From assembly GCF_030813715.1 (NCBI RefSeq), contig NZ_JAUSUZ010000001.1, forward strand, positions 2,418,001 to 2,482,000: a DNA stretch of 64,000 nt. Direction: 5' to 3'. Position numbers and translations under genes: made by a program. The notes beneath the pieces were generated by a model, which made no database searches, was not told where the DNA came from, and was given only the letters and a program-made list of their open reading frames with translations. This document shows, one piece after another, positions 1 to 64,000 of the stretch (position 1 is the stretch's first letter; every line of letters starts with the position of its first letter). Source of the DNA: Catenuloplanes indicus. Lineage in GTDB: Bacteria > Actinomycetota > Actinomycetes > Mycobacteriales > Micromonosporaceae.

Positions 1-465
1 CCAGGAGCCGGCCACCAGGCGTACGCCGATCACCTGCACCAGCGCGGCGAAGACCACGATGCCGGCCAGCGAGTCCGGCTTCCGGCGCTCCGGGTCCGTC
101 CAGCGCGGTGGACCGCCGTGGTTGCCGTGCCAGGACGGCTTGCCCGACCGGTGGTGACGGTCGCGCAGGTGGCGCGCTACCTCGCGGCGCATCCGCAGAC
201 CGCGTTCGCGGCGGAGGCGCTCGCGCAGTTCCTGACGTTCCCCGACCTCGGCGAGCCGGTCCGCGGCCAGCCCGCGCAGCCGCCCGGCCCTGCCGCGCGG
301 CTCTCCCCCGCTCGCCTCCGCGCCGCGCGGCGCGACACTCGCCGTCTCCCGCGCACCCGGCGTCTCCCGCGCACCCGGCGTTTCCGGCACGTCCGGCGGC
401 GTGTCGGGTCGGGGCGCGTCGGGGCCGGCGTCCGGTGGGCCGGTGGGCGAGTGGGGCACGTTCAC
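1..465 (-). CDS. N-terminal fragment of a membrane protein (possible sensor kinase), cut by the window edge
   Basis: An open minus-strand frame runs off the left edge. From a GTG at 465-463 it reads a Pro-rich stretch (VPHSPTGPPDAGP), a tandemly repeated PGARET motif, an Arg/Glu-rich helix-like segment, then a hydrophobic stretch (IVVFAALVQVIGVRLVAG) that looks like a first transmembrane helix just before the edge. Actinobacterial sensor histidine kinases often start this way, but no catalytic region is visible, so that is only a guess. There is no clear ribosome binding site and the frame stays open upstream of 465, so the start is uncertain. The gene is divergent from the DUF1707 gene at 688. 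Confidence 0.45.
   Translation of the reverse strand, partial: MNVPHSPTGPPDAGPDAPRPDTPPDVPETPGARETPGARETASVAPRGAEASGGEPRGRAGRLRGLAADRLAEVGERQELRERLRRERGLRMRREVARHLRDRHHRSGKPSWHGNHGGPPRWTDPERRKPDSLAGIVVFAALVQVIGVRLVAGSW
343..378. repeat. 18-bp perfect tandem repeat inside the first gene
   Basis: CGTCTCCCGCGCACCCGG occurs twice head to tail (343-360 and 361-378). On the minus strand it encodes two PGARET hexapeptides in the low-complexity region of the partial membrane protein. It looks like replication slippage in a disordered linker. Confidence 0.8.
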
Positions 466-687
466 GACGGTAGGGCACGGCGGGCCGGACCGGCGTCGGC
501 GGATCGCGGGCTCACCTCGTACCCTCGCGGTCGTATGTCCGCATTTGATCGCTACTCCCGGTGGCGTAGCGGCGGACCACCCCGCCTCCGCCCGGACCGC
601 CGGCGGAGCCTCCCCCGGCCCGACGCGCCGGACCCGGCCCGCGGCGCAGGCTGAACAGCGTCGCCAGCCACAGACCGGGAGGACACC

Positions 688-1146
688 ATGGAAGGCACAC
701 AGACCGGCCGGATCCGCACGTCCGACGCGGAACGCGAGCAGACCGCCGAGGTGCTGCGCGCCGCGATGGGCGAGGGCCGGCTCCCGCTCGACGAGGGCGA
801 GGCGCGGATGACCGCGGTCTACGCCGCCGTCTACCGCGACGAACTCGCCCCGCTCACCGCGGACCTGCCCGGTCGCGGCCTGCCCGCGCTGGCCCGCACG
901 CCCGAGCGCCGCGCCGCCGCCCGCCGCCGTCTGCGTGCTCACGCGGGCGCGGTCATGCTGGTCAGTGGAGTGCTGATCGCGATCTGGGCGACCACCGGCG
1001 CGCACTTCTTCTGGCCGGTCTTCGCCATCGTCCCGCTGCTGCTCAGCGTCTTCAAGCACGCCGCCGTCAACCGCACGGGCGGCACCTGGCACCACCGCGA
1101 CTGGCACGGCCACGGCCCGTGGGGACCGTACGACCGCTTCCACTGA
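688..1146 (+). CDS. DUF1707 / 2TM-domain protein
   Basis: This 152-residue protein begins with the actinobacterial DUF1707 signature: IRTSDAEREQTAEVLR, then EGRLPLDEGEARM, then LTADLP. After an Arg-rich linker come two hydrophobic segments (about residues 90-105 and 110-125) as in the 2TM family, and a His/Trp-rich tail. The domain is SHOCT-like and thought to act in membrane-associated regulation or oligomerisation; the molecular role is unknown. The ATG is set by GGAGG a few bases upstream (680-684). It is divergent from the partial membrane protein on the left. Confidence 0.85.
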   Translation: MEGTQTGRIRTSDAEREQTAEVLRAAMGEGRLPLDEGEARMTAVYAAVYRDELAPLTADLPGRGLPALARTPERRAAARRRLRAHAGAVMLVSGVLIAIWATTGAHFFWPVFAIVPLLLSVFKHAAVNRTGGTWHHRDWHGHGPWGPYDRFH

Positions 1147-1298
1147 GTGGTGCCGGACGCGGACTGACGTGCGTTCCGACACGTGTCCCAATTGGACCCG
1201 TGGCGGTGTTTGATCACGAAGGGCGGAACTGACATTGTGTGGCGGGCTCGCGCCGACCGTGCGCGCGGGCTCGCACGACCCTGGGGAGGGTACGCACG

Positions 1299-2111
1299 AT
1301 GATGGGGCCGCAGCATGCGCTGTCCGGCGCGGCAGCCTGGCTGGCCGGGTGCTGGGCGCTGGACCAGTTCGCGGGCTATGAGCAGACGCCGATCGCGATC
1401 GCGGTCGGCACCGCGATGTGCGCGGGCGGTGCGCTGCTGCCGGACATCGACCTCTCCGGGCGGGTGACCAAGAACCGCGGCGGCGCGACCGTGGCCAAGA
1501 CGTTCGGCGTGTTCTCGCTGTTCGTCGCGGAGGTGGTGGAGAAGTTCTCGCTGGGCGTCTACACCGCGACGCGGCTGAGCAAGGACCCGAAGCGGGACAA
1601 CGGGCACCGTACGTTCACGCACACGCTCCCGTTCGCGGCGCTGATCGGCTGGGGCACGTCCGCGCTGTGCGACGCGTTCGGCAAGTGGGCGGTCATCGGC
1701 ATCCTGTTCTTCATGATCGGCCTGGCGCTGCGCGGCCTGTTCGACGAGTGGGCCGAACGCGCCGGCTGGGTCGTGATCACGCTGCTGTCCGCGGCCGCCG
1801 CCTGGTTCACGTTCCTGAACCTGCCCGGCGACCGCGGCTACCCGATGCTCGGCGTGGCGATCGGCGTGGGCTGCGTGATGCACCTGTTCGGCGACATGAT
1901 CACGAAATCCGGCGTCCCGATCCTGTGGCCGATCCCGACCGCCAAGGGCCGCCTGTGGCGCATGATCGGCATCAACGACAAGTGGGCCATCAAGGTCGGC
2001 GGCAAGTTCGAGACGATCTGGTTGCGCGGCGCCTTCACCGTGATATCGCTGGCCGCGGCCGCCGCCCTGATGGGCCGCTCCGCACTGCGCTACTTCAACA
2101 TCGAGATCTAG
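1299..2111 (+). CDS. Metal-dependent membrane hydrolase, DUF457/YdjM family
   Basis: An integral membrane protein of 270 residues. It carries family hallmarks: MGPQHALSGAAAW near the start, PDIDLSGR (Asp pair after the second helix), GHRTFTHTL (His-rich motif) and HLFGDMITKSGV. These His/Asp residues form the presumed metal site of the LexA-binding, inner membrane-associated hydrolase family (YdjM/YfhO-like, PF04307). About six hydrophobic segments are visible. I chose the ATG at 1299 because GGGGAGGG lies at 1283-1290; an in-frame upstream start at 1239 would add a non-conserved Arg-rich leader. The substrate is unknown. The gene is monocistronic and followed by a strong terminator. Confidence 0.82.
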   Translation: MMGPQHALSGAAAWLAGCWALDQFAGYEQTPIAIAVGTAMCAGGALLPDIDLSGRVTKNRGGATVAKTFGVFSLFVAEVVEKFSLGVYTATRLSKDPKRDNGHRTFTHTLPFAALIGWGTSALCDAFGKWAVIGILFFMIGLALRGLFDEWAERAGWVVITLLSAAAAWFTFLNLPGDRGYPMLGVAIGVGCVMHLFGDMITKSGVPILWPIPTAKGRLWRMIGINDKWAIKVGGKFETIWLRGAFTVISLAAAAALMGRSALRYFNIEI

Positions 2112-2124
2112 GAACACCACATCC

Positions 2125-2156
2125 GGGGGTACGTGGCCGCGCCGCGTACCCCCTTT
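2125..2156 (+). terminator. Rho-independent-type terminator after the YdjM-like gene
   Basis: An 11-bp stem with one wobble pair (GGGGGTACGTG, 2125-2135, with CGCGTACCCCC, 2143-2153) is followed by TTT. It lies 13 bp after the stop codon at 2111. Confidence 0.7.
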
Positions 2157-2201
2157 GTCACTTACACCTCTTTTGTCCGATTTTCGTGATATACGAGGTG
2201 C

Positions 2202-3410
2202 ATGAATCGACGCTGCCTGCTAGCCACGCTGCTCATGATTCCCGCGCTAATCCCCTCGCCGGCCGTGGCCGCGCCGGAGACCGGCACCCGTCCGAGCGGC
2301 GACTGGACGCACGTGCACGGCGACGCCGGGCGCACCGGTTATCAGCCGGTCACCGGTGGGCTGCACCGGAAGAACGTGGGTGGGCTGCGGGACGGCTGGC
2401 GGGTCACCGGGGCGCCGCACGGCACGCTGGTAGCGGCCCGGGGTGCGCTCTACCTGCCGGTGTCCGAGGGCGGCAGCGTACGGATCCGCAAGCTCGACGC
2501 CCGTACCGGCCGGGAAATGCCCTTCGGGGTGCGGGCGCGGCAGTGGCTCGGCCGGCCCGCGGCGGTGGACAACACGATCGTGACGGTCGCGTCCGACGCG
2601 CCGGACCGGGACGAGGTGCGTGCCTACTCGGCGGACGGCGTGGAGCGGTGGCGGGCACCGGTGCCGGGCGACGAACCCGCGGACGACCTCGCGGTCCACG
2701 GTGGACTCGTCTACGTCGGCGGTGGGCACACCTGCCGCTACACCTGTGCGTACACCCGGCTGCGCGCGTACCGGCTGAGCGACGGCGGGCTCGCCTGGGA
2801 GCGGGACGTGGTCGGTGACGGGCAGTTCGAGGAGCCGGCCGTGGCGGGCGGCACGCTGGTCTGGCCGATGCGCGACGGGACCGGTGCGCGCACGGTGGCG
2901 TTCGACGCGGCGACCGGCTCGCCGCGGTGGGGCGCACCGGCCGGCAGCGTCCAGGACGTGGTGGTCACCGACGACACGGTCTACGCGATCGAGGGCGGCG
3001 CGCTGTGCGCCCGGACCGCGGACGGCGGCGGTACGCGCTGGTGCCGGGACGACCTCGACCACGTCAGCCTGGCGCTGGCGCCGCAGCGGGCGGCCGCGCG
3101 GGACACCCCAGCCGTGCTGTACGCGGGCGGCGGCGACACGATCCGGGCGCTGGACCCGGCGGACGGCAGCGTGCTCTGGTCGGCCCCGGCCGGTGGCGAC
3201 CCGCGCCCGCTCGCGGCCGGTGGCGGGCTGGTGTTCGCGCAGGTGTGGAGCCCGCTTGAGACCCGGATCGTGGCACTGGACGCGGCCGACGGGCGGGTGC
3301 GCTACGACCGGGTGCTGGCCCGGGAGGGCATCTTCGGCACGGTGGTCCCGGCGTACGGCAGGCTCTTCGCGGTCGACCCGTACGAAGCGGTGCTGGCGCT
3401 GGAACCCTGA
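2202..3410 (+). CDS. Secreted PQQ-like beta-propeller repeat protein
   Basis: This 402-residue protein begins with a clear Sec signal peptide (MNRRCLLATLLMIPALIPSP, then AVAAPE; cleavage probably after AVA). The rest consists of repeated propeller blades of the PQQ/WD-like type, for example LDARTGREMPFG, LRAYRLSDGGLAWE, VAFDAATGSPRWG, IRALDPADGSVLWS and IVALDAADGRVRYD, each with the typical D-x-x-x-G-x-x-x-W pattern. The predicted role is an extracytoplasmic scaffold or ligand-binding propeller; there is no evidence that it binds PQQ. One pair CRYTC near residue 185 could form a disulfide. It is convergent with asd, with only 24 bp between the two stops. Confidence 0.85.
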   Translation: MNRRCLLATLLMIPALIPSPAVAAPETGTRPSGDWTHVHGDAGRTGYQPVTGGLHRKNVGGLRDGWRVTGAPHGTLVAARGALYLPVSEGGSVRIRKLDARTGREMPFGVRARQWLGRPAAVDNTIVTVASDAPDRDEVRAYSADGVERWRAPVPGDEPADDLAVHGGLVYVGGGHTCRYTCAYTRLRAYRLSDGGLAWERDVVGDGQFEEPAVAGGTLVWPMRDGTGARTVAFDAATGSPRWGAPAGSVQDVVVTDDTVYAIEGGALCARTADGGGTRWCRDDLDHVSLALAPQRAAARDTPAVLYAGGGDTIRALDPADGSVLWSAPAGGDPRPLAAGGGLVFAQVWSPLETRIVALDAADGRVRYDRVLAREGIFGTVVPAYGRLFAVDPYEAVLALEP

Positions 3411-3434
3411 CGGGCCCAGCGCCGGCGGGTCACG

Positions 3435-4469
<1,035 letters not shown>

Positions 4470-4559
4470 TCACCGGTGCTTCGAATCCGGAATCCCACCA
4501 GGTGAACGCGGGTGTGCCGGGCGTCGGAGGACTTGTGCGGGGCCGAGCGGCAGGCCGGG

Positions 4560-4595
4560 TTTTCTGCGGCCGGTGCCGACCCGGGCCGCAGAAAA
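4560..4595. terminator. Perfect 12-bp hairpin with T/A flanks between divergent asd and DUF4037 genes
   Basis: TTTTCTGCGGCC (4560-4571) and GGCCGCAGAAAA (4584-4595) form a perfect inverted repeat with a 12-nt loop. It looks like a bidirectional intrinsic terminator, yet it lies upstream of both neighbouring genes (asd leftward from 4448, DUF4037 rightward from 4639). It may stop stray leader transcription, act as an attenuator, or be an operator. Confidence 0.6.
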
Positions 4596-4638
4596 AATCT
4601 GACGCGAATACGCCACATCGGGCTGTCATCATCCGTTC

Positions 4639-5685
4639 ATGGAGTCCGGGATCGCGCTTGCCCACGCGTACCATCGCGAGGTCGTCGGTCCGTTGTTGCG
4701 CCGCGAGGCGCCGCGGCTGCCGCACGCGGCCGGCCGGCTCGGGACCGGCTCGGACGTGCTCGGCTTCGACGACGACGTGAGCCGCGACCACGACTGGGGT
4801 CTGCGGCTGCAGTTGCTGCTCGACGACGCGGACGCGGACCTGGTGCCCTACCTGGACGAGCTGCTGGAACGGGAGCTGCCGGACCGGTTCCGCGGTCACC
4901 CGGTGCGGTTCGCGACCACCTGGGACCCCCGGCCCCGGCACAAGGTCTCGGTGCACACCGTGAACGGCTTCGCGCGGGAGCGCCTCGGCTTCGCCTTCGA
5001 CCCGGCGGACACAGCCGGCTGGCTGATGCTGACCGGGCAGGCCGTGCTGGAGGTGACGGCCGGGCCGGTCTTCGCGGACAGCACGGCGTGGCTCGGCCCG
5101 CTGCGCGCGTCGCTGCGCCACTACCCGGCCGAGGTGGAACGGTACGTGCTGGCCGCGGGCTGGCACCGGCTGTCCCGGCTGCCGCTGCACGCGCGCGCGG
5201 CCAGGACCGGTCAGCCACTGCACGCGCGCCGCCTGGCCGGGACGCTCGCCGAGGACGTGATGCGGCAGGCGTTCCGGCTGTGCCGCACCTGGGCGCCGTA
5301 CGACAAGTGGTTCGAGCGCGCGTTCCAGCGGCTGCCGATCGCGGCCGAGCTGACCGGCCCGCTGACCACGGTGCTGCACAGCGGCGACCCCCGGGTACGC
5401 GAGGACGCCCTGGTCACGGCCGTCCGCGTACTGCTTGCCCGGCAGCGTGAGCGGGGACTGCCGACGCCACCGGACGGGGTCGGGCCGTTCTTCACGCGCG
5501 CGTCCCGGTCGATCCGGCCGGAGGTACCGGCCGCGCTGCTGGCCGGGCTGACCGACCCGGTGCTGCGCCGGCTGCCGCCGGAGGCCGGCGCGATCGAGCA
5601 GTGGCTGGACAACCCGTGGTTGCTGGCCCGGCCCGCGATGCGCGCGCCGCTGGCCACCGCGTATGCGCAGTGGCTGTCCGGGTGA
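4639..5685 (+). CDS. DUF4037 protein (nucleotidyltransferase-like fold)
   Basis: A soluble 348-residue protein. Near the N-terminus it has [22 protein letters not shown], which matches the G-S-D-x-x-G-x-D-x-x-x-S-x-D-H-D signature of DUF4037 and resembles the G-S/D-x-D metal site of nucleotidyltransferases. Later parts are helical ([33 protein letters not shown]) and contain no known catalytic motif. The function is unknown; a role in transferring a nucleotide to a small molecule is only a fold-based inference. It probably stands alone and ends about 50 bp before the LexA-family gene. Confidence 0.8.
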
Positions 5686-5732
5686 CCCGCCGGCGCGGCG
5701 CTCCGGCGCGCCGGACGCGGCATCACCGGCGA

Positions 5733-6398
5733 ATGAGGCAAGATCCTCAGGTGCTGTGGGCTGAAGATCTCGACACCTCCGTGCTGGCGCCGCGTCAACG
5801 GGCGATCCTGGGCGTCATCCGGGACTGGGTGGTGAAGCACGGTTACGCACCGTCCACCCGGGAGATCGGCGACGCGGTCGGGCTCGCCTCCACGTCGTCG
5901 GTCAGCCGGCACCTGCGCACGCTGGAGGACCTGGGCTTCCTGCGCCGGGGCCGGACCGCGACCCGGCCGGTGGACACGCGGATGTTCCTGGACAGCGGCG
6001 GCGACCGTACGGCGCGTGACGAGCAGACCGTGGGCGTGCCGCTGGTCGGCACGATCGCGGCCGGCGCGCCGATCCTCGCGGAGGAAGCCGCCGAGGAGAC
6101 CCTGCAGCTCCCCCGCGACCTGGTCGGCCGCGGCACGCTGTTCAGCCTGCGCGTCCAGGGCGACTCGATGATCGACGCGGCGATCTGCGACGGCGACATC
6201 GTGGTGGTCCGCCAGCAGCCGGACGCCTACAACGGCGACATCGTGGCCGCCATGATCGACGAGGAGGCCACGGTCAAGGTCTACCGCCGCCGCGCCGGCC
6301 ACGTGCTCCTCGAACCCCGCAACCCGGCCTACCAGCCGATCGACGGCGACCACGCCACCGTCCTCGGCAAGGTCGTCTCCGTCCTGCGCCGCGTCTGA
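5733..6398 (+). CDS. lexA: LexA-family SOS-type repressor / S24 autopeptidase
   Basis: This 221-residue protein has an N-terminal winged helix ([20 protein letters not shown], then [20 protein letters not shown]) and a C-terminal S24 peptidase domain. The Ala110-Gly111 self-cleavage site lies in GTIAAGAPI. Ser145 ([13 protein letters not shown]) and Lys182 (ATVKVYRR) form the catalytic dyad. It should repress DNA-damage genes and self-cleave when activated RecA accumulates. I see no actinobacterial SOS box (CGAAC-N4-GTTCG) in its short upstream region, so it may be a second LexA paralogue rather than the autoregulated master repressor. The ATG at 5733 has a poor ribosome site; GTG at 5751 is an in-frame alternative. 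Confidence 0.85.
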
Positions 6399-6413
6399 CA
6401 CCACAAGAGCCCC

Positions 6414-6433
6414 GAAGCGGATTTTCCCGCTTC
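6414..6433 (+). terminator. Short stem-loop after lexA
   Basis: GAAGCGG (6414-6420) and CCGCTTC (6427-6433) pair around ATTTTC, 16 bp after the lexA stop. The T-rich part is in the loop and no T tract follows, so terminator strength is doubtful. Confidence 0.4.
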
Positions 6434-6578
6434 CGGCGTGGTGCGGCCCGCCGGCTCCCGCGGGCACCGGTCCCGCGGTGGCCGGGACGAGCCCGTGCGC
6501 TACCGGAAGGCCAGTCGCGCAGACCATAGCGGTGGCCACCGACGGTTTTCTGTCGCACCCGGGGCGCAGAATGAGCGT

Positions 6579-8291
6579 GTGCTGGTGGCGGCGGTTCCGG
6601 GGGAGGACCGCGGCGGGCGACTCGCTCCGCTGCGTGTCTCCGGCGCGCCCGCGGGCCGGGTCACGCCGGTGGCCGACCTGGCCGCGGCTGTCGCCGCGTG
6701 GGAGCGGCGTGACCATCCGCGCTGGCTGTGGGCGAGCACCGACGGCATCTATCCGGGGCTGCTGCGCGCCGGGGCCCGCGTCGACCGCTGTCACGACCTG
6801 GAGCTGACCGAGACACTGCTGCTCGGCTACGACGGGCGCTGGGGTGAGCCGCGCGCGCTGGCCGCGGCCTGGGCCCGGCTGTCCGGTGGGCCGGTGCCGC
6901 GCGACCCGCCGCCCCGGCAGGCCGAGCCGCCCGGCGGTGGGCAGGCCGCGCTCTTCGACACCGGGCCGCCGCCGGCCGAGATCGGCACCGATCCGCTGAC
7001 CGCAGTCACCGAGGTGTACGCGGACCAGGCCGGCCGGATCGCGCGCACCGCGTACCCCGGCCGGTTCCGCCTGTTGGTCGCGGCCGAGTCGGCCGGTGCG
7101 CTGATCGCGGCCGAGATGGGGCGGGACGGGCTGCCGTGGCGGGCCGACGTGCACGACCGGCTGCTGATCGAGCTGCTCGGGCCGCCGTCGCCGGTCGGCG
7201 GGCCGCCGCGCCGGCTCGCCGAGCTGGCCGGTGCGATCAACGACGCGTTCGGCGTGCGTGGCCTGCACCCCGAGTCCCCCGCGGAGCTGCTGCGCGCGTT
7301 CGCGAAGGCCGGTTTCGACCTGCCCAACACGCGCCGCTGGGTGCTGCGCGACGTCCGCCACCCCGCCGTGCCGTTCCTACTGGAGTACAAGGAGCTCTAC
7401 CGGATCTGGACCGCGCACGGCTGGGCCTGGCGGGACGCGTGGGTGCAGGACGGCCGGTTCCGCCCCGAGTTCGTGCCCGGCGGCGTCGTGTCCGGGCGCT
7501 GGGCCACCCGCGGCGGCGGCGCGCTGCAGATCCCCAAGGTGGTCCGGCGGGCGGTGGTCGCGGACCCGGGCTGGAAGCTGGTCGTCGCGGACGCGGGCCA
7601 GCTCGAGCCGCGCGTGCTCGCCGCGGTCTCCGGCGACGCCCGGCTCGCCGCCGCCGGTGCCGCCGGTGACCTCTACGCCGCGCTCGCCACGGACTCGTTC
7701 GGCGGCGACCGTGCCAAGGCCAAGATCGCACTGCTCGGCGCCATGTACGGCCAGACCGGCGGCGCCGCGATCCCGGCGCTAGCGGTTCTGCGCCGCAGCT
7801 ACCCGCGCGCGTTCGACTACGTCGAGGCCGCCGCCCGCACCGGCGAGCAGGGCGGCCTGGTCCGCTCCTGGCTCGGCCGCACCTGCCCGCCCCCGTCCGC
7901 CTCGTTCGCCGCGGACGGCACGCTGCTCACCGCGGACTCCGGCGACACCGGCGGCGGCGCCGCACTCGACGACGACATGCCGCGGGCCCGCCCCGATGCC
8001 AGGGCCCGCGGCCGCTTCACCCGAAACTTCGTCATCCAGGCCACCGCGGCCGAGTGGGCGCTCGTGCTGCTGGCCTCGCTGCGGACCGCGCTGGCCGGCA
8101 CCGACGCCCAGCTGGTCTTCTTCCAGCACGACGAGGTCATCATCCACTGCCCCGCCGACCAGGCGGCCGCGGTCGCCACCGCCGCCCAGCACGCCGCGGA
8201 CCAGGCCGGCCGGCTGCTCTTCGGCGACTCACCGGTTCGCTTCCCGCTCGAGTCGTCCGTCGTGGACTGCTACGCGGACGCGAAACCGTAG
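6579..8291 (+). CDS. Bifunctional 3'-5' exonuclease/DNA polymerase (PolA-like, actinobacterial type)
   Basis: A 570-residue protein related to family A DNA polymerases. Motif A is present as DAGQLEPRVLAAVSGD (family A usually D-Y-S-Q-I-E-x-R), motif B as RAKAKIALLGAMYG, and motif C as FQHDEVIIHCP with the His-Asp-Glu triad. The N-terminal ~200 residues replace the exonuclease fold and keep few recognisable acidic motifs. Homologues in actinobacteria are annotated as exonuclease/polymerase, but their role next to the main PolA is unclear. The GTG at 6579 is chosen because conserved sequence (VLVAAVPG) starts there. Co-orientation with lexA suggests a DNA-damage context. Confidence 0.8.
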   Translation: MLVAAVPGEDRGGRLAPLRVSGAPAGRVTPVADLAAAVAAWERRDHPRWLWASTDGIYPGLLRAGARVDRCHDLELTETLLLGYDGRWGEPRALAAAWARLSGGPVPRDPPPRQAEPPGGGQAALFDTGPPPAEIGTDPLTAVTEVYADQAGRIARTAYPGRFRLLVAAESAGALIAAEMGRDGLPWRADVHDRLLIELLGPPSPVGGPPRRLAELAGAINDAFGVRGLHPESPAELLRAFAKAGFDLPNTRRWVLRDVRHPAVPFLLEYKELYRIWTAHGWAWRDAWVQDGRFRPEFVPGGVVSGRWATRGGGALQIPKVVRRAVVADPGWKLVVADAGQLEPRVLAAVSGDARLAAAGAAGDLYAALATDSFGGDRAKAKIALLGAMYGQTGGAAIPALAVLRRSYPRAFDYVEAAARTGEQGGLVRSWLGRTCPPPSASFAADGTLLTADSGDTGGGAALDDDMPRARPDARARGRFTRNFVIQATAAEWALVLLASLRTALAGTDAQLVFFQHDEVIIHCPADQAAAVATAAQHAADQAGRLLFGDSPVRFPLESSVVDCYADAKP

Positions 8292-8308
8292 CCGGATAGG
8301 GTCGCCGC

Positions 8309-8818
8309 GTGATCGAGCAGAGTTTCGAGTGCGGCCGCTGCGGCCGGCGCCACGACGGCCTTCCGTTCAGCTACGGCGCGGAGGCCCCCGCGTACTGGCG
8401 GGAGGACTTCGAGTCGGACGAGCACAGCGTCCTGGACGAGGAGCTGTGCGTGATCCAGGCTGAGCACTACTTCGTACGGGCTCGCCTGATCATCCCGGTG
8501 CACGACGCCGCCGACGATTTCGAATGGGGGGTCTGGACCACGCTGAGCCGGCCCAACTTCACCCGCATGGTCGACATGTGGGAGACCGCGGGCCGGGAAG
8601 CGGAACCGCCCTACTTCGGCTGGCTCTCCACCGAACTCCCGGCCTACCCGGTCAGCACGCTGAACGTGAAACTCATGGTGCACACCGGCGTTCTCGGCGA
8701 ACGCCCGCACGTCCTGGTCGAACCGACCGGCCACCCGCTGGCTGTCGAGCAGCGCGACGGGATCACCACGGCCCGGGTACGGGAGATCGCGTCGCTCGTG
8801 ATGCACGGCGACGCGTGA
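8309..8818 (+). CDS. DUF2199 domain protein
   Basis: A 169-residue soluble protein starting with a zinc-ribbon-like FECGRCGRRHDGLP followed by the acidic DUF2199 core (YWREDFESDEHSVLDEELCV, WGVWTTLSR, YFGWLSTELPAYP, VHTGVLGERPHVLVEPTGHPLA). The family is widespread and of unknown function. It starts with GTG 17 bp after the polymerase-like gene and may be cotranscribed with it. Confidence 0.85.
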   Translation: MIEQSFECGRCGRRHDGLPFSYGAEAPAYWREDFESDEHSVLDEELCVIQAEHYFVRARLIIPVHDAADDFEWGVWTTLSRPNFTRMVDMWETAGREAEPPYFGWLSTELPAYPVSTLNVKLMVHTGVLGERPHVLVEPTGHPLAVEQRDGITTARVREIASLVMHGDA

Positions 8819-9299
8819 GTTCCGGAGCGCGTGGCGGGCCATCAGATCGGTTGTGCCGCCGACGGATGCTTCCGGCCGCGTGCGGCGTCCGCCAGCGACA
8901 CAAGGCCGATGATCTGGCCGGCTTCGCCCGGGCGCCGGCGGACGGGGCAGTCAGGCACACGAGACGAAACCCGTATGACTATGAGGAACGGCCGGGCCGG
9001 CGGGACCCGGAACCTTCGCCCTTCCCCCGGTGCCGAGACCCGCCGGAGGCGCTCTGACCCACACCACCGGATGGCGAAAGCCGCCATATAGCGAAATGCC
9101 GGGCGCGAAGCGACCGACACTTCCCCTCGCCGAGTTGACGGCGGAAATCGCGTGGTTCTGGGGTTACCCACGACGCGACCGGCTCCGGACGGCGGGCCGG
9201 AGCGGAGCCAGCGGAGTCGGAGGGACGCCGGAGGTTTGCCCGCGGGAGCACGCCCGAAGCACCCACGCCGGAAGCCGGAAACGAACTGCAACAAGGAAC
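8819..9299. other. Intergenic stretch of about 480 bp with no gene seen
   Basis: Between the DUF2199 gene and the amino-sugar transporter I find no frame with plausible protein character; the frames here are Arg/Pro-rich shadows. A small hairpin (TGGCGAAAGCCGCCA) lies near 9070. No tRNA, repeat array or recognised riboswitch is visible. Confidence 0.5.
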
Positions 9300-9323
9300 G
9301 GGGACGGCCGAGAGGCCGTCCCC
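9300..9323 (-). terminator. Perfect hairpin terminator after the ngc operon
   Basis: GGGGACGGCC (9300-9309) and GGCCGTCCCC (9314-9323) form a perfect 10-bp stem with the stable GAGA loop (TCTC as read on the minus strand). It lies 19 bp beyond the stop of the last transporter gene (minus strand). There is no T tract, as is usual in high-GC actinomycetes. Confidence 0.75.
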
Positions 9324-9342
9324 GCAGAACGGAACAACCCGC

Positions 9343-10242
9343 TTACTTGACCGCCCCCGACGTCAACCCCGACTGGATCTGACGCTGGAAGATGGCGTAG
9401 ATGACGATCATCGGCAGGATGGCCATCGTGAGGGCCGCGAAGAGCCCGCCCCAGTCCGCGTCGAAGCCCGCGCTGGTCGAGATGTTCGCGATGCCCTGGG
9501 TCAGCACCCATTTCTCCTCGGCGCCCTCGCCCTGGAGGAGCGCCAGCGGCAGCAGGTACTGGTTCCACTGGCCGATCACGTTGAAGATCGTGATGCTGAT
9601 CAGGCCGGATCGCGCCATCGGCATCATCACCTGGAAGAACAGGCGGGTGTGTGATGCGCCGTCCATGACGGCGGCCTCGGCGACCGAGTTCGGCAGCGAC
9701 TTGAAGAACGCGGCCAGGAAGAACACGGTGAACGGCAGCGAGTACGCGATGTAGACCAGGACGAGGCCGACGTACGAGTTGAGCAGGCCCAGGTTGCGGA
9801 CCACGAAGAACAGCGGCACCAGCGCCAGGAAGACCGGGAAGGCCAGGCCGCTGACGAACAGGTAGTAGATGGCCCGGTTGCCCCAGAAGCTGTAGCGGGC
9901 GAGCACGTAGGCGGCCATCGCGCCGAGCAGCATCGTACCGGCGGTGCTCAGGCCGACGACGAACACGCTGTTCAGGAAGTACTGGCCGACGTGTGCCTCG
10001 GACCAGGCGCGGGCCCAGTTGTCGAGGCGGAGTGCGCCGGGCATGGTCCAGGCGTCGCCGAAGATCTCCTCGTTGGTCTTGAACGAGGCGAGGAACGTCC
10101 AGATCAGTGGCGCGATGATGAGCAGCGCCCAGACCGCGAGGAACAGGTGGCCGAAGCCGGCCAGCACGTTGACCTCGCGCCGGGTCTTCTCCGGGGAGGG
10201 GGCGGCGGACTTCACCGGCGGCTTTTCGAGATCGACTGACAT
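9343..10242 (-). CDS. ngcG: Amino-sugar ABC transporter permease (NgcG/MalG type)
   Basis: An inner-membrane permease of 299 residues with six predicted transmembrane helices and the cytoplasmic EAA loop (EAAVMDGASHTRLFFQVMMP) that docks the ATPase. It is the second permease of a CUT1-type sugar importer. The start at 10242 (MSVDLEKPP) is preferred because GAGG sits just upstream; the longer frame would overlap the preceding gene. The gap to the ngcF-like stop is 7 bp, so the genes are cotranscribed. The sugar assignment comes from the solute-binding protein at 11222. Confidence 0.8.
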   Translation of the reverse strand: MSVDLEKPPVKSAAPSPEKTRREVNVLAGFGHLFLAVWALLIIAPLIWTFLASFKTNEEIFGDAWTMPGALRLDNWARAWSEAHVGQYFLNSVFVVGLSTAGTMLLGAMAAYVLARYSFWGNRAIYYLFVSGLAFPVFLALVPLFFVVRNLGLLNSYVGLVLVYIAYSLPFTVFFLAAFFKSLPNSVAEAAVMDGASHTRLFFQVMMPMARSGLISITIFNVIGQWNQYLLPLALLQGEGAEEKWVLTQGIANISTSAGFDADWGGLFAALTMAILPMIVIYAIFQRQIQSGLTSGAVK

Positions 10243-10249
10243 GGCCGCC

Positions 10250-11158
10250 TCACATCTCGACGGATTCACGCCGGCTGACCCGGAGGCTGAGCGCGGCGAA
10301 CGTGATGGTCAGGAAGAAGAGCGCCACGCCCATCGCGGACGCGTAGCCGTACTTGGAGTAGGTGAACGCGTTGCGGTAGATCTCCATGCCGATCACGGTG
10401 GTGGAGCCGTCCGGGCCGCCCTGGTCGACGGTGAGCGTCTGGACGATGGCGAACGCGTCGAACGCGGCGATGCCCAGGTAGACCCAGGCGACCTGGAGCG
10501 TGTCCCAGAGCAGCGGCAGCGTGACCCGGAAGAACATGCTCATCCGGGTGGCGCCGTCCAGCATCGCGGCCTCGTAGATGTCCTTCGGGATGTTGGACAT
10601 GCCGGCCGAGAAGAGCACGACGTAGAAGCCGACGGCCTGCCAGACCAGCACCGCGATGATCGACCAGAGCGCGAGGTCCGGGTTGATCAGGAAGCCGATC
10701 GGCTCCAGACCGATCTTGGTGACCAGGCTGTTGATCATGCCGGAGCCGTCCGGGCGGTAGACCGACTGGAACAGCACACCCAGGATCGCGACCGCCAGCA
10801 CCTGTGGGAGGAAGAAGACGACGCGGTAGAACTTGGAGCCCCAGACGCCGGTCATGATGCCCTGCTTGGAGCCGCCGCCGACGTTGAGCATGAACGCCAG
10901 GAAGAGCGCGATGATGATCGTGACCAGCGGCAGGGCGAGCAGCAGGATCCCGTGGTGCTGCAACGCCTTCCAGAACACGTCGTCCTGGAACAGCCGTGTG
11001 AAGTTCTCCAGGCCGATGAACTGACCGGGAGACAGCCCTCGCCAGTTCGTCAACGCCATGTAGAACGCCTGCGCGTACGGCGCGATGACGAAGACGACGT
11101 AGATCGTCACGGGGGCCGCGAGGAACCCGATGACGAACGGGTACTTGCCGTGCCGCAT
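10250..11158 (-). CDS. ngcF: Amino-sugar ABC transporter permease (NgcF/MalF type)
   Basis: A 302-residue CUT1 permease with about six membrane helices, starting KYPFVIGFLAAPVTIYVVFV. The EAA motif is EAAMLDGATRMSMFFRVTLP. It pairs with the ngcG-like permease to form the channel. No ATP-binding subunit is encoded nearby; in actinomycetes a shared ATPase such as MsiK commonly energises such importers (established for Streptomyces, inferred here). Confidence 0.8.
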   Translation of the reverse strand: MRHGKYPFVIGFLAAPVTIYVVFVIAPYAQAFYMALTNWRGLSPGQFIGLENFTRLFQDDVFWKALQHHGILLLALPLVTIIIALFLAFMLNVGGGSKQGIMTGVWGSKFYRVVFFLPQVLAVAILGVLFQSVYRPDGSGMINSLVTKIGLEPIGFLINPDLALWSIIAVLVWQAVGFYVVLFSAGMSNIPKDIYEAAMLDGATRMSMFFRVTLPLLWDTLQVAWVYLGIAAFDAFAIVQTLTVDQGGPDGSTTVIGMEIYRNAFTYSKYGYASAMGVALFFLTITFAALSLRVSRRESVEM

Positions 11159-11182
11159 GTGGACCAGATCCTCAGGAAAGAT

Positions 11183-11213
11183 GGGCGGGACGCCCTGGTG
11201 AGACGCCCCGCCC
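11183..11213 (-). promoter_or_regulatory. Imperfect stem-loop between the binding-protein and permease genes
   Basis: GGGCGGGACGCC (11183-11194) and GACGCCCCGCCC (11202-11213) pair at 10 of 12 positions in the 63-bp gap between the ngcE-like stop and the ngcF-like start. Such structures commonly stabilise or partly terminate mRNA so that the binding protein is made in excess over the permeases. Confidence 0.5.
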
Positions 11214-11221
11214 GGCGAACA

Positions 11222-12637
11222 TCAGCGAGTGAACTTCGTGATCGACGAGTCGGCCTTGATCGCGTCGGCCTTCTTCTGCATCCGCTCGCAGAACTGGTCC
11301 GCGTTCTCCCGGCCGAACATCAGCGCGTTCGTGGCGGTGCGCAGCTCGGTGTCGAGCTCCTTGTACCAGCTGTCGAAGCGGTACGAGAAGACGCCGGGAC
11401 CGGCCGCCTTCAGCACCGCGGACGCACTGGTCAGACCGGGCGAGAGCTGGATGCCCTCCTCCGCACCGGCCACCGCGGTCAGCGACTTGTTCAGCTCGAT
11501 GAAGCCCTTCGCGCCCTTCGACGACAGCATCTGCCGCATGTACTCCATACCGCCGCGCGGGTTCGCACCCTTGGCGGAGACGAAGTACGGCTCACCCGCG
11601 GTCGCGTACAGCCCGGTCGGCAGCGTGGCGCCGTCGGCGGCCGGGACCGGCATGACCGCGTAGTTGAAGCCCTCCGGCGTGGAGGCGGACTGCTCGGCCT
11701 CCAGCCACGAACCGGACGGGTAGAACGCGACCTTGCCCTGGTTCTGCTTGAGCTGCACCTCGGTGTGGATCAGGCCCTCGTCGGCCTTGTCCATGTACTT
11801 CGCACCGATCTCGGCCCACTGCTGCGCGGCGGTCTTGACCGCGGGGGCGGTCCAGGCGCCGTCGGCCAGGTTGTCGATGTTCTTCAGGATGTCCGGCCCA
11901 CCGATCTTGGCGGCCGAGGTGAGGATCACCAGGTACTGGTAGTACGGCGCGTTCTTGCCGGCGTACGCGTACGGCGTGATGCCCGCGGCCTTGATCGTGT
12001 CGAGCAGCTTGGTGAAGTCCGTCCAGGTGGCCGGGACGGTCCAGCCCTTGTCCTTGAACAGCTTCTCCGAGTACCACAGGCCGTAGACGGTGAAGACGTA
12101 GTTCAGCACGTACGGCTTGCCGTTGTACGTGCCCGACTCGACGGTGCCGGCGACCAGCGTGTCCGAGACCTTCTTGGCCGCGTCGTCCACGGACGGCGCC
12201 GCGAACAGCTCGGTCAGGTCCTGCAGCTGGCCGTCCTGGATCAGCGTGCCGAAGTCCATGTACTTGGTGCCGGAGTTGTTCACGAAGTCCGGCGGGGTGC
12301 CACCGGCGAACCGCGGCTGCAGCGTGGTCGCGATCTCCTGGGTGGCGGAGTGCTTGATCTGCGCGTTCGGGAACTTCGCCTTGTACAGCGGCTCGTGCAC
12401 GTCGGTGGCGTACTTCTCGCCGTACCCGCCGTTGAAGATGACCACCTCGAGCGGGGCGTTGCCGTCCACGCCGAGCGGGTTCTCCGCGTTCTTCTCGCCT
12501 TCCGCCTGGTTGGCCGGCTCGTCCTCGCCACCACCGGTGACGCAGGCGGAGAGGAGGCCCATGGCCGGAGTGGCCATCAGGCCCGCGGCCGCGGTCCGGC
12601 GGAGCAGTGTCCGGCGGGTGAGGTCGTTGTCAGACAT
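11222..12637 (-). CDS. ngcE: N-acetylglucosamine/chitobiose-type solute-binding lipoprotein
   Basis: A 471-residue extracytoplasmic binding protein (SBP_bac_1). Its start combines a twin-arginine-like motif (TRRTLLRRTAAAG) with a lipobox (GLLSACV), so it should be exported and lipid-anchored. The mature part begins with NPLGVDGNAPLEVVIFNGGYG and continues with DVHEPLYKAKFPNAQIKHSA, which I recognise from NgcE-type N-acetylglucosamine/diacetylchitobiose receptors. It is first in the operon ngcE-ngcF-ngcG and lies just downstream of a MurR/RpiR-type regulator, fitting control by an amino-sugar phosphate. Specificity is inferred from similarity by eye. Confidence 0.78.
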   Translation of the reverse strand: MSDNDLTRRTLLRRTAAAGLMATPAMGLLSACVTGGGEDEPANQAEGEKNAENPLGVDGNAPLEVVIFNGGYGEKYATDVHEPLYKAKFPNAQIKHSATQEIATTLQPRFAGGTPPDFVNNSGTKYMDFGTLIQDGQLQDLTELFAAPSVDDAAKKVSDTLVAGTVESGTYNGKPYVLNYVFTVYGLWYSEKLFKDKGWTVPATWTDFTKLLDTIKAAGITPYAYAGKNAPYYQYLVILTSAAKIGGPDILKNIDNLADGAWTAPAVKTAAQQWAEIGAKYMDKADEGLIHTEVQLKQNQGKVAFYPSGSWLEAEQSASTPEGFNYAVMPVPAADGATLPTGLYATAGEPYFVSAKGANPRGGMEYMRQMLSSKGAKGFIELNKSLTAVAGAEEGIQLSPGLTSASAVLKAAGPGVFSYRFDSWYKELDTELRTATNALMFGRENADQFCERMQKKADAIKADSSITKFTR

Positions 12638-12686
12638 GGTGTCGCAGCTCCTTGATGACGAACTACATACCTGGGGCGGAGGATTT

Positions 12687-13607
12687 TTACTCTTTGCGGC
12701 CCTTGTGCCCGTCGACTGCCCGGGCGGTGCGCTGAAAGGCCGCGTGGGAACGTTCGGTGGTCCGCTGCGCGACCGCGATGTAGAGCAGGTCCAGCACGAC
12801 CAGTTGCGGGTGCCGCGCGGAGAGCGCGTCCGGCCGGAACGTGGTGGCCTGCGTCGCGGTCAGCAGGACTATGTCGGCCAGCTCCGCCAGTGGTGCGCGC
12901 GGGAAACTGGTCAGGGCCACGGTGGTCGCACCGTGACTGCCGGCCTCGGCCAGCATCTCGATCGTCTCGCGGGTCTGACCGCTGTGCGAGATGCCCAGCG
13001 CGACGTCGCCGTCCCGCATCAGCGCGGCGCTCGCCAGCCCGTTGTGCACGTCGGTCCAGGCCCAGGCCGGCACGCCGATGCGGTGCAGGCTGAACTGGAA
13101 CTCCTCGCCGACCAGCGCGCTGCCGCTGGCGCCGAAGATGTTGACCCGGTTCGCGGTGGCGATCGCGGCCGCCGCGCGCTCCACCTCGGCCAGGTCGAGC
13201 AGCGCGGCCGTGTCCTGCATGGCCCGGGTGTCCGCGGCCATCAGCTGGTCGAGCACGCGCCCGAGGGGGTCGCCCGGCTGGATCTCGCGCCCGATGTCGA
13301 CCGTCCAGCCCGCCGCGCGGGCCCGGCCGGTCTCGGCCGCGATGTCCAGCCGCAGGTCCGCGTAGCCCTCGAAGCCGAGGGCCCGGCAGAACCGGGTGAT
13401 CGTCGCCGGAGAGGTGCCGCTGCGCTCGGCCAGCTCCACGATCGTGGACCGGGCCGCGACGGCGGGGTCGGCCAGCACCTGTTCCGCGACCCGCTGCAGC
13501 GCGCCGGTGAACTCCGGCAGCCGCGAGCGCACGCGCACCAGGACGCCGCCCTCCCGCGCGGAGGCATCCGTCACCGCAGGGACCGCGGTGGTGTCCACCT
13601 CCGTCAT
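12687..13607 (-). CDS. MurR/RpiR-family transcriptional regulator (HTH + SIS)
   Basis: A 306-residue repressor-type protein. Residues about 25-105 form the RpiR HTH (STIVELAERSGTSPATITRF), and residues about 140-290 form the SIS sugar-phosphate-binding domain (NIFGASGSALVGEEF, ISHSGQTRETIEMLA, ALTSFP). These proteins sense phosphosugars. It lies 49 bp upstream of the NgcE-like gene on the same strand and probably controls it. Candidate operator half-sites lie before its own start and before ngcE. Confidence 0.88.
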   Translation of the reverse strand: MTEVDTTAVPAVTDASAREGGVLVRVRSRLPEFTGALQRVAEQVLADPAVAARSTIVELAERSGTSPATITRFCRALGFEGYADLRLDIAAETGRARAAGWTVDIGREIQPGDPLGRVLDQLMAADTRAMQDTAALLDLAEVERAAAAIATANRVNIFGASGSALVGEEFQFSLHRIGVPAWAWTDVHNGLASAALMRDGDVALGISHSGQTRETIEMLAEAGSHGATTVALTSFPRAPLAELADIVLLTATQATTFRPDALSARHPQLVVLDLLYIAVAQRTTERSHAAFQRTARAVDGHKGRKE

Positions 13608-13629
13608 TAACGCTCCTCCGAAAAGAATG

Positions 13630-13657
13630 TTTACTGTTTGGTGGTAAAACTTCTTAC
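13630..13657. promoter_or_regulatory. Candidate operator upstream of the RpiR-type regulator
   Basis: Two overlapping AT-rich inverted repeats lie in otherwise GC-rich DNA 23-50 bp upstream of the start: TTTAC-N9-GTAAA (13630-13648) and GTAAAACTTCTTAC (13644-13657). A related half-site, GTAAAAATCC on the minus strand (12681-12690), lies before ngcE. Shared sequence suggests autoregulation plus control of the transporter. Confidence 0.45.
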
Positions 13658-13933
13658 TGACGCCCCCCTTGTGTCAAGACTTCGGTTGAAGTTTTCAAAC
13701 CGTTACCTCAACCGCGGTCACCGTACGTTCACACCGCCGTGCTAACAGGACCCTAAAGACATGCAGCAAGCTGCATAAACGCTGCTCACGCTCTGATCAC
13801 TGGGCGTCAGCATGCCGCCGCGAGACTTAACAAGATCGAAATCCATGAGGGTACGGCCGGCAACCCTGGCCTGGTCACTCGCGATCCGTCGCCCCGGTCC
13901 CTGAAAATCCGTCTTACCGGAACACGCACACGA
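13658..13933. other. Non-coding stretch between the RpiR regulator and the radical SAM gene
   Basis: No convincing gene is present. The DNA is less GC-rich than its neighbours and contains a small perfect inverted repeat ATGCAGCAAGCTGCAT (13761-13776). It probably carries the regulator's promoter region. Confidence 0.5.
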
Positions 13934-13968
13934 AAAAGCCGGCAACCCGTCCTGGGTTGCCGGCTTTT
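13934..13968. terminator. Perfect 15-bp bidirectional terminator
   Basis: AAAAGCCGGCAACCC (13934-13948) and GGGTTGCCGGCTTTT (13954-13968) pair perfectly around a 5-nt loop and are flanked by A and T tracts. It lies 16 bp past the stop of the radical SAM gene, read leftward. It is one of the few textbook intrinsic terminators in the window. Confidence 0.88.
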
Positions 13969-13984
13969 CGCCGCTGTGCCGGAA

Positions 13985-15322
13985 TCACACCGTCGCGGGC
14001 GTCTCCTCCGCGATCGCGGTGTCCGCCGGGAGCGTGTCCATGAACGAACTCACCGAGAAGACCGCGTTGCCGGCGCCGGGCGGGCCGTAGCCGGGCGGCG
14101 GCAGGATGCCGTTCGCGTCCATCGTCGCGCGGTACCGGTCGAGCAGCCGGATGTGGTACTCCAGCGGCGCGCCCTCCGGGTTCATCTGGCCCAGCGGCGT
14201 GGTCGGCTCCGGGCACCAGGTGGTGAAGCGCGGCAGGATGCCCCGGGACATGAAGTACTGCAGGCCCTCACCGGTCGAGTCGATCGCCTGCTCGACGTCC
14301 CGGAAACCGCCGGGCGCGGCCATCTCGATGCCGGCCACGAAGTTCGGGATCACGTTCCGCGGGCCGAAGATCTCCGCCGAGTCGAGGATCCGGCGGTGCC
14401 ATTCCTCACGGCCGACATAACGCTCCTTGCCCGGGCAGTAGAGCTCGAACAAGCGCTTGTCCCACACCTCGTAATTAGGGTGGTAAATGCGCACGCCGTA
14501 GTCGTAGAAACGCTGCACGTCCGCCTTCGGAAGCGCCTGCGCGACCACCTTGCCGATCCAGCGGCCGGGGAACCGCTCCTCGATCGCCTTCGCGTACCGG
14601 CCGTAGAAGTCCGCCTCGGCCAGCCCGTCCACCTTGGACGTGACCGAGCCACCGGTCAGCGTGTAGGCCTTGGAGGCGCCCAGCGTGTCGTACTTGTCGA
14701 TGATGTCGAGCGCTTCCAGCACCTCCTGCACCGGCTTCACCCCGGTGTACGGCCGGCCGGCCGCCTTGTGCTGACGCCAGTTGTGGTTGATGTCGCAGTA
14801 CTGGCATTCTTCCTTGGCGCCGAAATACTGGCAGACCCGGAAAACGGTCAGGTAGATGAGGTAACCCCACTGAATCGTGGGTGCCACCTCCATCACCGAC
14901 TTACCGTTCCGCAGCGTGTGCCGGTAATAGTCCGGCATCGGCGGCAGGCCCACGTCGGAGATCGCGCGGCCGTCCAGGAACAGTTTCGCGCGCCCCTCCT
15001 CGTCCGCCGCGATCTTGTACGGCGACGCCGGGTTGACCCGGACCGAGACCACGGTGCGGCGCAGGTCGTACGGCCCGCCGGTCAGGATGATCTCCTCCGG
15101 CGGGCGGCGCAGCGCGGCCTCGCCCAGCTCCGGCAGCGTGCGGTGGTCGAACGAGAAGATGAAGTACGACTTCGGCTTGACCTCGCCCTCGTCGCCGTCC
15201 GTCAGCATCGAGCCGTCGAAGGCGACGCCGCCGCGGAGCAGGTCCTCCTTGATGACGGCCTCTTTCGGGATGTGCGGGAACCTTGCCATCAGGTCCTCGA
15301 TGACGTCGGTACGCCTATCCAT
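13985..15322 (-). CDS. Radical SAM protein with variant Cys motif
   Basis: A 445-residue protein. The cluster-binding motif is CQYFGAKEECQYCD, i.e. C-x8-C-x2-C instead of the canonical C-x3-C-x2-C. It is followed by a TIM-barrel-like region with TLTGGSVTSK (the GGE-like SAM contact), a second glycine-rich strand, and HPNYEVWDKRLFELYCPGKE. The N-terminal ~150 residues are a separate domain containing IIAxG-like IILTGGPYDLRR. I recognise the group as the variant radical SAM proteins common in actinobacteria and some methanogens, but no reaction is known. The start at 15322 (MDRRTDV) follows a GGAG; a longer frame begins at 15379. It is monocistronic. Confidence 0.75.
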   Translation of the reverse strand: MDRRTDVIEDLMARFPHIPKEAVIKEDLLRGGVAFDGSMLTDGDEGEVKPKSYFIFSFDHRTLPELGEAALRRPPEEIILTGGPYDLRRTVVSVRVNPASPYKIAADEEGRAKLFLDGRAISDVGLPPMPDYYRHTLRNGKSVMEVAPTIQWGYLIYLTVFRVCQYFGAKEECQYCDINHNWRQHKAAGRPYTGVKPVQEVLEALDIIDKYDTLGASKAYTLTGGSVTSKVDGLAEADFYGRYAKAIEERFPGRWIGKVVAQALPKADVQRFYDYGVRIYHPNYEVWDKRLFELYCPGKERYVGREEWHRRILDSAEIFGPRNVIPNFVAGIEMAAPGGFRDVEQAIDSTGEGLQYFMSRGILPRFTTWCPEPTTPLGQMNPEGAPLEYHIRLLDRYRATMDANGILPPPGYGPPGAGNAVFSVSSFMDTLPADTAIAEETPATV

Positions 15323-15438
15323 CGCCGCGATCTCCGTCCTGCCGTGTCTGACACCCGGCTCCAGTCTCCACCTCATCACTTGTACTCGGCGAACCGCCCG
15401 GGGGCACTTACCGCTGTGCCGCCTGTCACCACGCGTCC

Positions 15439-18400
15439 TCAGTCCGGCAGCAGCGCGATCGCGGCCTCCCGGGACAGCGACCGGCCGCGCGCCCGCGCGT
15501 CCGCGAACACGTCCGCGCCCAGCTCCGCGGTCAGGCGCTCGGTGAGCACCGCGTGGTCCAGGCTCAGCCGGTCCGGGCCGCCCCGGATCGACTCGGCCGC
15601 GCCCAGCAGCTCCGCCGCCTCGGCCGGGCGGCCCTCCGCGCGGCGCACGAACGCCAGCGCCACCGCCGTCCGGGCCACCACCGGCACGTCCGCGGTGCGC
15701 AGCCCGGCCGCCACCGCGCCCGGGATCAGCGCCGCGGCCGCAGCCGCGTCACCGCGCTCCGCCGCGATCACCGCCAGCCCGCAGTCGATCAGCACGTCGA
15801 CCTGCGGCGGCGCGGTCCGGGCCACGGCCATCAGCGCGCGCGACCGCAGCAGCTGCGACTCGGCCCGGTCCAGGTCGCCGAGCGCGGCGAACGCGCTGCC
15901 GAACGTCACGTACGCGAACGACTGCGCCCGCAGCGAGCCGGACAGGTCGCACTCGGCCAGCACCGCCTCGAACTCGGCCCGCGCGTGCTCCGGGCCGCCC
16001 TGCCGGGCCGCGATCAGCGCGCGCCAGATGCGCTGGTGCGCCACGTCGTCGGTCACGTTCAGCGTGCGCAGCAGCGTGATCGACTCGTCCAGCACGGCCA
16101 GCGCCGCGTCGAACTCACCGCCGAACGCCAGCGCCTCGGACAGCTCGGTCAGCGTCATCGCGAGCCCCATCCGCTCGCCCAGATCACGGAAGATCCCGGC
16201 CGCGGTCTCCAGCTCGTGGCGGCGGCCGGCCGGGTCGCCGTCGTTCTCCCGCACGTGCGACCGGATCAGGTGCATCATGGCGCGCAGCCACGGGTCCGGC
16301 CCGGCCAGGTGTCGCTCGATCACGGCCAGCGCGGCCGGCATGTCCTCCGCGAAGATCGGCAGGGCGGCCTCGATCAACGCGAAGAACGGATGCCGCCGCT
16401 CCGCGTCGCCGAGCGCGTCCAGCCGGGCGCGGATCTCGGCCACCCCGGCCCGCTGGTCGATCTCGGTGAACCGTGGCATCAGGCGGCCGACCAGCACGAT
16501 CAGGCGCGCACCGGCCGGTGCCGGACCGGGCAGCGCGCTCGCCAGCTCGCACCACTCCAGCGCCTCGGCCTGCTTGCCGGTGATGATCCAGTACATGCCG
16601 AGCGCCGCGGTCAGCCGTACCGTCGTGTCCTGGTCTTTGATCTCCGCCGCGAAGCGCAGCGCCGCGATCAGGTCGTCGTGCGCGCCGTCCAGCCTGGCCA
16701 GCCACTCCAGCTGCGCGGCACGGCGCAGGTGCGGCTCGGCCTCCTCGGCCAGCGCCAGGAAGTGCCGCGCGTGCACGACCCGGGTGGCGTGCGTCCCGCC
16801 GGACGCGTCCAGGCGCTCCGCCGCGTACGCCGCGATGGTGTCCAGCATCCGGTAGCGCGGCTCGGCCGCGTCCGCCGCCGACGCGGTCTGCACCAGCGAC
16901 CGGTCGACCAGCGACAGCAGCACCTCACCCGGCACGTCGCCGACCGCCTCCGCGTCGGCCAGCGTGAACGCGCCCGGGAACACGGCCAGCCGCGCCGCGA
17001 GCAGCGCCTCGGTCTCGTCCAGCAGGTCCCAGCTCCAGGAGACCACCGCGCGCAGCGTGCGGTGCCGGGGCAGCGCGGTGCGGCTGCCGCCGGTCAGCAG
17101 CGCGAACCGGTCGTCCAGCCGCCGCACCACCTCCTGGATCGGCAGCGCCCGCAGCCGCGCCGCGGCCAGCTCGATCGCCAGCGGCATCCCGTCCAGCCGG
17201 CGGCACACCTCGACCACCGCGTCCACGGTCGTGGCGTCCACCGCGAAGTCCGGCCGCACCGCGACCGCCCGGTCCCGGAACAGCCGCACCGACGCCCAGC
17301 CGAGCGCCTCCGCCGCGGTCACGCCCGCCCACGGCGGAGGATCCAGCGGGGGTACGGGACAGAGCGCCTCCCCGGCGATCCCGAGGCGCTCCCGGCTGGT
17401 CGCGATGATCCGCAGTCGCGGGCAGCTGCCGAGCAGCTCGTCCGCCAGCCGGGCCGCGCCGGCCACCACATGCTCGCAGTTGTCCAGCACCAGCACCGCG
17501 TCGTGCGGCGCCAGCAGCTCCACCAGCCGGTCGACCGTGCCGCCGGGCGCCCGCGCCGCACCGAACGAGGCCACCCGCAGCTTCTGCAGCGCCCCGAGCG
17601 CGGCCTGCGCCACGTCCCCGTCCGCGGCCACCGGCGCCAGCTCCACCAGCCAGACCCCGCCCCGCGGGCCGCCGTCCTCCGGCCGCTGATCCCGCGCGGG
17701 CTCCCGCGGTGCGACCGCGGTCCCCGGGTGCCCGTCGCGCCCGTCACCGGCTCGCCCGCCGCCGCCCTCCCGTGCGCGCCCGTCGCCGGCCGCGGCCGGC
17801 CGCGCGGCGGCCACGGCGGTGAGTGCCGGCGTGGTGGCGCCGGTTCCGGCGTGGATCTCGTGGGCGACCGTGGTGGCCAGCCGGGTCTTGCCGGCGCCGC
17901 CGGGGCCGACCAGCGTGACCAGGCGTCCCTCGGTCAGCTGCTTGATCAGCAGCGCGCGCTCGGCCCCCCGGCCGACGAAGCTGGTGATCGGCGCGCGCAG
18001 GTTCGTCCCGGCCACCGGCGTGCCGGCCGGCTCCGGCCGCTGACGCAGCGCCGCCAGGTGCACCGCCTGCACCTCCGGCGACGGGTCCACGCCCAGCGTG
18101 CCGGCGAGCCGTTCGCGCAGCTCCGCGTAGCCGGTGAGCGCCTCCGCGACCCGGCCGTCCGCGATCAGCGCACGCATGCGCAGCGCGTGGATCCGCTCCC
18201 GCAGCGGGTGCGCGGCCTCCAGCTCGCCCAGTTCCGCGATCAGCTCGGCCGGCACGCCCGTGTCACCGGCCGCGGTCAGTTCCGCCTCGGCCCGGTCCTC
18301 CGCGGCCGCCAGCCGCAGCTCCTCCAGCCGGGCCGCCGCACCCTGCGCGTAGGGCGCGTCCGCCGCGTCCGCGAGCGCGGCACCGCGCCACAGCCGCAGC

Positions 18401-18777
18401 GCCTCCCGCAGCACCGCACCGGCCTCCGCCGCCCGTCCGGCGCGCAGCTCCCGCCGCCCCTCCGCGACCAGCCGCTCGAACCGCACCGCGTCCACCGCGT
18501 CGGCCGGGAGCTCCAGCACGTACCCAGCCGGCGTCGAGCGCAACACGCCGCCGTCCGGCAGCGCCCGCCGCAGCCGCGACACCAGCTGCTGCACCGCCCC
18601 GACCGGATCGCCCGGCGTCTCGTCCCCCCACAGCGCGTCCGCCAGCGTCCCGACCGACACCGCCCGCCCCGGGTCCAGCGCCAGCCTGATCAGCAGCGCG
18701 CGCAGCCGCCCACCGGCCACCTCGACGGCCACCCCGTCGGCGGCCACCTCCAGCGACCCCAGAATCCCCACCCGCAC
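15439..18777 (-). CDS. AfsR/SARP-type regulator with NB-ARC ATPase and TPR domains
   Basis: A 1112-residue regulator. Residues 1-90 are an OmpR-like winged helix (MRVGILGSLEV, LRALLIRLALDPGR, ADALWGDETP), and residues 95-245 are the bacterial transcriptional activation domain. From about 260 the NB-ARC-type STAND ATPase follows, with Walker A GPGGAGKTR near residue 290 and Walker B region AVLVLDNCEHV. The C-terminal half is TPR-like helical repeats. A low-complexity Gly/Arg/Ala insert of about 60 residues follows Walker A (around 17690-17830) and is probably disordered. Such proteins activate secondary metabolism or stress genes after ATP-driven oligomerisation. No biosynthetic cluster is adjacent, so the target is unknown; the DrrAB-like exporter upstream is one candidate. 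Confidence 0.9.
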   Translation of the reverse strand: MRVGILGSLEVAADGVAVEVAGGRLRALLIRLALDPGRAVSVGTLADALWGDETPGDPVGAVQQLVSRLRRALPDGGVLRSTPAGYVLELPADAVDAVRFERLVAEGRRELRAGRAAEAGAVLREALRLWRGAALADAADAPYAQGAAARLEELRLAAAEDRAEAELTAAGDTGVPAELIAELGELEAAHPLRERIHALRMRALIADGRVAEALTGYAELRERLAGTLGVDPSPEVQAVHLAALRQRPEPAGTPVAGTNLRAPITSFVGRGAERALLIKQLTEGRLVTLVGPGGAGKTRLATTVAHEIHAGTGATTPALTAVAAARPAAAGDGRAREGGGGRAGDGRDGHPGTAVAPREPARDQRPEDGGPRGGVWLVELAPVAADGDVAQAALGALQKLRVASFGAARAPGGTVDRLVELLAPHDAVLVLDNCEHVVAGAARLADELLGSCPRLRIIATSRERLGIAGEALCPVPPLDPPPWAGVTAAEALGWASVRLFRDRAVAVRPDFAVDATTVDAVVEVCRRLDGMPLAIELAAARLRALPIQEVVRRLDDRFALLTGGSRTALPRHRTLRAVVSWSWDLLDETEALLAARLAVFPGAFTLADAEAVGDVPGEVLLSLVDRSLVQTASAADAAEPRYRMLDTIAAYAAERLDASGGTHATRVVHARHFLALAEEAEPHLRRAAQLEWLARLDGAHDDLIAALRFAAEIKDQDTTVRLTAALGMYWIITGKQAEALEWCELASALPGPAPAGARLIVLVGRLMPRFTEIDQRAGVAEIRARLDALGDAERRHPFFALIEAALPIFAEDMPAALAVIERHLAGPDPWLRAMMHLIRSHVRENDGDPAGRRHELETAAGIFRDLGERMGLAMTLTELSEALAFGGEFDAALAVLDESITLLRTLNVTDDVAHQRIWRALIAARQGGPEHARAEFEAVLAECDLSGSLRAQSFAYVTFGSAFAALGDLDRAESQLLRSRALMAVARTAPPQVDVLIDCGLAVIAAERGDAAAAAALIPGAVAAGLRTADVPVVARTAVALAFVRRAEGRPAEAAELLGAAESIRGGPDRLSLDHAVLTERLTAELGADVFADARARGRSLSREAAIALLPD

Positions 18778-18874
18778 CAGGCCACTGTCTCACCCCGGCA
18801 CCGCGCCCGGCTCCCCCGACGGGAGCAGCCCGCCCTCATCCCCGGGGCGTAGCGGCTCCCCTCGGCGCAGACCA

Positions 18875-18913
18875 CGCCGAAGCGGGAGACAGGTGCTGTC
18901 TCCCGCTTCGGCG
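18875..18913 (-). terminator. Perfect 18-bp hairpin terminator after the DrrAB-like exporter
   Basis: Positions 18875-18892 and 18896-18913 pair over 18 bp with a 3-nt loop (arm CGCCGAAGCGGGAGACAG). It lies 23 bp past the exporter permease stop and before the SARP gene on the same strand, so it should insulate the two units. Confidence 0.85.
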
Positions 18914-18935
18914 GATGTGGTGTGCGAGTGGGACG

Positions 18936-19754
18936 TCAGGTGCGGCGGCGGTAGGCGCGGACCGCGAGCGGAGCGAAGACGATCAGAAGCGCGAAGGACC
19001 AGGCCAGGGTCTTGAGAACCGGGGCGGTGGCGTCGGGCGTGCCGAGCATCAGGGCGCGGGCGGCCTCCATCGCGTGGGTGGCAGGGTTGATCTTGACCCA
19101 GGCCTGCAGCCAGCCGGGGAGCGTGTCGGTGGGGACCATCATGTTGGTGCCGAAGGTCAGCGGGAACATGACCAGGAAGCCGAGGCCCTGGACCGCGCCG
19201 GGCGACCGGACGAGCATGCCGATCAGCACCGAGACCCAGCTCAGGCAGAACCCGAAGGTCATGGTGACGAGCGCGGCGGCGAGCAGCTGGAGCGGGTCGG
19301 TGCCGATCCGGAAGCCGATCGCGTAGCCGAAGGCCAGCAGGACCACGATCGCGACCACGAAGCGGATCAGGTCGCCGAGCACGGAGCCGACCAGCGGCGC
19401 GGACCGGGCGATCGGGAGGCTGCGGAAGCGGTCGAAGACGCCCTTCTCGATGTCGGTGTTGAGGTTCGTGCCGGTCACCGTGGACGCGAACATGATCGTC
19501 TGCACCATGATCGCCGGCAGCAGGAACTGCAGGTAGTCGTGCGTGGATCCGGCGATCGCGCCGCCCAGCAGGTAGACGAAGATGACGACGAACAGGATCG
19601 GCTGCAGCGTGACGTCCAGCAGTTGCTCGGGCGTGCGGAGCGTCTTCAGCAGGCTGCGCCGCGCCAGTTGCAGGCTGTGCCGGGCCAGGCCGAACGGGCG
19701 CGGCTGGGGCCGGGCCGGTACCGCGGGCGCGCCGACCAGGGTGGAGGTGCTCAC
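18936..19754 (-). CDS. ABC-2 type export permease (DrrB family)
   Basis: A 272-residue membrane protein with about six hydrophobic segments and the ABC-2 permease pattern (LLDVTLQPILFVVIFVYLLG; GTNLNTDIEKGVFDRFRSLP; FPLTFGTNMMVPTDTLPGWL; KINPATHAMEAAR). It forms a drug or lipid exporter with the ATPase encoded immediately upstream. The GTG start overlaps the ATPase stop by 4 bp (GTGA), so translation is coupled. The substrate is unknown; DrrAB homologues export antibiotics. Confidence 0.88.
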   Translation of the reverse strand: MSTSTLVGAPAVPARPQPRPFGLARHSLQLARRSLLKTLRTPEQLLDVTLQPILFVVIFVYLLGGAIAGSTHDYLQFLLPAIMVQTIMFASTVTGTNLNTDIEKGVFDRFRSLPIARSAPLVGSVLGDLIRFVVAIVVLLAFGYAIGFRIGTDPLQLLAAALVTMTFGFCLSWVSVLIGMLVRSPGAVQGLGFLVMFPLTFGTNMMVPTDTLPGWLQAWVKINPATHAMEAARALMLGTPDATAPVLKTLAWSFALLIVFAPLAVRAYRRRT

Positions 19755-20701
19755 GCCGCCACCTCCGCGAGCTCGTGCCGGCCGGTCAGGCTGAAGAAGA
19801 CCTCGTCCAGGCTGGGCAGGCGCAGTGCCAGTTCCAGCACCGGGATGCCGGCGGACTCCAGTTGCCGGACCACGTGGCCGAGCGCGGCGTCGCCGTCGAC
19901 CGGCACGGTGAGCACGCCGCGGCTGGGCGACTCCGGCGTCACACCCGCGATGCCGTGCAGGATGTCCGCGACCGCGGGCACGTGCTCCGGGTCGAGCGGC
20001 CGGACCACCACGGTCTGTCCGCCCACGATGTGCTTGAGCTGCGCGGGCGTGCCGTGCGCGATCACCCTGCCGTGATCGATCACGGAGATCTCGTCCGCGA
20101 GCGCGTCCGCCTCCTCAAGGTACTGCGTGGTGAGCAGCACGGTCACGCCCTCGGTGACCAGCCGGCGGACCATCGCCCAGACGTCGTCGCGCTTGGCCGG
20201 GTCGAGGCCGGTGGTGGGCTCGTCCAAGTAGATCACGTCCGGCCGGCCGACCAGGCTCGCGGCCAGGTCGAGGCGGCGGCGCATGCCGCCGGAGTACGTC
20301 TTGACCGGCCGTCCTCCGGCGCCGGTCAGGTCGAACTGCGCCAGCAGCTCGACCGCGCGGGCCTTCCCCTCGGCGGCACCGTAGTCGAGCAGCGCCGCGA
20401 TCAGCTGCAGGTTCTGCAGGCCGGTCAGGTCCTCGTCGACGGACGCGTACTGACCGGTGAGCCCGATCAGGCGGCGCACCTTCACCGCGTCCTTGACCAC
20501 GTCGAAGCCACCGACGGTGGCGCGGCCGCCGTCCGGGCGGAGCAGCGTGGCCAGGATCCGGACCGCCGTCGTCTTGCCGGCGCCGTTCGGCCCGAGCACG
20601 CCGAGCACGGTGCCCGGCTTGCCGATCAGGTCGACGCCGTCCAGCGCGGTCGTCTCTCCGTAGCGTTTCACCAGGCCCTCGGCCTGGAATGCGGCGGTCA
20701 T
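19751..20701 (-). CDS. ABC exporter ATP-binding protein (DrrA family)
   Basis: A 316-residue ATPase. Walker A is GPNGAGKTTAV, Q-loop region IGLTGQYASVDEDLTG, signature YSGGMRRRLDLAASLVG, Walker B VIYLDEPTTGLD, and H-loop replaced as TTQYLEEAD (the His position reads Gln, as in many DrrA proteins). The C-terminal ~90 residues match the DrrA regulatory extension ending in LPSLDEVFFSLTG. The ATG at 20701 has GAGGGG just upstream; a much longer frame exists but its N-terminal part is not conserved. Partner of the permease at 18936. Confidence 0.9.
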   Translation of the reverse strand: MTAAFQAEGLVKRYGETTALDGVDLIGKPGTVLGVLGPNGAGKTTAVRILATLLRPDGGRATVGGFDVVKDAVKVRRLIGLTGQYASVDEDLTGLQNLQLIAALLDYGAAEGKARAVELLAQFDLTGAGGRPVKTYSGGMRRRLDLAASLVGRPDVIYLDEPTTGLDPAKRDDVWAMVRRLVTEGVTVLLTTQYLEEADALADEISVIDHGRVIAHGTPAQLKHIVGGQTVVVRPLDPEHVPAVADILHGIAGVTPESPSRGVLTVPVDGDAALGHVVRQLESAGIPVLELALRLPSLDEVFFSLTGRHELAEVAA

Positions 20702-20775
20702 GGTCACCCCTCGGGTCGTCTTGGCGGTGTTGCTCACCGAAGACTCCGGGACGCCGCTGACAGCGCGGGCACAGA

Positions 20776-20809
20776 TCCCTGACACGACCCGGGCGGATCG
20801 TGTCAGGGA
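20776..20809 (-). terminator. Perfect 12-bp hairpin terminator after mmsA
   Basis: TCCCTGACACGA (20776-20787) and TCGTGTCAGGGA (20798-20809) pair perfectly around a 10-nt loop, 14 bp beyond the mmsA-like stop on the minus strand. It separates the catabolic pair from the exporter operon. Confidence 0.85.
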
Positions 20810-20823
20810 GGGCTCGGCCAGCG

Positions 20824-22308
20824 TCAGGTCTGGGTGGGGAAGCCCAGGTTGAGGCCGCCGTGCGACGGGTCGAGCCAGCGGCTGGTGACGACCTTGCCGC
20901 GGGTGAAGAAGTGCACGCCCTCCAGCCCGTGCGCGTGCGTGTCGCCGAACAGCGAGGCCTTCCAGCCGCCGAACGAGTAGTACGCCATCGGCACCGGGAT
21001 CGGCACGTTCACGCCGACCATGCCGGCCTCGACCTCGTGCTGGAAGCGCCGGGCCGCGCCGCCGTCGTTCGTGAAGATCGCGGTGCCGTTGCCGTACGGC
21101 GAGTCGTTGACGAGCTTCAGCGCCTCGTCGTACGACGGGACCCGGACCACGCACAGTACCGGGCCGAAGATCTCGTCCGTGTAGATCGACATGTCCGGCG
21201 TGACGTGGTCGAAGAGCGTCGGGCCGAGCCAGAAGCCGCCGGCCTCGCCGTCCACCATCGGGTCGCGGCCGTCCACCACCGCGGTCGCGCCGGCCTCGAC
21301 GCCCGCCGCGACGTAGGAGGCCACCCGGTCGCGGTGCGCGCCGGTGACGAGCGGGCCCATGTCGCAGTTGCGCCGTCCGTCGCCGGTGCGGATGCCGGAC
21401 ATCCGGGAGGCGATCCCGGCGACCAGTGAGTCGCCGACCGGGTCGACGGCCACCACCACGGAGATCGCCATGCAGCGCTCACCGGCCGAGCCGAAACCGG
21501 CGTTCACCGCGGCGTCCGCGGCCAGGTCCAGGTCCGCGTCCGGGAGCACCACCATGTGGTTCTTCGCGCCGCCGAGCGCCTGCACCCGCTTGCCGTTCGC
21601 GGTGCCGCGCTCGTACACGTACCGTGCGATCGGGGTTGATCCGACGAACGAGATCGCCTTGACCGTGGGGTGGTCGAGCAGCGCGTCGACCGCCTCCCGG
21701 TCGCCGTGCACCACGTTGAGGACGCCGTCCGGCAGGCCGGCCTCGGCGAACCACTCGGCCATCAGCACGGCCGCGCCCGGGTCCTTCTCGGACGGCTTGA
21801 GCACGACCGCGTTGCCGGCCGCGATCGCGATCGGCACGAACCAGAGCGGCACCATCGCCGGGAAGTTGAACGGCGAGATGACCGCGACCACGCCGAGCGG
21901 CTGGCGGATCGCGTACGAGTCGACGCCGGTGGAGACGTTCTCGCTGAAGCCGGCGCGCAGCAGCGTGGGGATACCGCACGCGTACTCGATCACCTCGATG
22001 CCGCGCTGCACCTCACCGGCCGCGTCGGAGAGCACCTTGCCGTGCTGCGCGGTGATCACGGCGGCCAGTTCGTCCCGGCGCGCGTTCACGATCTCCCGGA
22101 ACGCGAACAGCACGGCGGACCGCTTCGTCAGCGACGCGTCCTTCCAGCTCGTCGCGGCGGCCGCGGCCACACCGACCGCCTGATCGACATCAGCGGCGGA
22201 GGCGAGGAGGACCCGGTCGGCGACCGTGCCGGTCGCCGGGTCGAAGACGTCGCCGGTACGGGTGGAGGCGCCTTCCCAGCGCTTGCCGCCCACGAAATGG
22301 GAGATCAT
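20824..22308 (-). CDS. mmsA: CoA-acylating methylmalonate-semialdehyde dehydrogenase
   Basis: A 494-residue aldehyde dehydrogenase. It converts methylmalonate semialdehyde to propionyl-CoA or malonate semialdehyde to acetyl-CoA with NAD and CoA. Family features are FNFPAMVPLWFVPIAIAAGN, the Rossmann segment VGSTPIARYVYERG, the catalytic Cys in FGSAGERCMAISV (near residue 283), and PVPMAYYSFGGWKASLFGD, typical of MmsA. Its ATG overlaps the stop of the upstream aminotransferase (ATGA), giving a two-gene operon for valine, beta-alanine or pyrimidine breakdown. Confidence 0.92.
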   Translation of the reverse strand: MISHFVGGKRWEGASTRTGDVFDPATGTVADRVLLASAADVDQAVGVAAAAATSWKDASLTKRSAVLFAFREIVNARRDELAAVITAQHGKVLSDAAGEVQRGIEVIEYACGIPTLLRAGFSENVSTGVDSYAIRQPLGVVAVISPFNFPAMVPLWFVPIAIAAGNAVVLKPSEKDPGAAVLMAEWFAEAGLPDGVLNVVHGDREAVDALLDHPTVKAISFVGSTPIARYVYERGTANGKRVQALGGAKNHMVVLPDADLDLAADAAVNAGFGSAGERCMAISVVVAVDPVGDSLVAGIASRMSGIRTGDGRRNCDMGPLVTGAHRDRVASYVAAGVEAGATAVVDGRDPMVDGEAGGFWLGPTLFDHVTPDMSIYTDEIFGPVLCVVRVPSYDEALKLVNDSPYGNGTAIFTNDGGAARRFQHEVEAGMVGVNVPIPVPMAYYSFGGWKASLFGDTHAHGLEGVHFFTRGKVVTSRWLDPSHGGLNLGFPTQT

Positions 22309-23612
22309 CGGATCACCGCCTCCGCGTCGACCGTCGCGATCGCGTTCACCAGGATCCCGAGTCCTTCGCGGGCCTCGTCCTCGGTGAGCGTGAGCGGCGG
22401 GCCCATCCGGAGCACGTTGTTGTAGAGGCCGCCCTTGCCGACCAGCAGCCCGTTGCGGCGGCACTCGTCGAAGACCCGGACGGTCGCGGGCGCGTCCGGC
22501 TCGCGCGTGCCGGGCCGGACGAACTCCAGGCCGATCATCAGCCCGCGTCCGCGTACCTCGGCCAGGATCTTGAACCTGGGTTGCGCGGCGCGGAGGCCGT
22601 CGAGCAGGATCGCGCCGGTGCGGGCCGCGTTCGCTTGCAGGTCGTGGTCGAGCAGGTAGTCGAGGACCGCATTGCCGGCCGCCGTGGAGATCGGGTTGCC
22701 GCCGAACGTGGAGAAGCTGACCGCCGGCACCGCGTTGATCACCTCGGCGCGGCCGACCACACCGGCCAGCGCGAACCCGTTGCCGATGCCCTTCGCGAAG
22801 GTGAGCAGGTCGGGCACCACACCGTGCGCCTGGTAACCCCAGAAGTGCTCACCGGTACGGCCCCAGCCGGTCTGCACCTCGTCGGAGATGAGCAGGATGC
22901 CGGTCTCGTCCAGCACCTTCTTCAGCGCGCCGAGCGTGCCGTCCGGCGCGTGCACGAAGCCGCCGACGCCCTGGATCGGCTCCGCGATCAACGCGGCCAC
23001 GTCACCCGCTGTCTGCGTGGCGAGCACCTCGCGCAGGTCCTCGACCGCCGCGTCGATGTGATCGGAATCGGACAGCCCCGCCAGCAGACCGCGCACCCGG
23101 TCGCCGGAGTGCAGCCAGGAGACGCTCAGCGGGTTGAGCGAGCTGGCCGACCAGCCGCGGTGCCCGGTGACGCCCATGGTGGCGAGCGTGCGCCCGTGAT
23201 AGCTGTTCCGGATCGCCAGGATCTGGTGGGAGCGGCGCAGGTTCGAGGCCATCAGCAGCGCGGTCTCGTTCGCCTCCGAGCCGGAGTTGGTGAAGAACAC
23301 GCGCGCGTCCGGGATGCCGGAGACGCGGGCGATCTTCTCCGCCAGCTCCACCTGCTGCCGGATGAGGTATAGCGTCGAGGTGTGCACGACGCCGGTGGCC
23401 AGCTGGCGCTCCACCGCCTCGCGGACCTCCGCGACGTCGTACCCGATCATGTTGGTCAGCACGCCGCCGAAGAAGTCCAGGTAGCCGCGGCCGGCCTGAT
23501 CCACGACCCGGCGGCCGGAGCCGGAGACGATCTCGATCGGATCGTCCGGGTAGTAGATCGGCACCCACGACGGCAGCACCGCACGGTGGCGGGCCAGGAG
23601 GTCATCGCCCAT
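22305..23612 (-). CDS. Class III aminotransferase (beta-alanine/GABA/alanine-glyoxylate type)
   Basis: A 435-residue PLP enzyme. Features are FFGGVLTNMIGY, the phosphate-binding FFTNSGSEANETALLMA, ISDEVQTGWGRTG, and the PLP Lys in TFAKGIGNGFALAG. It transfers an omega-amino group to an oxo acid. Coupled by a 4-bp overlap to mmsA, it is most likely a beta-alanine or 3-aminoisobutyrate transaminase feeding semialdehydes to MmsA (inference from the pairing). I start at ATG 23612 (MGDDLLARHRA), where conserved sequence begins; a frame upstream to 23732 is not conserved. Confidence 0.85.
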   Translation of the reverse strand: MGDDLLARHRAVLPSWVPIYYPDDPIEIVSGSGRRVVDQAGRGYLDFFGGVLTNMIGYDVAEVREAVERQLATGVVHTSTLYLIRQQVELAEKIARVSGIPDARVFFTNSGSEANETALLMASNLRRSHQILAIRNSYHGRTLATMGVTGHRGWSASSLNPLSVSWLHSGDRVRGLLAGLSDSDHIDAAVEDLREVLATQTAGDVAALIAEPIQGVGGFVHAPDGTLGALKKVLDETGILLISDEVQTGWGRTGEHFWGYQAHGVVPDLLTFAKGIGNGFALAGVVGRAEVINAVPAVSFSTFGGNPISTAAGNAVLDYLLDHDLQANAARTGAILLDGLRAAQPRFKILAEVRGRGLMIGLEFVRPGTREPDAPATVRVFDECRRNGLLVGKGGLYNNVLRMGPPLTLTEDEAREGLGILVNAIATVDAEAVIR

Positions 23613-23785
23613 GACCTGCACGCTTCCACCGCTCGGGCACGAAGACAACTGGCACGCTGTCATCCAGCGGGACCGGTCACCTGACACATCGCCAATGAGA
23701 TCAAAATCGGTCACCGGGTACGGCGTGAGCACCCACCCACCGGACAGAGGAGGCGTCGCACAGCCGGGGCGGCTACCGTTACGCC

Positions 23786-24505
23786 ATGTCAGAAGTGGTG
23801 TACCCGCCCGTCATCGCAGCGTCGAAGCTGATGTTCAAGGTTCTGGACCTCAAGATCCGGGTCGAGGGCGCGGACAACGTGCCCCGCGAGGGTGGCGCGG
23901 TGCTGGCCAGCAACCACATCGGCTACCTCGACTTCATCTTCGCCGGTTTCGGCGCACACCCGTCCCGGCGCCTGGTCCGTTTCATGGCCAAGCAGGAGGT
24001 CTTCAAGCACCGGATCTCCGGCCCGCTGATGCGCGGCATGAAGCACATCCCGGTCGACCGCGACTCCGGCATCCAGTCGTTCCGGGACGCGCTCACCGCG
24101 CTGAAGAGCGGCGAGGTGGTCGGCATCTTCCCGGAGGCGACGATCAGCCGCTCGTTCACCGTCAAGGAGGTCAAGTCCGGCGCGACCCGGCTGGCCATGT
24201 CCGCCGGCGTGCCGCTGATCCCGGTCGCACTCTGGGGCACGCACCGGCTGTGGACCAAGGGCCGGCCGCGCACGCTCACCCGCCGGCACACGCCGATCAC
24301 GATCCTGGTCGGCGAGCCGATGGAGGTGAACCGCAAGGACGACATGAACGCCGCCACCGCGGAGCTGCGCCGCCGGATGACCGTGCTGGTCGAGAAGGCG
24401 CAGCGGGAGTACCCGGACAAGCCGAAGGACGACGCGGACCGCTGGTGGCAGCCGGCGTATCTGGGCGGCTCCGCGCCGCAGCCGGTGATCGCGCCCGCCA
24501 GCTGA
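23786..24505 (+). CDS. 1-acyl-sn-glycerol-3-phosphate acyltransferase (PlsC family)
   Basis: A 239-residue acyltransferase adding the second acyl chain in phospholipid synthesis. The catalytic H-x4-D motif is NHIGYLDFIF. The glycerol-phosphate-binding region is FMAKQEVFKHRISGPL, and the FPEAT motif appears as GIFPEATISRSFTVKEVKSG (usually F-P-E-G-T). VPLIPVALWGTHRLW is the fourth conserved block. It is divergent from the aminotransferase gene and precedes a fatty-acid desaturase gene, giving a lipid-modifying neighbourhood. Confidence 0.88.
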   Translation: MSEVVYPPVIAASKLMFKVLDLKIRVEGADNVPREGGAVLASNHIGYLDFIFAGFGAHPSRRLVRFMAKQEVFKHRISGPLMRGMKHIPVDRDSGIQSFRDALTALKSGEVVGIFPEATISRSFTVKEVKSGATRLAMSAGVPLIPVALWGTHRLWTKGRPRTLTRRHTPITILVGEPMEVNRKDDMNAATAELRRRMTVLVEKAQREYPDKPKDDADRWWQPAYLGGSAPQPVIAPAS

Positions 24506-24572
24506 TCTTCCGCAGGGCATCGGTCCTGGTTACCGGCCGGTTTTCCGGCTTCCCGGGTGGTGTCGAAGCCGC

Positions 24573-24600
24573 GAACCTACGGTACCGTAACCGTAGGTTC
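24573..24600. promoter_or_regulatory. Palindromic operator before the acyl-ACP desaturase gene
   Basis: GAACCTACGG (24573-24582) and CCGTAGGTTC (24591-24600) form perfect 10-bp arms around TACCGTAA. Inside it overlaps the perfect 12-bp palindrome TACGGTACCGTA (24578-24589). It ends 21 bp before the GTG start, so a bound protein would cover the promoter or the transcription start. The form resembles TetR-family operators that control fatty-acid desaturases; no TetR gene lies nearby. Confidence 0.75.
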
Positions 24601-24621
24601 GCCATCCCCTCTGGAGGTCCT

Positions 24622-25569
24622 GTGACCGTCGACGAAGCAACCACGCGAGCACTGCTGCTCGATCTTGAGCCCGTGGTGGAGACCAACCTGAACCGGCACA
24701 TCGGCCTGGCCAAGGAGTGGTTCCCGCACGAGTACGTCCCGTGGTCCGACGGCACGAACTTCGACGGCCCGCTCGGCGGCACCGCCTGGGAGCCGGAGCA
24801 GTCCAAGCTCTCCGAGGTCGCCCGCACCTCGCTGATCGTCAACCTGCTCACCGAGGACAACCTGCCCAGCTACCACCACGCGATCGCGTCCATGTTCGGC
24901 CGCGACCGGGCCTGGGGTGACTGGGTGCACCGGTGGACCGCGGAGGAGGGCCGGCACGGCATCGCGATCCGCGACTACCTGCTGACCACGCGCGCGGTCG
25001 ACCCGATCGAGCTGGAGCGGCTGCGCATGTCGCACATGTCGGTCGGCTTCGAGAACGAGCACGACCAGAGCATCCTGCACTCGATCGCGTACGTGTCGTT
25101 CCAGGAGCTGGCCACCCGCGTCTCGCACCGCAACACCGGCAAGTTCTCCGGCGACCCGGTCTGCGACGCCATGCTGGCCCGGATCGCCACCGACGAGAAC
25201 CTGCACATGGTCTTCTACCGCAACCTGCTCGAGGCGTCGCTGAAGCTCTCCCCGAACCTGGCGATGCGCGCGATCACCGACGTGGTCAGCTCGTTCCAGA
25301 TGCCCGGCCACACCATCGAGAACTTCTCCCGCAAGTCCGTGCAGATCGCCATGGCCGGCATCTACGACCTGCGCATCCACCACGACGAGGTGCTGATGCC
25401 GGTGCTGCGCAAGCTCAGGGTGCTGGAGACCGACGGCCTCACCGACGACGGCGCCAAGGCCCGCGACGAGCTCGGCGAGTTCCTGGAGAACCTGGACAAG
25501 CAGGCCACCCGCTTCACCGAGCGCCGCGACGCCAACCGCGCCCGCCAGGCCGCCCGCCAGCAGTCCTGA
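24622..25569 (+). CDS. desA: Acyl-ACP desaturase (DesA-type, soluble di-iron)
   Basis: A 315-residue ferritin-like enzyme introducing a double bond into acyl-ACP. The two di-iron motifs are EEGRHG (in WTAEEGRHGIAIRDYL, the E-E-x-x-H type) and DENLHM (in IATDENLHMVFYRNLL, D-E-x-x-H). FENEHDQSILHSIAYVSFQE is also typical of actinobacterial DesA2-like proteins. The GTG at 24622 is fixed by GGAGG at 24613-24617. A palindromic operator lies directly upstream. It needs ferredoxin partners encoded elsewhere. Confidence 0.9.
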   Translation: MTVDEATTRALLLDLEPVVETNLNRHIGLAKEWFPHEYVPWSDGTNFDGPLGGTAWEPEQSKLSEVARTSLIVNLLTEDNLPSYHHAIASMFGRDRAWGDWVHRWTAEEGRHGIAIRDYLLTTRAVDPIELERLRMSHMSVGFENEHDQSILHSIAYVSFQELATRVSHRNTGKFSGDPVCDAMLARIATDENLHMVFYRNLLEASLKLSPNLAMRAITDVVSSFQMPGHTIENFSRKSVQIAMAGIYDLRIHHDEVLMPVLRKLRVLETDGLTDDGAKARDELGEFLENLDKQATRFTERRDANRARQAARQQS

Positions 25570-25881
25570 CCCCTTCCCCGGAGCCCGCCGCAGCCGCCCA
25601 CCGCCGCTCGGCGGGGCTTCCACCCGCGGCCGGTTCCCGCCCACGGCGAGGTACCAGCCCACGGCGGGCTTCTACCCGCCGAGGGTTTCCCGCCCGCGGC
25701 GGGCGTCCGGCCGAGTAGCACGAAACGCGCCGCCCGCCCGGCCGCGCGACCCGCCGGGCGGCGAGGTGCGCTCGGCGGTGGCGTGAGGGCTCGGGTGGCG
25801 TTGGTGAGCGTGGGAGGGCGGGCGGGGCTACCATTGCGGCCGGCCGGGGGACGGCCGGAGGCACAGCGAAGGGCTGAATCG
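25570..25881. other. GC-rich intergenic stretch with degenerate short repeats
   Basis: About 310 bp without a supportable gene. Several degenerate copies of a CCCACGGCGGGC / CCCGCGGCGGGC type unit, spaced about 20-30 bp, lie between 25600 and 25710, and a hairpin-prone CGCCCGGCCGCGCG region lies near 25735. It probably includes the desaturase 3' end structure and the promoter of the next gene. Confidence 0.45.
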
Positions 25882-27234
25882 GTGGCGTTGAGCGCGGATG
25901 AGATCCGGGACCGGGATCTGTTCACGGCCGAGGGGTACGACCTCGACGTGGAGACCGGTGTCGTGGCGCTGCGCTACGCGCTGACCGGGCCGGGGGTGGA
26001 GCCGCTGCGGTTCACCGAGACCGTGACGCTGCCGGTGCCGGAGCGCGCGCCGGGTGCGGACGCGCTGGTGCGCACGCACCGGGTGCTGGAGCTGCTGCTG
26101 ATCGCGGCCGGTGTCTCCTACTACAAGGTGGCGGCGCCGGCCGCGATCGTGCTGCCGCACCGGCTGGGTGACCGCGCCCGGGAGTTCGCCGCCGCGGTCT
26201 ACACCAAGGGGATGGGCGAGTTCGCCTATCGCAACGGGCTGCCGCACGTGCTGACCGTGGCGATCACGTCGCCGGACGGCGTGCCCGAGCCCGTACCGGC
26301 GCATGCCCTTGATCTTGATCTGCGGCCGCTGTCCGCGGTCGGCGGCGGCAAGGACTCGATCGTCACGCTCGAAGCGCTGCGCGCCGCCGGGCGGGAGCCG
26401 GTGCCGTTCTCGGTCAACCCGAACGGTGTGATCAAGGCGGTCAACGCGGCCTCCGGGCTCGAGGCACGGGCCGCCCGGAGAAAGATCGACCCGCTGCTGT
26501 TCGAGGTGAACAAGGCGGGCGCGCTGAACGGGCACGTGCCGGTCACGGCCGTGAACTCGCTGATCGCGGTGGCCACGGCCGCGTTCAACGGGCTGGGCCC
26601 GGTGGTGATGTCGAACGAGCGGTCCGCGTCCGATCCGAACCTGGTCTGGCACGGCGTGGAGATCAACCACCAATGGTCCAAGGGCGTGGAGGCCGAAGGG
26701 CTGCTGCGCGACGCGCTGGCCGAGCACGCCGGGCTGACCAACGCGTACTTCTCGCTGCTGCGCCGGCTCTCCGAGCTGCACATCGCCCGGCTGTACGCAG
26801 AGACCGACCGCTACGACGACGTGGTGACCAGCTGCAACCGGGCGTTCCTGCTGCACGGCGCGACCGCGCGGTGGTGCGGCGACTGTCCGAAGTGCCGGTT
26901 CGTGTTCCTGGCGATGGCGCCGTCGATGAGCCGCGACCGGCTGCGCCGCATCTTCGGCACCGACCTGCTGGCCGACGAGGCACAGATCCCGGGCTTCCTG
27001 GAGTTGCTCGGCGTGGACGCGCACAAGCCGTGGGAGTGCGTCGGCGAGGTCGAGGAGTGCACGGTCGCGCTCGACCTGCTGCGGAAGAGCCCGGAGTGGC
27101 AGGACGAGCCGGTGGTGAAGGCGCTGGCGGACGCGGTGCCGGCCGCCGCGTGGCAGACCGCGTCGCACTCGAGCGTGTTCACGCCCGGCGGGCCCGCGTT
27201 CGTGCCGGACAGCTACCCGCGCGTCGGCGAGTAG
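25882..27234 (+). CDS. murL: UDP-MurNAc-L-Ala-L-Glu epimerase-like protein (MurL family)
   Basis: A 450-residue protein I recognise as MurL-like. MurL uses ATP to invert the terminal L-Glu of UDP-MurNAc-L-Ala-L-Glu, an alternative to glutamate racemase for placing D-Glu in peptidoglycan (known from Xanthomonas). The PP-loop-like nucleotide motif is SAVGGGKDSIVTLEAL (near residue 150). FSVNPNGV and VMSNERSASDPN are further conserved blocks, and a Cys cluster lies at RWCGDCPKCRFVF (near 331) with WECVGEVEEC beyond. The GTG at 25882 follows a GAAGGG; an upstream GTG at 25783 adds a non-conserved leader. It overlaps the convergent flavohaemoglobin-like gene by 22 bp. Confidence 0.72.
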   Translation: MALSADEIRDRDLFTAEGYDLDVETGVVALRYALTGPGVEPLRFTETVTLPVPERAPGADALVRTHRVLELLLIAAGVSYYKVAAPAAIVLPHRLGDRAREFAAAVYTKGMGEFAYRNGLPHVLTVAITSPDGVPEPVPAHALDLDLRPLSAVGGGKDSIVTLEALRAAGREPVPFSVNPNGVIKAVNAASGLEARAARRKIDPLLFEVNKAGALNGHVPVTAVNSLIAVATAAFNGLGPVVMSNERSASDPNLVWHGVEINHQWSKGVEAEGLLRDALAEHAGLTNAYFSLLRRLSELHIARLYAETDRYDDVVTSCNRAFLLHGATARWCGDCPKCRFVFLAMAPSMSRDRLRRIFGTDLLADEAQIPGFLELLGVDAHKPWECVGEVEECTVALDLLRKSPEWQDEPVVKALADAVPAAAWQTASHSSVFTPGGPAFVPDSYPRVGE

Positions 27235-29225
27235 AGCCGCTCGAATACGCCGGACAGCGCGGCGACCAGCGCGGGTGGGCCGTCCACGTAGACGTCCCAG
27301 TCCGCCCAGTCGGCGGCACCGGCCACCACGTGCGCCAGGCTGCCGCCGAGGAACCGGCCCTGCGGGCCGGCGGCGACCACCACCTGCACCTGCGCGTCCA
27401 GGCACTCGGCCGCGATCGCACGCAGCGGCTCCAGGTCGTAGATCTCCGCAACCGTGCGCACGCCCACGAACAGCCGCACGGCCCGGCGCTGCCGCCGCCA
27501 CGCGACCTCGGTCAGCAGCGCCTTCATGGTGGCGACGCCGGTGCCCTCAGCGATCAGCAGCAGGTCCCGGCCGGACGCGCGGTCGACCGGCAGGTGCTCC
27601 ACGGCCGGGTGCAGCCGGACCCGCTCCCCCGGCTCGGCCTCGCGCAGCAGCGCGGTGCCGGTGTAATCGGCCGGCCGCGCCTCCACGTGCACCTCGATGG
27701 TGTGGTCCGGCGTGGGTGGGTTGCCGATCGGATAGCTGCCGGTGCCGCCGTCCGCCTCCAGCACCGCGCGCTGCCCGGCCCGGTGCGGGTACGGCAGGTA
27801 GGTACGGATCCACAGGATGGACAGGTCGTCGCGCCAGTCCTGCCGGGCGACCACGGTGCCGAGCCAGGTCAGTGGCGCGTACCCGGCGTCCTCCTCGCCC
27901 TGCTGCAGCCACTGCGCGGCCAGCTTCCAGGTGGACCGCCAGGCCACGTCGTGCTCCGGGCGCCAGGCACCGGCCATGCTGGCGCGCAGCGCGTCCAGCA
28001 TGGCCATCCCGAACGCGTCTATGTGCGGCCGTTGCACGCCGAACTCGCGGAGCACCGGGCCGAGCTGGCCGCAGCCGGCCGCCAGTACCTGCGGGTTGTC
28101 CAGGTTGTCGACCAGCCAGCCGAGCGCGTCCCGGAGCTGCTGCTTGTGCACCTCGGCGCTGGGCGGGAAGAGCGGTCGCAGCTCCGGGCGGGCGGTGAAC
28201 AGGTGCTCGTCCAGCAGCTGCACGGCCTCGTCGACGGAACCGACCAGCTGAAGCGACTCGCGGAGCCGGGTCTGCAGCGCGTGCAGCGCGGACTCCTCGC
28301 CGGGGCGGAAGCCGTCGACCAGCACGCCCCGGGCCGCGGTGGGGCGGCTCTGCGGGCCTACCCGGATCGGCACGACCGCTTCCCACGCGGGCATGCCCCC
28401 GGCGGGGGCATAGGGCAACGACGCCGCGGGGGTACGGGTGTCAGCGCCCGGATACGGGCAGGCGGGGGCGTTGACGGGCGGGCCGGGGATGTGCGGGGCG
28501 GGGATCGTGGTGCCGGGGACGACCGCCGGCGGCATGCCGGGGATCACGGGCGGCGGGGTACCCGGGGGTGGCGGGGCCGCGGTGGTGGGTGGTCCGGGGA
28601 TCGTGGGCAGGGCCGGGTTGCCGGGGGTGGGCCGGCCCGCCTGACCGCCCGGGTCGCCCGGCGTTCCCGGCATGGGCCGGCCCGGCTGGCCGCCCGGGCT
28701 ACCCGGCGTCTCGGGCACGGGCTGGCCGGGCTGGCCGCCGGAGCCCCCCGGCATGCCGGGCACGGGCCGGCCGGGGTGGCCGACCGGGCCGGGCACCGGG
28801 GGAAACGGCACGGCCGGGCCGGCCGGGAACCCACCGGTTCCGGGCGCACCTCCGGGGGCCGCACCGGGAGCCCCCGCCGGGGGTGACCCGCTTCCCGTAC
28901 CCGTGGTGTATCGCCCCTGGGGTGCCGCGTTCCGGGGTGCGGTCCCGCCGCGCGAGAGGCTCGGCGGCGGGCCGGCCGCGCTCTGCTGCGTACCCGCCTG
29001 CTGGGTCGCGGTCTGCTGCGCCGCCTGCTGGGCCGCGCCGCCCCCGCCCATCGGTACCCAGCCCTGCGCGGCCGGCTGCGGCGGCGTGTGGGTGGCCGGT
29101 GCGGGCGGGCTGACATTACTGTGTGCGTTCGGCAGCTGCTCGACGACCTTGCCGACCCGTAACGCGTGCAGCAGCGCCTGCAGGTCCCGGTGTCCGGCTC
29201 CGCCAACGCTGATCACCCTGTGCAT
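27213..29225 (-). CDS. Flavohaemoglobin-like protein with long Pro/Gly-rich region; proximal His apparently missing
   Basis: A 670-residue protein. Residues 1-38 form a short conserved head (MHRVISVGGAGHRDLQALL). Residues about 40-290 are Pro/Gly/Gln-rich with 15-residue repeats. Residues about 305-445 are globin-like (LFTARPELRPLFPPS; ALGWLVDNLDNPQVLAAG), then come FAD-binding (WIRTYLPYPH) and NAD-binding (LLIAEGTGVATMKALL) reductase domains. Flavohaemoglobins oxidise NO to nitrate. Aligned without gaps to E. coli Hmp, the proximal haem His falls on Leu in GPVLREFGV, and the R-x-Y-S flavin motif reads RTYL. Haem binding is therefore doubtful. It could be a sensor or adaptor derived from a flavohaemoglobin. 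Confidence 0.75.
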   Translation of the reverse strand: MHRVISVGGAGHRDLQALLHALRVGKVVEQLPNAHSNVSPPAPATHTPPQPAAQGWVPMGGGGAAQQAAQQTATQQAGTQQSAAGPPPSLSRGGTAPRNAAPQGRYTTGTGSGSPPAGAPGAAPGGAPGTGGFPAGPAVPFPPVPGPVGHPGRPVPGMPGGSGGQPGQPVPETPGSPGGQPGRPMPGTPGDPGGQAGRPTPGNPALPTIPGPPTTAAPPPPGTPPPVIPGMPPAVVPGTTIPAPHIPGPPVNAPACPYPGADTRTPAASLPYAPAGGMPAWEAVVPIRVGPQSRPTAARGVLVDGFRPGEESALHALQTRLRESLQLVGSVDEAVQLLDEHLFTARPELRPLFPPSAEVHKQQLRDALGWLVDNLDNPQVLAAGCGQLGPVLREFGVQRPHIDAFGMAMLDALRASMAGAWRPEHDVAWRSTWKLAAQWLQQGEEDAGYAPLTWLGTVVARQDWRDDLSILWIRTYLPYPHRAGQRAVLEADGGTGSYPIGNPPTPDHTIEVHVEARPADYTGTALLREAEPGERVRLHPAVEHLPVDRASGRDLLLIAEGTGVATMKALLTEVAWRRQRRAVRLFVGVRTVAEIYDLEPLRAIAAECLDAQVQVVVAAGPQGRFLGGSLAHVVAGAADWADWDVYVDGPPALVAALSGVFERLYSPTRG
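28621..28775 (-). repeat. 45-bp tandem repeats encoding a collagen-like Pro/Gly segment
   Basis: Three to four imperfect units of 15 codons encode variants of GRPVPGMPGGSGGQP, GQPVPETPGSPGGQP and GRPMPGTPGDPGGQA. They lie in the disordered linker of the flavohaemoglobin-like protein. The copy number probably varies between strains. Confidence 0.8.
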
Positions 29226-29335
29226 TCTCCCGAAAGCGAGCCCTCCTCGGGAGTGATCTAGCCCGTTAGCACCCGGTTTGCACCGCTTACTCGGAGGCGA
29301 CGAGCCACCGAGGTGTCGGTTCTCTCCATGTAGAG

Positions 29336-29352
29336 TTGTCGGGTTCCGACAA
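29336..29352. promoter_or_regulatory. Palindrome TTGTCGG-N3-CCGACAA in a divergent promoter region
   Basis: A perfect 7-bp inverted repeat separated by GTT lies midway in the 248-bp gap between the flavohaemoglobin-like gene (leftward) and the carboxylase gene (rightward). It is a candidate binding site for a regulator acting on one or both genes. Confidence 0.5.
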
Positions 29353-29473
29353 ATTGGGACCGTGTCCAGTGGCGGGTCCAACGGTTCCATACCGCCCGGT
29401 AACGACGAAGCTTGTTGACGGGGCCGATCGAGGGCTCCGCAACGTTGTGTACGCACTTTGGGAGGCTCGGTCG

Positions 29474-34903
<5,430 letters not shown>

Positions 34904-34916
34904 TCCGTATGCGATC

Positions 34917-34948
34917 TGAGGGGGCCGGCCGGGTGGTCGGCCCCCTCA
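34917..34948 (+). terminator. Strong terminator after the carboxylase gene
   Basis: TGAGGGGGCCGGCC (34917-34930) and GGTCGGCCCCCTCA (34935-34948) form a 14-bp stem with one G-U pair and a 4-nt loop, 13 bp after the stop codon. Confidence 0.82.
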
Positions 34949-35270
34949 CGTCGTTCGTGGTGGGCCCGTTCGCCGTCGTGGCCGAGGTGGATCCGCCGGC
35001 GCGGAGCATGGACACGCCGTCAGACCGCTGCCTGACGCCGACCACTCTCGCCCTCTCGGCCTCGATCCGCTTCGGCTCGGAGATCGCGGAGTTCGGCCGG
35101 CGGCTCAGATCCATCGGGTTCCCGGGCCAGCGACGACCACAATCTCGCGGCTTTGACATTCCGGAGCGTCCGCTGCTGTCCCGGACGACGAGGGGCATGA
35201 TCCTGGAGTCCCTGCGAGAATCCGACGACAGCAATCGCCTGAGGACCCGCTGATCGGCGCGGGCGGCGTC
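34949..35270. other. Gap holding probable debris of the following ATPase gene
   Basis: No intact gene. In the frame ending at 35253, the translation ALSASIRFGSEIAEFGRRL (about 35060-35115) resembles the middle of AAA-family ATPases of the COG1106 type. The fragment at 35271 continues that family in another frame. This suggests a frameshifted, 5'-deleted relic. The match is by eye and weak. Confidence 0.35.
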
Positions 35271-35717
35271 ATGACGTCCATATTGGACCTGCTGCGCTAC
35301 GCCGACCTGGACATCGACGACGTCGAAGTCGTTGAGAATCCCCGAGCAGACGCCCCACGCTCCCTACGCCGGTCGATCAGACTGGTCCACAGCGTGGGAG
35401 GCGAGCGGCTGTCCTTCGACATGTTCGACGAGTCCGAGGGCACCCAGACGTGGTACCGGCTCATCGGACCGGTACTGACCGCACTGCGCAGTGGTCAGAT
35501 CCTGCTCTTCGACGAGATCGACGCAAGCCTCCACCCTCGGCTCTCGGCCAACATCGGATCCCGATACATGCCTCAGCGTCTGGACGCCGCCCGGCGGGCC
35601 GCCAGACTGGCGGTGTCTCACCGCGAGAATGGCGCCACCACCCCACACGACAACCCGTCGAGCGGAATGTATCGCCTGATCGAGGCCACGCTCCCGAGCG
35701 GCCGCCAGCTGTTCTGA
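35271..35717 (+). pseudogene. Truncated AAA-family ATPase relic (COG1106-like)
   Basis: A 148-codon frame with the pre-Walker-B region and Walker B of an AAA15/COG1106 ATPase: LLRYADLDIDDVEVVENP, FDMFDESEGTQTWYRLIGPV and ILLFDEIDASLHPRLSANI. A full-length protein has about 400 residues. The N-terminal Walker A half is missing, and after HPRLSANI the sequence stops matching the family (no T-T-H-D switch region). It cannot be an active ATPase. Families of this type are often found in phage-defence or toxin settings, so this may mark a decayed defence gene. Confidence 0.6.
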
Positions 35718-35732
35718 CCCGCACCCGCTCGG

Positions 35733-37553
35733 TCAGCCGCCGCGGATCGAGTCGAACGCGAGGAGGGCGACGTGCAGGGAGAGGCACGCGTCGACGGAGT
35801 CGAGGTCGGTGTCGAGGATGTGAGCGATGCGAGCCAGCCGCTCGTAGAAGGCGGGACGGGACAGGTGGGCGGCAGCGGCGGCAGCCGACTTGTTGCGGCC
35901 GCTGTCCAGGTAGGTGCGGAGGGTGGCGAGAAGCTGGTCGCGGGCGTCGTGGGCGAGCAAGGGGCCTAGTTCGCGTTCGACGAAGGTCTGCAGGCGGGGC
36001 TCGTCGCGGAGCAGGTGAAGGAGGCCGGGCAGGCCGACGTCGGGGAGGCGGAAGACCGGGACGTCGCGGCGGTCGTGGCGGGCGGCGTCGGCGACCTGGC
36101 GGGCCTCGGTGAGCGAGCGGCGGGCGTCGCGGAGCGTGGGGGCGCCGGTGCCGGCGGCGATGATGACCGGTGCGGGGTCGGCGCCGCGGGCACGGTGCAG
36201 GGCGGCGGCGAAGACGAGCAGGGCGCGCTCCTCGCCGGCCGGGGACGACAGCGCCAGCAGCGCGCCGACCGTGGTGTCGTCGATGGCGCTGCTCAAGCCC
36301 TCGATCGTGGCGTCGCGGAGCGCGGCGCTGACGGCCTCGGCGAGGTCACGGAGACGGCCCGGGCCGTCATCGGCGAGGCCGGCCGGTCCGGTCGGCCCCC
36401 ACCGCACCGGCGAAACACCCGCGTCGGCCGATTCCCGTCCGGTGGACTCGTCGCCCGGGCCGGCCGGCTCGCGACCGGCGGATCGGCCGGCGCCACGGAA
36501 CCGGCCGTCCGCATCGCCCGGCCGGCGTCCGGCGGAGTGTTCGCCGCCTCTCAACCGGTCACCCGCATCGCCCGGCCGGCGTCCGGCGGAGTGGTCGCCG
36601 CCGCGGAAGCGGACCACCACGCCGACCAGGTGTCGTCGCTCCAGCGGCACGCCCAGCGCCTTCGCGCGCAGCGCCACCTCGCCGACCGGATGGGTGTGGT
36701 CCAGGAGTGCGGTGAGGAGCGTGCGGTGCAGCTGGCGTTCCAGGCCCTCGGCGTCACGGCGGATCAGGCGGCCCAGCGCCAGTGTGGAGGCGGCGCGTTC
36801 GAGCAGGATGGTGAGGCGGGACGGTGGGTCAGCGGGGGCGGGCCAGCGCAGCAGCAGGCGGCCCCAGTCCTGGCCGCGGGCGCCGACCGTGGTGACCAGC
36901 CAGCCGGCCGCGTGGAACGTGCGGGACGGGTGCTGAAGGCGGCGGGAGTGCTGTTCCCAGTCGTCCAGCAGCAGCTCCGGGCGTTCGCCGGCGGCGTCGA
37001 AGGCGAGCACCCGGCGGGACAGGTTCTCCAGGATCACCGGGGCGCCGGCGAGCAGCGCGGCCTGGTGCACCACCTCGGCGGGCTCGGCGCCGTCCACGGA
37101 CAGCTCGGTGAAGCGCTGGTGGATCTCCTCGGTCGCGCGCAGCTCGGTGAGCTGCGCGTCGACGATCAGCGCGTGCACGGCCTCGGTGATCCGCACGAAC
37201 CGGACGGTGCGCCGCAGCTCGATCAGCGGCAGGTCACGCGACTGCGCCTCGGCGATCATGGCGCGTGGCAGCGACGACGCGAAGCGGCCCCGGCCCAGCT
37301 CGATGACCAGGCCGGCGGCGCCGACACCGGCGAGCGCGGCGACGAAGGCCCGCAGCGCGTCGTCGGACGGTGGCAGTCCGATGCCGGTGCTGAGCACGAG
37401 TTCACCACCGCGCAGCAGCGGCGCGATGTCCGGTATCTCGGCCACGTGCACCCAGCGGACCGGCCGGTCGAGCACGCCGGAGCCGGCCAGCACGCGAGGG
37501 AGGCCGTGGCGGACCGGGTCCAGGGCCAGGATCTCGCTCACGGTGGGGAACAC
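35733..37553 (-). CDS. PucR-family transcriptional regulator
   Basis: A 606-residue regulator. The N-terminal PucR domain is clear (TVSEILALDPVRHGLPRVLAGS; RPVRWVHVAEIPDIAPLLRGGELVLSTG). The C-terminal PucR-type HTH is RTYLDSGRNKSAAAAAAHLS followed by RPAFYERLARIAHILDTDLD. The middle GGDEF-like region is interrupted by a hydrophilic Arg/Gly-rich insert with 18-residue repeats. PucR proteins activate purine, GABA or amine catabolism in response to substrate. It is divergent from the SDR gene (58 bp between starts) and convergent with the ATPase relic. Its target could be the SDR or the amine catabolic island 2.4 kb away. Confidence 0.87.
   Translation of the reverse strand: MFPTVSEILALDPVRHGLPRVLAGSGVLDRPVRWVHVAEIPDIAPLLRGGELVLSTGIGLPPSDDALRAFVAALAGVGAAGLVIELGRGRFASSLPRAMIAEAQSRDLPLIELRRTVRFVRITEAVHALIVDAQLTELRATEEIHQRFTELSVDGAEPAEVVHQAALLAGAPVILENLSRRVLAFDAAGERPELLLDDWEQHSRRLQHPSRTFHAAGWLVTTVGARGQDWGRLLLRWPAPADPPSRLTILLERAASTLALGRLIRRDAEGLERQLHRTLLTALLDHTHPVGEVALRAKALGVPLERRHLVGVVVRFRGGDHSAGRRPGDAGDRLRGGEHSAGRRPGDADGRFRGAGRSAGREPAGPGDESTGRESADAGVSPVRWGPTGPAGLADDGPGRLRDLAEAVSAALRDATIEGLSSAIDDTTVGALLALSSPAGEERALLVFAAALHRARGADPAPVIIAAGTGAPTLRDARRSLTEARQVADAARHDRRDVPVFRLPDVGLPGLLHLLRDEPRLQTFVERELGPLLAHDARDQLLATLRTYLDSGRNKSAAAAAAHLSRPAFYERLARIAHILDTDLDSVDACLSLHVALLAFDSIRGG
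36511..36618 (-). repeat. Two tandem 54-bp repeats inside the pucR-like gene
   Basis: Copies at 36511-36564 and 36565-36618 share an identical first 29 bp, starting GCATCGCCCGGCCGGCGTCC. They encode the peptide repeat GGxHSAGRRPGDA in the linker of the regulator and look like an in-frame expansion. Confidence 0.78.
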
Positions 37554-37611
37554 GGGACGAGGCTATCCCGCTAGAGTCTTGCCGCTGAACCAACGAAAGG
37601 CGGGGCTACGG

Positions 37612-38391
37612 ATGGCCAGGGTGCTGATAACCGGCTCGTCGACCGGCATCGGGCAGGCGGCGGCGATCGCGCTGATCGGGCAGGGCCACCAGGTGGTGCT
37701 GCACGCGCGCAACGAGAAGCGGGCCGAGGAGGCGCTGGCGGCCGTGCCGGGCGCCGACGGCGTGGTGGTCGGCGACCTCTCCTCACTCGCGGAGGTGCAC
37801 CAGCTGGCCGCGCAGGCGGAGAAGGCCGGGCCGTACGACACGGTGGTGCTGAACGCGGGCATCGGCCGGCTGCACGACCCGGAGCGGCTGCTGACGGTGG
37901 ACGGCAACGAGATCACGTTCCAGGTGAACACGCTGTCGGCGTACCTGCTGACCGCGCTTCTCCCCCGCCCGAAGCGGCTGATCTTCACGTCGTCCGCGCT
38001 GGCCGGCTCCGGCGTGCTGGATCTGGACGACCCGAACTACGACCGCCGTCCGTACCACGGGCGCGAGGCGTACGGCTCGACGAAGCTGCACCTGGTGCTG
38101 CTCGCGCTGGCGTTCGGCCGGCGCTGGCCGGAGGTGGACAGCCTGGCGTTCGACCCGAACTTCGTGGCGACGCAGATGACGGTGCGCAACGGCGACGTCG
38201 CGCCGCTGGACTCCGCGCACGCGGGCGAGCGCCTGGCCCGGCTCGCGGCCCCGCAGCCCGGCGCCCCGCTGCCGCCGAACTCGTACGACTCCGAGCGCGC
38301 CTGGCGGCCGGGGGCACAGGAGAACGATCCGGCGAACCAGGACGGCCTGCTCGCCCTGTGCGCACGGCTCACCGGCGTCATCGTCGGCTGA
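37612..38391 (+). CDS. Short-chain dehydrogenase/reductase
   Basis: A 259-residue classical-type SDR. The NAD(P)-binding motif is ITGSSTGIGQAAAIAL near the N-terminus, followed by VVLNAGIGRLH (N-A-G motif) and the active site Tyr-x-x-x-Lys in EAYGSTKLHLV, with Ser in IFTSSALAG. The substrate is unknown. The ATG at 37612 follows an AAAGGCGGGG. It is divergent from the pucR-like gene, which may regulate it. Confidence 0.87.
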   Translation: MARVLITGSSTGIGQAAAIALIGQGHQVVLHARNEKRAEEALAAVPGADGVVVGDLSSLAEVHQLAAQAEKAGPYDTVVLNAGIGRLHDPERLLTVDGNEITFQVNTLSAYLLTALLPRPKRLIFTSSALAGSGVLDLDDPNYDRRPYHGREAYGSTKLHLVLLALAFGRRWPEVDSLAFDPNFVATQMTVRNGDVAPLDSAHAGERLARLAAPQPGAPLPPNSYDSERAWRPGAQENDPANQDGLLALCARLTGVIVG

Positions 38392-38404
38392 ATTCGTCTC
38401 AGGT

Positions 38405-38433
38405 CGCCCTGCCGGTCGCCGATCGGCAGGGCG
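38405..38433 (+). terminator. 10-bp hairpin after the SDR gene
   Basis: CGCCCTGCCG (38405-38414) and CGGCAGGGCG (38424-38433) pair perfectly around a 9-nt loop, 14 bp past the SDR stop and just before the PAS gene start. It may be a terminator or a leader structure of the PAS/MCP operon. Confidence 0.6.
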
Positions 38434-38444
38434 TGCGCAGTGGT

Positions 38445-38978
38445 GTGCGAGTTCGTCCGACCGGGGTGGAGCGCTCGTTCGGGGTGGACGAGGTCATCGT
38501 GACCAAGACCGATCCACAGGGCCGGATCACGTATGCCAACGACGTGTTCCTCCGGGTGTCCGCGCTGGCCGAGGCGGACGCGCTCGGCCAGCCGCACAAC
38601 CTGATCCGGCACCCGGACATGCCGGCCGCGGTCTTCAAGCTGCTCTGGGACACGATCAAGAGCGGCCAGGAGATCTTCGCGTACGTGCTGAACCTCGCGG
38701 CCGACGGCGCCCACTACTGGGTGTTCGCCCACGTCACGCCGTCGCTGGACGACGCGGGCCGGTGCGTCGGCTACCACTCGAACCGGCGGCTGCCGGACCG
38801 TACCGCGGTGGGTGAGTTGTCCGCGCTGTACGAGCGTCTGCGGGCCGAGGAGCGACGGCACCCGCACACGCCGGACGCACTGGCCGCCGCCACCGCGCTG
38901 CTGGAGTCGGAGCTGGCGTCGCGCGGGCTGACGTACCCCGAGTTCGTCTGGGACGTGACGAACCGGACGATGTCGTGA
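38445..38978 (+). CDS. Stand-alone PAS-domain sensor protein
   Basis: A protein of about 177 residues with an Aer-like PAS domain at the N-terminus: [22 protein letters not shown], then [22 protein letters not shown] and [17 protein letters not shown]. The NLIRHPDMP motif is characteristic of PAS domains fused to chemoreceptors such as Aer, which bind FAD. The C-terminal part is a helical tail. The start is uncertain among GTGs at 38433, 38445 and 38466; I chose 38445 to keep the [10 protein letters not shown] block. Its stop overlaps the next gene, a soluble MCP-like protein, by 4 bp, so the two likely form one receptor. Confidence 0.8.
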
Positions 38979-39877
38979 CCAGCCCCGAGCGCGCGGCGCT
39001 GCTGGCGATCACCGAGGTGTGCCGGCGCGCGGCCACCGGCGACCTGGAGGCGCGCGTGCCCGCGCTCGGCACCGACCCGGAGATCATCGCGGCGCGCACC
39101 GAGCTGAACCGGCTGCTGGACGTGACGGACGCGTACGTACGTGAGTCCGGCGCGTCGCTGTCCGCCGCCGCCGATGGCCGTTTCTACCGCCGGTTCCTGT
39201 ATCGCGGGCTGCACGGCGCGTTCCGGAACGGCGCCCGGATGATCAGCAACGCGAGCGCGGCCATGCACGATTCCGCGGACCGGCTCGCGGACGCGGCCCG
39301 GAGCCGGCTCGCGCTCGCGGACGAGCTGGAGTCGGCCGTGCTCAGCGTCTGCGAGCAGATCTCGTCCGTGGCCGCGGGCATGGGCTCGGCCGCCACCGGG
39401 CTGTCCGCCTCGGCCGGGCAGGCGGTCGCGAACGCGGAGAGCGGCCTGTCCACGGTGAGCTCGCTGAAGACCGCCTCGGACGAGATCCGCGGCGCGGTCA
39501 ACCTGATCAACAAGGTGGCGTCGCAGACCCGGCTGCTCGCGCTGAACGCCACCATCGAGGCGGCGCGCGCCGGGGAGGCCGGCAAGGGCTTCAGCGTGGT
39601 CGCCGGTGAGGTGAAGACCCTGGCGAACGAGACCAGCGGTTCCAGCGACGAGATCCTGGCACAGGTCACCACCGTACAGTCCGCCACGGCCGGCGCGATC
39701 GACGTGCTGGAGACGGTGACCGAGAGCATCCGGGAGATGGGCGGCCTGGCAACCGGGATCGCCGGCCGGGTCGACGGCAGCGATCACGCGCTGACCGGCG
39801 AGGACGGGCTCACCCAGCTCGCCGAGCGGCTGCGCGGCGAGGTGCAGCGCTTCGTCGGCACGATCCGGGCCAGCTGA
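38975..39877 (+). CDS. Soluble methyl-accepting chemotaxis-type signalling protein
   Basis: A 300-residue protein without transmembrane segments. The N-terminal part is HAMP-like/helical ([19 protein letters not shown]), and residues about 100-290 are a long coiled-coil MCP signalling domain. Its conserved tip is [20 protein letters not shown] followed by [20 protein letters not shown], the region that contacts CheA/CheW. The GTG start lies inside the stop of the PAS gene (GTGA). Together they look like a split Aer-type energy or redox receptor. The C-terminus lacks a CheR/CheB pentapeptide. Confidence 0.85.
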
Positions 39878-39927
39878 CATGATCTGGTAACCCGCCCCGT
39901 CTTCCCTGGTCGCGCTCCGCGTGGCAG

Positions 39928-39941
39928 GATTGGATCCAATC
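39928..39941. promoter_or_regulatory. Shared palindrome, copy 1 (before the Rieske gene)
   Basis: GATTGGATCCAATC is a perfect 14-bp palindrome 60-73 bp upstream of the Rieske oxygenase start. Copies with the same core TTGGATCCAA lie at 44444, 47603 and 49704, all in promoter regions of the same catabolic island. The likely binder is the GntR protein at 46803. Confidence 0.85.
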
Positions 39942-40000
39942 TTGCAGGCATGGGATGCCGAACAAGACGTAAGTGATCCAAGGAGAGAGAGGCCCGCACG

Positions 40001-41332
40001 GTGCTCAAGCGCGAGGACAACGAACGCGTCACCCGGAGCGGGCCCGGCACGCCGCTCGGCAAACTGCTGCGCGCCTACTGGCAGCCCGCCGCCCTGGTCT
40101 CCGAGATGACGCCGGACCGCCAGGTCAAGCCGGTCCGGCTGCTCGGCGAGGACCTCGTCCTGTTCCGGAAGCCGGACGGCGGCTGGGCGCTGGTCGGGCG
40201 GTTCTGCGCGCACCGCGGCGTGGACCTGGCGTTCGCCCGGCACGAGGAGGGCGGCCTGCGCTGTCTCTATCACGGCTGGCTCTACGGCGCGGACGGCCAG
40301 TGCAAGGAGCAGCCGGCCGAGCCCGCGCACAGCCGGTTCGCCGAGCGGATCCGGATCCCGGCGTACCCGTGCGTGGAGAGGAACGGCATCGTCTTCGCCT
40401 ACCTCGGCGAGGGCGACCCGCCGCCGTTGCCGTACTACGACGCGTTCCAGGCGCCGGACGAGTACACGTTCGCGTTCAAGGGCCTGTGGGAGTGCAACTG
40501 GCTGCAGGGCCTGGAGGGCGGCATCGATCCGAGTCACGTCAGCTTCCTGCACCGGTTCATCGACGAGGATCCGCGCGAGGTCTACGGCCAGCAGTTCAGC
40601 GAGATCGTCGAGGGCACCGGGCAGAAGCTGTCCAAGCTGGTCGGCGACTCGTACCGGCCGGACATCGAGGTGGAGGAGGCCGATCACGGGCTGCGCGTCT
40701 ACGCGCTGCGGCAGCTCACCGAGGGCGTCAAGCACGTCCGGATCACGAACCTGGTGTTCCCGAACGCGTTCGTGGTGCCGTTCGGCACCAGCAAGGTCTT
40801 CATCCAGTGGCACGTACCGATCGACGACCACCACCACTACTGGTACATGATCTGGTACGACTTCGCGGAGCGGACCGACAGGGACACGCTGCTCCAGCAG
40901 CGCCTGGGCGAGGTCACGCTGCCCGACTACCGGCCGCTGCGGAACAGGACCAACAACTGGGGGTACGACCCGGCCGAGCAGCGCGATCTCACGTACACCG
41001 GCATGGGTCTGGACATCAACGTCCACGACCAGTGGGCGGTGGAGAGCATGGGCGCGATCCAGGACCGCACCACCGAGCGCCTCGGCGTCTCGGACCGCGC
41101 GGTCACCGCGAACCGCCGCATGCTGCTGCGCGCGATCGACGCGTTCGAGCAGGGCGGCACGGTACCGGCCCGGCCGGCCGGTGAGGCGGACGCGGCCCGG
41201 CTGACCGGCCCGCTCGCGGTCGACACGATCGCGCCGAACGACGGCTGGGAGGAGACCTGGCGGCGGCGCGAGGCCGAGCGCCGGGAAGCCTCCCCGTGGG
41301 CGTCCCCGCGGACGGACCACGCGGATGCCTAG
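40001..41332 (+). CDS. Rieske non-haem iron oxygenase, alpha subunit (phthalate-dioxygenase type)
   Basis: A 443-residue oxygenase component. The Rieske [2Fe-2S] ligands are Cys69-x-His71 (FCAHRG) and Cys88-x2-His91 (CLYHGW). The mononuclear iron site is in GGIDPSHVSFLH (bridging Asp176, His179, His184). The N-terminus (REDNERVTRSGPGTPLGKLL) resembles the phthalate 4,5-dioxygenase group, which forms trimers and draws electrons from a PDR-type flavo-iron-sulfur reductase. No reductase or ferredoxin gene is seen in the island. It probably hydroxylates or dealkylates a ring or amine substrate. The GTG start follows AAGGAGAGAGAGG and overlaps the next gene by 8 bp. Confidence 0.88.
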   Translation: MLKREDNERVTRSGPGTPLGKLLRAYWQPAALVSEMTPDRQVKPVRLLGEDLVLFRKPDGGWALVGRFCAHRGVDLAFARHEEGGLRCLYHGWLYGADGQCKEQPAEPAHSRFAERIRIPAYPCVERNGIVFAYLGEGDPPPLPYYDAFQAPDEYTFAFKGLWECNWLQGLEGGIDPSHVSFLHRFIDEDPREVYGQQFSEIVEGTGQKLSKLVGDSYRPDIEVEEADHGLRVYALRQLTEGVKHVRITNLVFPNAFVVPFGTSKVFIQWHVPIDDHHHYWYMIWYDFAERTDRDTLLQQRLGEVTLPDYRPLRNRTNNWGYDPAEQRDLTYTGMGLDINVHDQWAVESMGAIQDRTTERLGVSDRAVTANRRMLLRAIDAFEQGGTVPARPAGEADAARLTGPLAVDTIAPNDGWEETWRRREAERREASPWASPRTDHADA

Positions 41333-42839
41333 CGTCGACGAGCGGCCGGTCGCGGAGGGCGGTGGCGGCTGGGACGCGCGCCCGATGCTGGCCGCGGACC
41401 GCGGCGGTTTCGTCGACCGGCACGAGCTGTGGACGCAGGCGCAGTACGCCGCGGCCGGCCAGCTCCGCCGGGTGATCGACGAGCTGGGCCTGGAGCTGGT
41501 CCGGTTCTCGTTCGCGGACCAGCACGGCGTGCTGCACGGCAAGACGCTGACCCGGGCGGCCGTGCCGGGCGCGCTCCGCTCCGGGGTCACCGCGCCCAGC
41601 TCGCTGCTGCTCAAGGACTCGTCCGGCCGGTCCGCGTTCCCGGTCTTCACGCCGGACGCGCGGGCGGGCTTCGCCGGTGCCGGTGACGTGGTCCTGGTGC
41701 CGGACCCGACCACGTTCCGGGTGCTGCCGTGGGCGGAGAAGACCGGCTGGGTCCTCTGCGACCTGCGTTTCCCGGACGGCTCCCCGGTCCCGTTCTGCAC
41801 GCGCTCGATGCTCAGGAGCCAGATCGGCAAGCTCGGCGACCACGGGTACGACATGACGGTCGGCGTCGAGCTGGAGTTCCACGTGTTCCGCGCCGAGGAG
41901 GCCGCGTTCGCCGCCGACCGGGTCGGCGGACCGGGCGCGCCCGGACGCCCGCCGCGGGTCGGCCCGGTCAGCGGCGGCGCGCAGCTGCTGCACGAGGAGG
42001 GCCTGGACCGCGTGGACGAGGTGGTCCAGCTGTTGCAGCGTGGGCTGACCACGCTGGATCTGCCGCTGCGCTCGATCGAGCTGGAGTTCGGCCCGAGCCA
42101 GCTGGAGATCACCATGCAGGCCGGGAGCGCGCGGGACGCCGCGGACCAGGTGGTGCTGGCGCGCAGCGCGATCCGGCAGATCTGCCGCCGCGCCGGATAC
42201 CACGCCACGTTCATGTCCCGGCCGGCCGGCGCCGCGACCGCGTCCACCGGCTGGCACCTGCACCAGTCGCTGCGTGAGCGGGCGACCGGGCGGCCCGCGT
42301 TCGACCCCGGGCCGGACGAGACGCTGATGTCCGGCACGGCCCGGCACTGGCTGGGCGGGCTGCTGGCGCACGCACCGGCCGCGGCCGCGTTCACCACGCC
42401 GACCGTCAACGGCTACAAGCGCTACCTGCCGTTCTCCCTCGCGCCGGACCGGGTGCTGTGGGGCGCGGACAACAAGGGCGCGATGGTCCGCGTGGTGGGC
42501 GGCGGCACGGACACGGGCGCGCGGCTGGAGAACCGGTCCGGCGAACCCGCGGCCAGCCCGTACCTCTACATCGCGTCACAGATCGTGAGCGGCCTGGACG
42601 GGCTGAAGCACGCGATCGACCCGGGCCCCCCGACCGAGAACCCGTACGCCGCGGACGCGGTCCGGCTGCCGCAGTCGCTCGGCGCCGCGGTGGACGCGCT
42701 GGAGGCGGACCCGCTCTTCGCGGACGCGTTCGGCGCCCGCACCGTCGACTGGTACGCGAAGCTCAAGCGTGACGAGTTCGCCCGCTACCTGGCGCACGTC
42801 TCCGACTGGGAGCAGCGCGAATACTTCGACCTGTTCTGA
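41325..42839 (+). CDS. Glutamine-synthetase-like ligase (gamma-glutamyl-amine synthetase type)
   Basis: A 504-residue member of the GS superfamily. The N-terminal grasp part is VRFSFADQHGVLHGKTLT; the catalytic part has GVELEFHVF, IELEFGPSQLEITMQ, HLHQSLRE, NGYKRYLPFSLAPDRVLWG and GADNKGAMVRV (residues lining the ATP and Glu sites), and later ENRSGEPAASPYLY. It differs from true glutamine synthetase by lacking the adenylylation-loop pattern and by sequence divergence. Relatives such as PuuA, IpuC, GlnA3 and AtdA1 ligate glutamate to amines. The start overlaps the Rieske stop by 8 bp, so ligation and oxygenation are probably consecutive steps. Confidence 0.82.
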   Translation: MPSVDERPVAEGGGGWDARPMLAADRGGFVDRHELWTQAQYAAAGQLRRVIDELGLELVRFSFADQHGVLHGKTLTRAAVPGALRSGVTAPSSLLLKDSSGRSAFPVFTPDARAGFAGAGDVVLVPDPTTFRVLPWAEKTGWVLCDLRFPDGSPVPFCTRSMLRSQIGKLGDHGYDMTVGVELEFHVFRAEEAAFAADRVGGPGAPGRPPRVGPVSGGAQLLHEEGLDRVDEVVQLLQRGLTTLDLPLRSIELEFGPSQLEITMQAGSARDAADQVVLARSAIRQICRRAGYHATFMSRPAGAATASTGWHLHQSLRERATGRPAFDPGPDETLMSGTARHWLGGLLAHAPAAAAFTTPTVNGYKRYLPFSLAPDRVLWGADNKGAMVRVVGGGTDTGARLENRSGEPAASPYLYIASQIVSGLDGLKHAIDPGPPTENPYAADAVRLPQSLGAAVDALEADPLFADAFGARTVDWYAKLKRDEFARYLAHVSDWEQREYFDLF

Positions 42840-42855
42840 GAGGACGTGTCCCGAC

Positions 42856-44289
42856 ATGCGCGAGCTCGAACCCTTCCTGATCGACGGCGAGTGGATCCCC
42901 CCGGGCGACCGGGAGACGTGGCCGGTGATCGACCCTTCGAACGGCGAGGTGCTGACCCGCGTCGCCCAGGCCACCGACGAGGACGTGGACGCGGCCGTGG
43001 CTGCGGCCGCGCGGGCGCATGCAGACCGCCGCTGGTCCGGGTTGCCGCCGCTGGAACGCACCCGGATCCTGAGCCGGCTCGCTGACCTGATCGAGGAGAA
43101 CCTGGAGGAGCTGGCCGTCCTGGAGACCCGGGACAACGGCAAGCCGATCGAGCGTTCCCGGGCCGACACCGCGTTCGCCGCCAAGGACTTCCGGCACTTC
43201 GCGGGCGCGCCCGGCCGGCTCACCGGCACGGTCGTCCCGATCGACGGCGGCGCACACCACGTCTACACCGTGCGGGAGCCGGTCGGCGTGGCCGCGCTGA
43301 TCCTGCCGTGGAACTTTCCGATCATGACGGCCGCGCACAAGCTGGCCCCGGCGCTCGCGGCCGGCTGCACGGTCGTGGTCAAGCCGGCCGAGCAGACGCC
43401 GCTGACCATGCTCCGGCTGGCCGCGCTCGGCGAGCGGGCCGGGCTGCCCGCGGGCGTGCTGAACGTGCTGACCGGAGACGGCCGCACCGGCGCCGCACTG
43501 GTCGCGCACCCGGGTGTGGCGAAGGTGTCGTTCACCGGCTCGACCGAGGTGGGCCGGCGGGTGATGGTCTCGGCCGCGGCCACCACCAAGCGGCTCACGC
43601 TGGAGCTGGGCGGCAAGAGCCCGAACATCGTGTTCGCGGACGCGGACCTGGACGCCGCGACCACCACCGCCATGCGCGCGTCGTTCGGGCACTCCGGGCA
43701 GATGTGCACGGCCGGCAGCCGGCTGCTGGTGCAGCGCTCGATCCTGGACGAGATGGTGGAGCGCCTGACCGCGGCGACGCACGAGGTGCCGGTCGGCAAC
43801 GGGCTGGACGGCGGGATCTCGGTCGGGCCGCTGGTCTCCGAGGAACAGCGGCAGATCGTGCTGTCCTACATCGAGAAGGGGCGTGCCGAGGGCGCCACCG
43901 TCGTCGCCGGCGGTGGCGTCCCGGACCGGCCGGGTTTCTTCGTCGAGCCGACGCTGTTCACCGGCGTCACGAACGACATGACGATCGCGCGTGAGGAGAT
44001 CTTCGGACCGGTCGCCGGCGTGATCGCGTTCGAGGACGAGGAGGAGGCGCTGGCGATCGCGAACGACACCGGCTACGGCCTCGCCGCCGGCGTCTGGACG
44101 CGCGATCTGTCCCGCGCCCACCGGATGGCCTCGCGCCTGCACGCCGGCACGGTGTGGGTGAACACCTACAACATCTTCGACCCGGCGCTGTCCTTCGGCG
44201 GCGTCGGCGACTCCGGCCTCGGCCGCGACCTCGGCGACGAGGCCCTGCACGCCTTCACCGAATCGAAAGGCGTCGTCATCGCGCTGTGA
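42856..44289 (+). CDS. NAD(P)-dependent aldehyde dehydrogenase
   Basis: A 477-residue ALDH-superfamily enzyme oxidising an aldehyde to a carboxylate. Features are ILPWNFPIMTAAHKLAPALA, VSFTGSTEVGRRVM, the catalytic Glu in LELGGKSPNIVF, and the catalytic Cys in GHSGQMCTAGSRLLV. The C-terminal block SFGGVGDSGLGRDLG is typical of betaine/gamma-aminobutyraldehyde-type ALDHs. The ATG at 42856 is 16 bp after the ligase stop. It would handle the aldehyde released by the flavoprotein oxidase or the copper amine oxidase of the same island. Confidence 0.9.
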   Translation: MRELEPFLIDGEWIPPGDRETWPVIDPSNGEVLTRVAQATDEDVDAAVAAAARAHADRRWSGLPPLERTRILSRLADLIEENLEELAVLETRDNGKPIERSRADTAFAAKDFRHFAGAPGRLTGTVVPIDGGAHHVYTVREPVGVAALILPWNFPIMTAAHKLAPALAAGCTVVVKPAEQTPLTMLRLAALGERAGLPAGVLNVLTGDGRTGAALVAHPGVAKVSFTGSTEVGRRVMVSAAATTKRLTLELGGKSPNIVFADADLDAATTTAMRASFGHSGQMCTAGSRLLVQRSILDEMVERLTAATHEVPVGNGLDGGISVGPLVSEEQRQIVLSYIEKGRAEGATVVAGGGVPDRPGFFVEPTLFTGVTNDMTIAREEIFGPVAGVIAFEDEEEALAIANDTGYGLAAGVWTRDLSRAHRMASRLHAGTVWVNTYNIFDPALSFGGVGDSGLGRDLGDEALHAFTESKGVVIAL

Positions 44290-44443
44290 TCCCGGCCGTC
44301 GCTCCGCTCCTCCGGCTCGGCGCCGTTCCCGCCGAGGACAGACGAGATCCAGACGAAGTGCGTGTCCGGATCTCGCGCCTCACGTGGGTGGCGGCGTTCC
44401 CGACGGGGCGCGCCCCGCTCGTACCCGCTGGCGTTTTGATCTT

Positions 44444-44457
44444 GATTGGATCCAATA
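44444..44457. promoter_or_regulatory. Shared palindrome, copy 2 (before the aminotransferase-oxidase fusion gene)
   Basis: GATTGGATCCAATA: the central 12 bp ATTGGATCCAAT are a perfect palindrome. It lies 29-42 bp upstream of the GTG at 44486, in a 196-bp gap that otherwise shows no gene, so it could overlap the promoter. Confidence 0.85.
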
Positions 44458-44485
44458 TGAGGGCTTTGACATCCAGGGACGTGCC

Positions 44486-46792
44486 GTGACGCGGTTGGAC
44501 CCGGCGGCGTTGCGTGCCGGGACGCCGGGGATGCGGTATGCGCGGCACTTCAACGCGGCCGGGTCGGCGCTGCCGAGCGCGGCCGTGCTGGAGACCGTGA
44601 TCGAGCACCTGCGGCTCGAGGCGACGATCGGCGGGTACGAGGCGGCGGAGGTCGCGCGGGAACGGCACGAGCAGGTGTACGCGCTCGCGGCCCGGCTGGT
44701 CGGCGGCACCGCGGACGACATCGCGCTGACCGAGAGCGCGACCGTGGCCTGGCACGCCGCGATGGACGCGGTCCCGTTCGCGCCCGGCGACCGGATCCTG
44801 GCGTCCGCGTCGAGCTACGTCAGCTCCGCGATCCACCTGTTCCGGCTGCGCGAGACGTACGGCGTGATCATCGAGGTGCTGCCCTGCGCACCGGACGGCA
44901 CGGTCGACCTGGAGGCACTGGAGAAGGCGCTGCGCGCACCGGTCCGGCTGGTCACGATCGCGCACGTGCCGACGTCGTCCGGGCTGGTCGAGCCGGTGGC
45001 GGAGGTGGCGGCGCTGGCGAACGCGGCCGGCGTGCCGCTGCTGCTGGACGCGGTGCAGTCGCTCGGCCAGCTGCCGGTCGACCTGGCCGCGCTGGGCGTC
45101 GATCTCGCGGTCGGCACCGGGCGGAAGTTCCTGCGCGGGCCGCGCGGCACCGGGCTGCTCTACGCGTCGCCGCGCATCCGCGAGCTGCTGCGCCCGGCCC
45201 GCCCGGACGTCCGCGGCGCGGTCTGGAGCAGCCCGGACGGCTACCGGGTGAAGGACGGCGCGCGGCGCTTCGAGACCTGGGAGACCGCGCACGCGCTGCG
45301 GCTCGGTCTGGGCACCGCGCTCCGCGAGGCGCTGGACCCGGGCGTGGACGCGATCCACTCCTACACGGCCGGGCTCGCCGGCCGCCTGAAGGACGCGCTG
45401 GCCACGGTGCCCGGCGTGACGCTGACGGACCCGCCGGCGGCCGGTGGCGCGATCGTGACGTTCGTGGTGGACCGGGAGGAACCCGCGGACACGGTACGGC
45501 GGCTGCGCGCCGCCGGCGTCCACGTCACCTCGGTGCCGGACCACCACGGCCGGTGGGATCTCGGGCGCCGCGGGCTGAGGTCAGTCGTACGCGCGTCGGT
45601 GCACGTCTACAACGACGAGTCGGACGTCTCGGCGCTGACGGCGGCACTGGGGAGATCCGGGTCCGCACCGGCGTTCGTTCCATCGGGGTCCCGCGCGGAC
45701 GTGATCGTGGTCGGCGCGGGCGTGCACGGTGGCGCGGCCTCCTGGCACCTCGCCCGGCGCGGCGCCTCGGTGATCCAGCTTGAGCGGTTCGCGGACGGGC
45801 ATCACCAGGGCTCGTCGCACGGACACATCCGGATGATCCGCCGCGCCTACCCGAACCCGGTCTGGGACGAGCTGGTCGACCACGCCTATCTCGCCTGGTC
45901 GGAACTGTCCGAGGCGGCCGGCGAGACGCTGCTGACCACGACCGGCGGGCTCTACGCGCGCCCGGCCGCGGACGGCACGCCCGGGCTGCGCGGGCCCGCC
46001 TGCGAGACGGTGGACGCGGCCCGGGCCGCGCAGATCTTCCCGGGGCTGCGGCTCGGCGACGAGTTCACCGCCGTGTACGACCCGGCGGCCGGCGTGCTGG
46101 ACGCGGCCGCCGCCATGCGCGCGCTGCGGTCGCTGGCGGTCGCGGCCGGCGCCGACCGGCGTACCGGCGTGCGGGTCCTGGGCTGGGAGCCGGACGGCGA
46201 CGGCGTCACGGTACGCACCCCGGACGGCGTGCTGCGCGCGGACCGCCTGGTCGTCGCGGCCGGGCCGTGGACCGGCGCGCTGGTGCCGTCGCTGCGGGAC
46301 CTGCTGCGCGTGGTGCGGATCGTCAACATCCACGTCGGCGCGTCGGACGTGGCGCGGGTGTCCGCGCCGGCGCTCGGGCCGTTCTCCGTCGACGTGCCGG
46401 GCGTGGGGCTGCTCTACGGACTGCCCGCGTTCGACGGCGCGGCACTCAAGATCGGGCTGGACCACGGCCCGGCCGACGACCCGGATCGCCCGCAGACGCC
46501 GGTGACCGCGGCCGAGGCCGCCGAGCTGCTGGTGCTTGCTCGCCGATTCCTGCCCGCGGCCGACGGCGACGTGGTCGACTCGGTGTCATGCCGGTACACG
46601 ATGGCGCCACGGAACCGGTTCGCGGTGGGCGCGCTGCCGGACGTGCCGCAGGTGCTGGTCGCGGCCGCGTGCTCCGGGCACGGCTTCAAGTTCGGCCCGG
46701 CGATCGGCGCGGCGCTGGCCGATCTCGCGCTCGGCAAGCAGCGCCCGGACCTGGACTTCCTGGCACCGGGCGCGCTCGGAACCGCGCCGTGA
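44486..46792 (+). CDS. Fusion of class V aminotransferase and sarcosine-oxidase-like flavoenzyme
   Basis: A continuous 768-residue protein. Residues about 1-395 are a class V PLP aminotransferase (RHFNAAGSALPS; IAHVPTSSGLVEP; LLLDAVQSLGQLPVD; PLP Lys near 212 in GTGRKFLRGPRGTG). From about 400 an MSOX-type FAD oxidase begins (DVIVVGAGVHGGAASWHLAR; GSSHGHIRMIRRAYP), with the covalent-FAD Cys candidate in SCRYTMAP (near 702) and CSGHGFKFGPAIG near the end. There is no stop or frameshift between the parts. It could oxidise an N-substituted amino compound and transaminate or cleave the product without release. The start GTG follows AGGGA. Confidence 0.85.
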   Translation: MTRLDPAALRAGTPGMRYARHFNAAGSALPSAAVLETVIEHLRLEATIGGYEAAEVARERHEQVYALAARLVGGTADDIALTESATVAWHAAMDAVPFAPGDRILASASSYVSSAIHLFRLRETYGVIIEVLPCAPDGTVDLEALEKALRAPVRLVTIAHVPTSSGLVEPVAEVAALANAAGVPLLLDAVQSLGQLPVDLAALGVDLAVGTGRKFLRGPRGTGLLYASPRIRELLRPARPDVRGAVWSSPDGYRVKDGARRFETWETAHALRLGLGTALREALDPGVDAIHSYTAGLAGRLKDALATVPGVTLTDPPAAGGAIVTFVVDREEPADTVRRLRAAGVHVTSVPDHHGRWDLGRRGLRSVVRASVHVYNDESDVSALTAALGRSGSAPAFVPSGSRADVIVVGAGVHGGAASWHLARRGASVIQLERFADGHHQGSSHGHIRMIRRAYPNPVWDELVDHAYLAWSELSEAAGETLLTTTGGLYARPAADGTPGLRGPACETVDAARAAQIFPGLRLGDEFTAVYDPAAGVLDAAAAMRALRSLAVAAGADRRTGVRVLGWEPDGDGVTVRTPDGVLRADRLVVAAGPWTGALVPSLRDLLRVVRIVNIHVGASDVARVSAPALGPFSVDVPGVGLLYGLPAFDGAALKIGLDHGPADDPDRPQTPVTAAEAAELLVLARRFLPAADGDVVDSVSCRYTMAPRNRFAVGALPDVPQVLVAAACSGHGFKFGPAIGAALADLALGKQRPDLDFLAPGALGTAP

Positions 46793-46802
46793 ACGCCGGC
46801 GG

Positions 46803-47483
46803 TCAGCCCTTGAAGACGGTGGCGGAGCGGCGCTCGTACCAGCGGGCCAGCTGCTCGCCCGCGCTGAGCACGTGCGCCAGCATCTCCCGGCGTGCGGTCT
46901 CGGCGTCGTCCGCGGCCAATGCGGCCAGGATGCGCTCGTGCTCGGCGAAGTTGTCGTCCCGGTGACGCGGGTGCTCCTGCAGCACCAGCGCGGAGACGTT
47001 GCGCGGGAACGCCTCGTTTATCTCCTTGATCACCTTGGCCAGGCGCTCGTTGCCGGCGATCTGGTGGATGAGCGTGTGGAACCGGTCGTTCGCCGCGTGC
47101 GAGGCCGCGTTCGGCGGCGCGTCACCCGGTCGCAGCAGCTCGTTCGTGGCGCGCAGCTCCGCCAGCGAGTCGCGGGTCAGCCGGCGCACCGCGCGCTCGC
47201 AGGCCAGGCCCTCCAGCTCGGCACGCACCTCGTACGCCTCGCGCACCTCCCACGGCGCCGGCACCCGGACGACCGCGCCACGGTTCGGCACCACCTCGAT
47301 CAGGCCGCCGGTCTGCAGCTGGCGCAGCGCCTCGCGGACCGGCGTGCGGCTGACGCCGAGCGTCTTGGCGAGCTCGGCCTGCCGCAGCTGCGCGCCGATC
47401 GGGATCTCGCCGGACATGATCCGCGCGCGGATGGCGGCGGCGGTCTCGTCGACGAGCGCGGTGCTGCTGGAGGAGTCGTCCAT
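46803..47483 (-). CDS. GntR-family regulator (FCD type)
   Basis: A 226-residue regulator. The winged helix spans about residues 12-75 (ARIMSGEIPIGAQLRQAELA; KTLGVSRTPVREALRQLQTG), followed by an all-helical FCD ligand-binding domain with metal-site-type His residues (AANDRFHTLIHQIAGN; HRDDNFAEHERILAAL). It is the only DNA-binding protein encoded inside the island and is transcribed divergently from the amine oxidase gene. A copy of the shared palindrome lies between them. It is the natural candidate for the TTGGATCCAA-binding regulator. FCD proteins are usually released by a carboxylate ligand. The start is set by AGAGG upstream of ATG 47483. Confidence 0.88.
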   Translation of the reverse strand: MDDSSSSTALVDETAAAIRARIMSGEIPIGAQLRQAELAKTLGVSRTPVREALRQLQTGGLIEVVPNRGAVVRVPAPWEVREAYEVRAELEGLACERAVRRLTRDSLAELRATNELLRPGDAPPNAASHAANDRFHTLIHQIAGNERLAKVIKEINEAFPRNVSALVLQEHPRHRDDNFAEHERILAALAADDAETARREMLAHVLSAGEQLARWYERRSATVFKG

Positions 47484-47602
47484 TGTGGCCTCTTCGTGAA
47501 GACAAACGCCTTCAGTCGTTTTTGGGGGCGGGGGTCGGGGCGGCAGCCGGGGCGCCCCACCATAGCAAGTCCACAGCATGAGTGGATGCGGTCTATCCCA
47601 AG

Positions 47603-47614
47603 TTTGGATCCAAA
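47603..47614. promoter_or_regulatory. Shared palindrome, copy 3 (between gntR and the copper amine oxidase gene)
   Basis: TTTGGATCCAAA, a 12-bp perfect palindrome within the wider imperfect repeat AGTTTGGATCCAAAAACT (47601-47618). It sits in the 198-bp divergent promoter region and could give autoregulation and control of the amine oxidase at once. Confidence 0.82.
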
Positions 47615-47681
47615 AACTCTATCGTCGTATCCCGGATTCTCGTATGGTCACCACACGACAGCGCACAGACAGGAGCCGCCG

Positions 47682-49619
47682 ATGAGCGCCTGCCACACCA
47701 CCTCCGACGACGGCGGACGGACCGCTCGCTCGCACCCGCTCGACCCGCCGACCGCGGACGAGATCTCGCGTGCGGTCGCGGCCGCCCGCGCGGACGGCCG
47801 GCTCGGCGACCCGGCCCGGTTCTGGGGTGCCACGCTCGACGAGGCGCACGCCCGCCGGGTGCTCGCGGGTGCGGCTACCGGGGTACGGATCGGCCTGGTC
47901 GGCATGCGGATCGACGGCGAAGGCGCCTGGGAGATCGACATCCTGCTGGGCGAGGCCGGGGACGAGGTCACGGACTGGCGCCCGATCGACCCGCGCCGCC
48001 CCGGAATCACCTCGGACGAGGCCCGGGCCGCCGCGCGCGCCTGCCGGGAGAGCCCGCTGTTCCAGGAGGTCATGGCGCGGCGCGGCATTCACGACGTGTC
48101 GCTCTGCATGATCGACGCGGAGTCGATGGGCGGTTTCGAGCCGGAGAAGTACCGGGGCCGAAGGATCACCTGGGGCACGGTCTGGCACCGCACCACCGAG
48201 GACGACAACGGCTACGCCCGGCCGGTCCAGGGCGTGGTGCCGATCATCGACATGCACACCATGGAGGTGCTGGAGGTCGAGGACCACGGGATCATCCCGG
48301 TCTCCGCCGAGGCCGGCCCGCTCACCACCGGCGGCTTCGGCCCGGACCGGCCCGGCCTGAAGACGCTGGAGGTCACGCAGCCCGACGGCCCTAGCTTCAG
48401 CGTCGACGGCTGGAAGGTCGGCTGGCAGGGCTGGACGTTCCGGGTCGGCTTCACCCACCGCGAGGGCCTGGTCCTCTACGACCTGGAGTTCCTCGGCCGG
48501 TCCGTGCTCAAACGCGCGGCCTGCAACGAGATGTACGTGCCGTACCTGGACTCGAACTCCACGCAGTACCGGAAGAACTTCTTCGACTGGGGCGAGTACG
48601 GCGCCGGCCCGCTGACCAACTCGCTCGCGCTCGGCTGCGACTGCCTCGGCGTCATCCACTACTTCGACGGCACCCACCTCGGCGGGTACGGCGACCCGGT
48701 GACGATCAAGAACGCGATCTGCATGCACGAGGAGGACGACAGCATCCTCTGGAAGCACAACGATCTGCGCCGCGGCGTCAGCGAGGTCCGCCGCTCACGC
48801 CGCCTGATCATCTCGAACTTCCAGACCGTGGCGAACTACGACTACGGCTTCTACTGGTCGCTCTACCAGGACGGCCGGATCGAGCTGGAGGTGAAGCTGA
48901 CCGGCATCCTCTCCGCCTCCGGCATCAACTCCGGCGACGAGGTGCCGTACGGCCGGCAGGTCTCCGAGCTGGTCCAGGCGCCGATCCACCAGCACTACTT
49001 CGGCATCCGGCTGGACACCGCGGTCGACGGCGCGCGCAACCGGCTGGCCGAGGTGCACGCGGCGGCGGAGCCGGACCCGGCGCTCAACCCGTACGGCAAC
49101 GCGGTCCGCTTCGTGCGCGAGCCGCTGACCGTGGAGACCGGGCAGCGCAACGACCCGGCGACCGCGCGGCACTGGCGGATCGAGTCGGCGGACCGGACCA
49201 ACCGGTACGGCGAGCCGACCGCGTACCAGCTGCGGATACCGGACACCACGCGTAGCTTCGGCCGGCCGGACTCGGTGATGGCGACCCGCGCGCCGTTCAT
49301 CCACCAGCACCTGTGGGCCACGCCGTACGCGGAGGACGAGAACTTCATCGGCGGGCAGTACCCGAACCACGCGGAGCCGGGCGAGGACGGCGTGCACGTC
49401 TGGCAGCGCCAGCAGCGCTCGATCGACGGCGTGCCGCTGGTGCTCTGGCCGGTGCTCGGCACGCACCACCTGCCGCGGCCGGAGCAGTGGCCGGTGATGC
49501 CGGTCGAGGCGATCCACCTGACGCTGGCGCCGGACGGCTTCTTCGACCGCAACCCGGCGCTCGACATCCCCGACCCGGCGGCGGCGCGCGCCTCCGAGCC
49601 GGATTCCTGCTGCTCATGA
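47682..49619 (+). CDS. Copper/topaquinone amine oxidase
   Basis: A 645-residue enzyme converting a primary amine with O2 to aldehyde, ammonia and H2O2. The topaquinone precursor is Tyr386 in N-Y-D-Y (TVANYDYGFYW). The catalytic base is Asp302 (FFDWGEYGAG), 84 residues earlier as in Arthrobacter phenylethylamine oxidase. Copper ligands are His436 and His438 (APIHQHYFG) plus a His near 596 (GTHHLPRPEQWPVMP). There is no signal peptide, so it is cytoplasmic, as are many actinobacterial homologues. The start follows AGGAG. The aldehyde could feed the island's ALDH. Confidence 0.93.
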   Translation: MSACHTTSDDGGRTARSHPLDPPTADEISRAVAAARADGRLGDPARFWGATLDEAHARRVLAGAATGVRIGLVGMRIDGEGAWEIDILLGEAGDEVTDWRPIDPRRPGITSDEARAAARACRESPLFQEVMARRGIHDVSLCMIDAESMGGFEPEKYRGRRITWGTVWHRTTEDDNGYARPVQGVVPIIDMHTMEVLEVEDHGIIPVSAEAGPLTTGGFGPDRPGLKTLEVTQPDGPSFSVDGWKVGWQGWTFRVGFTHREGLVLYDLEFLGRSVLKRAACNEMYVPYLDSNSTQYRKNFFDWGEYGAGPLTNSLALGCDCLGVIHYFDGTHLGGYGDPVTIKNAICMHEEDDSILWKHNDLRRGVSEVRRSRRLIISNFQTVANYDYGFYWSLYQDGRIELEVKLTGILSASGINSGDEVPYGRQVSELVQAPIHQHYFGIRLDTAVDGARNRLAEVHAAAEPDPALNPYGNAVRFVREPLTVETGQRNDPATARHWRIESADRTNRYGEPTAYQLRIPDTTRSFGRPDSVMATRAPFIHQHLWATPYAEDENFIGGQYPNHAEPGEDGVHVWQRQQRSIDGVPLVLWPVLGTHHLPRPEQWPVMPVEAIHLTLAPDGFFDRNPALDIPDPAAARASEPDSCCS

Positions 49620-49703
49620 CGGATGCGTTCCGGACCGGACGACCGGGTCGGCGACACATCTTGTTCACGAACCCGATACGCCACCGCAGCGGTCGGGTCG
49701 CAG

Positions 49704-49717
49704 GATTGGATCCAATC
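49704..49717. promoter_or_regulatory. Shared palindrome, copy 4 (before the peptide-type transporter operon)
   Basis: GATTGGATCCAATC, identical to copy 1, lies 68-81 bp upstream of the ATG of the solute-binding protein gene. Its position relative to the start (about 70 bp) is nearly the same as for the Rieske gene. Confidence 0.85.
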
Positions 49718-49784
49718 CCAACGGAATGAAATCCCAAATAGCCAAACTTTGATACCGATGCTTGTTTCCTGAAGGAGCCCCCAC

Positions 49785-51410
49785 ATGACGGACCTCGGCA
49801 AGCACGCAGTCTCCCGCCGGAACATACTCCGCGGCGCGGCCATTCTGGGCATGGGCGCCGGTTTCACCAGCCTGCTCGCGGCCTGTGGCATCGCCGCCGA
49901 GGAGGGCGAGAACGGCGGCAAGACCGGCGGCACGCTGACGCTGGCGATCGACGGCACCAGCGCGGTCAACGACCCGGCGTTCTACACCACGCTCGGCGAC
50001 TGGATGGTCGTCGACTGCGTCTGCCGCGGCCTCACGTTCATCGACTACGAGACCACCGAGCCGAAGCCGGACATGGCGGAGAGCTGGACGGTCTCCGAGG
50101 ACGCGCTGACCTACACGTTCACGCTGCGCCAGGGCATCACGTTCCACGACGGTACGACGCTCACCTCCGCGGACGTGCTGGCCAGCCTGAACCGGCAGTT
50201 CAACAAGGACGACCCGAGCCTGCCGGAGGGCGCGTCGCGGCCGCTGAACAGCCTCGGCACCAACGTCGCGTCGCTGACCGGCCCGGACGCGAGCACCGTG
50301 GTCATCGTGCTGAAGAAGCCGGACCGTACGCTGCTCGGCCGGCTCTCCGACATCGGCGCGCGGATCATCTCCAAGGCCGCGCTGGACAAGCACGGCAAGG
50401 ACATCGGCAAGAACCTGGTCGGCACCGGGCCGTTCAAGCTCGTCTCGGCCACGTCCGGGCAGAACGTCACGCTGGAGGCGTTCGACGGCTGGTACAAGGG
50501 CAAGGCGCCGATCGACCGGCTGGTCATGCAGCAGGTCACCGACCCGTCCACGATCGTCAGCTCGCTGCTCTCCGGCGACATCGGCGCCACCCAGTTCACG
50601 CCGTACTCCGCACTGGACCAGCTGCGCGGCGACGCGTCGGTGACGGTCTACGACACGCCGAAGAGCTTCGACGCGTTCATGATGATGGACGTCCGCCGCA
50701 TCCCCGAGCTGGAGGTGCGCCAGGCGATCAACATGGCGGTGGACCGGCAGGCACTGATCGCGCAGGCGTTCTTCGGCGCGGCCGTGCTGCCGGACGGCTA
50801 CACGATCCCGCCGGGCCAGGACACGCACGACCCGAGCCTGGCCGACCTCAGCGCCACCGACGTCGAGGAGGCGAAGCGGCTGATCGCGGCTGCCGGTGCG
50901 ACCGGCCGCACGGTGCGCCTGATGGCCGCGAGCGACAGCTGGCACCCGAAGGCCGCGCAGATCATCGCGCAGAACCTGACGGACATCGGGCTCAAGGTGG
51001 AGAGCGACTCGGTCGACCCGGCCGCGTACTTCAACCGGCTGCTGGACCCGGCCGACCGGTTCCACGACATCATGATCTGGGAGCGGAACGGCTACTACCC
51101 GGACGCGGACGACATGATCGGCTCGCTGGCCCGCCCGTCCGGCGTCTACGGCGACTTCATCTCCGGCTTCAAGACGCTGGACGGCGCCGCCGAGTACGCC
51201 GACAAGCTCTTCGAGGCGAAGAACATCGCGGACGTCGCCGCCCGCAAGGCCCGCTACACCGAGATCCAGCGCGAGTGGGCAGAAAAGTACATGACGCTGT
51301 CGATGCTGGTCACCGGCGCGAACCCGGTGGTCAGCGGCAAGAACGTCGAGGGCATGAACTGGAAGGCCCTCGGCAGCCACCGCTGCTACATGGAAAACGC
51401 GAGTGTCTAG
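49785..51410 (+). CDS. Peptide/opine-type ABC transporter solute-binding lipoprotein
   Basis: A 541-residue SBP_bac_5 (DppA/OppA-like) protein. The N-terminus has a twin-arginine motif (SRRNILRGAAILG) followed by a lipobox (LLAACG), so it is exported folded and lipid-anchored. Family blocks are LTYTFTLRQGITFHDGTTLT, GTGPFKLV and VRQAINMAVDRQALI. It captures a peptide-, amide- or amine-type substrate for the island. It begins a run of ten genes joined by overlaps or gaps of under 12 bp. Its stop overlaps the next start by 8 bp. Confidence 0.9.
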   Translation: MTDLGKHAVSRRNILRGAAILGMGAGFTSLLAACGIAAEEGENGGKTGGTLTLAIDGTSAVNDPAFYTTLGDWMVVDCVCRGLTFIDYETTEPKPDMAESWTVSEDALTYTFTLRQGITFHDGTTLTSADVLASLNRQFNKDDPSLPEGASRPLNSLGTNVASLTGPDASTVVIVLKKPDRTLLGRLSDIGARIISKAALDKHGKDIGKNLVGTGPFKLVSATSGQNVTLEAFDGWYKGKAPIDRLVMQQVTDPSTIVSSLLSGDIGATQFTPYSALDQLRGDASVTVYDTPKSFDAFMMMDVRRIPELEVRQAINMAVDRQALIAQAFFGAAVLPDGYTIPPGQDTHDPSLADLSATDVEEAKRLIAAAGATGRTVRLMAASDSWHPKAAQIIAQNLTDIGLKVESDSVDPAAYFNRLLDPADRFHDIMIWERNGYYPDADDMIGSLARPSGVYGDFISGFKTLDGAAEYADKLFEAKNIADVAARKARYTEIQREWAEKYMTLSMLVTGANPVVSGKNVEGMNWKALGSHRCYMENASV

Positions 51411-52266
51411 TCTCGCCGCCCCGGCCCGCCTCCGCTCCGCGCTCGCGGGGCGGAGGCTCGGGCGTGGCCCGCTCGCGGCCGGCTCGTGGGTGATCGTGGT
51501 GCTGTTCGTCCTCGTCGCCACGGTCGGCCCGCTGCTGGTCGGCGCGGACCCGGCCCGCGGGACCAACGACACGCTGCTGCCGCTCGGCACGCCCGGGCAC
51601 CCGCTGGGTACCGACGACCTCGGCCGCGACGAACTGGCCCGGATGGTCCACGGCGCCCGGCCGCTGCTGATGGTCGCGTTCCTCTCCACCGGCCTGGCCG
51701 CGCTGCTGGGCATCGGCGTCGGGCTGCTGGCCGGGTACGCCGGTGGGTGGATCGAGTGGGGCCTGATGCGGCTGATGGACCTGGCGCTGGCGTTCCCGTC
51801 GATGCTGCTGATCATCCTGATCGTGTCCGCGTGGCGGCCCGGCGTGGGCAGCATGGTGGTCGGCATCGCGCTCGCGCTCGCGCCCGGCCTGGCCCGGCTC
51901 GCCCGCGCGCTGGCCGCCCGCGAGGCCCGCCGCGACTACGTGCTCGCGGCCAAGCTCGGCGGCACCCGCGGCCCGCGCATCCTGGTGCAGGAGATCCTGC
52001 CGAACATCGCCGGCCCGATGCTCGCCCAGGTGGTCATGACGCTCTCCGTCGCCGCCGGGTTCGCCGCCGGTCTCTCCTACCTCGGGCTGGGCATCCAGCC
52101 CCCGACTCCGGACTGGGGATACATGGTGCAGGCCGGCCAGGAGTTCCTCTACACCGCGCCGCGGCTCGTGGTGCTGCCGGCGGCGGCGACGCTGCTGTTC
52201 GTGGTGGCCTGCAACTTCGTCGGCGACGACCTGCGCGACGCGCTCGATCCGCGGGGGTCCCGATGA
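51403..52266 (+). CDS. ABC transporter permease (DppC type)
   Basis: A 287-residue permease with DppC features: a membrane N-terminus (GSWVIVVLFVLVATVGPLLV), then the PLGTDDLGRDELARMVHGAR motif and the EAA-like loop (YVLAAKLGGTRGPRILVQEI). About six helices are present. It forms the importer channel with the DppB-like subunit that follows. In most Dpp operons the B-type gene comes first; here C precedes B. The start is GTG, overlapping the binding-protein stop. Confidence 0.88.
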   Translation: MSSLAAPARLRSALAGRRLGRGPLAAGSWVIVVLFVLVATVGPLLVGADPARGTNDTLLPLGTPGHPLGTDDLGRDELARMVHGARPLLMVAFLSTGLAALLGIGVGLLAGYAGGWIEWGLMRLMDLALAFPSMLLIILIVSAWRPGVGSMVVGIALALAPGLARLARALAAREARRDYVLAAKLGGTRGPRILVQEILPNIAGPMLAQVVMTLSVAAGFAAGLSYLGLGIQPPTPDWGYMVQAGQEFLYTAPRLVVLPAAATLLFVVACNFVGDDLRDALDPRGSR

Positions 52267-53318
52267 GGCTGCGCGACTCCCTCCGTACCCCCTGGATGGT
52301 TCTGAAACGGCTCTCCGCGGTGCCGCTCGTGCTGCTCGTGCTGGCCACCATGGTCTTCGTCGCGATGCGCATGCTGCCCGGATCACCCGCCACGTCGCTG
52401 GCGGTCGGCGGCGGCGCCGCGAGCCAGTCCTCGGCCGAGGAGATCGCGGCGAGCGAGCAGCGGATCAACGAGGCGCTCGGCCTGAACGACTCGCTGGCCG
52501 ACCAGTACACGACGTTCCTCCGCGACGTGCTCACGCTCGACCTGGGCCGGTCGTTCTTCGGCGGCAACGACGTGACCGGCCTGCTCGGCGACTCGCTGCC
52601 GGCCACGATCGAGCTGACCGTCGCCGCGATGCTGATCGCGGTGCTGATCGGCATGGTCACCGGCGTGCTCGCGGCGCTGCGCAAGGACACCTGGATCGAC
52701 ACCACCACCCGCACGATCGGCACGGTCAGCTTCTCGCTGCCCTGGTTCGCGCTCGGCGTGCTCTCCATCGTCGTCTTCGGCGTGTGGCTGCGCTGGCTGC
52801 CGGTCATCGGCCGGCTGCCGAACGCGCTGGACTACGACCCGTTCACCAACTTCGTGCTGCTGGACGCGATCCTGCAGGACCGGCCGGAGCTGATCTGGCC
52901 GTGGATCCGGCACCTGATCCTGCCGGCCACCACGCTGGCGCTGTCGATGGCCGGGTTCATCACCCGGATCGTGCGCGCGTCCGTGCTCGAGGTGCTCAGC
53001 GACGACTTCGTGCGGACCGCGCGGATGAAGGGCCTGTCCGGCGCCACGATCATGCGCCGGCACGTCCTGCGCAACTCGTCGCTGCCGATCGTCACCGTGC
53101 TCGGCCTGCAGTTCGGCTCGCTGCTCGGCGGCTCGGTGATCACCGAGACCGTCTTCTCCTATCCCGGCGTCGGCAACCTGCTGGTGAACGGCATCCTGCA
53201 GCGCGACTACCCGATCGTGCAGGGCGCCGCGCTCGCCATCGCGCTGCTGTTCACGCTGGTCAACGTCGTCGTGGACCTGCTCTACCTGGCACTCGACCCC
53301 CGGCTCCGGAAGGCCTGA
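52263..53318 (+). CDS. ABC transporter permease (DppB type)
   Basis: A 351-residue permease. The N-terminal helix is VPLVLLVLATMVFVAMRMLP, followed by a periplasmic region with QRINEALGLNDSLADQYTTF and LDLGRSFFGGNDVTGLL, both typical of DppB. The EAA-like loop is DFVRTARMKGLSGATIMRRH, and the end is TVFSYPGVGNLLVNGILQRD. Its ATG overlaps the previous stop (ATGA). Confidence 0.88.
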   Translation: MRLRDSLRTPWMVLKRLSAVPLVLLVLATMVFVAMRMLPGSPATSLAVGGGAASQSSAEEIAASEQRINEALGLNDSLADQYTTFLRDVLTLDLGRSFFGGNDVTGLLGDSLPATIELTVAAMLIAVLIGMVTGVLAALRKDTWIDTTTRTIGTVSFSLPWFALGVLSIVVFGVWLRWLPVIGRLPNALDYDPFTNFVLLDAILQDRPELIWPWIRHLILPATTLALSMAGFITRIVRASVLEVLSDDFVRTARMKGLSGATIMRRHVLRNSSLPIVTVLGLQFGSLLGGSVITETVFSYPGVGNLLVNGILQRDYPIVQGAALAIALLFTLVNVVVDLLYLALDPRLRKA

Positions 53319-53321
53319 CAC

Positions 53322-53999
53322 ATGCACATCGTCCTCGTCCACGGCGCCGGCGGGACCCCGACCACCTGGTCCGAGGTCACGCCGCTGCTGGCCGCCGCCG
53401 GCCACCCGCACACGCTCGTCACCAACCCGATGACGTCCCTGGAGGACGATGTCGCGCACACCCGCGCCGTGGCCGAGGGCGTCGGCGGGCCGGTGCTGCT
53501 GGTCGGTCACTCCTACGGCGGCGCGGTGATAACCAACGTGGGCCGCTCCGACGTGGTGAAGGGACTCGTCTACGTGGCCGCGTTCGCACCGGACGAGGGC
53601 GAGACCGTGAACGGCATCGTGGAGCGCTACCCCCCGGCCGAGGTCTCCAAGTTCATGCGGCGCGGCCCGAACGGCGAGTGGAAGTCCGAACACACCGACG
53701 AGTACTGGGCCGAGATCGGCTGGGACGTGCCGGTCGAGCAGCGGGTCATCTGGGACACCGAGTCCCGGCAGAGCGACAACCGGATCTTCACCCAGCCGAC
53801 CGGCGAGCCCGCGTGGCGGACCAAGCCGGCCTGGTACCTGGTCGCGGCCGAGGACAGGACGCTCAGCACGGTCGTCCAGCGGGACATGGCCGCGCGCGCG
53901 AACGCGATCACCGAGGAGGTGCCGGGCAGCCACTTCACGCCGCGCGTCCGGCCGGCCGAGGTGGTCGCGTTCATCGAGAAGGCCCTGGCCGCGCTGTGA
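53322..53999 (+). CDS. Alpha/beta hydrolase
   Basis: A 225-residue alpha/beta hydrolase. The oxyanion region is VLVHGAGGTPTTW, the nucleophile elbow GHSYGGAVI (Ser), the acid probably Asp in VAAEDRTLS, and the catalytic His in PGSHFTPRVRP. It resembles small esterases such as salicylate-esterase-like proteins. It is inserted between permease and ATPase genes of the transporter (gap 3 bp, then a 4-bp overlap), so it is surely cotranscribed and may cleave the imported compound. The substrate is unknown. Confidence 0.85.
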   Translation: MHIVLVHGAGGTPTTWSEVTPLLAAAGHPHTLVTNPMTSLEDDVAHTRAVAEGVGGPVLLVGHSYGGAVITNVGRSDVVKGLVYVAAFAPDEGETVNGIVERYPPAEVSKFMRRGPNGEWKSEHTDEYWAEIGWDVPVEQRVIWDTESRQSDNRIFTQPTGEPAWRTKPAWYLVAAEDRTLSTVVQRDMAARANAITEEVPGSHFTPRVRPAEVVAFIEKALAAL

Positions 54000-55018
54000 C
54001 CGCGCTGCTGGAGATCCGCGACCTGCGGGTGGAGTTCGACGTGCCGGCCGGGCGGCTGCCCGCGGTCGCCGGCATCGACCTCGACCTGCGCGCCGGTGAG
54101 CTGCTCGCGCTGGTCGGCGAGTCCGGCTCCGGCAAGTCCGCGCTCTCGATGAGCCTGGTCGGGCTGAACCGCGGGCCGGCCGCGCACATCAGCGGCGCGG
54201 TGCGCTTCGGCGGCCGGGACCTGGTGGCCGCGACCGAGAAGGAGCTGCGCGGCGTGCGCGGCAAGGACATCTCCGTGGTGTTCCAGGACGCGCTCGCCGC
54301 GCTCAACCCGACGCAGAAGGTCGGTGACCAGGTCGCCGAGATGATCCGCACGCACCGGCGGATCGGCCGCCGGGACGCCTGGAGGCGCGCGGAGGAGCTG
54401 CTCGGCGAGGTCGGCATCGCGAACCCGGCGCAGGCCGCGCGCGCCTACCCGCACCAGCTCTCCGGCGGCATGCGGCAACGCGTCATGATCGCGATCGGGC
54501 TGGCGAACGACCCGGCCGTGCTGATCGCGGACGAGCCGACCACCGCGCTGGACGTGACCATCCAGGCGCAGGTACTCAAGCTGCTCAAACGCCTCCAGGC
54601 CGAGCACGGCACGTCGATCGTGCTGATCACGCACGACCTCGGCGTGGTCGCGGAGGTCGCGGACCGGGTCGCGGTGATGTACGCGGGCCGGGTCATCGAG
54701 CAGGGCACCCGGGACGAGGTGCTGTTCGATCCGCAGCACCCGTACACGATGGCGCTGCTCGGCTCCGTCCCCCGCGTCGACGGGCCGCACGCGGACCGCC
54801 TCCCGGCGATCGCCGGCAGCCCGCTCACCGGCGTCACCCGGCCGCCCGGCTGCGCGTTCGCGCCCCGCTGCGCGTTCGCTTCGGACGGCTGCACGGATCA
54901 CGTGCCAGAACTGCGGCAGCGGTACGGCGGCCCCGGTCACCTGGACCGCTGCCTGCTGGACGAGCCGGCCCGGGTGCGGGCCCGAGCCGGCTCCGATCCC
55001 GAGGTGGTGACGCCGTGA
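53996..55018 (+). CDS. ABC transporter ATP-binding protein (DppD type)
   Basis: A 340-residue ATPase. Walker A is [14 protein letters not shown], signature [17 protein letters not shown], Walker [15 protein letters not shown], and H-loop [15 protein letters not shown]. The C-terminal oligopeptide-transporter domain has the four-Cys region [17 protein letters not shown], which in DppD/OppD relatives holds an Fe-S cluster. The GTG overlaps the hydrolase stop (GTGA), and its own stop overlaps the next start in the same way. Confidence 0.92.
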
Positions 55019-56034
55019 CGCCGAAACCCACGCCACTGCTGGAGCTGTCCGGGCTCCGCGTCGAGTTCAACGGCTCGGCCGGCCGGAAGGTACGCGCGGT
55101 CCGGGACGTCGACCTCGCCATCTACGAGGGGGAGACGCTCGGGCTGGTCGGCGAGTCCGGCTGCGGCAAGTCCACGCTCGGCCGGGCCATGCTGCGGATC
55201 ACCGAGCCGACCGCGGGCTCGATCAACTATCTCGGGCTGGACATCACCCGGCTGCGGGGCACGGTGTTCCGGCGTACCCGCGCGGATCTTCAGATGGTCT
55301 TCCAGGACCCGTTCGGGTCGCTCAACCCGCGCCGGACCATCGCGGACATCGTGGCCGAGCCGATGCTGCGGGCCCGCGGCATGGACCGCGCCTCCGCGCG
55401 GCAGGCCGTGGACGCGCTGCTGGAGCAGGTCGGCCTGGGCCGGGAGGCGGGCGCGCGGCGGCCGCACGAGTTCTCCGGCGGGCAGCGGCAGCGGATCGGG
55501 ATCGCCCGCGCGCTGGCGCCGTCACCGCGGTTCGTGGTCGCGGACGAGCCGGTCTCCGCGCTGGACGTGTCCATCCAGGCCCAGGTGATCAACCTACTCA
55601 CCGACCTGATCCGCGAGCGCGGCCTGACGATGCTGTTCATCTCGCACGACCTGGGCGTGGTCCGGCACATCGCGGACCGGATCGCGGTCATGTACCTCGG
55701 GCAGATCATCGAGATCGCGTCCAGGGACGACTTCTTCGCCGGGCCGGCCCACCCGTACGGCGAGGCGCTGCTGTCGTCCGTGCCGTCGCTCGGCTCGACC
55801 GCTCGCGAGCGGATCGAGCTGGCCGGTGAGCTGCCCGATCCCGCCGATCCGCCGCCGGGGTGCACGTTCCACACCCGCTGCCGGTACGCGATCGACCGCT
55901 GCACGACCGAGGCGCCCGAGCTGCGTGAGATCGCGCCCGGTCGGCAGGTCCGCTGCCACCTCCCGCTCGTCGCCCTGTCCACCGCGCCGCCGCCGTCCCC
56001 GGCCGCGCCCGTCTCGAAAGGCTCCATCGCATGA
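55015..56034 (+). CDS. ABC transporter ATP-binding protein (DppF type)
   Basis: A 339-residue ATPase. Walker A is GESGCGKSTLGRAML, signature EFSGGQRQRIGIARALA, Walker B FVVADEPVSALDVS, and H-loop ISHDLGVVRHIADRI. The C-terminal Cys region is PPGCTFHTRCRYAIDRC. It completes a five-subunit Dpp/Opp-type importer (binding protein, two permeases, two ATPases). It overlaps the following amidohydrolase gene by ATGA. Confidence 0.92.
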   Translation: MTPKPTPLLELSGLRVEFNGSAGRKVRAVRDVDLAIYEGETLGLVGESGCGKSTLGRAMLRITEPTAGSINYLGLDITRLRGTVFRRTRADLQMVFQDPFGSLNPRRTIADIVAEPMLRARGMDRASARQAVDALLEQVGLGREAGARRPHEFSGGQRQRIGIARALAPSPRFVVADEPVSALDVSIQAQVINLLTDLIRERGLTMLFISHDLGVVRHIADRIAVMYLGQIIEIASRDDFFAGPAHPYGEALLSSVPSLGSTARERIELAGELPDPADPPPGCTFHTRCRYAIDRCTTEAPELREIAPGRQVRCHLPLVALSTAPPPSPAAPVSKGSIA

Positions 56035-56789
56035 TCATTGACGCGTACAACACCACGCAGGACGTTCGCGGGCGCTCCGACTACCTGACCGGCGCGCGAA
56101 AGGGGCAGGCGCCGCCGCCGTACACGCCGTTCGACCCGCGCCGGATCCTGGACCGGATGGACGCCGCGGGCGTGGACCTGGCCATGGTCTGCTCGCTCGC
56201 CCAGCGGATCGAGAACGACTTCATCGCCGGACTGGTCAAGGCGCACCCGGACCGGCTCTTCGGCTTCGGCCAGGTGATGCCGCAGGCGGACGACGCGCTG
56301 GACGAGATCGCCCGCATGCGCGACCTCGGCATCGTCGGCCTGAAGCTGCACCCGTCGCTGCACGGCTACCACGTCGCGGACCACGGCCTGCTCGACCCGG
56401 TCTTCGAGCGGTGCGCCGAGCTGGGCATGCCGATCCTGATCAACGCGCTGGACGACGCGTTCTGTGCACCGCTGGCGATCGAGGAGATCGCCAAGGACCA
56501 CCCGGACGTGCCGACGATCATCGCGCACATGGGCGCGGTCTGGAACGTGCCCGAGGCGATCATCGTGGCCGAGCGGAACCCGCACATCTACCTGGAGACC
56601 TCGGCGACGCTGATAGCGGACGTCAAGCGCGCGTACGCCCGGCTCGGCCCGGACCAGATCCTGCTCGGCAGCGAGTGGCCGGGATCCGACTTCGACCTGG
56701 AACGCATGAAGATCGCCAAGGCCGTGCCGGACGAGGCGGACCGCGCGAAGGTCGAGGGCGGCAACATGGCTCGGATCCTGGGCCTGTGA
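56031..56789 (+). CDS. Amidohydrolase-fold (COG2159-like) protein lacking the first His-x-His
   Basis: A 252-residue TIM-barrel protein of the ACMSD/amidohydrolase-2 group. It keeps GIVGLKLHPSLHGYH, PTIIAHMGAVWNVPEA and ILLGSEWPGSDF, matching the later metal-site strands. The N-terminal metal motif D-A-H-x-H, which starts nearly all members, reads MIIDAYNTTQD, so both His ligands are gone. A decarboxylase or hydrolase needing one metal held by other residues, or a non-catalytic protein, are possible. It is cotranscribed with the importer and hydrolases through 4-bp overlaps. Confidence 0.8.
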   Translation: MIIDAYNTTQDVRGRSDYLTGARKGQAPPPYTPFDPRRILDRMDAAGVDLAMVCSLAQRIENDFIAGLVKAHPDRLFGFGQVMPQADDALDEIARMRDLGIVGLKLHPSLHGYHVADHGLLDPVFERCAELGMPILINALDDAFCAPLAIEEIAKDHPDVPTIIAHMGAVWNVPEAIIVAERNPHIYLETSATLIADVKRAYARLGPDQILLGSEWPGSDFDLERMKIAKAVPDEADRAKVEGGNMARILGL

Positions 56790-57226
56790 CCGTCCTCGTC
56801 ACGCCGCCCGCGGCCATGTCCGGTCCGGATGCCGAGCTCCTGGAGAAAGCCCAGGAGCTGCTGGAACGCGTCTGGGTGGACGGGCGGCACGAGGTGGCGA
56901 CCGCGCTCCGGGTCGCGTCCGGCGAGGTCTTCACCGGCGTGCACCTGGAGGGGTCCTGTCGGCGCAGCTCGATCTGCGCGGAGGGGATCGCGCTCGGTGC
57001 CGCGCGCACGGCCGGGGTGTCGCTGGCCGGCGTGCAGGCCGTGGTGTCCGTGCAGATCAAGCCGGCCGGCCGGTTCCGGATCATCGCGCCGTGCGGCGTG
57101 TGCCGCGAGCTGATCAGCGACTACGCGCCGTCGGCCGTCATCTGGCTGACGTCCCCGGACGACGACGCCATCGTCTCGTACCGCGCGCTGGATCTGCTGC
57201 CCTCGAAGTCCCGACGAAAGTGGTGA
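56786..57226 (+). CDS. Cytidine/blasticidin-deaminase-like zinc enzyme
   Basis: A 146-residue protein with the zinc-deaminase signature: Cys-Ala-Glu in SSICAEGIALGAA and Pro-Cys-x-x-Cys in IIAPCGVCRELISDY. This gives three Cys ligands plus the catalytic Glu, as in CDA-type tetrameric cytidine deaminases and blasticidin-S deaminase. The N-terminus is helical, and HLEGSCRRSS precedes the site. Its position in a catabolic operon argues against simple pyrimidine salvage; it may deaminate a ring- or amidine-containing intermediate. The GTG start overlaps the previous stop by 4 bp. Confidence 0.82.
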   Translation: MTVLVTPPAAMSGPDAELLEKAQELLERVWVDGRHEVATALRVASGEVFTGVHLEGSCRRSSICAEGIALGAARTAGVSLAGVQAVVSVQIKPAGRFRIIAPCGVCRELISDYAPSAVIWLTSPDDDAIVSYRALDLLPSKSRRKW

Positions 57227-57233
57227 CGAACCC

Positions 57234-58013
57234 ATGACTGACAACCTCGGCGGTACGGGTCAGCCGGTGCGCTGGGACACGCTGACCTGGCCGGAGTCCG
57301 GCGCGCTCGCGTCCGAGACGAACGCGGTGATCATCCCGGTCGGCGCGATCGAGCAGCACGGGCCGCACCTGCCGCTCAACGTCGACTCGGTGATCTGCGA
57401 GGAGGTCGCGCTCGGCGTCTCCGCACTGACCGGCGTCCCGGTGGTGCCCACGCTGAACTACGGCGTGTCCGGCTCGCACGGCGACTTCGCCGGCACGCTC
57501 GCGCTGCGCCCGGAGACGCTGATCGCCCTGGTCGAGGACGTGATCGACTCGCTGCACGCGAGCGGCATCCGGCAGTTCGTCCTGCTCAACGGCCACATCT
57601 GGAACAGCGGCTCGCTGGACGTCTCCGCCGAGAAGCTGCGCGTGCGGCACCGGGACTCGCGGGTGCGCTCGATCGCGTACGTGACCATGTATCCCGGGCC
57701 GGAGGTGAACGGCCGGGTCCAGTACGGCCGCGGCCTGATGCACGCGAACTTCTTCGAGACGTCCGTGATGCTGCACCTGCGCCCCGACCTGGTACGCATG
57801 GACCGGGCCACCTCGCACATCGACGTCGACTCGTTCTGGGACTACCGGATGGACCAGGTCAGCGACACCGGCGTCTGGGGCCGCGACGTGGCCGAGGCCT
57901 CCGCCGGCCACGGCAGGTCCGAGTTCGAGCGCTGCGTCCGCACCACGGCTCGCGCGATCTCCGCCGCGGTCCGCGAGCCCTGGCCGTCCTCGGCCCACCG
58001 CCCCTCGCTCTGA
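57234..58013 (+). CDS. Creatininase-family amidohydrolase
   Basis: A 259-residue protein of the creatininase fold. Metal-binding motifs are PVGAIEQHGPHLPLNVD (Glu, His, Asp), GVSGSHGDFAGTLAL, NGHIWN and LMHANFFETSVML (His and Glu). Family members open cyclic or linear amides such as creatinine, or hydrolyse formamides. NGHIWN replaces the usual NGHGGN, and the variant HANFFETS replaces HAGxxETS, so substrate specificity may be unusual. It starts 7 bp after the deaminase-like gene. Confidence 0.87.
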   Translation: MTDNLGGTGQPVRWDTLTWPESGALASETNAVIIPVGAIEQHGPHLPLNVDSVICEEVALGVSALTGVPVVPTLNYGVSGSHGDFAGTLALRPETLIALVEDVIDSLHASGIRQFVLLNGHIWNSGSLDVSAEKLRVRHRDSRVRSIAYVTMYPGPEVNGRVQYGRGLMHANFFETSVMLHLRPDLVRMDRATSHIDVDSFWDYRMDQVSDTGVWGRDVAEASAGHGRSEFERCVRTTARAISAAVREPWPSSAHRPSL

Positions 58014-58024
58014 AAGGGATCTTC

Positions 58025-58660
58025 ATGGAGATCTACGACATCACGCTGCCGATCCACCCGGAGATGCTGCACTGGGGCCGCAAGCCCGAGGTGGAGATCG
58101 TCGAGTCACTGGCCAACGGCGACGCGTCGAACGTGACCCGCTGGCGGCTCGGCGCGCACACCGGCACGCACGTGGACGCGCCCGCGCACTTCGTCGACGG
58201 CGCCACCCCGGTCGACAAGCTCGACCTGCACGCGCTGATCGGTCCCGCGCTGGTCGTCGACGCGACCGCGGTCACCGGCGACATCTCGATCGACGACCTC
58301 GCCGCCGCCGGCGTGGCCGGCCACCAGCGGGTACTGCTCAAGACGTCCAACTCGGCCGGCGCGCTGAAGCTCCCGGACCGCGCGGAGAGCTGGGTCGGCC
58401 TCTCCCCCGAGGCCGCGCGGTGGCTGATCGGCCAGGGTGTGCAGCTGATCGGCATCGACTACCTGACGATCGAGAGTCACACCCGCACCGACACCTGGGA
58501 CGCCCACCACGTCCTGCTCGGCGCCGGCCTGATCATTCTGGAGAACGCGGACCTCGACGCCGTCCCACCCGGCGAGTACGAGCTCGTCGCCCTCCCCGCC
58601 AAGCTGGTCGACGCCGACGGCTCCTTCACCCGCGCCGTCCTGATCAAGCGAGACGCCTGA
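58025..58660 (+). CDS. Cyclase-family hydrolase (kynurenine-formamidase-like)
   Basis: A 211-residue protein with the family metal motif H-x-G-T-H-x-D-A-P-x-H in GAHTGTHVDAPAHFVDG, and ITLPIHPEMLHWG at the start. IGIDYLTIESH is the second conserved block. Relatives hydrolyse N-formylkynurenine, isatin or cyclic amides using zinc or manganese. It follows the creatininase-family gene by 11 bp, and its stop overlaps the next start by one base (TGATG). It probably opens an amide or formamide in the pathway. Confidence 0.88.
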   Translation: MEIYDITLPIHPEMLHWGRKPEVEIVESLANGDASNVTRWRLGAHTGTHVDAPAHFVDGATPVDKLDLHALIGPALVVDATAVTGDISIDDLAAAGVAGHQRVLLKTSNSAGALKLPDRAESWVGLSPEAARWLIGQGVQLIGIDYLTIESHTRTDTWDAHHVLLGAGLIILENADLDAVPPGEYELVALPAKLVDADGSFTRAVLIKRDA

Positions 58661-60240
58661 TGCCCCCGGCCGCCCCCGCCGTTCCGCACCCCGACCCCGC
58701 CGGTACGCCGAGCACACCCGCCACCGGCGGCAGCCCGGAGTTCCGCGGCGTGGCGGTCGCGGCGCCGCATCCGGCCGCGATCGAGGCCGCGCGTGCGGTC
58801 GTCGCGGCCGGCGGCAACGCGTTCGACGCGGCGCTCGCGGCCGCGGCGGCGCTGACCGTGGCGTACCCGCACCAGTGCTCGGCCGGCGGCGACCTGGTCG
58901 CCATCGTGCGCCCGGCCGGCGGCGACGCGCAGGCCGTGCTGTCGATCGGCGCGGCCGCCGCGGCCGTGGACGTGGACGCGCTGCGCGCGGCCGGCGAGCG
59001 CATGCCGTTCGGCGGACCGCAGACGGTGACCGTGCCCGGCGTGGTCGCGGGCTGGGCCTCGATCGCCGCACTCGGCGCGTCACTGCCGCTCGCCGCGCTG
59101 CTGGAGCCCGCGGTCACGCTGGCCGATGGCGGCGTGCCGGTCAGTCCCGGCCTGCACCGGGCGATTCTCGGCCGGCTCGACGGGGTGCGAGCCGACCCCG
59201 GCCTGTCCGCGCTGCTGCTGGACCCGGAGACCGGCGAGCCGGTCACCGTGCTGGTCCAGCCCGCGCTGGCCCGGACGCTGCGCCAGATCGGCGCGAACTG
59301 GCGCTCCTTCTACCGGGGACACCTCGCACACCGCCTCGCGGACGGGCTGGCCGCGCTCGGCAGCCCGCTCACCGCCGCCGACCTCGCCGCCCACCGGGCC
59401 GAGGTGACCACGCCGCTCACCAGCACGATCGGCGACGTGACCTGGTCCGCCGCTCCCCCACCGGTCCAGGGCCCCACCTTCCTCGCCATCGCCGGCTCAG
59501 CGGTCACCGACGCTTCCGGCATCGCGCTGCTCACCGATGCGCGGCGGGCGCAGCTGGCGCGGGACGCGCTACTCGGGGATCCGCGGACGGGGCCGATCGA
59601 TCTCGACGGACTGCTGCTGCGCACCGGGGAGTCGTTCGCCGGGGCGGACGGCGGGCCGAAGCCGGCCGGGGACACGGTCGCGGTCACCGCGGTCGACGTG
59701 GACGGGAACGCGGTCACGCTGATCCAGAGCGTGTTCCAGAGCTTCGGCTCCGGGCTGCTCGAACCCGGCACCGGCCTGGTGCTGCACAACCGGGGCTCGT
59801 CGTTCAGCCTGGACCCGGCGCACCCGGCCCGGATCGCGCCGGGTGCCCGGCCGCCGCACACGCTCTGCCCGACGCTCGCCACCACCCCGCACGGCGACGT
59901 CGCGGCGCTCGGCTGCCAGGGCGGCCGGTCCCAGGCCTGGATCCTGGCCCAGGTCGCCCCGGCCGTGCTGGACGCCACCGATCTGGCCGGCCTGCTCGCC
60001 CGCCCCCGCTGGATCATCGGCGCCCGGGAGATCGGCCGCGAGGTGCCGACGCTGCTGCTGGAGCCCGGTACGCCCGGCGCGGACGCGCTCACCCGTACCG
60101 CCGAGGGCCTTGATCTGGTCGTCGACACCACGGCCGGGCCGCACGACGACGCCGGGCACATCCAGGTCGCCCGGCTCGCCGGCGACACGCTCGCGGCCGC
60201 GAGCGACCCCCGGGCGGACGGACTGGCCGCGGTCGTCTGA
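58660..60240 (+). CDS. Gamma-glutamyltransferase-family hydrolase without signal peptide
   Basis: A 526-residue Ntn-hydrolase precursor. Family features are GVAVAAPHPAAIEAARAVVA, GGNAFDAALAAAAALTVAYP, TVPGVVAGW, and the self-cleavage/catalytic Thr339 in GDTVAVTAVDVDGNAVTL. Later come SVFQSFGSGLLEPGTG, PHTLCPTLA and GCQGGRSQAW. The N-terminus is Pro-rich with no signal peptide, so it should stay in the cytoplasm, unlike most exported GGTs. Within the island it could hydrolyse the gamma-glutamyl amide made by the GS-like ligase, or act like oxamate amidohydrolase (HpxW). It is the last gene before a 297-bp gap. Confidence 0.83.
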   Translation: MPPAAPAVPHPDPAGTPSTPATGGSPEFRGVAVAAPHPAAIEAARAVVAAGGNAFDAALAAAAALTVAYPHQCSAGGDLVAIVRPAGGDAQAVLSIGAAAAAVDVDALRAAGERMPFGGPQTVTVPGVVAGWASIAALGASLPLAALLEPAVTLADGGVPVSPGLHRAILGRLDGVRADPGLSALLLDPETGEPVTVLVQPALARTLRQIGANWRSFYRGHLAHRLADGLAALGSPLTAADLAAHRAEVTTPLTSTIGDVTWSAAPPPVQGPTFLAIAGSAVTDASGIALLTDARRAQLARDALLGDPRTGPIDLDGLLLRTGESFAGADGGPKPAGDTVAVTAVDVDGNAVTLIQSVFQSFGSGLLEPGTGLVLHNRGSSFSLDPAHPARIAPGARPPHTLCPTLATTPHGDVAALGCQGGRSQAWILAQVAPAVLDATDLAGLLARPRWIIGAREIGREVPTLLLEPGTPGADALTRTAEGLDLVVDTTAGPHDDAGHIQVARLAGDTLAAASDPRADGLAAVV

Positions 60241-60352
60241 TGGACGCCCGCATCATGCCCCGCACCGCAGGGCCGCGCCGCGCCGCCGACCCCAGCGGCC
60301 GGCCCCGCGGCGCGGCCCACTCGCCACATCGCATCTCCCCTGCTCATCGCAC

Positions 60353-60517
60353 CGTTCCCCGCCGCCTTTGCTCTGCTTACCGGTAGGAGGCACACCCGTC
60401 GGGCCGCGCGGACAGCGACCCGCTGAATGCCGAGATTCCGGGCGCGTAGCGCCCGGCCGCAAACCTGCCGCAGCTCGGCCGCCGCGCAGGTAAGCAGAGC
60501 AAAGGCGCGGGGGAACG
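60353..60517. repeat. 165-bp element bounded by 29-bp inverted repeats
   Basis: The arms 60353-60381 and 60489-60517 are inverted complements over 29 bp with two adjacent mismatches; the inner 19 bp (CGCCTTTGCTCTGCTTACC, 60363-60381) are perfect. The 107-bp interior carries a nested hairpin, CCGGGCGC-GTA-GCGCCCGG near 60440. I see no transposase and no clear target duplication. It may be a MITE-like relic, a large mRNA stem-loop between two operons, or a paired regulatory element. Confidence 0.75.
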
Positions 60518-60537
60518 AAACGGATCGGAGCGATCGC

Positions 60538-62187
60538 ATGATCAGCTTGGTGATCGTCGGGGACGTGCTGACGATGGATCCGGCCCGGCCGCGGGCCGGG
60601 GCGGTGGCGGTCGTGGACGGGGTGGTCGCGGCGACCGGAGAGGTGGACGAGGTGCGGCGGGCGGTGCCGGGCGGGACCCGGGAGATCCGGGTGTCCGGCA
60701 CCGTGGTGCCCGGCTTCGTGGACAGTCACGTGCATCTGCTCTGGGCCGGCCGCCGCGCCGCGCGCGTGTCGCTGACCGGCGCCACCTCGATCGCGGAGAT
60801 CCAGCGGCGGATCCGGGCGCACGCGGCCGCGCACCCGGGCGACGGCTGGATCGAGGCGGACGACGACCTGGACCCGTGGGATCTCGCCGAGAACCGGCTG
60901 CCGACCGCGGCCGAGCTGGAGGACGCCGCGCCCGGCCGGGGCGTGCTGCTGGACCGGCGCGGGCACGACGCGCTGGCCGGTACGACCGCGCTGCGGCGGG
61001 CCGGGATCACCGCGGCCACGCCGGACCCGCCCGGCGGGCGTATCGACCGGGACGCGCGCGGCGACGCGACCGGCCTGCTGGTCGAGCATCCCGCGGTGGC
61101 GCTGGTCCGCGCCGTGCTCCCGCCGCCGTCCGGCGCGGACCGGCGCGCGTGGATCGAGGCGGGACAGCGCGAACTGCTCGCGCACGGGATCACCACCGCG
61201 ATGGATCCGGCCGTGGCCGTGCCGGAGCTGGCCGCCTACGCGGACGCGGCCCGGGACGGCGCGCTGCGGCTGCGGGTGACCGCGATGCCGCTCGGCACGG
61301 AGACCACCGGCTTCGCCGCGCTGGACCGGGCCGTGACGGACTGCGGCCTGGAGCGCGCGGACCCGCGCATGCTGCGCCGCGGCCCCACCAAGCTGTTCCT
61401 GGACGGTGGCGGTTCGCTCGGCACCGCGCTGCTGTCCGCGCCGTGGCCGGGGACCGGCGGCTACCACGGCAACCAGACGCTGAGCCGGGACGTGCTGCTC
61501 GCGCACTGCCGGGACGCCGCGCGGGCGGGCCGGGGCGCCGGCGTGCACGCGGTCGGCGACGCCGCGATCGACCTGGTGCTGGACGTGCTGTCCGAGGTGG
61601 ACGCGGAGACGCCGGTCGCCGGCCTCGGCTTCCACCTGATCCACGCCTACCTCGGCCCCGGCGCGGACGCGATGCGACACGCCGAGGCGCTGGGCGTACG
61701 GGTGTCCGCGCACCCGGCGCTGCAGTGGGACTTCGGCGCCGGGCTGATCGACCGGCTCGGCGAGGAGCGCGCGGCCGCCGCGAACCCGCTGCGGGCCTGG
61801 CTGGACGCGGGCGTCGAGGTCGGCGGCGGCTCGGACGGTCCCGGGCCGCCGATGGCGCCGCTGCACGGCATGTGGCAGGCGCGCACCCGCCGGGTGCGCG
61901 GCCGGGCGGAACCGCTCGGCCCGCAGCACGCGGTCACCGCGACCGAGGCGCTGGCGCTGTTCACCACGGGCGCGGCCGCGATCACCGGCGGGCCCGGCAC
62001 CGGCCGGCTGCGGCCGGGCGATCCGGCCGACCTGGCGGTCCTGGACGGCGATCCGCTCGCCACCGACCCGGACGCGCTGCGCGACATCCGGGTGACCGCG
62101 ACGATCGTCGGAGGTGCGGTGGTGTCCGGCGATGCGGGCGAGGCCGCGGACGGCGTACCGTGGCGGGATTTTGATCGTGATGGGTGA
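60538..62187 (+). CDS. YtcJ-type metal-dependent amidohydrolase (COG1574)
   Basis: A 549-residue amidohydrolase. The metal motif is GFVDSHVHLLWAG (H-x-H), with GHDAL, the carboxylated-Lys-type position in PTKLFLDGGGSLG, HAVGDAAIDLVLD, FHLIHAY and the final Asp in GGGSDGPGPP. Members hydrolyse N-acyl or N-formyl amides or cyclic imides; the substrate is unknown. The ATG at 60538 is set by GGAG at 60526-60529. It lies downstream of the inverted-repeat element, so it may form a new transcription unit with the exporter that follows. Confidence 0.85.
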   Translation: MISLVIVGDVLTMDPARPRAGAVAVVDGVVAATGEVDEVRRAVPGGTREIRVSGTVVPGFVDSHVHLLWAGRRAARVSLTGATSIAEIQRRIRAHAAAHPGDGWIEADDDLDPWDLAENRLPTAAELEDAAPGRGVLLDRRGHDALAGTTALRRAGITAATPDPPGGRIDRDARGDATGLLVEHPAVALVRAVLPPPSGADRRAWIEAGQRELLAHGITTAMDPAVAVPELAAYADAARDGALRLRVTAMPLGTETTGFAALDRAVTDCGLERADPRMLRRGPTKLFLDGGGSLGTALLSAPWPGTGGYHGNQTLSRDVLLAHCRDAARAGRGAGVHAVGDAAIDLVLDVLSEVDAETPVAGLGFHLIHAYLGPGADAMRHAEALGVRVSAHPALQWDFGAGLIDRLGEERAAAANPLRAWLDAGVEVGGGSDGPGPPMAPLHGMWQARTRRVRGRAEPLGPQHAVTATEALALFTTGAAAITGGPGTGRLRPGDPADLAVLDGDPLATDPDALRDIRVTATIVGGAVVSGDAGEAADGVPWRDFDRDG

Positions 62188-62199
62188 GGATGGGGTGCG

Positions 62200-62970
62200 A
62201 TGGGGCTGATGGAAGCGGCGCTGCTGCTGGTGGCCGGTCTGGCGGCCGGGATCGTGAACGCGATCGCCGGTGGTGGCTCACTGATCACGTTCCCGAGCAT
62301 GCTGGCGATCGGGATCCCGCCGGTGTCCGCGAACGTGAGCAACGCGCTGTCGGTCGCGCCCGGCTATGCGTCCAGCGTGGTCGGCAGCCGCGCGGACCTG
62401 AGGGGGCAGGGCCGCCGGGTCCTCCGGGTGGTGCCGACCGCGCTGGCCGGTGCCGCCTGCGGGTGTGTGCTGCTGCTGAGCACGCCGCGGGACCTGTTCG
62501 ACTACGTGGTGCCGTTCCTGGTGCTGGGCGCCACGATGACGCTGGCGTTCCAGGCGCGGCTGCGGGCGCTGGTCGGGCATCCGCGCGAGGTGCCGCCGCG
62601 GCGGGGCGTGGTCATGCTGCACGTCGCGGTGTTCCTGTGCGCGCTGTACGGCGGCTACTTCAACGCCGCGCTGGGCGTGCTGCTGGTGGCCGGCCTGGCG
62701 CTGGTGCTGGACGAGACGCTGGCCCGGGTGAGCGCGCTGAAGAACCTGCTCTCCGCCGTGGTCGGCGTGGTGACCGTGCTGGTCTACAGCATCTTCGGCC
62801 CGGTCGACTGGCTAGCGGTCGCGGTGGTCGCCCCGGCCACGGTGATCGGCGGCTACCTGGGGGCGCGGGTGGCCCGCCGGCTGCCCGCGACGGTCCTCCG
62901 CGTGGTGATCGTGACGTTCGGGACCGCGGTGGGTCTCTGGCTGCTGATCCGCGCGCTGTTCCTGGGCTGA
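62200..62970 (+). CDS. TauE/SafE-family sulfite/organic-anion exporter
   Basis: A 256-residue membrane protein with about eight hydrophobic segments and the family motif AGIVNAIAGGGSLITFPSML, repeated in weaker form as GGYFNAALGVLLVAGLAL. VSANVSNALSVAPGYASSVV is the second conserved block. Such proteins export sulfite, sulfoacetate or other organic acids. It begins 12 bp after the amidohydrolase stop. Its 3' end overlaps the convergent AraC-type gene by about 159 bp. Confidence 0.88.
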   Translation: MGLMEAALLLVAGLAAGIVNAIAGGGSLITFPSMLAIGIPPVSANVSNALSVAPGYASSVVGSRADLRGQGRRVLRVVPTALAGAACGCVLLLSTPRDLFDYVVPFLVLGATMTLAFQARLRALVGHPREVPPRRGVVMLHVAVFLCALYGGYFNAALGVLLVAGLALVLDETLARVSALKNLLSAVVGVVTVLVYSIFGPVDWLAVAVVAPATVIGGYLGARVARRLPATVLRVVIVTFGTAVGLWLLIRALFLG

Positions 62971-63891
62971 GACGCGCGCGCGGCGGAACTCCTGCGGGCT
63001 GACCCGGTGCAGGCGCTTGAACGCGGCGCTGAACGCGTACGGCGTCGCGTAGCCGACCCGGCGTGCCACGGACGCGACCGTGGCACCCGGCTCGCGCAGC
63101 AGGTCGGCACCGACGGACAGCCGCCAGTTGGTCAGGAACGTCACCGGTGGCTCGCCGACCAGCTCGTGGAAGCGCCGGGCGAACGCGGCCCGGGACAGGC
63201 CGGTCTCCGCGCCGAGCCGGGCGACCGTCCACGGCGCGGCCGGGTTCTCCTGCATCAGCCGCATGGCGCGGGCGATCGCGGGGTCGGCGTAGGACCGGTA
63301 CCAGCCGTGCTCGTGCCCGTCGGCGAGCCACCGGCGCAACACCGCGATCAGGATCAGGTCCAGCAGCCGTTCCAGCATCGCGTCCTGACCGGGCAGGTCC
63401 AGCGCGATCTGCGCGGCCAGCAGGTCGACGAGCGCGGCCGGGACGTCGCCGCGGGACGCGGTGATCAGCGACGGCAGGCCGGCCAGCAGGCGCTGCCCGA
63501 CCATGGTCTGCGACTCGTACGTGCCGTTGAGCATCAGCGTGCCGCCGTCGATCGCGTTTCCCCAGGTCCGAACGCCCACGTCGCTCATCGGTGGGCCGTC
63601 CGCCAGGTTCACGCACACCTGACCCGGCCGGATCAGCACCTGCGGCGTGGTGGTGGGACCGTCCGCCACGGTGTAGCGCTGCGGCCCCTTGACCACGGCG
63701 ATGTCACCGGCCCGCAGCAGCACCGGCTCGCGCTCGTCCGGCCGCAGCAGCGCCTGACCCCGGACCGGCACGATCACGGTGAGCGGCGCCTCGTCCTCGA
63801 TTCGCATCGCCCACGGCGGGTCGAGTGAGGATCGCAGGATGAACGCGCCGCGCGCGTTCGGGCCGCGGAGCGCCAGGGAAAGCGGATCCAT
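62812..63891 (-). CDS. AraC-family regulator with cupin-type sensor domain
   Basis: A 359-codon frame. Residues about 1-180 form the AraC_binding cupin domain (SLDPPWAMRIEDEAPLTVIV; LRAGDIAVVKGPQRYTVAD), and residues about 205-310 the double HTH (WTVARLGAETGLSRAAFARR; VASVARRVGYATPYAFSAAF; RLHRVSPQEFRRAR). Conserved sequence ends near 62970, but the frame is open to 62812, giving a 50-residue polar tail that lies antisense to the exporter gene. It is divergent from the epimerase-type gene at 63972, its most likely target. Confidence 0.85.
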   Translation of the reverse strand: MDPLSLALRGPNARGAFILRSSLDPPWAMRIEDEAPLTVIVPVRGQALLRPDEREPVLLRAGDIAVVKGPQRYTVADGPTTTPQVLIRPGQVCVNLADGPPMSDVGVRTWGNAIDGGTLMLNGTYESQTMVGQRLLAGLPSLITASRGDVPAALVDLLAAQIALDLPGQDAMLERLLDLILIAVLRRWLADGHEHGWYRSYADPAIARAMRLMQENPAAPWTVARLGAETGLSRAAFARRFHELVGEPPVTFLTNWRLSVGADLLREPGATVASVARRVGYATPYAFSAAFKRLHRVSPQEFRRARVSAQEQRADQQPETHRGPERHDHHAEDRRGQPAGHPRPQVAADHRGRGDHRDR

Positions 63892-63936
63892 CTCGCCACC
63901 GTAGACGATTGCGTATGCAAAGACGACTTTGAGCGA

Positions 63937-63955
63937 TTCTCTGTCGATGAGAGAA
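63937..63955. promoter_or_regulatory. Inverted repeat TTCTCT-N7-AGAGAA between araC-like and epimerase-type genes
   Basis: Perfect 6-bp arms (63937-63942, 63950-63955) lie in the 80-bp divergent region and end 16 bp before the ATG at 63972. This is a candidate operator; AraC proteins usually bind direct repeats, so another binder is possible. Confidence 0.4.
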
Positions 63956-63971
63956 CCGGTTTGCTGGACGC

Positions 63972-64000
63972 ATGACAGTTTTCGTCACAGGTGGGACCGG
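63972..64000 (+). CDS. Start of an NAD(P)-binding epimerase/reductase-type gene, cut by the window edge
   Basis: Only nine codons are present: MTVFVTGGT, followed by a partial Gly codon. This is the beta-strand and T-G-G-T-G start of an extended SDR (NAD-dependent epimerase/NmrA-like) Rossmann fold. Divergent pairing with an AraC regulator is common for such genes. Confidence 0.6.

Follow-up and report, generated by a model that had tools for sequence, protein, structure and literature searches.

Paired palindromes of the VanR operator type, putatively read by an FCD-GntR regulator, in a probable amine-catabolic gene island of Catenuloplanes indicus

Here we report an analysis of palindromic promoter elements in a gene island of Catenuloplanes indicus, located in a window of 64,000 nucleotides (the whole stretch of DNA that was analysed). 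The genes and sites are listed in Table 1. The Rieske gene has no adjoining reductase gene, and no reductase domain was detected among the scanned island proteins. Pfam holds a VanA model; the Rieske protein matched only LigXa_C, Rieske and Aromatic_hydrox, and it matched no vanillate demethylase model of NCBIfam at E ≤ 0.001. An assignment as vanillate demethylase VanA was rejected because of these LigXa_C-type domains and the lack of an NCBIfam match; phthalate 4,5-dioxygenase is among its nearest relatives of solved structure. Among solved structures, the glutamine-synthetase-like (GS-like) protein is closest to NpaA1 (445 bits; next match 181 bits). The island enzymes suggest gamma-glutamyl-amine catabolism; gamma-glutamylated or aromatic amines would fit as substrates by analogy only.

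Table 1. Genes and palindromic sites of the island (window coordinates)
Feature	Position	Strand	Remarks
Putative operator 1	39930..39939	.	Exact TTGGATCCAA; precedes Rieske-GS-ALDH genes
Partner of operator 1	39951..39960	.	TGGGATGCCG, 4 mismatches
Rieske oxygenase	40001..41332	+	LigXa_C domain; phthalate 4,5-dioxygenase-like
Glutamine-synthetase-like enzyme	41325..42839	+	Closest solved relative NpaA1 (amine gamma-glutamylation)
Aldehyde dehydrogenase (ALDH)	42853..44289	+	Start not fixed
Putative operator 2	44446..44455	.	Precedes aminotransferase-V::DAO fusion gene
Partner of operator 2	44467..44476	.	TGACATCCAG, 4 mismatches
Fusion protein	44486..46792	+	Class-V PLP enzyme + DAO (sarcosine oxidase-like) domain
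FCD-GntR regulator, proposed repressor	46803..47483	-	Pfam, AlphaFold, Foldseek; start ATG 47483 chosen
Putative operator 3	47604..47613	.	Divergent gap gntR / copper amine oxidase
Partner of operator 3	47625..47634	.	TCGTATCCCG, 4 mismatches
Copper amine oxidase	47682..49619	+	Phenylethylamine oxidase-like
Putative operator 4	49706..49715	.	Precedes peptide-type ABC transporter operon
Partner of operator 4	49727..49736	.	TGAAATCCCA, 4 mismatches
ABC transporter operon	49785..56034	+	Solute-binding protein, two permeases, alpha/beta hydrolase, two ATPases
Genes after transporter	56031..60240	+	Amidohydrolase, deaminase-like, creatininase, cyclase, gamma-glutamyltranspeptidase

As claimed in the first-pass annotation, four palindromes with an identical core lie in the promoter gaps of the island: GATTGGATCCAATC occurs at 39928 and 49704, GATTGGATCCAATA at 44444 and GTTTGGATCCAAAA at 47602 (previously placed at 47603). 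Their ends are separated from the likely starts, which are our choice, by 61 bp (Rieske gene, GTG 40001), 30 bp (fusion gene, GTG 44486), 68 bp (copper amine oxidase gene, ATG 47682) and 69 bp (solute-binding protein gene, ATG 49785). Two of the sites also fall inside long open frames. With up to one mismatch to TTGGATCCAA, the 64 kb contain these four matches and no further copy, as previously stated, against 0.31 expected, and none of 100 shuffles reached four. A genome scan recovered exactly four exact copies in 9,247,015 bases, every one in the island promoter gaps; the ten one-mismatch copies are no excess (14 matches in total against 17 for a reversed control pattern). The core, previously described as not known, is that of VanO, the operator of VanR, given as ATTGGATCCAAT (PMC7970624). 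All 12 bases of VanO are matched at 39929-39940, 44445-44456 and 49705-49716, and the site at 47604 has its 10-bp core only.

Exactly 21 bp downstream of each of the four sites lies a degenerate partner palindrome that differs from the core at 4 of 10 positions and is absent from the first-pass annotation. These are the sole pairs at a distance of 21 bp with a summed mismatch of at most 6 in the window. The comparison covered 77 loci around gntR orthologues, which were found through gntR, include many close relatives and are not independent; the palindrome is kept there, TTGGATCCAA being present in 89 copies against 0.22 expected, and no other palindromic 10-mer with five or more copies is as strongly enriched. 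A pair at a spacing of 21 bp with a summed mismatch of at most 4 was found at 72 of the 77 loci, and the other spacings from 11 to 31 bp yielded at most 13. A chance or non-regulatory repeat, with which the lack of a genome-wide excess of one-mismatch copies would agree, is contradicted by this conservation and by the window and genome counts, and its probability is negligible, in keeping with the earlier judgement that chance is very unlikely.

The regulator encoded in the island has an N-terminal GntR winged helix (PF00392) and a C-terminal FCD domain (PF07729), both above the Pfam cut-off. A Foldseek search with its AlphaFold model (mean pLDDT 87.4) placed Atu1419 (VanR) and PmiR on E-value ranks 1-12, with Atu1419 as the best match, whereas FadR structures came further down the list and had lower TM-scores, with a chimera on rank 37 and natural entries from rank 44. 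Ordering by TM-score instead puts a Brucella GntR on top (7u5q; 0.79, against 0.61 for Atu1419). The predicted fold is closer to structures of the VanR group than to those of FadR. In the model, DSSP assigned seven helices after the wing, or six if a break at residue 174 is counted as a kink; members of the VanR group have no extra helix after the linker and six effector-domain helices. Across 30 orthologues, three histidines (H139, H185 and H207) never vary and D136 is kept in 90% or more; these residues may correspond to the Asp/His metal site of FCD domains.

The sites track the gntR orthologue, in agreement with the GntR-linked regulon proposed in the first-pass annotation. A pair with a summed mismatch of at most 5 is present within 3.7 kb around gntR at 74 of the 77 loci, including one (L117) where no other island gene matched. 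The 17 loci retrieved for distantly related GntR homologues (identity 30-37%), each covered over 3.6 kb, lack such a pair, the lowest sum being 7. In a genome of the same genus that lacks the island (G001), exact sites are absent, GntR matches do not exceed 34% identity, and neither a reductase match at E ≤ 1e-25 nor an MBL match at E ≤ 1e-30 was obtained. These observations speak against the sites being read by a regulator other than the island GntR. Candidates for that role exist, with 11 FCD matches in the genome and a PucR-type regulator gene whose end is some 2.4 kb away from operator 1, but we consider their involvement very unlikely.

Singly, the partner palindromes of the window are weak, and as sequence elements they convince only through their fixed spacing and conservation. 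They lie where a -10 box or a transcription start could be, and -10-like TANNNT hexamers are visible by eye in some promoters, as would be expected if only the perfect palindrome mattered and the partner were a by-product of conserved promoter elements (-10/start region). At the orthologue loci, the partner of the palindrome is usually the weaker member of the pair. Against an origin as by-product, both members are well matched at many loci (e.g. 0 + 1, 1 + 1 or 2 + 1 mismatches), the stronger member is the first or the second depending on the locus, and the promoter of an unlinked reductase gene (see below) has three sites at 21-bp steps; we regard such an origin as distinctly unlikely. Exact copies outside the islands were rejected as regulon members: all 11 that were examined (seven in island genomes and four in genome G045) stand alone, the sequence at ±21 bp deviating from the palindrome at 5 or more positions.

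The regulon had been described as private to the island, which looks wrong from the distribution of paired sites. The reductase gene is located about 6.2 Mb from the island and is the single match to the reductase in its own genome at E ≤ 1e-25; its three upstream sites are imperfect (2-3 mismatches each). A pair is also found directly upstream of the reductase gene in two other genomes of the genus (G003 and G004), and in a further one (G002) a 2 + 2 pair is located 407 bp upstream, in front of the gene that precedes the reductase gene. At a gene for an MBL-fold hydrolase just past the window, a pair is present at the gene start in all four genomes. The paired genome scan gave nine extra hits, of which two, picked by eye, were followed to genes, against four hits in the reversed control; a relaxed scan gave 19/15 hits against 4/9.

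In other genera, a reductase is encoded within the stretch around gntR in 26 genome-contig loci, and 22 of these reductases have a pair (sum of at most 5) within 260 bp. In nearly all 22 cases the reductase gene is divergent from gntR and the shared gap could serve gntR alone, so these operators are not independent support. Three reductases away from gntR (L071, L075 and L078) have no pair, and at another locus (L076) the two sites are spaced by 20 bp. In six genomes with a gntR orthologue (G026, G034, G037, G062, G080 and G220), the electron donor was not found because the best reductase match lacks an upstream pair; in G034, the 3.8 kb stretch of the MBL homologue is likewise devoid of pairs. 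The pairs at the reductase and MBL genes could be due to chance, with a regulon confined to the island, and the few hits in the reversed controls, the imperfect reductase sites in this genome and the lack of independent support at an unlinked reductase in other genera are consistent with this. However, all four island genomes of the genus have pairs with a sum of 4-5 at both genes (or at the gene before the reductase), and a pair is missing from all 22 less closely related reductase homologues of the searched genomes (lowest sum 9), which makes chance an unlikely explanation.

Several known systems resemble the island in part. The VanR/VanO system of Caulobacter crescentus (vanAB), in which VanR has an FCD domain, shares with the island a GntR-type repressor (here proposed), an identical operator core and a Rieske oxygenase among the targets, whereas the Rieske protein of the island is of the LigXa_C type without a VanA-type match and the other island genes appear amine-catabolic. 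The printed Caulobacter sequence has two TTGGATCC elements about 39 bp apart (by eye), against 21 bp here. Vanillate-promoter reporter constructs contain AATTGGATCCAATC (PMC6538847), VanR is described as a GntR-type repressor (PMC12314914), and two VanO sites separated by a 6-bp spacer are in use as an engineered element (PMC7970624). For VanR2 of Pseudomonas sp. NGC7, another GntR-type repressor with several GGATCC-centred palindromes, three such inverted repeats (GGGATCCC) at a vanAB-type operon are bound independently, repression depends on only one of them, located just downstream of the -10 box, and the effectors are syringic-type acids (PMC12314914). Atu1419 of Agrobacterium fabrum (VanR group) is described as a tetramer able to bind two 10-bp palindromes (ATGTATACAT), in which a G at position 3 is needed; a distance of 190 bp separates its two sites, which allows looping (PMC7797058). 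This G is also present in TTGGATCCAA and conserved, and the island sites are 21 bp apart. The Npa/Atd arylamine pathways combine a GS-like gamma-glutamylating enzyme with a Rieske oxygenase and a reductase (PMC11335346). In the island, by contrast, the Rieske protein belongs to the LigXa type and not to the two-subunit type of AtdA3A4, the candidate reductase gene lies elsewhere in the genome, and genes for a copper amine oxidase, a DAO fusion and ALDH are added. Neither tandem FCD/VanR operators nor a system joining these enzyme families was found in the open-licence literature.

We consider it highly probable (about 0.86) that the palindromes are paired operators of the VanR type and that the FCD-GntR encoded in the island binds them, with a regulon that includes the MBL and unlinked reductase genes. 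The working operator would consist of two 10-bp palindromes spaced by 21 bp (two helical turns), one perfect and one degenerate in the window, and would end 9-48 bp before the start codon. Most likely, a pair of adjacent repressor dimers or a single tetramer would bind it along the same face of the helix and would block RNA polymerase until released by an effector from the amine pathway. The regulon would comprise the four island promoters (Rieske/GS/ALDH, PLP-DAO fusion, the gntR/copper amine oxidase gap and transporter) and, further, the MBL-fold hydrolase and reductase genes. Operator 1 precedes the GS-like and Rieske genes, and the reductase gene has an imperfect pair of its own; this unlinked reductase probably serves the island Rieske oxygenase in electron transfer. 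With slightly more confidence than doubt, we extend this to an actinobacterial VanR-type repressor with obligate 21-bp paired operators and a dispersed gamma-glutamyl-amine regulon, in which the arrangement of operators would by itself identify the missing, unlinked reductase that serves an orphan Rieske oxygenase, in a so far undescribed pathway of many actinobacterial families.

This analysis would turn a palindrome listed as unknown into a member of a named operator class. The spacing rule, with two palindromes at a distance of 21 bp, told the island copies apart from those chance copies that were examined, and it points to partnerships hidden by gene order, such as the candidate reductase for the orphan Rieske oxygenase. 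It also outlines a gene set for an amine-degradation system in many actinobacterial genera, and the substrate of the pathway can be sought via what releases the repressor.

Four exact palindromes lie in promoter gaps of the putative amine-catabolic island of Catenuloplanes indicus (operators 1–4, at 39928, 44444, 47602 and 49704 of the window), and a pattern search of the window confirmed the positions reported in the first-pass annotation. With at most one mismatch, four window matches were found versus 0.31 expected (none of 100 shuffled controls reached four). In the whole genome (9,247,015 bases in two contigs; the window corresponds to C1:2418001-2482000), the exact 10-mer occurs four times, each time inside the island. 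Copies with at most one mismatch numbered 14 in all versus 17 for the reversed control pattern and thus showed no excess, so that what carries the signal is the set of exact copies and where they lie.

The same annotation had not recognized the core, which matches a published VanR-type operator (VanO). The operator VanO of VanR is given as ATTGGATCCAAT in the methods section of PMC7970624, where Gitzinger 2012 is the source cited for VanR. AATTGGATCCAATC is present in Caulobacter reporter constructs under the vanillate promoter (PMC6538847), three GGGATCCC repeats are bound by the GntR-type VanR2 of Pseudomonas (PMC12314914), and Atu1419, a tetramer of the VanR group, targets a 10-bp palindrome whose G at position 3 is recognized by Arg45 (PMC7797058). 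Judged from its sequence, the island core is a VanR-type operator. A structure model of the island GntR built from 30 orthologues (pLDDT 87.4) had Atu1419/VanR and PmiR as top Foldseek matches by E-value and Brucella GntR 7u5q by TM-score (0.79); FadR entries ranked later. The residues S48, R49, T50, P51, R53 and E54 of the presumed recognition helix were invariant in all 30 orthologues.

A scan of genome_contigs yielded 78 loci encoding a GntR relative, of which 77 (L047–L123; 1,517,620 bases, GC 0.712) were used and one (L124, 27% identity) was left out; the set was collected via gntR similarity and is phylogenetically clustered. Among palindromic 10-mers with at least five copies, TTGGATCCAA was the most enriched, with 89 copies in 43 of the 77 loci (0.22 expected). 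When one mismatch was allowed, 75 loci contained a copy, the exceptions being L067 and L119. At least one exact copy was found in 40 of 151 related genomes. In close relatives, the comparison with orthologous islands suggested by the first-pass annotation showed that sites and gene order are kept. The same-genus genomes G002, G003 and G004 each carry exactly four exact copies within about 10 kb, as in C. indicus. The same-genus genome G001 has no exact copy, no GntR match above 34% identity, and no match to the reductase (E ≤ 1e-25) or MBL-fold protein (E ≤ 1e-30) described below.

Each of operators 1–4 has a partner palindrome at +21 bp with four mismatches, and these are the only window pairs with a sum (mismatches of both members) of at most 6; at other offsets from 10 to 100 bp, at most two of the four sites had a partner (all-offset rate 1.9%). 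When 226 sites with no more than one mismatch served as anchors, neighbours with up to three mismatches peaked at a distance of 21 bp (146, a pair of two anchors entering twice), followed by 15 at the next best distance (background expectation 0.55). A sum of at most 4 was reached at spacing 21 in 72 of the 77 loci and at no other single spacing from 11 to 31 in more than 13. Pairs with a sum of at most 5 occurred in 74 of the 77 orthologue loci, and none below 7 in a similar length of DNA from 17 loci of distant GntR homologues (30–37% identity). None of 11 exact copies examined outside islands had a partner. Four of these TTGGATCCAA copies, spread over four contigs (L132–L135), belong to G045, a genome without a close GntR relative; they look like chance because none has a 21-bp partner. 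Since 21 bp corresponds to two turns of the helix, a pair of dimers would share one face of the DNA.

Scanning of 19 proteins of the region against Pfam gave the island genes listed below and no ferredoxin-reductase domain.

Genes of the island (window positions) and two further genes with paired sites (G000, own genome; C1, NZ_JAUSUZ010000001.1; L156 and L157, fetched loci)
Feature	Position	Strand	Basis
Rieske oxygenase with LigXa C-terminal domain	40001		Pfam
GS-like enzyme	41325		Pfam
Aldehyde dehydrogenase	42853		Pfam
Class-V PLP enzyme fused to DAO domain	44486-46792		Pfam
FCD-GntR	46803-47483	minus	Pfam
Copper amine oxidase	47682		Pfam
Peptide-type ABC transporter operon	49785-56034		Pfam
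Amidohydrolase, deaminase-like, creatininase, cyclase and gamma-glutamyltranspeptidase genes	after transporter operon		Pfam
MBL-fold hydrolase gene	G000:C1:2483743-2484537 (L156:5741-6538)	-	domain match
Reductase gene, Fer2 and NAD-binding domains	G000:C1:8672098-8673012 (L157:4099-5016)	+	domain match

The nearest solved structure to the GS-like protein was 8wwu (445 bits; next 181), i.e. NpaA1, whose gamma-glutamylation of aromatic amines precedes the action of a Rieske dioxygenase (PMC11335346). The nearest relatives of the copper amine oxidase are phenylethylamine oxidases. The fusion protein joins an EgtE/SufS-like PLP half to a sarcosine oxidase-like DAO half, and the two parts adjoin in many orthologous loci, as one or separate reading frames.

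When the paired pattern was searched across the genome, 6 forward and 8 reverse matches were obtained (control, 3 and 1). Besides the four operators, with operator 3 also read in reverse, these included nine further matches, two of which were picked by eye, as both members resembled the palindrome, and traced to genes. Three weak stretches resembling paired operators, in lower-G+C DNA (C1:3845868, C1:4009810 and C1:6576074; L200, L202 and L207), may be due to chance or belong to the regulon as minor members. One traced match (C1:2484537-2484566) is at the start of the MBL-fold hydrolase gene, roughly 5.5 kb beyond the end of the island genes, and a pair is found at this start also in G002, G003 and G004. 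A homologue in L106 (43%) has a 2+0 pair, and that of G034 has none. In C. indicus, the second site of the pair extends as far as the start codon, an arrangement compatible with a leaderless transcript.

The other match (C1:8672027-8672056) precedes by about 40 bp an unlinked reductase gene, presumably of the VanB/phthalate-dioxygenase type; operator-like sites are present at -72, -51 and -30, in steps of 21 bp. Its product, the single match in the genome to the reductase protein at E ≤ 1e-25, may be the partner of the Rieske oxygenase encoded in the island. In G004 (86%) and G003 (80%) a pair immediately precedes the orthologue; in G002 (70%) a 2+2 pair lies 407 bp upstream of it, ahead of the preceding gene, a short one that appears cupin-like by eye (L164). 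As in C. indicus, the reductase gene of these three genomes is distant from gntR or lies on a different contig. In 26 genome_contigs loci it falls inside the stretch around gntR, in 22 cases with a pair (sum at most 5) within 260 bp, e.g. L090 (0+1) and L074 (1+1). The reductase is divergent from gntR in nearly all of these loci, so the shared gap could serve gntR alone; they are better evidence for membership of the reductase in the cluster than for a separate reductase operator. The three in-stretch reductases away from gntR, in L071, L075 and L078, had no pair directly upstream, and in L076 two sites are spaced by 20 bp. Across the genomes searched, 22 homologues of greater distance all lacked a pair (lowest sum 9), among them the best matches of six gntR-orthologue genomes (G026, G034, G037, G062, G080 and G220).

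The co-occurrence of gntR with conserved, paired sites, documented here at the sequence level, together with the regulator class, suggests that the island GntR binds these operators. Repression is preferred over activation because the pairs end 9–48 bp before the likely start codons of the four window promoters and because of the VanR precedents. The GntR would bind the paired operator across promoter and start region and repress transcription, and a compound formed from the imported amine would serve as the effector that releases it. The operator core, the regulator class and the use of several operators per promoter were already known; as far as the open-licence literature was searched, what is new is that native promoters carry pairs at a fixed 21-bp spacing, that the regulon is of the amine type and that the reductase is unlinked.
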